Source of the DNA: Prolixibacteraceae bacterium
GTDB taxonomy: Bacteria > Bacteroidota > Bacteroidia > Bacteroidales > Prolixibacteraceae
Length of the DNA stretch: 41,914 nt
Reading direction: 5' to 3'
Assembly: GCA_017998095.1 (NCBI GenBank)
Contig: JAGODU010000017.1
Span: 1 to 41,914, forward strand
Every line of letters starts with the position of its first letter. The stretch's first letter is position 1. The translations under genes were made by a program, and so were the position numbers. The notes beneath the pieces are model-generated. The model worked only from the letters and a program-made list of their open reading frames with translations. It did not search any database and was not told the DNA's origin. Below are positions 1 through 41,914 of the stretch, one piece after another.

Positions 1-52
1 ATACAATATATATAACGAAATTTTATACCTTTAGTTTTCATTTTTATCAAAC

Positions 53-1066
53 ATGAGAAGTAACCAGGTAACTATAAAAGATATTGCACGGAAATTGGGT
101 ATTTCACCTTCAACAGTGTCGAGGGCACTGAAGGATCATCCCGACATTAGTCCGCAAACAAAAAAAAGTGTTAACAATCTGGCCAAGAGCCTGAACTATC
201 AGCCCAACGCTGTTGCTTTGAGCCTTAAACATTCAAGAAGCTTTATCATTGGAGTCATTATTCCTGAAACTGTTCATTATTTCTTTTCATCAGTTATCAG
301 CGGCATTGAAGATATTGCCTACGATGCAGGCTATAATGTCATGATCTGCCAGAGCGCTGAACGCTACGAAAGGGAAGTGTCAAATTCACAGATGCTTTAT
401 TCAAACAGGGTAGAGGGCTTGCTTGTTTCTTTATCAAAAAACACTGAAAATTTTGATCACCTGAAGTTTTTTCCTGACAATAATATTCCTATTGTGTTTT
501 TCGACCGGGGCACTGACAACTTCCCCTGTGATCAGGTCTTAATAGATGATTATAAGGCAGCTTACAATGCAACTGAATTACTTATTAAAAGAGGGCACAA
601 AAAACTGATTCATCTTTCTGCTCCTCAAAATCTGAATATCGGCCTTGGCCGTTATAAAGGTTTTCAGGATGCTATAATAAACAATGGAATTGCACCACTT
701 AAGATAAACTCATATCTTGCCGATAACTTTGAAATGGCTGATTCTATTGTTGAAAAGCTAATTAAGTCAGGTGATATTCCTGATGGCATTTTTGCTGTAA
801 ACGACTTAACTGCTTTAGGAGCTGTATATGCCTTGAAAAGAAATGGAATAAAAATTCCTGAACAGGTTGGTGTTATTGGCTTTGGAAACGGGCAAAATAC
901 AAATCTTACCGATCCCCCTCTTTCTACTATTGACCAGAATGGTTATGAAATGGGGAAGGTCGCTGCTCAGTTATTATTAAAGAGAATAAATTCTGATATT
1001 GAAAATTTTACTCCAGAAAAACATATCATTGACACACAATTGATTATAAGAAAATCGACTAAGTGA
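53..1066 (+). CDS. LacI-family transcriptional regulator
   Basis: A 337-residue DNA-binding regulator. Residues 7-28 (TIKDIARKLGISPSTVSRAL) are the classic LacI helix-turn-helix and the hinge helix follows near residues 50-60. The rest is a periplasmic-binding-protein-like sugar domain (LIRKST-type end, GVIGFGN near residue 275). Length matches the family. It lies 655 bases upstream of, and in the same direction as, a maltodextrin operon, so it probably controls that operon and senses a maltose-related sugar; the ligand is inferred from context only. A weak -7-like TACCTTTA lies at 26-33. The stop codon abuts a small palindrome (1065-1079) that is not followed by a T run, so I do not call it a terminator. 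Confidence 0.93.
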   Translation: MRSNQVTIKDIARKLGISPSTVSRALKDHPDISPQTKKSVNNLAKSLNYQPNAVALSLKHSRSFIIGVIIPETVHYFFSSVISGIEDIAYDAGYNVMICQSAERYEREVSNSQMLYSNRVEGLLVSLSKNTENFDHLKFFPDNNIPIVFFDRGTDNFPCDQVLIDDYKAAYNATELLIKRGHKKLIHLSAPQNLNIGLGRYKGFQDAIINNGIAPLKINSYLADNFEMADSIVEKLIKSGDIPDGIFAVNDLTALGAVYALKRNGIKIPEQVGVIGFGNGQNTNLTDPPLSTIDQNGYEMGKVAAQLLLKRINSDIENFTPEKHIIDTQLIIRKSTK

Positions 1067-1116
1067 TTATATTATAATCAGGTATTTTACCAATAAAAGT
1101 TGATGTTTTGTTTATT

Positions 1117-1222
1117 GAGATTCTTCACTACACTACGTTTCGTTCAGAATGACTGTTGCTTTTTTGGAGTGCATATCTTTACATTACAGGATGCGGGTCA
1201 TTACGAACAAAGTGATAAATCT
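1117..1222. repeat. Degenerate MITE/REP-like inverted repeat
   Basis: The left end reads agattcttcact followed by tttcgttcagaatgac (1118-1153). The right end, gtcattacgaac through gataaatct (1197-1222), is its diverged reverse complement, with about 43 bases between. The GTCATT-CGAA / TTCG-AATGAC signature with AGATT ends resembles a short palindromic repeat that I recall as widespread in bacterial genomes. No coding capacity. It is probably a decayed non-autonomous element. Confidence 0.5.
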
Positions 1223-1326
1223 ATTCTTAAATAATTATTGGCCACTTATAATTTGAGATTATAATCTGCAGGAATTTAGATTTATGACCTAAATTTTTAC
1301 TCTTCAAATAGCAGTCAAATTCATAT

Positions 1327-1404
1327 CAAATTCTTACCAAGTCCGTACCAAATACCATAAGCGAACTTTCTTATGGTATTTGGTACGGACTTGGTAAGAA
1401 TTTG
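1327..1404. repeat. Perfect 35-bp-arm palindrome built from an 11-bp motif
   Basis: Bases 1327-1361 and 1370-1404 are exact reverse complements over 35 bases, with an 8-base loop (cgaacttt). The arms contain cttaccaagtc next to cgtaccaaata, which are variants of the 11-bp unit cgtaccaagtn also found at 23502-23534 and 39203-39224. It lies in the gap between the LacI gene and the maltose operon. It could form a cruciform or a strong RNA hairpin. No T tract follows, so it is not a standard terminator. Confidence 0.9.
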
Positions 1405-1483
1405 GTAGCTATTTGTATGCTGCCTGAAATATGTCGGAAATACAAAAATTTAATAAAAATACTGTTCTTTTTATTTTTTTCCG

Positions 1484-1493
1484 CAAACGATTG
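1484..1493. promoter_or_regulatory. Possible LacI-type operator
   Basis: CAAACGATTG fits the even palindrome CAAnCGnTTG with the central CG step typical of LacI/GalR operators. It is about 230 bases upstream of the transporter gene and downstream of a LacI-family gene. It is one short site and could occur by chance. Confidence 0.25.
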
Positions 1494-1721
1494 AAATAGG
1501 GAGGTAAGCATCAAAACCGTTCTAAACTCTCACAATTATTGAAGGTTACATGAAAGAAATAATTGTTTTTCTCATTCACTTTATATAGTTTTGAATTGTA
1601 ATTCTGCTTTTTTAATACAGTCGTCTGACTGTTTCTTACTCTATAATGAATCCAGAATAATTTTTGGAGTGAAATTCTTTTATAAATTCTTATTATTTAA
1701 ACAAATTAACGAAGTAGAGAA

Positions 1722-3080
1722 ATGAAAAAGCCTAGACTAAATTTTTGGCAAATCTGGAATGTAAGTTTTGGATTTTTAGGAATCCAGATTGGATTTGCTC
1801 TTCAAAGTGCCAATGTAAGCCGTATTTTATCGAATCTGGGAGCTGATCTTCATTCCCTTTCATTCTTCTGGCTGGCAGCCCCATTGATGGGATTAATTGT
1901 TCAGCCGATTGTAGGTGCCGCCAGCGACAGGACGTGGAACCGGCTTGGCAGGCGTGGTCCTTATATTCTGAGAGGTGCCATCGTAGCATGTCTCGCAATG
2001 TGGCTTATGCCCAATTCGGCAGCTTTAATTTCTATACTTCCGGCTCTTGTATTTGGTGCAATTATGTTTGCACTGATGGACGGTTCTTTCAATATCACTA
2101 TGCAACCGTTCAGAGCATTGGTAGCTGATATGGTTCCGGATGAACAAAGAACTCTCGGGTACTCAATTCAAAGTTTGTTAATCAATACCGGTGCTGTTAT
2201 CGGGTCATTGCTTCCTTTTATTTTGACTAATGTTCTTGGAGTACAGAACACTGCCCCTTCAGGACAGGTTCCTCCTTCTGTTATCTGGTCATTTTACATA
2301 GGTGGAGCTATCTTGCTTTTATCAGTTATCTGGACTGTAATAAGAACCAAAGAATATCCTCCGAAAGTTTATTGTGAACAAAACAACCTGAATTATGATG
2401 AATGGGCACACAGTAACAAAGAAAAGAAATCATTAGGGGAAAAATTCAGTAATTTCATTGGTCTTTTTTCCAAGATGCCTCCAATAATGGCTAAACTTGC
2501 TGTAGTACAGTTCTTTTCTTGGTTTGCCCTTTACCTGATGTGGGTTTATACAACTCCGGCAGTAGCACAGCATGTTTATGGTGTACCAATTGGCGATTCT
2601 TCTTCCGATTTGTATCAGAAAGCTGGCAACTGGGTAGGCGTTTTATTTGGTGCATACAGTCTTTTTGCTGCTATTTTTTCAATATTCATGCCTAAGCTGG
2701 CGGGGTTGATGGGTAGAAAACTTACTTATTCAATTGCTTTAGCCTTAGGAGGATTGGGTTATATCTCTATGTATTTGTTTAATACACCGGGACAACTTAT
2801 TATTTCAATGGTAGGGATTGGTATTGCCTGGGCTGCTATTTTGGCTATGCCTTATTCTTTGCTTTCAGAGTCTTTGCCTGCCGATAAAATGGGAGTGTAT
2901 ATGGGGATTTTCAACTTCACCATTGCAGGTCCTCAGATTATTTCAGGCCTAGTGGGAGGACCTATTCTGAGAGGATTGTTTGAAAACAATGCAATTTTTA
3001 TGATTGTTATTTGTGGCGTATCAATGATTTTAGGGGCTTTATCTGTATTTCTTATTAAAAATCCAAAAAAGACTAATTAA
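1722..3080 (+). CDS. MFS maltose/sugar transporter, SLC45-like
   Basis: A 452-residue inner-membrane permease with about 12 hydrophobic segments. An MFS motif-A-like loop (GAASDRTWNRLGRR, residues 65-78) follows the second segment, and the N-terminus (FWQIWNVSFGFLGIQIGFAL) is typical of the glycoside/sucrose/maltose branch (GPH/SLC45-like). It is the first gene of a run that continues with pgmB, maltose phosphorylase and alpha-glucosidases, so maltose or short maltodextrins are the likely cargo. Uptake without phosphorylation suits a downstream phosphorylase. Start at MKKPRLNFWQ, with no earlier in-frame hydrophobic extension. Substrate is inferred from neighbours. Confidence 0.88.
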   Translation: MKKPRLNFWQIWNVSFGFLGIQIGFALQSANVSRILSNLGADLHSLSFFWLAAPLMGLIVQPIVGAASDRTWNRLGRRGPYILRGAIVACLAMWLMPNSAALISILPALVFGAIMFALMDGSFNITMQPFRALVADMVPDEQRTLGYSIQSLLINTGAVIGSLLPFILTNVLGVQNTAPSGQVPPSVIWSFYIGGAILLLSVIWTVIRTKEYPPKVYCEQNNLNYDEWAHSNKEKKSLGEKFSNFIGLFSKMPPIMAKLAVVQFFSWFALYLMWVYTTPAVAQHVYGVPIGDSSSDLYQKAGNWVGVLFGAYSLFAAIFSIFMPKLAGLMGRKLTYSIALALGGLGYISMYLFNTPGQLIISMVGIGIAWAAILAMPYSLLSESLPADKMGVYMGIFNFTIAGPQIISGLVGGPILRGLFENNAIFMIVICGVSMILGALSVFLIKNPKKTN

Positions 3081-3092
3081 TTAATTTCTTAA

Positions 3093-3752
3093 ATGTCAAA
3101 AATCAAAGCTTGTATTTTTGACCTCGACGGTGTCATAGTTGACACTGCCAGGTATCACTATATTGCATGGAAAGAGATTGCTCAGCAATTAGGGTTTGAA
3201 TTTACTCTTCAGCATAACGAAAGATTGAAGGGTGTTAGCAGAATGACTTCTCTTGATATCCTCCTTGAAATCGGAGGTATATCCATGGATGAGAATCAAA
3301 AGGAAACACTTGCTAAGCAAAAGAACGACAGGTATGTATCTCTTATTAGTAAGATGACTCCGGATGAAATTCTTCCGGGTGTTGTTGATTTTCTTATTCA
3401 ATTGAAAAATGATGGAATTAAAACTGCTATTGGTTCAGCAAGTAAGAATACTCCAATGATTCTGGAGCGTCTCGATCTGGCAAAATACTTCGATGCAGTG
3501 ATTGACGGAAATTCAGTTTCTCAGGCTAAACCTGACCCCGAAGTGTTTCTAAAAGGTGCTCAGGCTTTGAATATCAGGCCATACAATTGCGTTGTTTTTG
3601 AAGATGCTTCTGCAGGAGTGGAAGCTGCTGTTAACGGAGGAATGATGTGTGTTGGAATAGGAGATGCAGAAACCCTTGCTGAGGCCGATTTTGTTATCCC
3701 CGGATTTAAAGAATTTAGTTTCAAACAATTAAAAGAGATGTTTGATTATTAG
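3093..3752 (+). CDS. pgmB: Beta-phosphoglucomutase
   Basis: A 219-residue cytoplasmic HAD-superfamily enzyme that converts beta-D-glucose 1-phosphate to glucose 6-phosphate. FDLDGVIVDT gives the nucleophile Asp10 and acid/base Asp12. GSASKN (114-119) is motif II, K146 sits in AKPDPE, and E170-D171 (VFEDA) bind magnesium. A helical cap lies between about residues 17 and 90. It starts 12 bases after the transporter and precedes the GH65 phosphorylase that makes its substrate. The pairing with GH65 makes this a strong call over a generic HAD phosphatase. Confidence 0.93.
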   Translation: MSKIKACIFDLDGVIVDTARYHYIAWKEIAQQLGFEFTLQHNERLKGVSRMTSLDILLEIGGISMDENQKETLAKQKNDRYVSLISKMTPDEILPGVVDFLIQLKNDGIKTAIGSASKNTPMILERLDLAKYFDAVIDGNSVSQAKPDPEVFLKGAQALNIRPYNCVVFEDASAGVEAAVNGGMMCVGIGDAETLAEADFVIPGFKEFSFKQLKEMFDY

Positions 3753-3854
3753 CATTTAATTGTTTAAGGTTTAGTTCATAGAAAGATGATGTTTTAGTAT
3801 TGCTTCTGAGGTTTATTTATTCCATCCAAAAGGAGCATTTTAAAATTTTAAGAG

Positions 3855-6176
3855 ATGAAGAATTTTATTGTACACGATGAGTGGAAAATTATAGAGGATA
3901 GTTATAATCCTGAATTTAACAAGATTTCTGAGAGTATATTCAGTCTTGGCAATGGCAGAAAAGGCGGCCGGGGCAACTTTGAAGAGAAGTTTACCGGACC
4001 AACACTTCAGGGCAATTATGTTGCAGGTGTTTATTATCCCGATAAAACCAGAGTAGGTTGGTGGAAAAACGGATACCCTGAATATTTTGCCAAAGTGCTT
4101 AATGCTGCAAACTGGATTGGAATCAATATATTGATTGACAATGAAGAGCTCGACCTTGCCGAAATGAATATTGAATCATTCCGCAGGGAAATGAATATGA
4201 AGGAAGGCACTTTAAAACGAACTTTCATTGCTTCTCTTAAAAGCGGAAAGAAAGTTAAAGTTACTTCACTTCGTTTTTTAAGTATTGTAAATCCAGAAAT
4301 AGGAGAAATACGTTACAGCATAAGCCCGCTTAACTTTAGCGGAAAAATTAATTTCACCCCTTATGTTGACTTTGATATAGAAAACGAAGATTCCAATTAT
4401 GGTGAAAAGTTCTGGGATAGTGTTTATTCTGAAGTCAATGCTAATGAGGGCTATATCACCGCTTCAACAAAGAAAACTGATTTCCATGTTTGCAGTGGAA
4501 TGAAATTCAATGTGTTGGTTAATAATGAAACTTATGTCCCTGTAATTGATAATGAAAGGAAAGAAAAATATATATCATCATCATTTATTGTTGATGCAAA
4601 GCAGGAAGATGAAATAACGTTATATAAGTACGGGGTTAATGTTTCTTCTGAATATTTTCCAAAGGAAGAGTTATTAAATGAATCAAGGAAGATATTAAAA
4701 AAAGCTTTTGAAAAAGGATTCGATAAAATGCTGGAAGAACATATTGCAGCATGGAATTTAAAGTGGGAGTCGAGCGATATAAAGATTGAAGGAGATATAG
4801 CAGCTCAGCAGGGAATCAGGTTTAATATTTTCCAGCTTAATCAGACCTATACCGGAGAAGATGAAAGATTAAACATTGGGCCTAAGGGTTTTACAGGGGA
4901 AAAATATGGCGGATCGACATACTGGGATACTGAAGCTTTTTGTTTTCCGTTTTACCTGGCAACTGCTGACCCCAAGGTAGCAAGAAACTTGCTGGTTTAC
5001 AGGTATAAACATTTGGCAAAGGCTATTGAAAATGCTGCTAAATTAGGTTTTAAGAATGGCTCTGCTTTATATCCTATGGTGACGATCAACGGTGAAGAAT
5101 GTCATAACGAATGGGAAATCACCTTTGAAGAGATACACAGGAATGGTGCAATTGCCTATGCAATATACGATTACGTGCGTTATACCAATGACAGGGATTA
5201 TCTTGCCCAATATGGTTTTGAAGTACTGCTTGGTATTTCTCGTTTCTGGAGTGAAAGGGTAAACTGGTCAGAGCATAAACAGGGATACGTAATGCTTGGA
5301 GTTACGGGGCCAAATGAATATGAAAATAATGTCAATAACAATTGGTACACTAACAACTTTGCAGTCTGGACTTTAAGTTATACTCTGGAAACAATTGAAT
5401 ATCTGAGATCTAATCATATGGAGAGGTATGAAGAGTTAAAATCGAAAACCAATTTTAATGAGGAATCAGAAGCAGCTAAATGGAAAGATATAATTGAGAA
5501 AATGTATTTCCCTTGGGATGGCAGACGGAGAATTTTCCTTCAGCAGGATGGTTTCCTTGATAAAGTATTAATTCCTGCTTCTGAAATTAATCCTTCGGAA
5601 AGACCAATTAATCAGCATTGGTCATGGGACAGAATTTTACGTTCTCCGTATATTAAACAGGCAGATGTTTTGCAAGGGCTATATCTTTTTGAAAATAAGT
5701 ATGATAAAGAATTAATCAGAAGGCACTTCGATTTCTATGAACCCTTAACAGTACATGAGTCATCCCTTTCTTCAAGTATACATACGATACTTGCTTCTTC
5801 AATTGGTTATCCTGAAAAAGCTTATGAACTCTATCTCAGGACTTCAAGGCTTGATCTTGATGATTACAACAATGATACATGCGATGGCTTGCATATTACA
5901 AGTATGGGCGGAACATGGATGTCGTTTGTTATTGGATTTGGAGGGATGAGGGTTATTGACGATATGTTGAAAATAAATCCTTTTATTCCTGATGGATGGA
6001 AATCTTATTCATTTAAGATTCTCTTCAGGGGGACGTTGCTGAAAATTATTGTTTCTCAGGAAATTATTGAAATAATTAACTATTCTGACAACGATATTGA
6101 GATCAACCTATCTGATAACATCGTAACTTTAAATAAAAATTTCACTTCGGTTTTTGAACACTCTTTTAAAATATGA
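3855..6176 (+). CDS. Maltose phosphorylase, GH65
   Basis: A 773-residue cytoplasmic enzyme (no signal peptide) that phosphorolyses maltose to beta-glucose 1-phosphate and glucose. Domain order is an N-terminal beta-sandwich (about 1-270), a linker, an (alpha/alpha)6 barrel (about 310-700) and a small C-terminal sheet. GEECHNEWEITFEEIHRNGA (residues 413-432) holds the general-acid glutamate, and HESSLSSSIH near residue 635 is the phosphate-binding region. The HNEWEITFEEIH form is that of maltose phosphorylases rather than kojibiose or trehalose phosphorylases. It follows pgmB after 102 bases and overlaps the next gene by four bases (ATGA), so translation is probably coupled. Confidence 0.92.
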   Translation: MKNFIVHDEWKIIEDSYNPEFNKISESIFSLGNGRKGGRGNFEEKFTGPTLQGNYVAGVYYPDKTRVGWWKNGYPEYFAKVLNAANWIGINILIDNEELDLAEMNIESFRREMNMKEGTLKRTFIASLKSGKKVKVTSLRFLSIVNPEIGEIRYSISPLNFSGKINFTPYVDFDIENEDSNYGEKFWDSVYSEVNANEGYITASTKKTDFHVCSGMKFNVLVNNETYVPVIDNERKEKYISSSFIVDAKQEDEITLYKYGVNVSSEYFPKEELLNESRKILKKAFEKGFDKMLEEHIAAWNLKWESSDIKIEGDIAAQQGIRFNIFQLNQTYTGEDERLNIGPKGFTGEKYGGSTYWDTEAFCFPFYLATADPKVARNLLVYRYKHLAKAIENAAKLGFKNGSALYPMVTINGEECHNEWEITFEEIHRNGAIAYAIYDYVRYTNDRDYLAQYGFEVLLGISRFWSERVNWSEHKQGYVMLGVTGPNEYENNVNNNWYTNNFAVWTLSYTLETIEYLRSNHMERYEELKSKTNFNEESEAAKWKDIIEKMYFPWDGRRRIFLQQDGFLDKVLIPASEINPSERPINQHWSWDRILRSPYIKQADVLQGLYLFENKYDKELIRRHFDFYEPLTVHESSLSSSIHTILASSIGYPEKAYELYLRTSRLDLDDYNNDTCDGLHITSMGGTWMSFVIGFGGMRVIDDMLKINPFIPDGWKSYSFKILFRGTLLKIIVSQEIIEIINYSDNDIEINLSDNIVTLNKNFTSVFEHSFKI

Positions 6177-8020
6177 TAGTCATGAATAAAACAATGTTGT
6201 TTTTACTTAGTGTCTTGTTATTATGCAATGTTTCTTTTGCACAGGTAACAAGGATAGATCCGCCAATGTGGTGGACAGGCTTTGAAAATACAAATCTGCA
6301 ATTGATGGTATATGGAGAGGGCATTTCATCTTTCACTCCTGAAATTTCTTATGAGGGGGTGTCTATATTTGCTGTTACCAAACCTCAAAGTCCTGATTAT
6401 CTGTTTATAGATTTAAAGATAGTAAATGCCAAACCGGGTAGTTTTGATATAGTTTTTAAAAATGGCAAGAAATCAGCTAAATACACTTATACTCTTAATG
6501 AGAGGTCGTTGAATTCTTCTCAAAGGAAAAGCTTTGATAATTCGGATGTCATGTATTTGCTTTTCCCCGATAGGTTTGCTAATGGTGATCCTTCAAACGA
6601 TAATGTTGAAGGCTACCCTGACAAGGCAAACAGGGATGATCAATACGGCAGGCATGGTGGTGATATCAAAGGGATTGTAAATAATATTAACTATCTGAAA
6701 GAACTGGGTGTTACTGCAATATGGACCACTCCTCTTCTTGAAGATAACCTTCCCGGAGGCTCTTACCATCAATATGCAACTACTGATTATTACAAGATAG
6801 ACCCTCGTTTTGGTTCAAATGAAGAATTTAAAAACATGGTTAAAGTTTGTCATGACAATAAATTGAAAGTCATAATGGATATGATTCCAAACCATTGTGG
6901 TTCTACTCATTCATGGATGAAGGATCTTCCTTTCAACGACTGGATTAACGGTGGAACTACTTATACTCAAACAAATTACAGGATTCCTGTAACCTGCGAT
7001 CCTTATGCTTCAGATTATGATTCCAATCTTAATTTCAACGGATGGTTTGTAAGCGACATGCCTGATTTAAATCAGAATAACCCTTATATGCTTACATACC
7101 TTAAACAATTTGCAATATACTGGCTTGAATTTGCAGGAATAGATGGCATCAGGGTTGATACTTACCCATATAACGACCCGTTGAAAGCAGCAGAGTGGAC
7201 GAAAGCAATATTAAAAGAATTTCCTGATTTAAACATCGTTGGAGAGTGTTGGCAGCATAGACCAAATGATGTAGCTTACTGGCAGTCAGGCACCTTGAAT
7301 CATGATGGTTATGACTCAGGACTTCCTTCAGTAATGGACTTCTGTATGCATGATGCTGTTTCAGTTGCTTTTAATGAAAATGAGCAAGGATGGGACAGAG
7401 GTACAGGTCAGCTTTGGTCAACACTTACTCAGGATTATCTATATGCCGATCCTTTTAATCTTGTTGTTTTTGCAGATAATCACGATACTCAGAGATTCAG
7501 TACTCAGGTTAAGAATGATATGAAGAATTATCTTCTTGGGTTTACCTTCCTTTTAACTACCAGAGGTATTCCTCAGATTTATTATGGAAGTGAAATAATG
7601 ATGGGAGGAGATAAAGGCAAAGGTGATGGTGATATCAGACGTGAAATGCCCGGAGGATGGGCAGATCATGAAAGGTCGGTTTTCAATCCTGAGCAGAGAA
7701 CTGAAAATGAAAAGATTGTTTTCAACCACCTCCGAAAGCTTATTAAATGGAGAAATGAAAACCCGGTAATTCATAATGGCAAACTTTTACATTTCATTCC
7801 TCAGAATAATGTGTACACATATTTCAGGGTTAATGACAACAAGACTGTTATGGTTGTATTGAATAACAACCCTTCGGGACAAGTTATTCAAACAGCTAAA
7901 TTCAAAGAAGGAATTGGTAATTTTAAACAAGGATACGATATTATATCAGGCAAAACGTTTAATCTGGGTGATGATATTTCTGTAGATGGGAAAACAGGGT
8001 TAGTGCTTGAACTTAAGTAA
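6173..8020 (+). CDS. GH13 neopullulanase/cyclomaltodextrinase, SusA-like
   Basis: A 615-residue exported alpha-glucanase. An N-terminal signal peptide ends near FAQ (residue 24). An Ig-like N-terminal domain (WWTGF onward, about 28-108) of the cyclomaltodextrinase type is followed by the GH13 barrel: GIRVDTYPY with nucleophile Asp329, VGECW with Glu358, and ADNHDTQRF with Asp438. A short C-terminal beta domain follows. It most likely works in the periplasm on maltodextrins, pullulan or cyclodextrins, like Bacteroides SusA. The start at 6173 overlaps the GH65 stop; MNKTMLFLL at 6182 is an equally good start. The next gene follows after 14 bases. Confidence 0.9.
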   Translation: MIVMNKTMLFLLSVLLLCNVSFAQVTRIDPPMWWTGFENTNLQLMVYGEGISSFTPEISYEGVSIFAVTKPQSPDYLFIDLKIVNAKPGSFDIVFKNGKKSAKYTYTLNERSLNSSQRKSFDNSDVMYLLFPDRFANGDPSNDNVEGYPDKANRDDQYGRHGGDIKGIVNNINYLKELGVTAIWTTPLLEDNLPGGSYHQYATTDYYKIDPRFGSNEEFKNMVKVCHDNKLKVIMDMIPNHCGSTHSWMKDLPFNDWINGGTTYTQTNYRIPVTCDPYASDYDSNLNFNGWFVSDMPDLNQNNPYMLTYLKQFAIYWLEFAGIDGIRVDTYPYNDPLKAAEWTKAILKEFPDLNIVGECWQHRPNDVAYWQSGTLNHDGYDSGLPSVMDFCMHDAVSVAFNENEQGWDRGTGQLWSTLTQDYLYADPFNLVVFADNHDTQRFSTQVKNDMKNYLLGFTFLLTTRGIPQIYYGSEIMMGGDKGKGDGDIRREMPGGWADHERSVFNPEQRTENEKIVFNHLRKLIKWRNENPVIHNGKLLHFIPQNNVYTYFRVNDNKTVMVVLNNNPSGQVIQTAKFKEGIGNFKQGYDIISGKTFNLGDDISVDGKTGLVLELK

Positions 8021-8034
8021 TTTAAAATAGTAAT

Positions 8035-10386
8035 ATGAAGCTGAATATCATTTTATTGCTGCTTGTATTTCTGTCAGGTGGATTTGCTTTTTCTCAAAAC
8101 AGCTTATCACTGCCGGTAAGAATAAACTCTTTTTCAATGAAGACTGATAGTGGTAATTTAATTATTACTCCATGGTCGCAAAATATTATAAGGATTTCTT
8201 TAGCAGAGAAAGGAGAAAGCAATACTACTGATGCTGTTATCATGAAACCTTCGGAAGTAAATTTCTCGAAGATTGAAAGCGGCAGTTTAATAATATTGAA
8301 AACAGACTCAGTGAAAATTGTTATTGACAGGAGAAACTTAAGAATAAACTACTTTGATTCTGATAATCAGTTAATTGCTTCCCATGAAGGTTTTGTTGAA
8401 AGGACTGATACAACAGGTTTCATCTTCAAACTGAAGAAGGATGAAATGATATTCGGTGGGGGCGAAGGAGCAATTCCAACAAACAGAAGGGGTTACAGGT
8501 TAAATCTTAACAACGAGCCTCACTGGGGTTACTCCTGGGGAGAAGTAAATCTCAATTATTCAGTGCCTCATTTCATATCTTCAGAAAACTATTCGGTCTA
8601 TTATGATAACGGGGCAATAGGACATGCAGATATAGGCAGGAAAGATTCCACTATCATGGAAATTGCTTCATGCAGCAGAGATAAAAGTTATTTCTTCATT
8701 TATAGCTCTACACAAAAAGGATTACTGAAATATTTTACCCAATTAACAGGTACTCAACCAATGCCTCCACGATGGGCCATGGGCAACATGATGAGTCGTT
8801 TTGGTTATAAAACAGAAAAGGAAACAAAGGAAAAAGTTGATAGCATGCTAAATGCAGGCTATCCTGTTGATGCTGTTATTATCGACCTCTACTGGTTTGG
8901 TCTTGGTCCTGATGGCTGGAAAATGGGTGATCTTGATTGGTACACTCCCAATTGGCCAACACCTGTTAAGATGATTTCAGATTTAAAGACTAAAGGGGTT
9001 CAGACTGTCTTGATTACAGAGCCTTATGTTCTGGAAACTTCGGTAAACTTTAAGGAAGCTGATGAAAAAGGTTATTTTGCTAAGGATATAAATGGCAAAA
9101 CAAATATAGTTGAAGACTTCTGGTTTGGTCCTGCCGGACTGATAGACCTGTTTAATGAAGATGCTTGCAGCTGGTATTGGAAGTTTTATAAAAAGCAAGT
9201 AGAAATTGGAGTTGCCGGATGGTGGGGAGATCTTGGCGAACCTGAAAAGTTTCATAATGATTTGATTTTTACTGCCGGGGAAGGTCCGCTGGTGAGAAAT
9301 TTATATGGACATTACTGGAGTAAAATGTTGTCGGACAAATACAACTCAGATTATCCCGATAAAAGATTATTTCATCTTAACAGGGCAGGATTTGCCGGTT
9401 CACAAAGATACAGCTCTTATCCGTGGTCGGGCGATGTATCACGTACATGGGGAGGATTTAAGGCTCAGTTACCTAATATGCTATCAATGAGCTTGTCTAA
9501 TATCCCTTATGCACATTCAGACTTAGGAGGTTTCTGTGCTGAACCCAAGAATGAGGAGTTGTATTTAAGATGGCTTCAGTTTGGGGTTTTCAATCCGGTA
9601 TTCAGGCCTCATAGTGAAAAGGTTCCTTCAGAGCCAATTTTCTATAGCGATTCATTGCAGAAACTGGTAAAACCATTCTTTGAATTAAGATATCAGCTTC
9701 TTCCATATAATTATACTCTGGCATGGAAACAGGAAATATCGGGTGAACCATTGGCTTCTCCGTTATTTTTAAAGTCAGCTCTTCCCAAAAGTATGTGGGG
9801 TATTTATGATGAATATTTCTGGGGGGATGCTTTTCTTGTTGCTCCTGTTCTTGATGAGAAGCAAAAAGAAAAAGAAATCTTTCTGCCTGCAGGTATATGG
9901 TTTGATTTCTTTACTGAAATGCGACATTTGGGGAGCAGCTTCCTAATTAAAAAGCTTGATTACAAGACTATCCCTGTCTTTGTTAAAGCGGGCAGCTTTG
10001 TCCCAATGACAAGTAAAATGGTCAATACAAGTTTTTATGATCCTTCGGCAGTAGATATTCATTTTTATTACGATGCAACTGTTGAAAAATCAGAATATAA
10101 ACTTTATAATGATGACGGAGAAACACGTAGTGCATATTTTAAGAACTTATTTGAAACTGTTGACTTTTATTATGAAGTTTCTGGTGGTGATATGAAATTT
10201 AACATCATCAATCAAGGTTTCGATTATAAAGGAAGGCCGGAATCAAGAAAGATAAACCTGATAATTCACAATTTCCCTGAAGGTTATGGTGATGGTGTTG
10301 TAATTTCTGAAAATAAAACCACTTCTTTTAATATTAGTCTTAAAAAGAATAAATCAGTCAACCTTGTAATTTCTAAAAATAAATAA
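8035..10386 (+). CDS. GH31 alpha-glucosidase
   Basis: A 783-residue exported enzyme with a signal peptide ending near FAFSQ (residue 21). An N-terminal beta-sandwich (about 25-240) precedes the GH31 barrel. GWWGDLGEPE gives the nucleophile Asp399 and SGDVSRTWGG gives the acid/base Asp467. C-terminal beta domains follow to the end. It should release glucose from the non-reducing ends of alpha-linked oligosaccharides in the periplasm. GH31 also contains alpha-xylosidases and other activities, but the maltodextrin context favours alpha-glucosidase. Here GH31 fills the role held by GH97 SusB in Bacteroides. Only two bases separate it from the next gene. Confidence 0.9.
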   Translation: MKLNIILLLLVFLSGGFAFSQNSLSLPVRINSFSMKTDSGNLIITPWSQNIIRISLAEKGESNTTDAVIMKPSEVNFSKIESGSLIILKTDSVKIVIDRRNLRINYFDSDNQLIASHEGFVERTDTTGFIFKLKKDEMIFGGGEGAIPTNRRGYRLNLNNEPHWGYSWGEVNLNYSVPHFISSENYSVYYDNGAIGHADIGRKDSTIMEIASCSRDKSYFFIYSSTQKGLLKYFTQLTGTQPMPPRWAMGNMMSRFGYKTEKETKEKVDSMLNAGYPVDAVIIDLYWFGLGPDGWKMGDLDWYTPNWPTPVKMISDLKTKGVQTVLITEPYVLETSVNFKEADEKGYFAKDINGKTNIVEDFWFGPAGLIDLFNEDACSWYWKFYKKQVEIGVAGWWGDLGEPEKFHNDLIFTAGEGPLVRNLYGHYWSKMLSDKYNSDYPDKRLFHLNRAGFAGSQRYSSYPWSGDVSRTWGGFKAQLPNMLSMSLSNIPYAHSDLGGFCAEPKNEELYLRWLQFGVFNPVFRPHSEKVPSEPIFYSDSLQKLVKPFFELRYQLLPYNYTLAWKQEISGEPLASPLFLKSALPKSMWGIYDEYFWGDAFLVAPVLDEKQKEKEIFLPAGIWFDFFTEMRHLGSSFLIKKLDYKTIPVFVKAGSFVPMTSKMVNTSFYDPSAVDIHFYYDATVEKSEYKLYNDDGETRSAYFKNLFETVDFYYEVSGGDMKFNIINQGFDYKGRPESRKINLIIHNFPEGYGDGVVISENKTTSFNISLKKNKSVNLVISKNK

Positions 10387-10388
10387 AT

Positions 10389-11783
10389 ATGAAAAATGTA
10401 ATTTCATTAATTGGGATAATAATCCTTTCCTTGTTTGTTGTTTCATGCAACAAGACAAAGAAGGAAAAAGAAGATTGCTGTCCTAAAGCAGTTGCTGAAG
10501 TAGTATCAGTAACCAACTATCCCGAATGGTCGCAGGATGCAGTTATTTATGAAGTCAATCTCAGGCAATTTACACCGGAAGGTACAATAGCTGCATTTGA
10601 AAAACATTTACCCCGTCTTAAGGAGCTTGGAGTCGAAATCTTATGGTTTATGCCTATTCATCCTATTTCAGAGAAAAACAGAAAAGGGTCGTTGGGTTCT
10701 TACTATGCAGTACAGGACTATAAAAAGGTTAATCCTGAATTTGGAACGATGGAAGATTTCAAAGCTATGGTTGCCAAATGTCATTCAATGGGTTTCAGGG
10801 TTATACTCGACTGGGTTGCAAATCATACAGGCTGGGACAATGTTTGGATGAAGCAAAATCCGGAATGGTACACTGTTGATTCAGCAAAGACTATCATTGC
10901 TCCTGTACCGGACTGGAGTGATGTTGCCGATTTGAATTACGATAATAAAGATATGCGGGCAGCTATGATCGATGCCCTTTCATTTTGGGTTAAAGAAGCC
11001 GATATAGATGGCTACAGGTGTGATGTGGCAGGTATGGTTCCTGTAGATTTCTGGGAAGAAGCAAGAGCAACACTTGATAAGATAAAACCTGTTTATATGC
11101 TTGCTGAAGATCAGGATACAGAGGAACTGTTGGTAAAAGCTTTCAATTCAAATTACGGATGGAGTTTCCATAGTGTAATGAATAAGATTGCCAAAGGAGA
11201 AGGAGGGATTGAACTTGTTAAGAGTTATTTCAGTTATATTGATTCGGTTTATCCTGAAGGCAGTTATCCGATGCAGTTTACAAGTAACCACGATGAAAAC
11301 AGTTGGAATGGAACTGAATATGAAAGGATGGGAGATGCAGCCAAAACATTTGCAGCTTTATCATTTATGGTTCCCGGTATGCCTTTGATTTATACAGGGC
11401 AGGAAACAGCAAATACTAAAAGATTAAAATTCTTCGATAAGGATCAGGTAGAATGGGGCAATGAAGAAATGCAGGATTTCTATGAAAAGCTTATTGACAT
11501 CAAGCAAGCCAACAAGGCATTGTGGAATGGAAATGCAGGCGCTCCGGCTCATTTTTTACATACTACAGAAGAAAATTCAATGTTGGTTATCGATCGTGCT
11601 GTAGAAGGGAATCAGATTATTTCAATCTTTAATCTTTCAGATAAACCTGTTACAAACAGTGTAGGATGTCCAAGAATAGCAGGTAGTTACACTAATGCGA
11701 TCACTGGAGAAGAATTAATATGTAAGCAAGGAGAAACTTTCAGCCTTAAACCCTGGGAATATATAATCCTGGTAGCGAAATAA
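10389..11783 (+). CDS. GH13 alpha-amylase-like lipoprotein
   Basis: A 464-residue lipoprotein: a hydrophobic leader ends in the lipobox FVVSC with Cys20, followed by a lysine/acid-rich tail. The compact GH13 catalytic domain starts near residue 46 (WSQDAVIYEVNLRQF). GYRCDVAG gives Asp212, LAEDQ gives Glu240 and TSNHDENSW gives Asp302; an all-beta C-terminal domain follows. It is probably anchored in the outer membrane, where it would cut starch or maltodextrin, but inward-facing anchoring cannot be excluded. It is the last gene of the operon and is followed by a strong hairpin at 11804-11838. Confidence 0.9.
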   Translation: MKNVISLIGIIILSLFVVSCNKTKKEKEDCCPKAVAEVVSVTNYPEWSQDAVIYEVNLRQFTPEGTIAAFEKHLPRLKELGVEILWFMPIHPISEKNRKGSLGSYYAVQDYKKVNPEFGTMEDFKAMVAKCHSMGFRVILDWVANHTGWDNVWMKQNPEWYTVDSAKTIIAPVPDWSDVADLNYDNKDMRAAMIDALSFWVKEADIDGYRCDVAGMVPVDFWEEARATLDKIKPVYMLAEDQDTEELLVKAFNSNYGWSFHSVMNKIAKGEGGIELVKSYFSYIDSVYPEGSYPMQFTSNHDENSWNGTEYERMGDAAKTFAALSFMVPGMPLIYTGQETANTKRLKFFDKDQVEWGNEEMQDFYEKLIDIKQANKALWNGNAGAPAHFLHTTEENSMLVIDRAVEGNQIISIFNLSDKPVTNSVGCPRIAGSYTNAITGEELICKQGETFSLKPWEYIILVAK

Positions 11784-11803
11784 TATTGTTTATTACCATA
11801 TTC

Positions 11804-11838
11804 AAAAAGAGGAAGTTGATTAGCAGCTTTCTCTTTTT
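11804..11838. terminator. Bidirectional intrinsic terminator
   Basis: aaaaagaggaagttg (11804-11818) pairs with cagctttctcttttt (11824-11838) over 15 positions, including two G-T wobbles, around a 5-base loop. A T run ends it on the plus strand and the matching A run serves the minus strand. It lies between two convergent operons ending at 11783 and 11847. Confidence 0.85.
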
Positions 11839-11846
11839 TTATTCTG

Positions 11847-12272
11847 CTATTTCACTATTGCGCATTTATTTAAAACAACTTCAAACAACATTCCCGAGCA
11901 TGTTCCCCTGATGGTAACTTTATCCCCGGTTTTGTAAGATGAAGCCTTTTTATCATTTTCCTGACTTAGAGTACAAAGAACTCCTGTTTCACTTTCTTCC
12001 TGTTTCAGTATAAAAACAAATGAATCATTTTGGTCTTTACTTATTTCAGTAATTGTGCCTGTAACTTCGACAATATTATCAATGTATTTCTTATCAGCCT
12101 TTTCAGGTTCAGATTCATATTCTTGAGACAGTTCTGAGGCTGTGACCTGAAAATCGGGCTTCATTTTTGAAACGTTTTTGTCAGGCATATTTATAAAGTA
12201 CAGGTAAGCAGCAAATAATATTACAATGATTACTACAAGAACAATTATCAATGCTTTAATAAACTTTTTCAT
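11847..12272 (-). CDS. Membrane-anchored OB-fold (tRNA_anti-like) protein
   Basis: A 141-residue protein of unknown role. One N-terminal membrane helix (about 5-28) is followed by a domain from about residue 58 to the end. The pattern NIVEVTGTITEIS...FVFIL...VLCTLS...YKTGDKVTIRGTCSG...LNKCAIV is that of the small envelope OB-fold proteins called tRNA_anti-like in Bacteroidota. Most of it should face the periplasm. It starts two bases after the upstream YceI-like gene stops, so the two are cotranscribed. Specific function not recognised. Confidence 0.75.
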   Translation of the reverse strand: MKKFIKALIIVLVVIIVILFAAYLYFINMPDKNVSKMKPDFQVTASELSQEYESEPEKADKKYIDNIVEVTGTITEISKDQNDSFVFILKQEESETGVLCTLSQENDKKASSYKTGDKVTIRGTCSGMLFEVVLNKCAIVK

Positions 12273-12274
12273 GA

Positions 12275-12865
12275 TTACTGTTTTTTTAAAATGGAATTGA
12301 ATTTAACCTGAATATTTTTGGAAATGCTAATTGCATTAGGCTTTACGTTTAATGACGAAGGCAGTTTTTCTTTAAGTATCTGTTCGATTTTCTTTGGATC
12401 AAGGCTTTCTATTGGAATAGCAAATTCAGATTTGCCTGTTATTGTGCCATCACTTCCTATGGTCAGACTACCATTTATGTCAGTGCTTGTCTGTTCATCC
12501 CATACATAGAAAGTTCCGGAGAATTTAACGTTATATGTTCCCGGTTTATTAAAGTTAACCTTACTCATGTCGGATATCCTTCCGTCAAAAGTTATTTTAG
12601 GATAATCAGTTACGTCAATATCTCTTGCACTCATCATCCTGTTCATTGCCCCAATCCTGTACTCAAAAGATTTTATAAGGGCAATTATTTTAAACTGTCC
12701 GGTTGAAGTGTTCAGCTGAGATGCTACCTGATAATTATCAGCAACTATATTTTGGACGTTATTTAGGGACATCACGTTGATGTGGGCAGTGCGGGTAATA
12801 TAATTCTGAGAAAAAGAATTCAGGAAAGCAACTGCCAGTAGGGTAATGATAAATAATTTTTTCAT
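12275..12865 (-). CDS. YceI-like secreted protein
   Basis: A 196-residue exported protein. I chose the start at 12865 (MKKLFIITLLAVAFLNSFSQ), which gives a clean signal peptide; an upstream in-frame ATG at 12901 only adds a charged 12-residue tail. The mature part resembles the YceI lipocalin-like fold (SARDIDVTDYPKITFDGRI, then PGTYNVKFSGTFYV), a family that binds polyisoprenoid-type lipids in some members. It sits between a lipoprotein gene and an OB-fold membrane protein gene. The ligand is unknown. Confidence 0.8.
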   Translation of the reverse strand: MKKLFIITLLAVAFLNSFSQNYITRTAHINVMSLNNVQNIVADNYQVASQLNTSTGQFKIIALIKSFEYRIGAMNRMMSARDIDVTDYPKITFDGRISDMSKVNFNKPGTYNVKFSGTFYVWDEQTSTDINGSLTIGSDGTITGKSEFAIPIESLDPKKIEQILKEKLPSSLNVKPNAISISKNIQVKFNSILKKQ

Positions 12866-12907
12866 TTGTGTTTTTGTAAATGGCGAAAGTACCTTTTTCA
12901 ATTTAAA

Positions 12908-13444
12908 TTAAAAATAACTATAATTCAATTCTTTAACTTTGCCTCTATAATATCCGTTTATGCTGTCGCCCAGATTTGTTTTGCATTTGATAACGAATTC
13001 ATAGTCAGAGCCAATCTTATCAACTGATATTTCCCCTGAATCAATGACAACGGAGCCTGAATATACTTTTGTGTCATTTTTATAATTAGAGTTATAATAC
13101 GAGTAGGGGAAGTAATCCAGCAGATATTTACCATCGTCAAATGAGCCATTCCATTTATCATTGATAAAAGTTAATGAATTCATGCCATTAAGATTAATAT
13201 CTGAGGCAATGAATATTCCCGAATCTGTCTTTTCAAATTCTGCGCTTTTATCAGTAAAAGTAAGGTTAATAGCCCTGTCATTGAAGTTCTCATCAAAATT
13301 GTAAATTGACTTTCCACACGACTTGATTTCATGCTTCTGGCCTTTGTACATAAAGTAATTATTCGATGAGGGGTTATCATTTTCATCATCCTTGGTACAG
13401 GAAATCAAAAAGATAAGCAATAATAAAGTTAATAAGTATTTCAT
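12908..13444 (-). CDS. Hypothetical lipoprotein
   Basis: A 178-residue protein starting at 13444 (MKYLLTLLLLIFLISC). The lipobox LISC puts the lipidated cysteine at residue 16, followed by an acidic spacer (TKDDENDN). The rest is a beta-rich domain full of Asn, Asp, Ser and Tyr with no catalytic motif that I recognise. An in-frame start at 13471 would add nine residues in front of the leader and is unlikely. It is the first gene of a three-gene minus-strand operon. A possible promoter is TATCTTTA at 13458-13465 (minus strand) with ATTG 20 bases further upstream. Confidence 0.75.
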   Translation of the reverse strand: MKYLLTLLLLIFLISCTKDDENDNPSSNNYFMYKGQKHEIKSCGKSIYNFDENFNDRAINLTFTDKSAEFEKTDSGIFIASDINLNGMNSLTFINDKWNGSFDDGKYLLDYFPYSYYNSNYKNDTKVYSGSVVIDSGEISVDKIGSDYEFVIKCKTNLGDSINGYYRGKVKELNYSYF

Positions 13445-13690
13445 ATTGTTTTTTGAATAAAGATATAACAATGGGGAAGATGGTGCAATATATAATGAAA
13501 TTATACAAAGGGATACAATACGCTTTAAGGAATTTTAAATTATCGGGGAAGGTTTTAAACTCTTTTCAGGAAAAGTTTTTTAAAAATTGTGGAAAATTAA
13601 TGGGTCAAGCAAGGATGTTAAAAGGCCATCCTTTCTGAAGTTGAAAGTTATTTAATGGAAATAGATTGAAATGGATTAAAATTTTTTCTG

Positions 13691-13722
13691 ATTGGATATT
13701 CAAAAATATATAATTAAATTTG
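13691..13722 (+). promoter_or_regulatory. Bacteroidota-type promoter for the nuclease gene
   Basis: TAAATTTG at 13715-13722 matches the -7 consensus TAnnTTTG exactly. ATTG at 13691-13694 lies 20 bases upstream in the -33 position. The predicted transcript start near 13727 would give a leader of about 45 bases. The -7 box lies inside the left arm of the inverted repeat at 13707-13755. Confidence 0.5.
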
Positions 13723-13755
13723 ATTGATTTAATTAACAATCAAACTAATTATATA
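13707..13755. promoter_or_regulatory. Large inverted repeat overlapping the nuclease promoter
   Basis: tatataatta (13707-13716) plus tttgattg (13719-13726) pairs with caatcaaa (13737-13744) plus taattatata (13746-13755). The only break is a 2:1 mismatch, and the loop is 10 bases. It ends 16 bases before the start codon and covers the -7 box and probable transcript start. An autoregulatory operator or a leader hairpin are both possible. Confidence 0.6.
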
Positions 13756-13771
13756 TAAAAAATCCTTCGCT

Positions 13772-14842
13772 ATGGAATTTAAAGAGCAAATTAAGCAGTT
13801 AGGTGACAAGGTTTTAACACTTAAAGATCAAATAAATACAGAAGAAGCAACAAAGAGTGCTTTTATTATGCCTTTTATTCAAATTTTAGGATATGATTTA
13901 TTCAATCCAATAGAAGTTGTTCCTGAGTTTGTTACAGATTTTGGTGCTAAGAATATCGAAAAAGTTGATTATGCTATATTTAAAGACAAAGAGCCAATAA
14001 TGATTATTGAGTGTAAACATCATTTGGAAAATCTTGATAAACATTATACTCAAATCCATAAGTATTTTCATTTGACAAAGTGCAGATTTGCTGTTCTTAC
14101 TAATGGTATTCAATATAACTTTTACACAGATCTTGATTTGGCTAATAAAATGGATGAAAAACCATTCCTGAGTTTTGATATTTCAACTATCAAGGATCAG
14201 CAAGTTAAAGAATTGGCAAAGTTTCATAAAAGTGGATTTGATGTTAATTCTATACTCACAACTGCAAGTGAACTAAAATATACTAGTGCAATAAAAGCTG
14301 TTTTATCAAATGAGTTAACTAATCCTTCACCAGAATTTGTTAAATATTTCATTAGTAGAGTATATGAAGGCAGAGCGACAGAAAAAATATTAATACAGTT
14401 TACTGATTTAGTAAAAAAGACTATTGATCAGACTTTTCACGATATAGTAAATGACAGATTGATGAAAGCAATAAATCAGACAAAACAACAATCAGAGGAA
14501 GTTAAAAAAGATGAAGTAGTACAGTCTGACGAAGAAGATAATAAGATTATTACAACAGTTGATGAATTAAATGCATACTATATTGTTAAAAGTATTTTAA
14601 GGACAAGAATTGATGTATCTCACATAACAAACAGAGATTTCGTAAATTTCATGAGTATATTGTTTGATGATTCAATTCAGAAGCCAATTTGCAAACTATA
14701 TCTTAATTCTAGCAAGAAAAAATATATTGGTATTGTAGATTTAAATAAGAAAGAGACCAAATATGAAATTTCGATTCTTGATGATATATATAAGTATTCT
14801 TCTGAACTTCTTTCTATTATAGATTTATACGATAAGAAATGA
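13772..14842 (+). CDS. Solitary HsdR_N-like restriction-type nuclease protein
   Basis: A 356-residue protein with an N-terminal nuclease-type domain like that of type I restriction subunits (HSDR_N_2 / COG4748 type). After a coiled N-terminal helix, VDYAIF gives Asp66 and IIECKHH gives Glu80 and Lys82, the PD-(D/E)XK core. LTNGIQYNFYTD follows as is usual in the family. A charged linker (about 228-255, rich in Q, E, K, D) leads to a C-terminal alpha/beta domain. There is no helicase motor, methylase or specificity subunit nearby. It is AT-rich compared with the flanking sugar genes. It might be an orphan defence nuclease; no partner is visible. Confidence 0.75.
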   Translation: MEFKEQIKQLGDKVLTLKDQINTEEATKSAFIMPFIQILGYDLFNPIEVVPEFVTDFGAKNIEKVDYAIFKDKEPIMIIECKHHLENLDKHYTQIHKYFHLTKCRFAVLTNGIQYNFYTDLDLANKMDEKPFLSFDISTIKDQQVKELAKFHKSGFDVNSILTTASELKYTSAIKAVLSNELTNPSPEFVKYFISRVYEGRATEKILIQFTDLVKKTIDQTFHDIVNDRLMKAINQTKQQSEEVKKDEVVQSDEEDNKIITTVDELNAYYIVKSILRTRIDVSHITNRDFVNFMSILFDDSIQKPICKLYLNSSKKKYIGIVDLNKKETKYEISILDDIYKYSSELLSIIDLYDKK

Positions 14843-15093
14843 TTTAATCTTCATGACACAAATGCTTTAAAGTGTTGGATCGTACATGAGCCGAAATCTT
14901 ACATAGAAGAAAAAATATGAAAAGATGATGTTCTTTTATTTTCAAATGTTTTGGGAATTAAGTATAGATCGCTGCAAAATAGACTTCTTTAAGTTATTAA
15001 ATAAGTTAGCACTCATATATTGCTAAAAAGTTATTACTATAATTTGGTAAGTAATATTATACCTTTATAGAAATATTTTCACTGATTAATTAT

Positions 15094-16734
15094 ATGAAAC
15101 TCAAAGCCCTTTTTTTAATCATTACAACTTCTTGTTTGAATATTGTATATGCGCAAACAAATGATTTGCCGCATATTGCAAAGAATGACAATCGTTATGC
15201 ACTGATTGTGGATGGTGAACCATTCTTAATTCTCGGAGCGCAGTGCAATAATTCAAGTGCGTGGCCCGCAACTTTGCCTTATGTATTTTCAGCAATGAAA
15301 GCATTAAATGTAAATACGCTGGAGATACCGGTTTATTGGGAGCAATTTGAACCACAGGAAGGTGTATTTGATTATTCAGTCGTAGACGAAATTTTAATCA
15401 AGGCTCGGGAAAATAATCTAAGGTTGGTACTACTTTGGTTTGGTACATGGAAAAACAGCTCAAACCATTATATGCCTGTATGGATGAAGCTTCAGCCTGA
15501 TAAATATCCAAATATGATTAACTCAAAAGGAGAAGAAATTGATTCGCCATCACCACATATAGAAGCAACTTTAAAAGCCGACATAAAAGCTTTTTCAGCG
15601 TTAATGAAACACCTGAAAGAAATTGATAAACAACATACGGTAATTATGGTTCAGGTAGAAAATGAGCCAGGTTGTTGGGATTCCCAAAGGGATTTCTCTA
15701 AAAATGCTGAAAAGTTATTTAATAAACCAATACCTGAAGAGATTCTCAAAGCTTTAAAATTATCACCTGTATCAAATAAAAGTTGGACTGATGTATTTGG
15801 TAAAGATGCCGATGAATTTTTTTATACATGGCACGTAGCAACTTTTATAAATCAGGTAGCAAAAGCCGGAAAGGAAATCTATCCTCTCCCGTTATATGTA
15901 AATGCAGCTGTTCGTAATCCTTTCAATCCGGGTGTTTATGAAGTTTGAGGACCAACCGATAATGTTTTCCATATTTGGGAAGCTGCCGCTCCGGACATAG
16001 ATATTTTATCTCCGGATATATACGAGAACGATACAGAAGTTTATTTGAAATTGCTTGAGCTATACAGCTATTCAGATAATCCGCTTTTTGTTCCGGAAAC
16101 AAAATTCCAGAATCCTTTTCCCAGATTCTTTTATTCTGCTTTGGGATATGGAGCTATTGGTTATGCCCCTTTTGGATTAGACAACGCCAGGGTTAGGATT
16201 AAAGAAGATGGAGAAGTAATGACCGACGAAGAATTACTTGAACCTACAGCTTTAAATTATAGAATATTCAAACCCATGGCAAGAGAAATTGCCAAATTGA
16301 ATTTTGAAGGTAAAATTAAAACGGCAGTTCAGGAAACTGCTATCGATCCTCAATCTGACAAGGGAAATTCAACAGACAGGAAAAATTATATTACAGATAA
16401 AACCTTAAGTTTTGACGGTTGGGATCTTAATGTTGCCTTTGGAACTTTTGGACGATTAAATCGTTTACAAACTCAGCCTGAACAACCTGATGGAAGGATT
16501 CTGGTAGCAGAATTAAATAAAAACCAGTTTTTAATTACAGGTTATCACGCCCGGGTTATGCCAAAGCCTGTCGCCAAAACACAAGGGTGCGACTGGTATT
16601 ATCTGAAAGTAGAAGAAGGGAGTTATGAAAACGGTGAATTTATTGTAAAACGTATTTTAAACGGAGACCAGACTGACTGGGGATTAATATTTAATACTCC
16701 TGCAGTAATACGGGTAACTCTCTATGCAAGATAA
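15094..16734 (+). pseudogene. Clan GH-A beta-galactosidase-like glycosidase, interrupted by in-frame TGA
   Basis: Without the stop this would be a 546-residue secreted enzyme: signal peptide to about residue 20 (IVYAQ), then a TIM-barrel glycosidase of the GH35/GH42-like type with a DUF5597-like C-terminus. VENEPG holds acid/base Glu191 and PLFVPETKF holds nucleophile Glu335. The frame is broken at codon 285 (TGA, 15946-15948), between GVYEV and GPTDNVFHIWEAAAPDIDIL. Related proteins have Gly there, so a GGA-to-TGA change is the simplest reading. Everything downstream stays in frame and well conserved, so the change is recent or a sequence error. The truncated 284-residue product would lack the nucleophile. 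It is convergent with susD/susC, which may serve the same glycan. Confidence 0.8.
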
Positions 16735-16768
16735 ATACTAAAGGTTTTTGTTTAATCTTAATGATATA

Positions 16769-16806
16769 AAAAAAGCAGCATTTAAAATTTGAAATGCTGC
16801 TTTTTT
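16769..16806. terminator. Bidirectional intrinsic terminator
   Basis: A run of A then gcagcattt (16775-16783) pairs perfectly with aaatgctgc (16792-16800) followed by six T. The whole stem is 15 bp with an 8-base loop. It serves both the plus-strand glycosidase ending at 16734 and the minus-strand susD ending at 16848. Confidence 0.92.
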
Positions 16807-16847
16807 AAAAGACAATTAATCTCCTTTTTACAGAGGATTAATATTTT

Positions 16848-18524
16848 CTATTCCCATCCCGGATTTTGTTTCAAGTTAGGATTTATTGAAAGAACTGTTT
16901 CAGGATAAGGATAGTATTCATGTTTTCCTGCCTGAAATCCAACTTGTTTATCAGCGTTAGGCTCATGGTAAATGACATATCCTCTGTGTAAAGGTTCTCC
17001 ATCGTTGATCGCATCTTTAAGAAATGGAATATGTTTTCCGGCGGTCTTTGCTTTTTCAAATTCACCCCAACGTTTCATATCTATCCAGCGTGCATTTTCT
17101 GCCCACAATTCATAGTTTCTTTCTTTTTTAACAGCATCCAAAGTCAAAGCAGAGCTTATATTTTTAGATCCTGCACGTTGCTGAACCATCTGAAGATACT
17201 GAAGACCATCGTTATCGCCAGTCTGCGCGCAAGCTTCGGCATATAAAAGAAGGACGTCAGCATATCTTGCAATAATAAAGTTGTTGAATCTGTACCAGTT
17301 TGTTGTACGGTCTTCAGGAGAAACAATATGTTTTTTCTGAAGGTATCCGCACATCCCGTAAAGGCCACCAGGATCTTTGATTCCTCTTTTTTTGTCAGCG
17401 AGTTTCTCTTCTCTTGTCATATTTTCAGTATCGCTGCCCCATTCAAGTTCAGTGAGGAACTCATCATAAGAAACCATAGTTGCTTTACGACGATAAGAAT
17501 CACCATCATTAGCTACAAATTCATTCGCAAAGTTTTCTTCAATACCTAAGCCACCCCATCCCTGGTCGGCCTGGCATAATGGAGAACTGGCAAGTTTAGA
17601 TGTTCTCCATCCCCAAAGATTCATTTCCATCCAGGTAGAACGTTGGATTTTTCCACCCCAGTCACCTATGCTGGCGTTGTTAATGATATTTGACTCAAAT
17701 ATCTTTTCTTCGCAACCGTCACCGCCAATGTGAAATAAGTCTGCAAAGCGTTCTCCCGGAACGAGAGCATATTTTCCTGAAGAGATTACATTTTTAAAAG
17801 CTGATTTTGCACCGGCATAATCTCCTACGTAAATAAGTGCCTTTCCTTGAACTGTCCATGCAAAACCCTTTGTAACCTTTACCGCACCATCTTTATCTGT
17901 TGTGCTTTTACGTTCGTCAAGATATGGAACAGCCTCAGCACATTCCTTAGCGCACCATTTGAGTAGTGCGTCATGTCCGCCTTCATAGTTTGTAGGTTTG
18001 TCTGAACCAACAAGAACGTGGTCAATAAGTGGAGGGCAATCCCAGGCCATTGCAGCCATCATGTGTGCCCATGCACGAAGTACTCTTGCTTCAGAAATAC
18101 AACGATCTTTTACTGGGCTTTCTCCGTATTTAAAATTATCGATAACAAGGTTTGTGTGATAAATAACCCAGTAAAAACGTTTGTACATTGTAGTAACTAC
18201 TGAGCTTTGTGCGTCAAAACGATATTCGTTTATGCAACCGAACTGATCGTTATCTCCATAAAATTCTCCTGCTGAAAGTACATTGTCTGCTAAATAGTTA
18301 AAAATGATATTGTAAGGGACATAGATGCCATCATGTCCGCCAATATTTTGAGCAAAATCACCGTATGTATCTACGAGGGCAGACTCAGCGTCTTCGTCAG
18401 TTATATAAAACGCTTCCATGCCAACTACACCCTTCTGAGGAATATCAAGGAGTTCCTCACTACATGCAGTGAATAACATTACTGCGCTAAATAGTAAGGG
18501 CAATATATATTTATATTTTTTCAT
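16848..18524 (-). CDS. SusD/RagB-family outer-membrane glycan-binding lipoprotein
   Basis: A 558-residue surface lipoprotein. The leader ends in the lipobox FTAC (Cys21), followed by SEELLDIPQKG, a typical SusD mature start. The N-terminal TPR-like helices include NEYRFDAQSS and YWVIYHTNLVIDNF (about 90-130). The C-terminal SusD region ends with ARWIDMKRWGEFEKAK and YYPYPETVLSINPNLKQNPGWE. It starts 17 bases after susC and would form the lid of the SusC transporter. Length is normal and the frame intact. The ligand is not evident from sequence; the convergent glycosidase hints at a galactoside. Confidence 0.93.
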   Translation of the reverse strand: MKKYKYILPLLFSAVMLFTACSEELLDIPQKGVVGMEAFYITDEDAESALVDTYGDFAQNIGGHDGIYVPYNIIFNYLADNVLSAGEFYGDNDQFGCINEYRFDAQSSVVTTMYKRFYWVIYHTNLVIDNFKYGESPVKDRCISEARVLRAWAHMMAAMAWDCPPLIDHVLVGSDKPTNYEGGHDALLKWCAKECAEAVPYLDERKSTTDKDGAVKVTKGFAWTVQGKALIYVGDYAGAKSAFKNVISSGKYALVPGERFADLFHIGGDGCEEKIFESNIINNASIGDWGGKIQRSTWMEMNLWGWRTSKLASSPLCQADQGWGGLGIEENFANEFVANDGDSYRRKATMVSYDEFLTELEWGSDTENMTREEKLADKKRGIKDPGGLYGMCGYLQKKHIVSPEDRTTNWYRFNNFIIARYADVLLLYAEACAQTGDNDGLQYLQMVQQRAGSKNISSALTLDAVKKERNYELWAENARWIDMKRWGEFEKAKTAGKHIPFLKDAINDGEPLHRGYVIYHEPNADKQVGFQAGKHEYYPYPETVLSINPNLKQNPGWE

Positions 18525-18541
18525 ATTGTTTAATAATAAAA

Positions 18542-21500
18542 TTAGAATATAATATTAAGACCTAATGTAATCTTCTTTGATTGAGGATATGTACCATTAT
18601 CAAATCCAGCTTGTTGAGGTGAACTGCTAACAGTAGCAGTTTCAGGGTCACATCCCGGATATTGAGTAAAGGTAATGTAATCATCAAGAGATATATAGCA
18701 TCTAAGTTTGCTTATGAGTACTTTACTGGTAATCTCAACAGGAATTGTATATCCTAACTGAATTTGCTTGATTTTAAAGTAAGCTCCGCTAAACATAGAA
18801 GCTGAAGAACCCCAGAATTGCCAATCCTGAGCAATAGACTTAGGGTCAGGCATAGAAGCACCCTTGTTTTCAGGTGTCCAGGCATTGTCATAATAATATC
18901 TGAGTGAGTTACGCATAGGAGTATCAGCACGATATAATACAGTGAAGATATCATTTCCACCTACACCACTACCAAAAATGTTTAAGTCTAATCCCTTATA
19001 AGCCAAGTTGATTGTAACACCATAAGTGTAATCAGGAATTGCTTTACCAATATAAGTCATATCTGCATCAGAAATCTGTTCATCTCCACTGACGTCCTTG
19101 ATTTTAGCTTTTCCTGTTTCAGGATCAACACCTTCATATTGATAACCTCTGAAGAACCAAATAGGTTGTCCAACTTCAAAAGCTGTACGTATAGGATTGT
19201 TTGTACCGCTTACCCCTCCTGTAGCTCCTTCAATACGTGATATTGATGGATCTAGATAAGTAACCTCGTTGTGCAGAGTAGAGAAGTTTGCATTAATTGA
19301 ATAGCTGAAATCTTTGCCTATCATATCTTTCCATGATGCTTCAAATTCGAAACCGGTGTTCAGAACAGAACCTGCATTTACTACAGTACTACCCACACCT
19401 ATTTCAGGTATAGGGGTAATGTCTACAAGAAGGTCTTTTGTATTCTTGTTAAAATAGTCAGCAGAAACTGCTAATCTGTCATTTAAGAATCTCATATCAA
19501 GACCAAAATTTAACTGTTCTGAGGTTTCCCATTTTAGATTTGGATTAGCCAATCCTGAAGGTTTAGAACCGTAAGAAGGAGCCGGGTCATCGACTTTATA
19601 TTGATACCATGAACTGTTGTAAGAAATAGTGGTGCTATATCTGTAATTACTAAGAACATTAATATTACCATTCTGACCCCATGAAGCACGGAATTTTAAG
19701 AAAGAGATGTCACCTTTTTTTACTAAATCAGCGAAGAATTCTTCGTTACTGATTGTCCAGCCTGCTGAGAATGAAGGGAAGTAGCCCCAACGATTTTCAG
19801 CTGATAATTTAGATGCATCAAATGCATCGGCACGGAAATTAGCCTGAATGCTGTATCTCTTATCAAACGAATAGATAAAACGTCCAAAGTATGAAATCTG
19901 TGTAGATTTGCCTGGTGAATTACCAAAACTCTTTACAGTCTTTTCTGATCCGTTTACTACATTACTTTTTACATAGTCGAGATAAAGGAAGTTTGGATCG
20001 TATCCTTTTAAGATATCAGGACCCTGAGCACTGGCAGTTACATTGTCCCAATTATTTTCAATATACGACATACCACCCATTGCTGTAATATCATGTTTAT
20101 CTATTTTGACATTATAATTGGCAAAGTTTTCCCATTGATAGTAGTAGCTGGTATTTGCGCTTGCAGAAATGTTGTAGTCTTCTGTTTTTGCCTGAGAGGT
20201 TGCAAAGTATGGAGTACTATAGCTGTGATTGTTGCTTTGTGCTACCCGGTATCCGAAACGTGAAGAAATAACAAGTCCTTTCACCGGTTTTAAGTTTCCT
20301 TCGATTACACCACGAAGTGAAATACCTTTATTTTCTGAATCTACACGGTCTCTTTGTAACAGCGGGTTACCGCTATCGTCCATAACGTATTTGGAAGTAG
20401 CATAGTATAGATCATTTTCAGGATTTTTCAGGATATTCTTACCTTGATTATAAGCTGTCTTCATTGATTGAGCAAATTCGTCCGGAGATGCATAGTAAAC
20501 CGGAGTCAAAGGGTCGATAGTCATCACGGAGTTCATAAGTGAACCATACTGAGACATTTGAGACACTGATTTCATTCCCCAATTCTCAATCGAGTTGTTA
20601 GTTTTAATTTGAAACCATTCTTTAATATTATAGTCTGCATTAATCTGAGCAGTAAGACGTTTGTAAACGTCCTTCTCGCCTTTAACCATACCATCATTAT
20701 TCACATAGTTAATGGAAGTAAAGAAATGCCCCTGATTATTTCCTCCCTGGAAAGTGATAGCATGTTGTTGACTCCATGAAGGGTCGAATACTTCATCAAA
20801 CCAATCTGTATCAGTACCATCATATCCGTTTGTTTTCAATGCAGCTTCAATTGGAAGGCCTGACATCTTCTTGTATTCAATGAAATCAGCAGCCCTGAAT
20901 ATTTGAGGAGTTTTTGCAAGGCTTTGGTTTACAAAAGTTACATCATAAGCAATACTGGAAGTTCCATTTTTAGAAGCTCCTGTTTTTGTTGTAATCAAAA
21001 TTACACCATTACCTGCAGCTGCACCATAAATAGCAGCAGAAGCTGCATCCTTTAATACTTCAACTGATTGAATCATTGAAGGGTCAAGGTACTGGATATT
21101 GTCTACCTGAAGACCATCAACGATAAGAAGCGACCAATCTTGTCTGAATTTGAAGAGTAACCACGTACACGGATTGAAGCACCTTGTCCCGGAGCACCCG
21201 AATTGGATAGAACCTGAACACCCGGAGCCTTTCCCTGTAAAGCTGCAGCTGCATCAGTTGTAGCAATATTTTCAAGAGCTTCGGCCTTGACTGATGAAAC
21301 TGCACCTGTAAAATCACTCTTCGCCATTGTACCATAACCTACAACAACAATTTCACTCAGGTCAGATGCAGTAGTTTTCATTACTACATTGATGTTGCTG
21401 CGTCCGGCAATGTCAATTACCTGAGTTTCCATTCCGACAAATGAAAAGGACAGTGTACTTTTTGAATTTTGAACTTTAATTGAATAGAGACCATTTGCAT

Positions 21501-21675
21501 CGGTTATTGTCCCTTGAGTAGTTCCCTTTACTACCACGGTTACTCCGGGCATGGAAGAACCATTCTCATCTTTAACTGTTCCATTCACAGTAAGTGCCTG
21601 GGCAAAACTAAAGAACGAGAATAACAGCAATGGCAGCAAGATAATTGCCACCTTTAAAAATCGATGATTTTTCAT
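18542..21675 (-). pseudogene. SusC-type TonB-dependent transporter, split by a frameshift
   Basis: Two overlapping-frame pieces together make one SusC protein of about 1044 residues. The first (from 21675) has a signal peptide, a carboxypeptidase-regulatory-like domain (about 27-110), the TonB-box region SEIVVVGYGT and the plug start up to RVRGYSSNSDK, then leaves frame and stops at 21103-21105. The second resumes in another frame with LLIVDGLQVDNIQYLDPSMIQSVEVLKDAASAAIYG and continues through the beta-barrel to LGLNIIF. Adding one base near 21131 (cg to ccg on the coding strand) restores DKIGPLLIVDG, so a one-base deletion in the plug is the simplest explanation. If real, no transporter is made and SusD is orphaned; a sequence error is equally possible. 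Confidence 0.88.
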
Positions 21676-21719
21676 TAATAGATTGTTTAGTTAGTTGTTT
21701 AAAAAATATCTGAAGCTTC

Positions 21720-21767
21720 ACTTTTTAATAAATGAGTTGATAATGATTCACTCATTTTGTAAAAAGT
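21720..21767 (-). promoter_or_regulatory. Inverted repeat in the susC leader
   Basis: actttttaataaatgagt (21720-21737) and actcattttgtaaaaagt (21750-21767) are reverse complements except for two adjacent positions, around a 12-base loop. The repeat is 45-92 bases upstream of the susC start and, if the -7 box at 21827-21834 is right, inside the transcribed leader. It could be an RNA hairpin controlling susC or a protein-binding site. Confidence 0.5.
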
Positions 21768-21826
21768 CAAGAATTCAACTTTTTGTTAGTATTTTTTTCA
21801 ATCTATTGTTAGTTATTTTATTGTGT

Positions 21827-21834
21827 CAAATTTA
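21827..21834 (-). promoter_or_regulatory. Candidate susC -7 box
   Basis: On the minus strand these bases read TAAATTTG, an exact match to TAnnTTTG. No TTTG is present 19-21 bases upstream, so support is partial. It would give a 5' leader of about 145 bases. Confidence 0.35.
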
Positions 21835-22051
21835 TTCTCATCATAGGTTTTGATATTTCTATTTTTGAGTATAATATTTCTGATTTTAGATATAGAAGAG
21901 GTAATTGGGTTAGATGATAAAATATCAACACTTTTTTGGTGTCTGCAATCATGACTTATATTTTTTCATTTTTATTTCTGTCAGAGTATTGCTTTCCTTA
22001 AAGGTTTGATATAATTTCAGTTTTTCAACTGAATTATTTTATAGTACAACT

Positions 22052-23347
22052 ATGACAAAAAAATCAAAAGGCAAAGTATTACAGATGCTCAGCCCCGAAA
22101 ATTTTATCCGCAATAAAGCACGTTCTCTGCCCATTTTCGAATGCTTGGTAAATGCCGACTGGGAAGAAGGGAAATTAGCAGACATGGTCGTTGCACGGCA
22201 ACATACAAATGGCAACATAACGGCAGGCCTCTACCAGGTAGACCTGGCCTGCCTGGGAGTAAAAGATACTGCCTATTTTTTCAATATTCCCCTTTTGGAA
22301 TACAGGGAAAAATTTGAAGTCTTTATGAACATGAAAGATGGTTTTGAAAAAATCAATTATGTCTTGGCTCACAATATTATTTATGCCGGTCTTGAGTTTG
22401 CCGATGAATATGAATTCAAACCACACAAGGATTTTACTTCAATCACCCAATACATTCTCGACGAAGATACCGACGACATTCCACTTATTGAAATCGAATG
22501 TGGGGTTGATGGATTGCCTGCTTTCACCAAAGAAACCTTGATTGATGAAAGGGAAGACAAAAAGATTATTGCCCATCTTGACAGGGTTGCCGGACCCGGC
22601 AACTATTACCTGATCGATGAAGAAGGTATTATTATAAACGAAGATGAGGTTTCCAAATCCGATTTCCGGGAGGAAGAATTCAACGACTGGTTAGACGATC
22701 GCCTTGATGATCTTGAATATCCAGGATTCGATTGTGAGCTGGAGTTTGACGAGAATACTGTACAAAACAGCCAAACTTACCAACTTAAAATTTACATAGA
22801 CAAACTGAATAAACCGAAAGTTTGGCGCAGGATTACTATTCCTTCCTATTACTCGTTCCACCACCTGCACTTTTCCATACAGGCAGCGTTTGGCTGGGAT
22901 GATTGTCACTTGTATCAATTCTCTGACAATGGTTTAAGTTCAAAATCAATTATATGCAAATTAAATGACGAGTTGGATTCAGTTGATCAGGAACAACTCG
23001 ATGCAACATTAATACCACTAAGCCGGATTTTTACCCGGGAAGGCGATACCTATACTTATATTTACGATTTTGGTGATTGTTGGCAACACACTATCCTTCT
23101 TGAAAAAGTGATCCCCAAGGTGTCGTGTGTGCCTGAGCTGATCGGCGGAAAGGGCGCTTGTCCTCCCGAAGATTGTGGCGGTGTAATGGGCTATAAAAAT
23201 ATGCTTGAAATACTTGCTGATAAAAACCACCCTGAATATTATGAATATCTCGAATGGCTCGGATTGGAAGAGGATGAAACCTGGGATCCTGAAGAGTTTG
23301 ATCTTGAGTATTTCCAGGAAGTTTTAAGGGAATTGTTTGATGATTAA
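22052..23347 (+). CDS. Plasmid pRiA4b ORF-3-like (IS1096 TnpR-like) protein
   Basis: A 431-residue cytoplasmic, very acidic protein. The C-terminal part (about 240-425) matches the pRiA4b ORF-3 family: YQLKIYIDKLNKPKVWRRI, then HLHFSIQAAFGWDDCHLYQF, YIYDFGDCWQHTI, and GKGACPPEDCGG ending in a WDPEEFDLE tail. The N-terminal half (LPIFECLVNADWEEGKLADMVVARQH) is a separate conserved region of unknown role. The family name comes from plasmid and IS-linked homologues; biochemical function is unknown. Its codon use looks more GC-rich than the flanking AT-rich DNA, which fits an acquired gene. It stands alone beside the decayed RhuM region. Confidence 0.8.
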   Translation: MTKKSKGKVLQMLSPENFIRNKARSLPIFECLVNADWEEGKLADMVVARQHTNGNITAGLYQVDLACLGVKDTAYFFNIPLLEYREKFEVFMNMKDGFEKINYVLAHNIIYAGLEFADEYEFKPHKDFTSITQYILDEDTDDIPLIEIECGVDGLPAFTKETLIDEREDKKIIAHLDRVAGPGNYYLIDEEGIIINEDEVSKSDFREEEFNDWLDDRLDDLEYPGFDCELEFDENTVQNSQTYQLKIYIDKLNKPKVWRRITIPSYYSFHHLHFSIQAAFGWDDCHLYQFSDNGLSSKSIICKLNDELDSVDQEQLDATLIPLSRIFTREGDTYTYIYDFGDCWQHTILLEKVIPKVSCVPELIGGKGACPPEDCGGVMGYKNMLEILADKNHPEYYEYLEWLGLEEDETWDPEEFDLEYFQEVLRELFDD

Positions 23348-23668
23348 AGCTGACGAATAAAGAATTAGCACCTGAAATAATTATTCTCATTTTAAAACAA
23401 GTTTTGCAACCTGTATATGCAAATTATGAAAATGTAATTAGCAACTTTGAAGTTCTATATTTTAACAATTGAAAAGTGCCATTTTTCACCATTACCACAT
23501 ACGTACCAAGTTCGTACCAAGTACGTACCAAGTTCTATCAACAACCTTTTTTTAAATGTTCCACTTTGCATGATTTTCGGTTAGGGTACGAATGGTGTAT
23601 ATACGTGGTTAAACCATATTGGTGCTTTACTTCCTGAAATACTTTAAATGGGTTCATGGCATAAGGTT
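23348..23668. other. 321-base intergenic region with 11-bp repeats
   Basis: The region lies between convergent genes (431-residue protein and the RhuM remnant). Apart from the tandem 11-bp repeat at 23502-23534, I see no gene, RNA or clear terminator. Confidence 0.6.
23502..23534. repeat. Three tandem copies of an 11-bp repeat
   Basis: cgtaccaagtt (23502-23512), cgtaccaagta (23513-23523) and cgtaccaagtt (23524-23534) are direct tandem copies differing at the last base. The same unit occurs inverted at 39203-39224 and within the palindrome at 1327-1404. All three sites are intergenic. Confidence 0.9.
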
Positions 23669-24675
23669 TTATTTCTTAGTTTTTTTAATATTTTCTTCCA
23701 GTTTCCTTAATTGCTCTATTTCCTCCTCATCCGATTGTTGTGCTTCAAATGTTTTTCTTCTGGCATCAAATTGTTCGTAAATCTCGCGTACTTGTTTTTC
23801 CATAAGAGTGTTGCTGATGGAGCCTTTATTTTGAAGAACTAATTTATCGTTTAGTTGGAGTATCTTATCCACGTTATCGCGCCAAAAGTCCATAGTAATA
23901 TCGATACGATTTTTAGCGCGTAGTTCCGCTGTTTCGAGAAAGATAACAACTAACCGGTTTAGGGTGTCGATTTCGTCGGCTGTGAGGTAGTTTTTAGCTG
24001 TGAAGATGTCTCCTTTGCGTACAATGCTTCCTGTCCACGATGTTAGCGCCATATTGGGCTTTGTTGCATCAGCACGGCTCAGTACGATTTCTGCAGCTGT
24101 TTTGCCGGATACCGCAAATAAAATTTTATTGTGGGTTTCAGCAAAAAACATCTGTGTTGCTTTGTCTGTAGAGTCGTAATCGCTGCAAAGTGCAAAGAGG
24201 TCTCGTAATTTTTGGTAAAAGCGTTTTTCCGATGCACGAATATCCCTTATGCGCTCTAACAATTCATCAAAGTAGTCGGGGCGACCATCTGGATTTTTCA
24301 AGCGCTCATCGTCCATTGCAAAGCCTTTAACCAGGTACTCGCTTAAGTTTTTGTTTGCCCAGATACGGAACTGGGTGCCACGTTTGCTTCGTACCCGAAA
24401 CCCGATGGACAAAATCATTTCAAGCGAATAAAACGTAACATTATAATCTTTGCCATCGGAGGCAGTTGTTAAGTAATCCTTAATAACTAATTGGCTTCCA
24501 ACTCTCTTTCTTTAAGTATGTTGGATATATGCATACTGATATTGGGTACCGAGGTGTTAAAAAGTTCGGCGAGTTGGTTTTGGTTCATCCACACCATACC
24601 GTCTTTGGCGTAAAGCGCTACTTTGGCTTTACCATCTGCAGTGTTGTAAATGATGACATTGTGTTTTTCTTCCAT
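23669..24675 (-). pseudogene. RhuM-family protein, frameshifted
   Basis: The N-terminal piece (24675 to 24487) reads VIIYNTADGKAKVALYAKDG and MNQNQLAELFNTS, the start of RhuM-family virulence/accessory proteins, and ends at a TAG after ELEAN. In another frame IKDYLTTASDGKDYNVTFYS follows directly and runs into an intact C-terminal piece (ILSIGFRVRSKRGTQFRIWA, KNYLTADEIDTLNRLV, then a coiled coil). One missing base near 24493-24500 explains the break; the repaired protein would be about 335 residues, normal for the family. RhuM genes often sit inside type I restriction loci, but no hsd genes are intact here. The N-terminal piece still carries a winged-helix-like region. Confidence 0.85.
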
Positions 24676-24679
24676 GCTT

Positions 24680-25026
24680 TAGTCTGGTTTTTCAGTTTTT
24701 GTTTTCTCCATTTCTTCCTATACCCAATCCATTTCATCGAAAAGTTTTAAAATGGTGTCTTTGGTGCGTTAGGTATCGTATTTTTCAATTTATTTGCGTT
24801 TTACAATAGGGAAGGTTTCTGGTATGTAATCAAACTCATCCCGGGTATATGATTCTCCGTTGTATCCATATTCGTCAGCGAGAGGTTTTAAGTAACATAG
24901 TAACTCAATATTTTCTGATTCATCTGAACTATTAATCATTCTGTGATTATTAATAATCCACACGTTATTATCGACATGATTATCAACTACAATTCCTGAT
25001 GAATATAATTTAATTAATAAATCCAA
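24680..25026 (-). pseudogene. Decayed reading frame upstream of the RhuM remnant
   Basis: A 78-residue open frame (25026 to 24790, TTG start) ends in ETFPIVKRK and is followed, in the same frame, by IEKYDT-stop-RTKDTILKLFDEMDWV-stop-EEMEKTKTEKPD-stop. That last stop is three bases before the RhuM start. The stretch after the first stop reads like protein sequence broken by nonsense codons, so a decayed gene once cotranscribed with RhuM is likely. I cannot name the family. The 78-residue piece might instead be unrelated. Confidence 0.35.
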
Positions 25027-25264
25027 ATCAATACTGTCCTAAATAATTCTCACTAAGATTTATTTCTCCTTAAAATTAATAGATTCATCCAAAAAAAGCT
25101 ACAATCTCAGAATAAAACCCCCTGAATATAATTCTGCATTGGTACTTGTGGTTCTTCAAAGGGTTTATCCAGCCACTTTGTAAGTCAATTTTTACAAACA
25201 TGTTTAACCTGATAAATACAACTAAATTGGATTAATTCATTATTAGGGTGGATTAATCATACGA

Positions 25265-25300
25265 AAAATCCCATTAAATCTGAAGATTTCATGGGATTTT
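25265..25300 (-). terminator. Intrinsic terminator of the tRNA-Leu gene
   Basis: On the minus strand, aaaatcccat-g-aaatct pairs with agattt-a-atgggatttt around a two-base loop, with one internal mismatch, and ends in a T run. It starts eight bases after the tRNA 3' end. Confidence 0.85.
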
Positions 25301-25308
25301 CTTGAAGG

Positions 25309-25392
25309 TACCCGGGGCGGGAATCGAACCCGCACTCCATTGCTGGAACTGGATTTTGAGTCCAGCGCGTCTACCAATTCCGCCACCCGGGC
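25309..25392 (-). tRNA. tRNA-Leu(CAA)
   Basis: An 84-base tRNA. Acceptor strands GCCCGGG and CCCGGGT pair (first pair G-U), with discriminator A. The D arm is GGCGGAATTGGTAGACGC, the anticodon stem ctgga/tccag encloses loop ctCAAaa, giving anticodon CAA (reads UUG). A long variable arm typical of class II leucine tRNAs is present, and the T arm is GCGGGTTCGATTCCCGC. The terminal CCA is not fully encoded (acct follows). Its 3' end points toward the decayed accessory region at 22-25 kb. Confidence 0.96.
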
Positions 25393-25526
25393 TTTTTAAT
25401 GGAATTGGGTGTGCAAATATATATTAATTTTCTTTTCTGAAAAATATAAGAATAAAGTTTTCTGTATTATACTACGGGAATTACACTTTATGTGTTAACT
25501 GAGATTCATTTATTAATGGTTTTTTA

Positions 25527-25557
25527 TTTATTATATGATTATCCTTTTTTAGCTTTG
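25527..25557 (+). promoter_or_regulatory. Bacteroidota-type promoter for the dtd operon
   Basis: TTTA (25527-25530), 19 bases of spacer, then TAGCTTTG (25550-25557), an exact -7 match. The ATG of dtd is 22 bases downstream, giving a short leader. Confidence 0.6.
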
Positions 25558-25578
25558 AGCAGTAAAACCACTTAAAAT

Positions 25579-26031
25579 ATGAGGGTAATTATTCAAAGAG
25601 TTTCTGAAGCTTCAGTGACAGTTGATAAAAAGATTGTTTCTGAAATCAAAAAAGGATTACTGGTATTAGTAGGGATTGAAGATGCTGATTCTAAAGAAGA
25701 TATTGAATGGCTGTCGAAGAAGATAGTACAACTAAGGATATTCCCTGATGATGAGGGCGTAATGAACAAATCAGTTACTGACGCTAATGGGGATATTATT
25801 GTCGTAAGTCAATTTACTTTACATGCCCTTACTAAAAAGGGGAATCGCCCATCTTATATCAAAGCCTCAAAACCTGAGATCGCCATTCCTTTATATGAAA
25901 AGTTTTGCAAAACACTCTCTGCCGATCTCGGGAAATCTGTAGGAAGAGGAGTTTTTGGTGCTCACATGGACGTATCGCTTATAAATGATGGTCCTGTTAC
26001 TATATGGATTGATTCAAAGAATAAAGAATAA
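25579..26031 (+). CDS. dtd: D-aminoacyl-tRNA deacylase
   Basis: A 150-residue cytoplasmic enzyme that removes D-amino acids (and glycine) mischarged onto tRNA. It begins MRVIIQRVSEASVTVD and carries the two signature motifs: SQFTL (residues 77-81) and NDGPVT (136-141, with the Gly-cisPro-type element), plus GNRPSY at 88-93. Length is standard. A clear promoter lies just upstream. It heads a four-gene plus-strand cluster, with the next start 12 bases after its stop. Confidence 0.96.
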   Translation: MRVIIQRVSEASVTVDKKIVSEIKKGLLVLVGIEDADSKEDIEWLSKKIVQLRIFPDDEGVMNKSVTDANGDIIVVSQFTLHALTKKGNRPSYIKASKPEIAIPLYEKFCKTLSADLGKSVGRGVFGAHMDVSLINDGPVTIWIDSKNKE

Positions 26032-26042
26032 CTATTTTTAAA

Positions 26043-26675
26043 GTGAAGGAATTCTGGGATTTGCTATATAATAAAATCGGAAGCGGATGGGGCTTTGAAC
26101 CTTCTGATTCAGCTATTGCTGCTTCTGAAATTTTCAACCAAAGAGGATATATACAAGTTTTGATTCCCGGAATAGGATATGGGAGAAACATGACTCCTTT
26201 TACTGATAAGGGAATGTTTGTTTCAGGAATAGAAATCTCGAAGGAAGCAATTAAATTGATGCAAAAGACTGATCTCGTGAGAGATATATATGAAGGATCC
26301 GTTCTTGATATGCCATTCTCAAATGCAAAATACGATGCTGTTTTTTCTTATGCCTTGCTTCATCTGTTTAATTTTAATGAGAGAAAAAAAATTATTTCTG
26401 CCTGCTACAATCAATTACTTGATGGGGGAATGATGATTTTCAGCGTTTCATCTGCTGATGATAAAAAGGATAAAGGAAGACTTATTGGAAGGAACAGATA
26501 TTTTCAATCCAACAAGATGAAGGTTTTTTATTATGATGACAGGTCTATACAAAAGGAATTCAGTAAATTTGGACTGACTGAAATCAGGGATATTGAAGAA
26601 CCAATTAAGTTTATGAAGGATGAGCCCCCGATGAAGTTTAAGTATATTGTTTGCATCAAATCAAATTCTTATTAA
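26043..26675 (+). CDS. Class I SAM-dependent methyltransferase
   Basis: A 210-residue protein with a GTG start. LIPGIGYGRN (residues 40-49) is the SAM-binding motif I, an acidic residue in GIEIS follows at the end of strand 2, and VLDMPF...YDAVFSYALLHLF gives motifs II and III. The N-terminal FWDLLYNKIGSGWG...SDSAI resembles TehB/thiopurine-type methyltransferases. The substrate cannot be read from sequence. It lies between dtd and the MazG-like gene, and its TAA overlaps the next ATG by one base. Confidence 0.82.
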   Translation: MKEFWDLLYNKIGSGWGFEPSDSAIAASEIFNQRGYIQVLIPGIGYGRNMTPFTDKGMFVSGIEISKEAIKLMQKTDLVRDIYEGSVLDMPFSNAKYDAVFSYALLHLFNFNERKKIISACYNQLLDGGMMIFSVSSADDKKDKGRLIGRNRYFQSNKMKVFYYDDRSIQKEFSKFGLTEIRDIEEPIKFMKDEPPMKFKYIVCIKSNSY

Positions 26676-27007
26676 TGGAAGAATTGACAATCACTCAGGC
26701 ACAAAAGAAAGTAGACGACTGGATATCAAAATATGGAGTGAGATATTTCAGCGAACTAACTAATATGGCTGTGTTAACTGAAGAGGTAGGAGAGCTAGCA
26801 CGCATAATCGCCCGTAAATATGGCGACCAGTCTTTTAAAACAGGGGAGAAGGATGGTGATATTTCAGATGAGCTTGCTGATGTACTTTGGGTAGTGATTT
26901 GTCTGGCTAATCAAACTGGAGTTGATTTAGAAAAGGCATTTAATGATAATATTGAAAAGAAAACCAGACGTGACAACAAACGTCATCTTGAAAATGATAA
27001 ATTATAA
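26675..27007 (+). CDS. MazG-like nucleotide pyrophosphohydrolase
   Basis: A 110-residue all-alpha NTP pyrophosphohydrolase. I chose the ATG at 26675 (MEELTITQAQ), because the stop of the preceding gene overlaps it as TAATG; an in-frame start at 26651 would add eight unlikely residues. EEVGE (36-40) and DELAD (65-69) form the metal-binding E-x-x-E / E-x-x-D pattern of MazG. It probably cleans house by hydrolysing non-canonical NTPs. The next gene, deoC, starts five bases later. Confidence 0.88.
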   Translation: MEELTITQAQKKVDDWISKYGVRYFSELTNMAVLTEEVGELARIIARKYGDQSFKTGEKDGDISDELADVLWVVICLANQTGVDLEKAFNDNIEKKTRRDNKRHLENDKL

Positions 27008-27012
27008 CAATT

Positions 27013-27873
27013 ATGGCTAACGATAACTTGCAATTCGACTTAAAAAAGATTGAAGATGAACTTAATATCATCATCGAAAAATCAAAGAATGAATATAACA
27101 CTATTGAAAACAAAAAACTGGCGTTTTCACTTATCGACCTCACTACACTTAATTCAACTGATACAGCTGAGCATGTAAAAAAATTTACTGGAAAGGTAAA
27201 TGAATTTCAGGGTTTATTTCCTGATCTTGAAAATGTTGCAGCTATATGTGTTTATCCGAATATGGTGTCAGTTGTTGAAGAAACATTGCAGATGCCTGAG
27301 GTAAACATAGCTTCCGTTTCAGGTGGTTTTCCTTCATCAATGACTTTCACTCCTGTTAAAGTTAAAGAAACTGAAATGGCACTTAAAGCAGGAGCCGATG
27401 AAATTGACATTATTTTATCGTTAAGCTCTTTTCTTGCAGAAGATTATCAATCTGCCCACGATGATATTGCTGCCGTGAAGAAATGTATGGGGGATGCCCA
27501 TTTAAAAGTGATACTGGAAACAGGAGCGTTGAAGAGTCCTGAGAATATCTGGAAAGCATCAGTATTGGCAATAAATGCAGGTGCTGACTTTATAAAAACA
27601 TCAACCGGTAAGCTTGAACCTGCAGCTACTCCATTAGCTGCTTATATTATGTGCCTTGCGATTTTATATCATTACAATGAAACCGGAGAAAAGATAGGAT
27701 TTAAACCGGCCGGAGGCATTTCTTCTTCATCCGATGCATTGATATATTTATCGATAGTAAAGGAAATACTGGGTGACGAATGGCTTAATCCCCAACTGTT
27801 CAGAATAGGAGCAAGCCGCCTTGCCAATAGCCTTCTCAGCGATATTACGGGTAAGGAAGTTAAGTATTTCTGA
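27013..27873 (+). CDS. deoC: Deoxyribose-phosphate aldolase
   Basis: A 286-residue cytoplasmic class I aldolase cleaving 2-deoxyribose 5-phosphate to glyceraldehyde 3-phosphate and acetaldehyde. FIKTSTGK gives the Schiff-base Lys195, GFKPAGGI gives Lys231, and DEIDIIL gives Asp132. It has an N-terminal extension of about 35 residues compared with short DeoC forms. It is the last gene of the dtd cluster and converges on the MG2 protein gene with only four bases between the stops, so there is no room for a separate terminator. Confidence 0.95.
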   Translation: MANDNLQFDLKKIEDELNIIIEKSKNEYNTIENKKLAFSLIDLTTLNSTDTAEHVKKFTGKVNEFQGLFPDLENVAAICVYPNMVSVVEETLQMPEVNIASVSGGFPSSMTFTPVKVKETEMALKAGADEIDIILSLSSFLAEDYQSAHDDIAAVKKCMGDAHLKVILETGALKSPENIWKASVLAINAGADFIKTSTGKLEPAATPLAAYIMCLAILYHYNETGEKIGFKPAGGISSSSDALIYLSIVKEILGDEWLNPQLFRIGASRLANSLLSDITGKEVKYF

Positions 27874-27877
27874 TTTT

Positions 27878-30406
27878 CTATCTTACGGTAGAAAATGTTG
27901 AAATTTCACTATGCTTAATGCCTTTTTGTGAAGTAGCTTCTACTTGTATCACAAAGTCACTTTTTATTTCGCTGGCTTTTATTTTCAACACTACCTTGCC
28001 ATCCTTGTCAACAGGAATATTGTTTTTCCAGAAGAGGGTAGTCTGGTATACCCATACGTTGTGCTTGAAGTTTTCATAGTCAAAAGATTCAATTGAACTA
28101 AACCCCTTTTCAGTTTTGGGTGCTTGAAAATCAGAAACTTCTTTCTTGGTAACTATTTCAATTACACCAACTGAGTTAAGCCCTGTATATTTTTGAATAT
28201 CAACAGGGTTGGTGCTGATATTTATTGACTTAACATCGAAAGGAGATAATGCATTAAGAACATTTATGTCAGTTCCCATCTTTTGGCCATCAATAACAAT
28301 CAATGCACCAGATTGAAAGTTAAAAGAGTTGTTGGAACCATAAAAGACAATTTGGTTACTTTCGATTCTAAAGGGCTTGGTCATCTTTATTACCTCAAGA
28401 ACTGAATTGCCGGATTGCAATAACTTTTCTGTACCAGAAGGGCCTGAAATTTTATTATCTCTGTTTTCTGTTCCTATCAATTTAAGCAGGTCTTTGTTAT
28501 TCTGATAGTATGATAAAATTTCTTCTTTATCGAACAAAGGGTGATTCTTTAACGATTCAAACATAAGCAGTTCATCCAGCGATTCATTGAAAGTGCGGTT
28601 TAACTGAACATTATAGCTTTTCTTTCCTGAATTGCTGAAAGCTTTCACAATAATATCATTGGACTTAGGAAGTCGTTCAAAACTAAACCTGCCTTTATCA
28701 TCAGTCGTTGTCGTGGCTAAAGTATGATTATTTGCCTGAACTGCCATTACTGTTGCACCTTCAACAGGTTGATGATTCCTGCCGGTAACGATTCCGCTAA
28801 ATGCTCTGTCTGTCTCTGGTTTGTAGTAATCTTTTCCTGAAAGCAATTCCTGAATGGAATAATGCTTATAACCATTTGCAATCAGTTCAAGGTTAGTTAG
28901 ATAAATGTCCAGGACAGTTTTAGGCACTGGAGTATATAAAGGATATTTCAGGAATGATTGTTGTGTATTTACTACAATGCTGTAAAGGTTAAACTTATCA
29001 ACCACTTTCACATCAACTGAAGAAGGACCAAACTTTGAGGTGAAATTACTCATATCTATTGTGATATCAACATCTCCGTTAGTGGCGGAGGGTTTTAAAT
29101 GAGTTTCAATATCAAAATTTAAATCTTCGTTGGGCGTGTTATATACCAGTCTTTCGGAAAGCAGAGTTCCTTCCTTTGAAAAAATTAAGAAGTCAACAAT
29201 ACCGGAAGGCAATTCACGGGTGGAAATCTTAAGATTATATTTCTTGTCGCCCGGAATCTGATAAGCCATTTTTATTTCTCCGCCTGTAACTGCAGCAAGA
29301 GTAAGCTCTTCTCCAACATATTTTCCACTGGTAAAAATTGAAACCCTTAATGTAGAATCTTCAGTTTTGAGAAGTGAAAAAACAGAACCGTCAATTAATG
29401 CTTCAGGCAATTCAAACTCCTGATCTTTACCATATTCATCTTCTACTTTAAAGAAATACTTCTGTCCGGGCAATGGCATAATATTGATAAGCCCGTAACC
29501 TTTCTTCATTATCTTGCCGTAACCAACCTGATTATTAAACTGATCATATACTTTGCCGGAAATCTCAACAGGCTCGTTTAGTGGATTTGTTGCCCTGTAA
29601 AGTATTCTCTGTAACTGATTTGTGAGCAGTGTGCCACCTTCCGGGAAAAATTCAACTTTAATCTTGTCCTCAATAGTGAAGATTGGAATTTTCTGGGTCG
29701 CATTATCATTTCCCTGAATTGAAATGTCAATAAAAAGGCCATTGTTTATTTTTTCCGGCAGCTTAAATTTTACTTCGCTAATCTCATTTACCGGAAGAAT
29801 AAATTTTTGGGATAATACCTTTTGATTAAAGTCGAATAAAGAAATAATTACCTTTTCCTTTTTATTTCCCGGGGATATTGAATTTATAATTAGGTTTAAT
29901 CTAATTTCTTCTCCCGGCTTATAAATTTTATTTGAGATATCAGTTTTAAGCAGATAATCGCTTTTTTTATAGGAATTGAGAGTTAAAGGCTTAATAGCAG
30001 CAAGCGATGCATCATTTGTTTTAAGGGCTTTTGGTGTATAAGCAACAATAAATGCATTTCCTTGTTTTGCCCATGAAGGTATAGTAATCTGGTTGTCACA
30101 TACGCCATTAATTATTAAGTACTTATTGTCAAATATTACTTCTCCGGATTCAGCTTTAAGCATAACTATAAGTTCAGTCTCATCGGAGTATATTTCAGAC
30201 AGACAGTTAAATACTTCAGCCTTGAACCATATTTTTTCACCGGGGCTATAAATATCTTTATCCGTTTTAATAAAGACCTTGTTCTTGGGGAAATCAGTTT
30301 TGCCTTTATTCAGTATCTCAGACATCTTTATCAATGACGGATTAGAGTTCTGTGCTGCTGTAAAAAAAGCTGAAGCAATTATAATTATTGAAAGTATATA
30401 TTTCAT
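27878..30406 (-). CDS. Large exported protein with MG2, regulatory-like and TonB-plug-like domains
   Basis: An 842-residue exported protein with a signal peptide (FFTAAQ, residue 19). VFIKTDKDIYSPGEKIWFKA (about 44-63) is a macroglobulin MG2-type domain, and further beta domains include FFPEGGTLL near 253. A carboxypeptidase-regulatory-like domain lies near residues 533-590 (GIVTGRNHQPVEGATVMA, then TDDKGRFSFERLP). Near 690-760, GALIVIDGQK, SPFDVKSINIS and GVIEIVTKK match a TonB plug, but no beta-barrel follows: only about 80 residues remain. It is the last gene of the sigma/anti-sigma operon, 13 bases after the preceding gene. Homologues are common in Bacteroidota; function unknown. Confidence 0.8.
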   Translation of the reverse strand: MKYILSIIIIASAFFTAAQNSNPSLIKMSEILNKGKTDFPKNKVFIKTDKDIYSPGEKIWFKAEVFNCLSEIYSDETELIVMLKAESGEVIFDNKYLIINGVCDNQITIPSWAKQGNAFIVAYTPKALKTNDASLAAIKPLTLNSYKKSDYLLKTDISNKIYKPGEEIRLNLIINSISPGNKKEKVIISLFDFNQKVLSQKFILPVNEISEVKFKLPEKINNGLFIDISIQGNDNATQKIPIFTIEDKIKVEFFPEGGTLLTNQLQRILYRATNPLNEPVEISGKVYDQFNNQVGYGKIMKKGYGLINIMPLPGQKYFFKVEDEYGKDQEFELPEALIDGSVFSLLKTEDSTLRVSIFTSGKYVGEELTLAAVTGGEIKMAYQIPGDKKYNLKISTRELPSGIVDFLIFSKEGTLLSERLVYNTPNEDLNFDIETHLKPSATNGDVDITIDMSNFTSKFGPSSVDVKVVDKFNLYSIVVNTQQSFLKYPLYTPVPKTVLDIYLTNLELIANGYKHYSIQELLSGKDYYKPETDRAFSGIVTGRNHQPVEGATVMAVQANNHTLATTTTDDKGRFSFERLPKSNDIIVKAFSNSGKKSYNVQLNRTFNESLDELLMFESLKNHPLFDKEEILSYYQNNKDLLKLIGTENRDNKISGPSGTEKLLQSGNSVLEVIKMTKPFRIESNQIVFYGSNNSFNFQSGALIVIDGQKMGTDINVLNALSPFDVKSINISTNPVDIQKYTGLNSVGVIEIVTKKEVSDFQAPKTEKGFSSIESFDYENFKHNVWVYQTTLFWKNNIPVDKDGKVVLKIKASEIKSDFVIQVEATSQKGIKHSEISTFSTVR

Positions 30407-30419
30407 GGCTAAATATCTT

Positions 30420-31958
30420 TTATTGCTTGTTAGTAATAATCATATCGTGGTTCTCAAAGTTTTTGATTGCATGTTCCAGTTCTTCTTCCGGTTCAATAAT
30501 GTTGTAATTTTCCCAAAAACCTTGATCATAAGTGACAATCTTCTCAGTGAAAAACTCACTGGGCTTAAATATTTCATTCCTGCTGAATCTTTGAAAATCT
30601 CCCTTTTCAATATCTGTTATCAGAATTTCAGAGGTACTGTTGAATTTGGTTTTTTGTTTTTTTTCTCTGTTGATTAGTTTAATCTGCATAGAGCTTTGAG
30701 CACTCAGTAAATACCACTTCCCTTCAAAAAGACCATATTGAACGGTATAGGCAAGTTCAGAAGGAATAGCTTTAAATTCCTTAGGTTCCTTCTCGATCAT
30801 CATCCTACGGGCTTCTTTAAGCCCTTGTTTGGTGTAATTGAATTCAACCCTTGAGAGTGCCCATGTTTCTATATCGAAATAAAGAACTCCTTCATAAAGG
30901 ATATCCCTGAGGTTGTAAATCGGACTGAAGGAAATAACAACAGATGGTCTTCCTGCAATTAGAGTTCTTCTTTCGTAATTATAAACATATAAATGGCTGA
31001 ATTCTTTGTTGATAAAGCTTTCTTCATTCTTAACAACATCCAGCTTTGTTATATAATATGGGCCTCCCTTTAGTCGGAATTTAATGTCATCATAGGGTTG
31101 AACATCAGAACTCTTCCTCCCTTTTACAAACTTGACGAGATCGTCCCTGAATCCATTGTTGTAAGGGGCTTTAAGGATGTGGAGAACTGCTTCGGATACA
31201 TCGGTATAGTTTGAATTTTCTTTAATGGTTTCCCGATAGAAAGAGGTCAGCAAAGTGTAGTCTTTTTCATAGTTGTTGTAAATCTTTTCAAAAAATCTGT
31301 CAAGTACTTCTTTAGGATCGTAGTAAACTACATTAACTGACGAAAGATTGTACACCGTTTTATCTAAAACAATATTTAAAGCACTGTCTCCTATATTTTT
31401 AATTGGGATATCGTATGGTATGTACCCAATGCATGAAAAACGAAGTGTGTCGTTGAAATAATCGTTAGATATTTTAACAGAAAAATTCCCGTCAAGATTA
31501 GATATTGTTCCTTTACCCTTTCCTAATATTAAAATATTGCAGAAGGGTATAGATTCTTCTTTTTTAACATCACTGACATGCCCCCTTATTGTTTTAAATA
31601 CCGGCTCTTGTTCAGTTTCTTTTTTTTCAATCTTCAGTGGATATAATATTATCTGGTTATCGAGAGCATGGAAACCTAATTTCTCCTGATCAATGATGTC
31701 GATAATGATAGAAAATATTGTTGCATTAACATACTGAGGTTTAATGAGTTTATCTGCTTCAAGAAGAATCGGGTTGTAAGAGAAATATACATTAGCAACT
31801 GAGCTTATTGAATCCAAAAGCTCAGCTTTAGTAATAGAATCAGACTCAATTGTAATGGCGAAATCCAGTTTATTACTATCAGATTGTCCTTTTGCTACAA
31901 TGAAGAAGAGCAAAAGGGCAATGATTATATGGACACTGAATAGTTTCATGGATACCAT
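30420..31958 (-). CDS. STN plus carboxypeptidase-regulatory-like domain protein
   Basis: A 512-residue exported protein. After the leader (MKLFSVHIIIALLLFFIVAK; the ATG at 31949 is as good as 31958) comes an STN domain (about 32-108: LLDSISSVANVYFSYNP). A carboxypeptidase-regulatory-like beta domain follows (about 122-205: IRGHVSDVKKEESIPFCNIL...LDGNFSVKI). The remaining 300 residues (LLTSFYRETIKEN, then beta-rich sequence) form a domain frequent in Bacteroidota envelope proteins. There is no TonB-dependent barrel. Being encoded with ECF sigma and FecR, it may carry the STN that touches the anti-sigma factor. Confidence 0.8.
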   Translation of the reverse strand: MVSMKLFSVHIIIALLLFFIVAKGQSDSNKLDFAITIESDSITKAELLDSISSVANVYFSYNPILLEADKLIKPQYVNATIFSIIIDIIDQEKLGFHALDNQIILYPLKIEKKETEQEPVFKTIRGHVSDVKKEESIPFCNILILGKGKGTISNLDGNFSVKISNDYFNDTLRFSCIGYIPYDIPIKNIGDSALNIVLDKTVYNLSSVNVVYYDPKEVLDRFFEKIYNNYEKDYTLLTSFYRETIKENSNYTDVSEAVLHILKAPYNNGFRDDLVKFVKGRKSSDVQPYDDIKFRLKGGPYYITKLDVVKNEESFINKEFSHLYVYNYERRTLIAGRPSVVISFSPIYNLRDILYEGVLYFDIETWALSRVEFNYTKQGLKEARRMMIEKEPKEFKAIPSELAYTVQYGLFEGKWYLLSAQSSMQIKLINREKKQKTKFNSTSEILITDIEKGDFQRFSRNEIFKPSEFFTEKIVTYDQGFWENYNIIEPEEELEHAIKNFENHDMIITNKQ

Positions 31959-31972
31959 TTAATATCCCAAAG

Positions 31973-33535
31973 CTAAAAAATCTCTTTCAGATAAAAGCTT
32001 GATTTGAATTCTTTCCCGTTTCTCAATACTGTCATATTTATCTTTTTATTTTGCTGTTGTTTGAGAGTTAAATTGATGTCATTAAGAGTCAGGTCTTTAT
32101 GGTTGTTGTAATTTATGCTTATTAATTGATCACTTTGCCTGAATCCCGCATCCCATGCCGGTGAGTTTTCAATTACATTTTCAATTGTGAAAACCGGAAT
32201 TCCCGGAACCGGGTTAATGATTTCCAAACCACTCATGTTGTAATAGAATTTATCTTTGAAATCACTGTTTGGTCTCAGGATTAATCTCTTATTGAAATAA
32301 TCGAAGGTTACTATAAACCTTCTTAGTATTTCTCCTCCTATTGAACCATTTCTGAGTTCAGAATTAATAATGTTGTCGATGTATTCTGATTTTGGATAAG
32401 AAACTATTGGATTATCAAGAGGTTTGCCTCCCAGCCATAATTGCATTAACCTTCCTTTGTGGCCAAACAGGTCTCCTCCTAATCCTACTCCTAGAAAAGA
32501 ATATATATTGTTTGAAGGTATTTTAATCTGATCGCTTGATGCAGGTGAAAGCCAAAGGGCATCACTAGCTCCGGTATCTATAAGGAGAAGAACCGGAACA
32601 ACATCTCCGCTGTCCTGTATAATCTCTGATCTTACGATAGGTTTGTTTCTAACAAAATGCAATGGAAGAACTATATCATTCTTCATAGGATTGTACTCAA
32701 AACGATCGGGTTTATATAGTTTTATTTCTTCTGTTTGGTAATCTACTTTAACTATATAGTTTTTGAATAAATTAAGACCAATAAGTCCATGAACTGGCAT
32801 GCCAAGTATTTGTGATATCTGAAAGTTTTCATCAATTACAACATTTATTTTTTGGTGACTGGCAGTTAAACCGGGCAGAGTTATTGTATTATCACCTGAT
32901 TCATAAGCCTGAGTAACTACTTCATTACCGAGCCCTCTTAGTTCAATTGGTTTCATGTAATTGAGATCCAGTTTTTCTACCAGTGTCAACTCGGTTATTA
33001 TAGGATCTTTAATACCTGAATCAAGTATGAAGTTCATTGTATCGGAGCCGTTAATGCTAACCGGAACAATGATAAGATTACTAATCTGGCGAAATTTAAT
33101 TGACATTGAATTTCGTTTCGCATTATTGAACAGAAATCCTGATGATGGAGTAGAGTAAAGCTTTTTGAAATCAATATGTTCCGACATTGGTACATAATCC
33201 CTGATTACAAGCAGGTTATTTTCTATTTCAAAGATCAGATAATAATCGCTCATCAGTTTTTCAAGTACTTCTTTGACCGACTTGTTTGAAATGCTGAGGT
33301 TTACTCTTTTACCCTTGATTAATTTTGAATTGTAATTAAAATCAAGATTGAACTGAGTACAGATTTTCTTGATTACCTCTTCCAGCGATTCATTTTCAGC
33401 GTATATAGAAATGTTCTGATCTAATACATTGATTTTATTGTCATTGACTTGCCCGAAGGAAACTAACTTCATTAAAATCAACATTAAAAGAACTGCGGAG
33501 GCGATTATCGATTTGAATAAAATTTGTGTTTTCAT
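31973..33535 (-). CDS. STN-domain retropepsin-like aspartyl protease with PDZ domain
   Basis: A 520-residue exported protein: signal peptide to about FGQ (29), an STN domain (about 36-112), then two retropepsin-like halves. The first has FILDSG (Asp172) and GLIGLNLFKNY (250-260); the second has LLIDTGASD (Asp320) and GSIGGEILRRF near 400. A C-terminal PDZ domain (about 440-515, NSPAWDAGFRQSDQLISI) completes it. The first motif is DSG and the second DTG, so both aspartates of an active pair are kept. It follows FecR by 84 bases. It may cleave or regulate an envelope partner; that is inference. Confidence 0.85.
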   Translation of the reverse strand: MKTQILFKSIIASAVLLMLILMKLVSFGQVNDNKINVLDQNISIYAENESLEEVIKKICTQFNLDFNYNSKLIKGKRVNLSISNKSVKEVLEKLMSDYYLIFEIENNLLVIRDYVPMSEHIDFKKLYSTPSSGFLFNNAKRNSMSIKFRQISNLIIVPVSINGSDTMNFILDSGIKDPIITELTLVEKLDLNYMKPIELRGLGNEVVTQAYESGDNTITLPGLTASHQKINVVIDENFQISQILGMPVHGLIGLNLFKNYIVKVDYQTEEIKLYKPDRFEYNPMKNDIVLPLHFVRNKPIVRSEIIQDSGDVVPVLLLIDTGASDALWLSPASSDQIKIPSNNIYSFLGVGLGGDLFGHKGRLMQLWLGGKPLDNPIVSYPKSEYIDNIINSELRNGSIGGEILRRFIVTFDYFNKRLILRPNSDFKDKFYYNMSGLEIINPVPGIPVFTIENVIENSPAWDAGFRQSDQLISINYNNHKDLTLNDINLTLKQQQNKKINMTVLRNGKEFKSSFYLKEIF

Positions 33536-33619
33536 GGCTTAAAATTTTGATTATTTACTTCACGTTGATACTATCCGACTTAAATGAAGTCAGATAAATC
33601 TCAAAATCAACTCCTTAAA

Positions 33620-34618
33620 TTATTTATTATGAATGATATATTTGTTTTCTCCTGCCTTTTCCACTTTTAAGTCAAGAGTCATTGAAACAACATTCAGTAT
33701 GTGGTCAATATTTTGTTTGTTGAATGACGCATTTAACTGATTGCTCATATTAACATTTTCATCAACATCAAAATCAATGTTATAAACCCTGTTTATTGTC
33801 TTTAAAACATCTTCTAGTGATGTGTATTCAAATTTGATTTCATGGGTAAACCAGGAAAGTTCATTTGAATTATAAGTGTTTTCCATTAAAAGATTGCCGG
33901 TTGTCTTATTAAATGTGCCTTTCTGTCCCGGTGTTAAAAGGATTTTATTATCGGCAGTGTTGTTTTTGTTATTCTCTGAAAGTTCTACCTTGCCTGTTTT
34001 AACAACAACTTCAACAGTAGGAGAGTTGTTATAAGCAAACACATTGAATGAAGTTCCAAGTACTTTAACAGATGCTTTTCCTGTGTTTATGATGAAAGGT
34101 TTTTCAGGATCCGGTTTTACATCGAAGAAGGCTTCTCCGGTGAGATTTATTTCTCTGGTTTCTTTGGTGAATTTTTCAGGATAAACAAGCTTTGAGCTGT
34201 GGTTCAAAATTACTTTAGTGCCATCGGGAAGAATTACCTCTTTATCTGAAATATCAGTATTAGTAGTAACTACTTCAGCAAAACTAACTTTTTTATCAAA
34301 ATTAAAACGCAGGGTAGCAATTCCTGTAAGTACTAAAATGGCAATTACTGCAGCTGCTACATTTATCAAACTGCGGTTATTAAGCCTGAATATCTTTTTC
34401 TGATTAATTGCAGGATTTACCTTATCCCATGCCTTATCAGTATCATATTTCTTAAGATTAAAGAAAAGTTCTGTTTTATCCATAACTTGTTCTGAATCAG
34501 AGATAATCTTTTGTAAATCTTCATCTTCTGTCAGCAATTCAAGTTGTTGTTCTTCTTCAATATTCAACTTTTCTTTACTTAGCTTTTTAGCAATAATATT
34601 CCAAAATTCTTCTTTCAT
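33620..34618 (-). CDS. FecR-family anti-sigma factor
   Basis: A 332-residue inner-membrane protein. The cytoplasmic N-terminus (1-80) should bind the sigma factor, and one membrane helix spans about 84-104. A periplasmic FecR domain follows (about 118-215: VILPDGTKVILNHSSKLVYP, INLTGEAFFDV, VLGTSFNV). The C-terminal DUF4974-type domain (about 258-330: FEYTSLEDVLKTINRVYNI) has an STN-like fold and contacts STN partners in known systems. It sits 85 bases after the sigma gene and before two STN proteins. Confidence 0.93.
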   Translation of the reverse strand: MKEEFWNIIAKKLSKEKLNIEEEQQLELLTEDEDLQKIISDSEQVMDKTELFFNLKKYDTDKAWDKVNPAINQKKIFRLNNRSLINVAAAVIAILVLTGIATLRFNFDKKVSFAEVVTTNTDISDKEVILPDGTKVILNHSSKLVYPEKFTKETREINLTGEAFFDVKPDPEKPFIINTGKASVKVLGTSFNVFAYNNSPTVEVVVKTGKVELSENNKNNTADNKILLTPGQKGTFNKTTGNLLMENTYNSNELSWFTHEIKFEYTSLEDVLKTINRVYNIDFDVDENVNMSNQLNASFNKQNIDHILNVVSMTLDLKVEKAGENKYIIHNK

Positions 34619-34703
34619 GTTATTTATATCTCCTGTTTCTTTTATACTTTTTTTATTGCTTTTGTATATTAGACAACCAAAATCAGGCTTACCCTTATAG
34701 ATT

Positions 34704-35273
34704 TTAATTTGCTGTAATTAAAAGTGCTATTATCAGGTTTTTATATTCTTTTAGTTTTTCACGTAATTCTTTTAACGCCTGTCCCATCTGCGTTTCGACA
34801 GTTTTAATTGAGATACCGAGCTGGTCAGCTATCTCACGATATTTAAGCCCCTGATCCCTGCTCATAAGAAATATCTCTCTGCGCCGGTCACTGAGTGACG
34901 CAATACTCGTTTCTATCTTTTTCTCCAGATCTACTTCCATAAAATATCCGGCATATTCAATAGAATTCTCAGGATTTTTCAAAATCTCTGATTGATATTC
35001 CTTAGTTATTTTCTGGTGTTTAATATAGTTAAGACACCGGTTTCGGATTGAGCTGAAAAGGTAATTTTTAACAGACTGATTTATTTCCAGTTCATCTCTT
35101 TTCTCCCATATCTTCAAGAAAAACCCCTGCACTACTTCTTCGCAGTCGTCTTTGTCTTTGATATATCTTCTTGAAAAAACACATAAAGGGGAATAATAAG
35201 TTCTGAAAAGGACTTCGAAACTTTTTTTGTCTCCTTGCCGGATTTTAATAAATAATTCGCGTTCGTCAGTCAT
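34704..35273 (-). CDS. ECF RNA polymerase sigma factor
   Basis: A 189-residue sigma-70 family ECF factor. Region 2 (about 8-75) contains FEVLFRTYYSPLCVFSRRYI and DDCEEVVQGFFLKIW. Region 4 (about 125-175) contains LSDRRREIFLMSRDQGLKYR and the helix-turn-helix IADQLGISIKTVETQMGQAL. It is of the Bacteroidota SusC/FecR-linked type by length and pairing. It is first in a five-gene minus-strand operon with FecR. A 14-bp inverted repeat lies upstream (35281-35337). Its regulon probably includes this operon. Confidence 0.94.
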   Translation of the reverse strand: MTDERELFIKIRQGDKKSFEVLFRTYYSPLCVFSRRYIKDKDDCEEVVQGFFLKIWEKRDELEINQSVKNYLFSSIRNRCLNYIKHQKITKEYQSEILKNPENSIEYAGYFMEVDLEKKIETSIASLSDRRREIFLMSRDQGLKYREIADQLGISIKTVETQMGQALKELREKLKEYKNLIIALLITAN

Positions 35274-35280
35274 TATTTAG

Positions 35281-35337
35281 TTAGTTTATAAAATGCAATT
35301 TATGAAATTAAATTCATTCCCTTATTTTATAAACTAA
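35281..35337. promoter_or_regulatory. 14-bp inverted repeat at the sigma-factor promoter region
   Basis: TTAGTTTATAAAAT (35281-35294) and ATTTTATAAACTAA (35324-35337) are perfect reverse complements 29 bases apart, just upstream of the sigma gene start at 35273. The spacing puts the arm centres 43 bases apart, about four DNA turns. It may be an autoregulatory operator or looped site. A terminator for the gene ending at 35372 is less likely, since the stem has no GC pairs of note and no T run. Confidence 0.5.
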
Positions 35338-35371
35338 TGACAATTGATTTTCTTTTTCCACTTATTTCAAA

Positions 35372-36088
35372 TCAAATAAAAAAGCAAATTTTCATTTCTT
35401 TGTTTAATTCTTTTGCCTTCCCGTCAGTAATTTTATCAAGTAGGTCCCAGAATTTCTTCCCGTGATTAGGCTCCATAGTGTGTGATAATTCATGCAGAAT
35501 AATGTAATCGATGAGATGAGAAGGTTGAAGCATAAGTATCAGGTTAAGGTTGATGTTTCCGGCTGAAGAACAGCTGCCCCATTTGCTTTTCAAATATTTG
35601 ATGTAAACCTGATTGAAGTTGAAGTTGTGTTTGCCTGCTAATTCTTTAACCCTTTGAGGCAAATATAATTTAGCTTCACTACGGCATATATTTATGATTA
35701 TCTTTTTGATATAATCCTGAATTTCATGACTATTGACATCCTCTGTCTCAGGTATGGCGATTATGACAGTTTCATTATGAATTCCGGCTCTTATCTTACC
35801 CTTTTCTGTTGGAAGAATCTTTATTGAGTGGCTGAATGTTTTAATTTCCTGATTTAAAGAGAAAACCTTTTTTTGCTTAGATATCTTATTTTTATGAATT
35901 TCAATCCATTCAGCATTATTGATAATAAATCTTTCAACTTCTTTTTTGGAAACAAACCAGGGGTGGCAGACCCTTATGCTACCGTCATTTCCAATGCGCA
36001 TGGAAATACGCCTTGAACCTTTTCGTCTGGTTACTAATACCTGACCAATGCCCTGTATTTCAAGTGGACATGATGTCAATTTGCTCAA
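35372..36088 (-). CDS. YgjP-like metal-dependent hydrolase (DUF45)
   Basis: A 238-residue cytoplasmic protein with a zincin-type site: HELSHTMEPNHGKKFW holds His199-Glu200, His203 and the third ligand His209. YLKSKWGSCSSAGNINLN (about 165-182) is the family's second signature. The N-terminus (VLVTRRKGSRRISMRI) is the usual beta region. E. coli YgjP has been described as a UTP pyrophosphatase, while related SprT-like proteins are proteases; the activity here is unproven. It starts 35 bases after the DUF2723 gene, so the two are probably cotranscribed. Confidence 0.88.
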   Translation of the reverse strand: MSKLTSCPLEIQGIGQVLVTRRKGSRRISMRIGNDGSIRVCHPWFVSKKEVERFIINNAEWIEIHKNKISKQKKVFSLNQEIKTFSHSIKILPTEKGKIRAGIHNETVIIAIPETEDVNSHEIQDYIKKIIINICRSEAKLYLPQRVKELAGKHNFNFNQVYIKYLKSKWGSCSSAGNINLNLILMLQPSHLIDYIILHELSHTMEPNHGKKFWDLLDKITDGKAKELNKEMKICFFI

Positions 36089-36123
36089 ATATAATTTAAA
36101 AAGAAGATTAACTATTTAAAATC

Positions 36124-39123
36124 TTAAATAGTTAATCTGTCAAGTTTACTTTTTATTTCGTCGGCAATTGCTTTTCTGTTAAGCTGTGAAGCAACCCTCA
36201 TAGCTTCTTTTACAAGCGACACTTCTCTTTTAACGTCATCTTTATAATAATCAACATAACTGCTCCCAAGTGAAAGATAAAACTCAATACGCGAGAAACA
36301 ATCATCAGCTAAGCTTTTCATAAGCTTGTCCCCTTTTTCATTGCTCGAAGCCATATAGTATGAAGAAGCAGTTAATATATCGTAATAGGAAGTCCCGTAC
36401 ATTTCTAAAGGCACTATTTTATAAAGCCTGTCGAGAACTGTCAATGCCTTTTCATTTTTATTTTCAGAAAGAAGCTGATCGGCAAGCTCATAAAAGTTAT
36501 TCTTAATCTGTACAACTTCAACTGTTCTCTTCAGATTATTATCAATGAAGATTCTTTTATCACCCAGATTACCCCATGCAAACCTGTTCATCATATTGTC
36601 ATACAGTAAGTCTGAATCAACTCTTGCTTTTGGACTTTGATTCTTAACAGGAATAAACCTATATGCAAATCCTTCATTTTGAAGATAATTATCGATTTTT
36701 AATGAAGTTGTATGAACTACACTAAGATCAAGATATATAGGTCTTTCCCAATTGTTATTCGCCAACAAATCAAGTATTGCTACATCGCTTTTGGAAATAT
36801 AACTTCCTGATATTTCAAATACAATTGAATCTTCAATCATATTCGCCATAGAAGGCTTAACTGTTCCGGTACTTAACACCTTATTCTTATCTACAGTCAT
36901 CTTTACTAATCTTGTAGGAATGTAGTTGTATGAAGTGCCTCCCTGCGTTTGAAGTTTTGCTCTGTCATCGTCACTGAGCATTATTTTCATTAAGGTAGAA
37001 AGCTCAACAGGCTTTTTTATATCATCCCTGACAACAACAGTATTTCTTACTTCATTCTCATATTTATCCTGACTCATCAATATTGGCAATGGCTGGCTGT
37101 CATAAACTTTCTTTTTCATTTGATCTATATACCAGTCACCGTTTAGGAGGGTTACGTTGCAAATTCTAACATCCGGTCTTACGTTTTCAACATCCTGAAC
37201 ATACCAAAGAGGAAATGTGTCATTATCACCGTATACGAACAGAATCGCATCCTTTGCACAGGAATTGAGATAATTTTTACCCAGATCCCTTGCTACATAA
37301 CGATTTGAACGATCGTGATCATCGTAGTTCTGTGCTAAAACAAGCACAGGAATAAAACCACTGACGACAAGGACAGGAATCAATGCTTTTCCTTTCAGAT
37401 ATTTTTGAATCATACTGAACAAGCCCAGCACTCCAAGCCCTATCCATATTGAATAGGCATAGAACGATCCTGTATAGGCATAATCACGCTCACGTGGTTG
37501 GAAAGGTGTTTGATTAAGGTAAACAACAATTGCTAATCCTGTCATGAAAAACAAGGTGAATACTACCCAGAAGTCTTTTCTGTTCTTCCTGTAATGAAAT
37601 ATCAAGCCTGCAATTCCAAGGAGGAAAGGCAGCATAAAATATCGGTTGGTAGTCTCAGGGTTAGCCATAGAAGCAGGTTGACTACCATTATGGCCTAATC
37701 TTATTTTATCGATAAAACCTATACCGGTCAACCAGTTGCCATCAAAGTAATTTCCATCACCCTGGTTGTCATTCTGGCGTCCCGAGAAATTCCACATGAA
37801 ATATCTTATATACATGTGGTTTATTTGATATCTGAAGAAAAAACGCAAGTTCTCGCTGAATGTCGGGATATATTCTTTTTCTCCATTTATAGTTACAGGC
37901 CGTCCTTTTATTTGTCCCCAGCTTTTATAAGCGCTTACGTGATTATCCTGCGAACTATACATTCTTGGGAAGAAAGTTTTAAAACGGTCGTCAAATTCAT
38001 ATTCAGGGGAACCTTCAATTTTAATATATTTCCCGTTTTTGGGATAATAAACGGGATCACCTTTTTTAACACTGACTGCAGGGGCGTTATAATACGTTCC
38101 GTTAAGCAGAGGTGTTTTGCCATACTGCGATCTGTTAAGATATTTCATCAAAGTGTAAGCATTTTCAGGATTATTCTCATCCATAGGAGGATCAGCTTTT
38201 GATCTGATCATAATAACGGCAAAAGAAAGATATCCAATGAAAATAACAGCTAATGAAACCATTGCCAGATTCAGTATTTCTTTTTTCTTTTTGTGAGAGT
38301 AAACTATCAATCCGATTAAAGCTCCAAAAAGAATAACAAGAAATGCAACTAGCCCTGAGTTATATGGTAATCCAAAAGAATTAACAAACAATATTTCAAA
38401 TCTCTGAGCAAACGTTGGAGTCCCTTGTACTATACCCCACATTATCAGTGCTATAATAACAGCTGAAATTGCAAGAGTAGCAATTACTCCTTTCGAAGTT
38501 GGTTTATATTTTTTAAAATACCAGATAAGAGCAATAGCCGGAATTGCAAGAAGGTTCAGCAAGTGAACGCCAATCGATAATCCGACAAGGTAAGCAATAA
38601 GGACAATCCATCGGGATGAATATTTTTCATCAGCTACTTCTTCCCATCTTAGTATTGCCCAAAAAACAACTGCTGTAAATAAAGATGAAAATGCATATAC
38701 TTCAGCTTCAACGGCTGAAAACCAGAATGAATCTGAAAATGCAAATACCAATGAGCCGATTATTCCGGATGCAATGATGAGTATTTGGTTTGAGCAACTA
38801 TCAGGCTTGAGCATCTTTTCAGCAAGGCGAACTATTGTCCAGTATAAGAAAATAACCGTTGCTGCACTTGCCAGCGCTGAGAAAAAGTTAATCATAAAAG
38901 CTACCTTTTCCGGAGAGGCAGCAAATATTGACACAACTCTGCCGGTCAACATAAAGAAAGGAGCTCCCGGCGGGTGGCCTACCTGCAACTTAAATGCTGA
39001 AGCAATGAACTCACCGCAATCCCAGAAACTGACCGACGGCTCTAATGTTAATGTGTAAACTATCAGCGATATGACGAAGGCTGCCCATCCTGATATTGTA
39101 TTGATCTTTTTGTAATTCTTCAT
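36124..39123 (-). CDS. DUF2723 polytopic membrane protein, putative glycosyltransferase
   Basis: A 999-residue inner-membrane protein. The N-terminal signature TLEPSVSFWDCGEFIASAFK (residues 27-46) followed by VGHPPGAPFFML is that of DUF2723, a Bacteroidota family related to protein O-mannosyl/GT-C transferases, with the acidic residues in the first periplasmic loop. At least 11 hydrophobic segments lie in the first 600 residues, the last near 570-590. The C-terminal 400 residues are soluble and end in helical repeats (about 870-999). FQPRERDYAYTGSFYAYSIW is another conserved stretch. Acceptor and donor are unknown. Confidence 0.88.
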   Translation of the reverse strand: MKNYKKINTISGWAAFVISLIVYTLTLEPSVSFWDCGEFIASAFKLQVGHPPGAPFFMLTGRVVSIFAASPEKVAFMINFFSALASAATVIFLYWTIVRLAEKMLKPDSCSNQILIIASGIIGSLVFAFSDSFWFSAVEAEVYAFSSLFTAVVFWAILRWEEVADEKYSSRWIVLIAYLVGLSIGVHLLNLLAIPAIALIWYFKKYKPTSKGVIATLAISAVIIALIMWGIVQGTPTFAQRFEILFVNSFGLPYNSGLVAFLVILFGALIGLIVYSHKKKKEILNLAMVSLAVIFIGYLSFAVIMIRSKADPPMDENNPENAYTLMKYLNRSQYGKTPLLNGTYYNAPAVSVKKGDPVYYPKNGKYIKIEGSPEYEFDDRFKTFFPRMYSSQDNHVSAYKSWGQIKGRPVTINGEKEYIPTFSENLRFFFRYQINHMYIRYFMWNFSGRQNDNQGDGNYFDGNWLTGIGFIDKIRLGHNGSQPASMANPETTNRYFMLPFLLGIAGLIFHYRKNRKDFWVVFTLFFMTGLAIVVYLNQTPFQPRERDYAYTGSFYAYSIWIGLGVLGLFSMIQKYLKGKALIPVLVVSGFIPVLVLAQNYDDHDRSNRYVARDLGKNYLNSCAKDAILFVYGDNDTFPLWYVQDVENVRPDVRICNVTLLNGDWYIDQMKKKVYDSQPLPILMSQDKYENEVRNTVVVRDDIKKPVELSTLMKIMLSDDDRAKLQTQGGTSYNYIPTRLVKMTVDKNKVLSTGTVKPSMANMIEDSIVFEISGSYISKSDVAILDLLANNNWERPIYLDLSVVHTTSLKIDNYLQNEGFAYRFIPVKNQSPKARVDSDLLYDNMMNRFAWGNLGDKRIFIDNNLKRTVEVVQIKNNFYELADQLLSENKNEKALTVLDRLYKIVPLEMYGTSYYDILTASSYYMASSNEKGDKLMKSLADDCFSRIEFYLSLGSSYVDYYKDDVKREVSLVKEAMRVASQLNRKAIADEIKSKLDRLTI

Positions 39124-39142
39124 GATTCTCGAAATAAAGGAA

Positions 39143-39150
39143 CAAATATA
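39143..39150 (-). promoter_or_regulatory. Candidate -7 box for the DUF2723 gene
   Basis: The minus strand reads TATATTTG, an exact TAnnTTTG match, about 20 bases before the start codon. No good -33 TTTG is seen at the right distance. Confidence 0.35.
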
Positions 39151-39202
39151 AATGAATATAAGAAAAAGGTATACACTTTAATGCATTTAAATTAATACCC
39201 CG

Positions 39203-39224
39203 AACTTGGTACGGTTCTGGTACG
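39203..39224. repeat. Two inverted-orientation copies of the 11-bp repeat
   Basis: aacttggtacg (39203-39213) is the exact reverse complement of cgtaccaagtt, and gttctggtacg (39214-39224) is a diverged second copy. They lie between the divergent DUF2723 and nagB genes. Confidence 0.8.
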
Positions 39225-39283
39225 GATAGAAAAAATAGTTGAACAAAAAGTATAATTTTAAAAAAGCGATAAATACTTTTTTT

Positions 39284-39291
39284 TAATTTTG
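39284..39291 (+). promoter_or_regulatory. Candidate -7 box for nagB
   Basis: TAATTTTG matches TAnnTTTG exactly, 26 bases before the ATG. The nearest TTTA (39257-39260) is 23 bases upstream, slightly longer than the usual 19-21. Confidence 0.4.
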
Positions 39292-39316
39292 ATTTCGATT
39301 CTAAAAAAACAAACTT

Positions 39317-40120
39317 ATGAGACTGATTATTGAAAATGATTATGCTACAGCTTCACGCTGGGCTGCAAATTATGTTGCCAGGAAAATTAATTCACACAGT
39401 TCAAACCGTCCTATAGTTTTAGGCCTGCCAACAGGTTCATCACCATTAGGCATGTACAAAGAATTGATTTCTCTTAATAAAAAAGGAAAAGTATCATTCA
39501 AGAATGTAGTTACCTTCAATATGGATGAATATATTGGCTTACCAAAAGAACATCCTGAAAGCTACCATTCTTTTATGTGGAATAACTTTTTCAGCCACAT
39601 TGATATCAATCCTGACAATGTTAATATTCTCAACGGCAATGCTTCAGACCTTGAAAAGGAATGCAGTAACTATGAGGATAAGATTAAAAGTTGTGGTGGG
39701 GTAGATCTTTTCATTGGTGGAATCGGACCTGATGGCCATATTGCATTCAATGAGCCGGGCTCTTCTCTTTATTCAAGGACAAGAGTTAAAACCCTTACTC
39801 ATGATACGATTCTTGCTAATTCTCGTTTCTTCGACAATGACCCTTCCAAGGTTCCTACTAAAGCTTTAACTGTTGGAGTGGGTACTGTGATGGATGCAAA
39901 GGAAGTAATGATAATAGTTAACGGCTACAACAAGGCAAGAGCATTACAGCACGCTGTAGAAGAGGGAGTTAATCACATGTGGACTATTAGTTCGTTACAA
40001 ATGCATCCAAAAGGAATAATAGTTTGCGATGAAGTTGCTACCTATGAATTGAAGGTAGGTACATTCCGCTATTTTAAAGACATTGAAAAAGACAATCTGG
40101 ATCCGGATACGTTAATCTAA
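39317..40120 (+). CDS. nagB: Glucosamine-6-phosphate deaminase
   Basis: A 267-residue cytoplasmic enzyme turning glucosamine 6-phosphate into fructose 6-phosphate and ammonia. [13 protein letters not shown] (35-47) is the phosphate loop, FNMDEY gives Asp70, and [17 protein letters not shown] (134-150) gives Asp139, His141 and Glu146, aligning with E. coli Asp72, Asp141, His143 and Glu148. It stands alone with its own promoter, and its 3' end overlaps the convergent rhomboid gene by four bases. Length and motifs match single-domain NagB. Confidence 0.96.
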
Positions 40121-41031
40121 TTTCCCTGATTGTTTTTTTTGTTTCCCATTTTGAAAAGAAATTCTTTTTCACTTTTAGAAAGGCTGTCATAACCTGATTT
40201 TCCTATTTTATCCAGGATTTCATTTATGTTCTGCCTTTCTGCTTTTTTATTCATATTATATTCCCGGTCAGACATATACCTGGTTGCCTTTTTATTGTGG
40301 GAAACTTTTAGTCTGCCCCTTCTTTTAAAAATGTTACTGAAATTGAAAAGGAAGTTATTGAATCGCAGTGTTATGTCTTTGCCCTTTTTAAGTCCAGACA
40401 TATAAACCATCCCCCAGATTGCTCCGCCTATATGAGCAATATTTCCACCCGGATTAACTCCGGTAATACTTACAATATAAATTAAAATTGAAAAGACCGC
40501 AATCCAAATTAGTTTTACAGGTCCAAAAATAGAGCTTATCAAAAGAAGGTTAACAGAAAAATTCGGGGCATAAATTGCTGCAGCAATGAGTATTGCAATT
40601 ATTGAGGCAGAAGCTCCGATAAGGCTGCTTACTTTAGAAATTTCTGCAAAAGCCGGGAAAATATTGAAAGCAAGTATGTATAAAATTCCACCGGCAATAC
40701 CTCCCAGAAAATATAAGCTTAAAAGCTTTCTTTCATCGAAATACATCAGGAATATTTTGCCAAACCAATAGAGACATAGTAAATTAAAAAGTATATGCAG
40801 AAAATCGTAGTGAACAAACATATATGTAAGCAGTGTCCATGGCCGGGTAAATAACAGGGATAAGTCTGAAGGCAATGCCAGCCAGTCAAGAATAGGGAAA
40901 TCAATTTTAAACAAGTAAAATATAACTGAAAGTAATCTTATCAGAATAAAAATAAAAAGGTTGGTATATATCAATCTGGTAATTATTGAGCCAGATTTAA
41001 AAGAAGATTTTATTTCATCCAGAATATTCAT
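40117..41031 (-). CDS. Rhomboid-family intramembrane serine protease
   Basis: A 304-residue integral membrane protein with about six helices between residues 17 and 215. The HxxxN-type start [18 protein letters not shown] (about 74-91) is conserved. GASAS (139-143) gives the catalytic Ser141; the usual GxSG glycine is Ala here. [11 protein letters not shown] gives His200. A soluble tail of about 90 residues follows with a charged helix and a [15 protein letters not shown] end. It lies 65 bases downstream of a second rhomboid gene in the same direction. Confidence 0.88.
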
Positions 41032-41096
41032 GATATTAGTTTTTAATTAAATAGAATTAATAAAGACATAAATAAATTCTAACGGGATAAAATATT

Positions 41097-41900
41097 TCAA
41101 TAAAAGGTTCTGGTATTCTTATTCCAGTATTTTATCAGGATGAATCCAAATAACATACCACCCAGATGGGCAAAGTGAGCAACGTTGCTGCCGGGCATTG
41201 ACAATCCGAGAACAAGTTCCAGAACTCCGTAAGCAATAACCATATATTTAGCCTTGATTGGAATTGGGGGGAACAAGAGCATTAATTGAGTGTTTGGGAA
41301 TAGCATTCCAAATCCGAGTAATACTCCATAAACAGCTCCTGATGCTCCGACAGTTGGAATATTCATTTTGATGTTTACCAATTGATTCATGAAAGACGTG
41401 GCTTCTGTTTCATAAGCTTCAGATGTTGGATTATCGAGCCATGAAGCAGCAAAATCAATTATCTGTGGCAGGTCAAACCTAAGGTCTTTGATGGTTCCCT
41501 GATATTTATTAACGAAAGTTGAAAATAAATCTGCTGAAGGAGTATTGGTAAATGCTGTAACAGCTTTTGCCATAGGGGCTATTTCAAGATAGTTGACAAA
41601 GGTGTGCAGAGCTGCAGCACCTATTCCGGTTACAAAATAAAATATCAGAAATCTTTTCGGACCCCATACGCTTTCAAGTACGCGACCAAACATCCACAAT
41701 GCGAACATGTTGAAAAACAAATGTGTTATTCCTCCATGCATAAACATGTGGGTAATGATTTGGTAAAATCTGAAATTATCTGATTGAGGATAATATAATG
41801 CCAGGCGATCGGTTAAATCTAGTCCTGTTTTCTGCATAACATAAGTAGCAAGAAGCATGATAACATTAATAATTATCAGGTTCTTTGTTATTGGAGGCAT
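41097..41900 (-). CDS. Rhomboid-family intramembrane serine protease
   Basis: A 267-residue membrane protein with six predicted helices. HMFMHGGITHLFFNMFALWMFG (starting at 51) is the conserved first loop and helix, GASG (185-188) gives Ser187, and AHFAHLGGMLFG gives His245. A loop of about 75 residues (105-180), longer than in most bacterial rhomboids, separates the third and fourth helices. The start is taken at 41900 (MPPITKNLI); only 14 bases of the window remain upstream, so a longer N-terminus cannot be excluded. It is probably cotranscribed with the following rhomboid gene. Confidence 0.9.
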   Translation of the reverse strand: MPPITKNLIIINVIMLLATYVMQKTGLDLTDRLALYYPQSDNFRFYQIITHMFMHGGITHLFFNMFALWMFGRVLESVWGPKRFLIFYFVTGIGAAALHTFVNYLEIAPMAKAVTAFTNTPSADLFSTFVNKYQGTIKDLRFDLPQIIDFAASWLDNPTSEAYETEATSFMNQLVNIKMNIPTVGASGAVYGVLLGFGMLFPNTQLMLLFPPIPIKAKYMVIAYGVLELVLGLSMPGSNVAHFAHLGGMLFGFILIKYWNKNTRTFY

Positions 41901-41914
41901 TTGTGCAAAAGGAG

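Follow-up and report, generated by a model that had tools for sequence, protein, structure and literature searches.

The window, by which we mean the whole 41,914-nt stretch of Prolixibacteraceae DNA analyzed here, holds five minus-strand open reading frames (ORFs) that run from position 35273 down to 27878 and encode, in order, a sigma factor, a FecR protein, an STN-aspartic protease-PDZ protein, an STN-CarboxypepD_reg (STN-CPD) protein and an MG2/plug-like protein. Domain profiles bore out this same-strand order, which a preliminary description had put forward. The first gene (34704..35273; all coordinates given here are on the minus strand) encodes a 189-aa ECF sigma factor of the Bacteroidota type (TIGR02985, 183.9 bits against a cut-off of 126.4; Sigma70_r2 and r4_2) and adjoins the gene for a 332-aa FecR-type anti-sigma factor (33620..34618; PF04773, 66.5 bits; FecR_C, 45.7 bits), an arrangement that the window and its relatives share with FecI-FecR-FecA. 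Third comes the 520-aa protease (31973..33535), identified from domain profiles, alignments and a model with a mean pLDDT of 82.2, and fourth a 512-aa protein with STN, CarboxypepD_reg and LolA/RseB-like parts (30420..31958; CarbopepD_reg_2, 51.4 bits, together with alignment A3 and a model), referred to below as the fourth protein. The last gene (27878..30406) encodes an 842-aa MG2-CarboxypepD_reg-plug-like protein (MG2, 39 bits; CarboxypepD_reg, 39.8 bits), in which the plug-like segment (28133..28435) aligns to the transporter plug profile at 96.8% in hhalign (E 2.2e-10). Beyond the MG2 gene lies deoC, convergent and 4 nt off, and a YgjP-like metallopeptidase gene sits on the same strand upstream of the sigma gene. 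A promoter scan returned 31 promoter-like matches against 33.1 in shuffles, and a terminator scan 6 terminator-like matches against 4.1. Identified one by one, the genes of the window operon include no TonB-dependent transporter; among the 117 window ORFs of at least 50 aa, the plug profile matched only a SusC-like gene 6 kb off, present as two pieces, and a profile search found one FecR and one sigma factor only.

The protease comprises an N-terminal STN domain (approximately residues 38-114; 33194..33424), a two-lobed aspartic protease core (32261..33109) and a PDZ domain (31982..32230; PDZ_2, 28.4 bits) whose profile matches the PDZ domains of the zinc metalloprotease AQ_1964, DegQ and CtpB. 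The catalytic residues Asp172 (DSG; 33020..33022) and Asp320 (DTG; 32576..32578) are invariant in alignment A1 and are D in 81/83 and 82/83 sequences, respectively; the core thus appears to hold two D-T/S-G motifs in one fold, as in clan AA, and a pepsin-like fold is predicted for it. Two relatives were left out of the conservation set for length, namely L076, cut before the STN, and L007, where the protease ORF is broken near the PDZ domain (the same place was also fetched as L202). The closest named relatives of the window protease belong to the Prolixibacteraceae (73-74% identity), median identity to the window protein over the core is 56.5% among relatives, and a single-sequence scan of genome_contigs with the protease returned no relative.

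Classification of the STN domain differed between methods. In the window protease it scores 30.0 bits to FecR_C, above the cut-off, and 22.9 bits to STN, below it, and among the 28 sequences of alignment A2 (window included) Pfam assigned FecR_C to 24 and STN to 14, the two families belonging to the same fold group. Derivation of the domain from a FecR C terminus, as the Pfam ranking might imply, was ruled out because profile-profile comparison places it nearer the transporter-type STN, with 98.8% for the fourth protein's STN, 97.5% for the transporter STN and 87.4% for FecR_C. The same part of the protease also matches the STN portion of the transporter N-terminal profile (36.7 bits, E 1.5e-11), and judged from its profiles the domain is of the transporter signaling type. 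Since the list of structure matches for the protease (VIA-align) spans residues 138-425 only, the fold of the STN domain rests on sequence and model.

In the fourth protein, the STN domain (31632..31874) escapes Pfam in the window member itself and is recognized by Pfam in 14/24 aligned members, and it reaches 99.2% to the transporter STN in profile-profile comparison; together with the CPD part it scores 84.8 bits against the transporter N-terminal profile. The preliminary description had named two STN-bearing envelope proteins lacking a barrel, and both STN domains were confirmed by these two approaches. For the C-terminal half, a LolA/RseB/MucB fold is predicted (LolA-superfamily domain, 30570..31322) from a model of mean pLDDT 81.9 and pTM 0.54. 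The FecR protein ends in an STN-like FecR_C domain (33638..33838; PF16344, residues 261-327), the expected docking surface. Its alignment A4, which covers 23 FecRs with G188, T189, S190 and F191 invariant, yields a profile that matches structures 4m0n and 4m0h ("putative anti-sigma factor") and 6ovk, which we take to be PupR. Gly188-Thr189 (34052..34057) is possibly a self-cleavage site, presumably equivalent to G191-T192 at which FoxR cleaves itself according to the available text of PMC11637429.

To assess conservation, we assembled 80 protease-coding loci from genome_contigs, labeled mostly as Prolixibacteraceae, its genera, or Bacteroidota, with three labeled otherwise (L016 Chitinophaga, L066 Chlorobiota, L048 Porphyromonadaceae). 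FecR lies directly upstream on the same strand in 76/80 loci (74/77 of those with at least 1.2 kb upstream), sigma upstream in 74/80 (69/71 with 2.2 kb), and the fourth gene downstream of the protease in 77/80 (75/76 with 1 kb downstream), at a median gap of -1 nt between the two genes; the MG2 gene occurs in only 36/80 (34/66 with 4 kb). A second set of 20 lower-scoring loci from 106 family matches, which overlaps the 80, placed FecR beside the protease in 19, the sole miss (L201) being on the same contig as L069. The four loci without FecR among the 80 are L076, at a contig end, and L038, L048 and L069, which have a stand-alone STN-protease with neither sigma, FecR nor STN-CPD adjoining; among the matches listed, the genomes of L038 and L069 (G494 and G458) contain no STN-CPD match at 1e-50. 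Since stand-alone proteases show no decay or relaxation of the STN, this domain may have a different partner there, perhaps one of the further FecRs encoded in these genomes (8 in G494, 3 in G918 and 1 in G458). As the STN-proteases belong almost without exception to a single family, the linkage probably arose once and has long been retained, and its instances are not independent; the adjacency might then be inherited baggage of that family with no functional link. We regard this as highly improbable, as gene order and tight spacing were kept despite the sequence divergence of the core, and in a protease-free clade described below the gap between FecR and the fourth gene stays within 19-224 nt.

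The preliminary description had also held that the operon lacks a barrel or transporter, and a transporter normally present in the operon would have contradicted it; none was found in the window operon or, on the same strand, in the operons of the 80 loci, although the reach of the plug profile is limited for non-SusC receptors, since it missed the TonB-dependent receptors at L060 and L071. The same-operon TonB-dependent transducer with an STN that marks FecI-FecR-FecA was likewise found at none of these loci. At L060 and L071 the receptor lies behind the operon, convergent and on the opposite strand, with no visible STN, and at L025 a same-strand SusC piece lies about 6 kb upstream of sigma. 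Six operon-bearing genomes contain 290 FecR matches in total (13 to 95 each), and among the best five of each genome a plug transporter stands directly behind FecR in 30/30 loci, with an STN in 29/30; the transporter-free operon is therefore unlike the other FecR loci examined in its own genomes. The STN transporters beside these other FecRs, together with the convergent receptors at L060 and L071, would allow for cell-surface signaling in trans, whereby the STN of a distant transporter contacts FecR and the STN proteins of the operon act as modulators. We consider this quite improbable in view of the strand and missing STN of those two receptors and of the operons themselves, in which, within the reach of the plug profile, no same-strand transporter appeared.

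Homologues of the protease that lack the STN provide a control for the linkage. Among the matches listed from 395 genomes sampled across the phylum, only the seed spans the STN and an intact core; other core matches begin at query residue 71 or later, and those beginning at 71-82 read across stops. The order sample (393 genomes) gave 68 matches at 1e-60 (among the matches listed, with three candidates scored per genome), of which four include the STN, all four on the family list, and 64, from outside the family, do not span it. Neither FecR nor sigma was found beside STN-less homologues at any of 55 loci (29 from the phylum and 26 from the order sample; flanks up to approximately 1.5 kb), so that linkage to FecR tracks with the presence of an STN on the protease. 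Chance adjacency of protease and FecR, the outcome that would have spoken against the preliminary description, did not occur and is ruled out by 74/77 linked loci with the STN versus 0/55 without it.

STN-less homologues also share no common neighborhood, the largest cluster of neighbors covering 8/55 loci, as might be expected if the protease were a captured envelope quality-control enzyme and an output of the sigma factor, held by its STN near the envelope or other STN proteins. In FecIR-type systems, the genes of the operon are typically targets of their own sigma factor, and the switch occurs without the protease (in the protease-free clade) just as the protease occurs without the switch (L038, L048, L069). 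Output status by itself, however, leaves unexplained why the STN-bearing protease adjoins FecR in 76/80 loci and its STN-less homologues in 0/55, and we consider this explanation unlikely, though it is the one we take most seriously among the alternatives. In our analysis, docking of the protease onto FecR through its STN would be the most economical explanation of the link between STN and FecR.

The distribution of the genes points to a sigma-FecR-STN-CPD core that is older than its association with the protease. Within the family of Draconibacterium orientale (G001), the protease was matched at 1e-100 in 106/140 genomes (104 of these matches reach the STN and two are contig pieces); one further genome has a protease piece at a contig end, and 33 have no match at 1e-20. 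Among the matches listed, the fourth-protein family is present at 1e-50 in 128/140 family genomes, 7 of them by an STN-less copy only, and the 33 protease-free genomes divide into 18 with an STN-type fourth copy, 7 with STN-less copies only and 8 with none. At protease-free family loci, FecR lies directly before the fourth gene in 17/18 cases and sigma in 16, with no protease between (FecR is split into two ORFs at L210 and is a contig-end piece at L221, and L224 is cut at a contig end). Outside the family, at the order level, 26 loci were examined out of at least 116 genomes with a fourth-protein match, and the same order without the protease recurs in 23 of them; no FecR was called at the other three, of which L248 has none within 1.5 kb and L256 and L269 lie at contig ends, with a FecR tail scored at L256. 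A strict rule for the fourth family, by which the STN is present if and only if FecR is adjacent, proved too strong: several order-level genomes have STN-less copies near an STN copy among the matches listed.

These loci also bear on a reading in which the STN of the protease pairs with that of the fourth protein, the LolA-like protein serving the protease as regulatory subunit or as substrate while FecR is controlled by the fourth protein alone. Such pairing would fit the STN profile of the protease, which is nearest that of the fourth protein, and the adjacency of the two genes. We nonetheless find it improbable, with the fourth gene standing behind FecR without the protease in so many family and order-level loci, and with L038 and L069 keeping the protease without a fourth gene at 1e-50 among the matches listed.

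A fourth-protein tree built with a quick method from 77 rows (30 of the 80 family loci, plus 4, 17 and 25 others and the window; L269 left out for want of an STN start) groups the protease-free family loci in one clade (SH-aLRT 97) inside the family, sister to the protease-bearing group G508-G511. Order-level rows do not fall on one side of a branch, 4 being misplaced, and protease presence requires 3 changes, of which starred branches force 2. On the simplest account, the sigma-FecR-STN-CPD set is older, the STN-protease was added close to the family's base and disappeared again from one clade, with the root and one fork without firm support; the protease thus looks like a later addition to the core. 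The fourth gene is the steadier partner of FecR, and the protease is accessory. The neighborhood expectation of the preliminary description was upheld as regards the conserved linkage of FecR and STN-protease, but the protease is not a constant partner of FecR.

We tentatively propose, with somewhat less than even confidence, that the operon is a sigma/FecR switch without a transporter of its own, which senses envelope state through a LolA-like shield and a site-1 cut by the STN-PDZ protease. Because the protease and the fourth protein both carry a transporter-type docking domain, the switch is likely driven by envelope state and not by nutrient uptake. Both STN proteins would contact FecR_C, by analogy with FoxA/FoxR, where the signaling domain of FoxA shields FoxR against proteolysis (PMC11637429, available text). 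The LolA/RseB-like fourth protein would sit on FecR and shield it, and binding of a lipid or lipoprotein to its LolA-like domain would lift the shield, comparable to RseB/MucB, which guard RseA/MucA from the PDZ proteases DegS/AlgW and are countered by lipid A binding (from the accessible part of PMC7400510). The protease, docked by its STN on the same FecR domain and gated by its PDZ domain as in DegS/AlgW, would make the first (site-1) cut, so that shield and blade would compete at the FecR C terminus. An RseP-type site-2 protease, present in 9/9 genomes searched, would then free the sigma factor to turn on its own operon; in the protease-free clade, another protease would have to replace the STN-protease. 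Against this proposal stand three loci in which FecR is missing beside the STN-protease, and three FecR-linked proteases (L047, L054 and L049) that have lost one catalytic Asp. A broader proposal, which we hold to be rather doubtful, is that the STN serves as a portable docking tag for FecR: its fusion to a PDZ aspartic protease and to a LolA/RseB-like sensor would have rebuilt an RseA-RseB-DegS circuit around FecR, which would thereby have gained its own site-1 protease and a guardian responsive to lipid, the two competing for one site.

Compared to FecI-FecR-FecA, FoxI-FoxR-FoxA, PupR-PupB and SusC-ECF PULs, the operon shares an ECF sigma factor, a FecR with FecR_C and partners with a transporter-type STN; in contrast to FecA, FoxA, PupB and SusC systems, no TonB-dependent transporter was found in it, and the STN is carried by a protease and a barrel-less CPD-LolA-like protein. 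On paper it also resembles sigmaE-RseA-RseB-DegS of E. coli and AlgU-MucA-MucB-AlgW of Pseudomonas in having a PDZ protease and a predicted LolA-superfamily protein near an anti-sigma factor; its anti-sigma factor, however, is of the FecR type and not the RseA type, and its protease is aspartic, unlike the trypsin-like serine proteases DegS and AlgW, and would dock through an STN. Known relatives of the protease are 9iy9, a putative endopeptidase of Bacteroides fragilis, and STN-less aspartic protease-PDZ proteins of Bacteroidota; the latter, unlike the operon protease, stood apart from FecR and sigma in 55/55 loci examined. Prc and CtpA have PDZ domains, and SpoIIGA is an aspartic protease that cleaves pro-sigmaE itself; to our knowledge, the SpoIIGA system has no FecR, STN or PDZ. 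In Bacillus subtilis, too, a sigma factor is activated by a processing enzyme, SpoIIGA (PMC13174948, available text). Prc and CtpA of Pseudomonas also are periplasmic proteases acting on a FecR-type anti-sigma factor, FoxR, and serve several other processes according to the same portion of PMC11637429, whereas the candidate described here is encoded in the operon, is aspartic and has an STN of its own. LIC_12757/LIC_12756 of Leptospira interrogans also pair an ECF sigma factor with a FecR-like regulator in a species for which no transporter with an N-terminal signaling extension is known, and the available text of PMC12155086 mentions no STN protease or LolA-like partner.

Among the titles and abstract openings listed from one literature collection, we found no description of an STN-protease in a FecR operon. 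In the available text of the respective sources, the enzyme that makes the site-1 cut is described as "still unknown" for FoxR (PMC11637429) and as unidentified for E. coli FecR (PMC8144685); for this enzyme, which neither source names, the operon supplies a candidate with its own transporter-type STN, next to FecR in 74/77 loci. STN domains of SusC proteins have been given a role in anti-sigma signaling (PMC7782687, accessible part), and the FecR-STN-CPD pairs in 23/26 order-level loci indicate that this input can be taken over by envelope proteins, suggesting that FecR switches are not all nutrient sensors. The operon is a variant of FecI-FecR signaling.

Among the loci fetched from other genomes, three (L047, L049, and L054) carry a FecR-linked protease in which a catalytic Asp is replaced by Asn, and these proteins are possibly pseudo-enzymes that have kept a putative docking function. 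At L007, which occupies the same place as L202, the protease ORF (8995-10350) is broken ahead of its PDZ end, with FecR and the fourth operon gene, the STN-CarboxypepD_reg-LolA/RseB-like STN-CPD, still flanking the interrupted frame. The STN-aspartic protease-PDZ protein is also retained at L038, L048, and L069 with no adjoining sigma, FecR, or STN-CPD gene, and its first catalytic motif at L069 reads DTD. At L038 and L069, the next ORF after the protease is RbfA-like, a name assigned by eye.

Behind the operon, Pfam identified convergent TonB-dependent receptors at L060 (15691-18096) and L071 (15751-18141), neither of which has a Pfam STN match; a SusC in this position at L045, L064, L068, and L079 is indicated by weak matches only. 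An FtsX/MacB-type permease gene (12567-13796) lies a few hundred bases past the operon at L012, and other loci have ORFs of similar length at that place. The window itself contains a SusC-like transporter gene on the minus strand (18542-21675) that is in two pieces, one ORF at 21103-21675 and another at 18542-21076, with the plug domain broken between them; a SusD gene (16848-18524) comes next. Two rhomboid-family genes lie side by side at 40117-41900, also on the minus strand.

Genomes outside the family but within the same order include some with both STN-less and STN-bearing copies of the fourth gene. In one example, contig C142 of genome G892, a single strand (39894-44301) encodes an STN-less CPD-LolA-like gene, sigma, FecR, and an STN-bearing copy, in that order, an arrangement that looks like duplication accompanied by gain or loss of STN.
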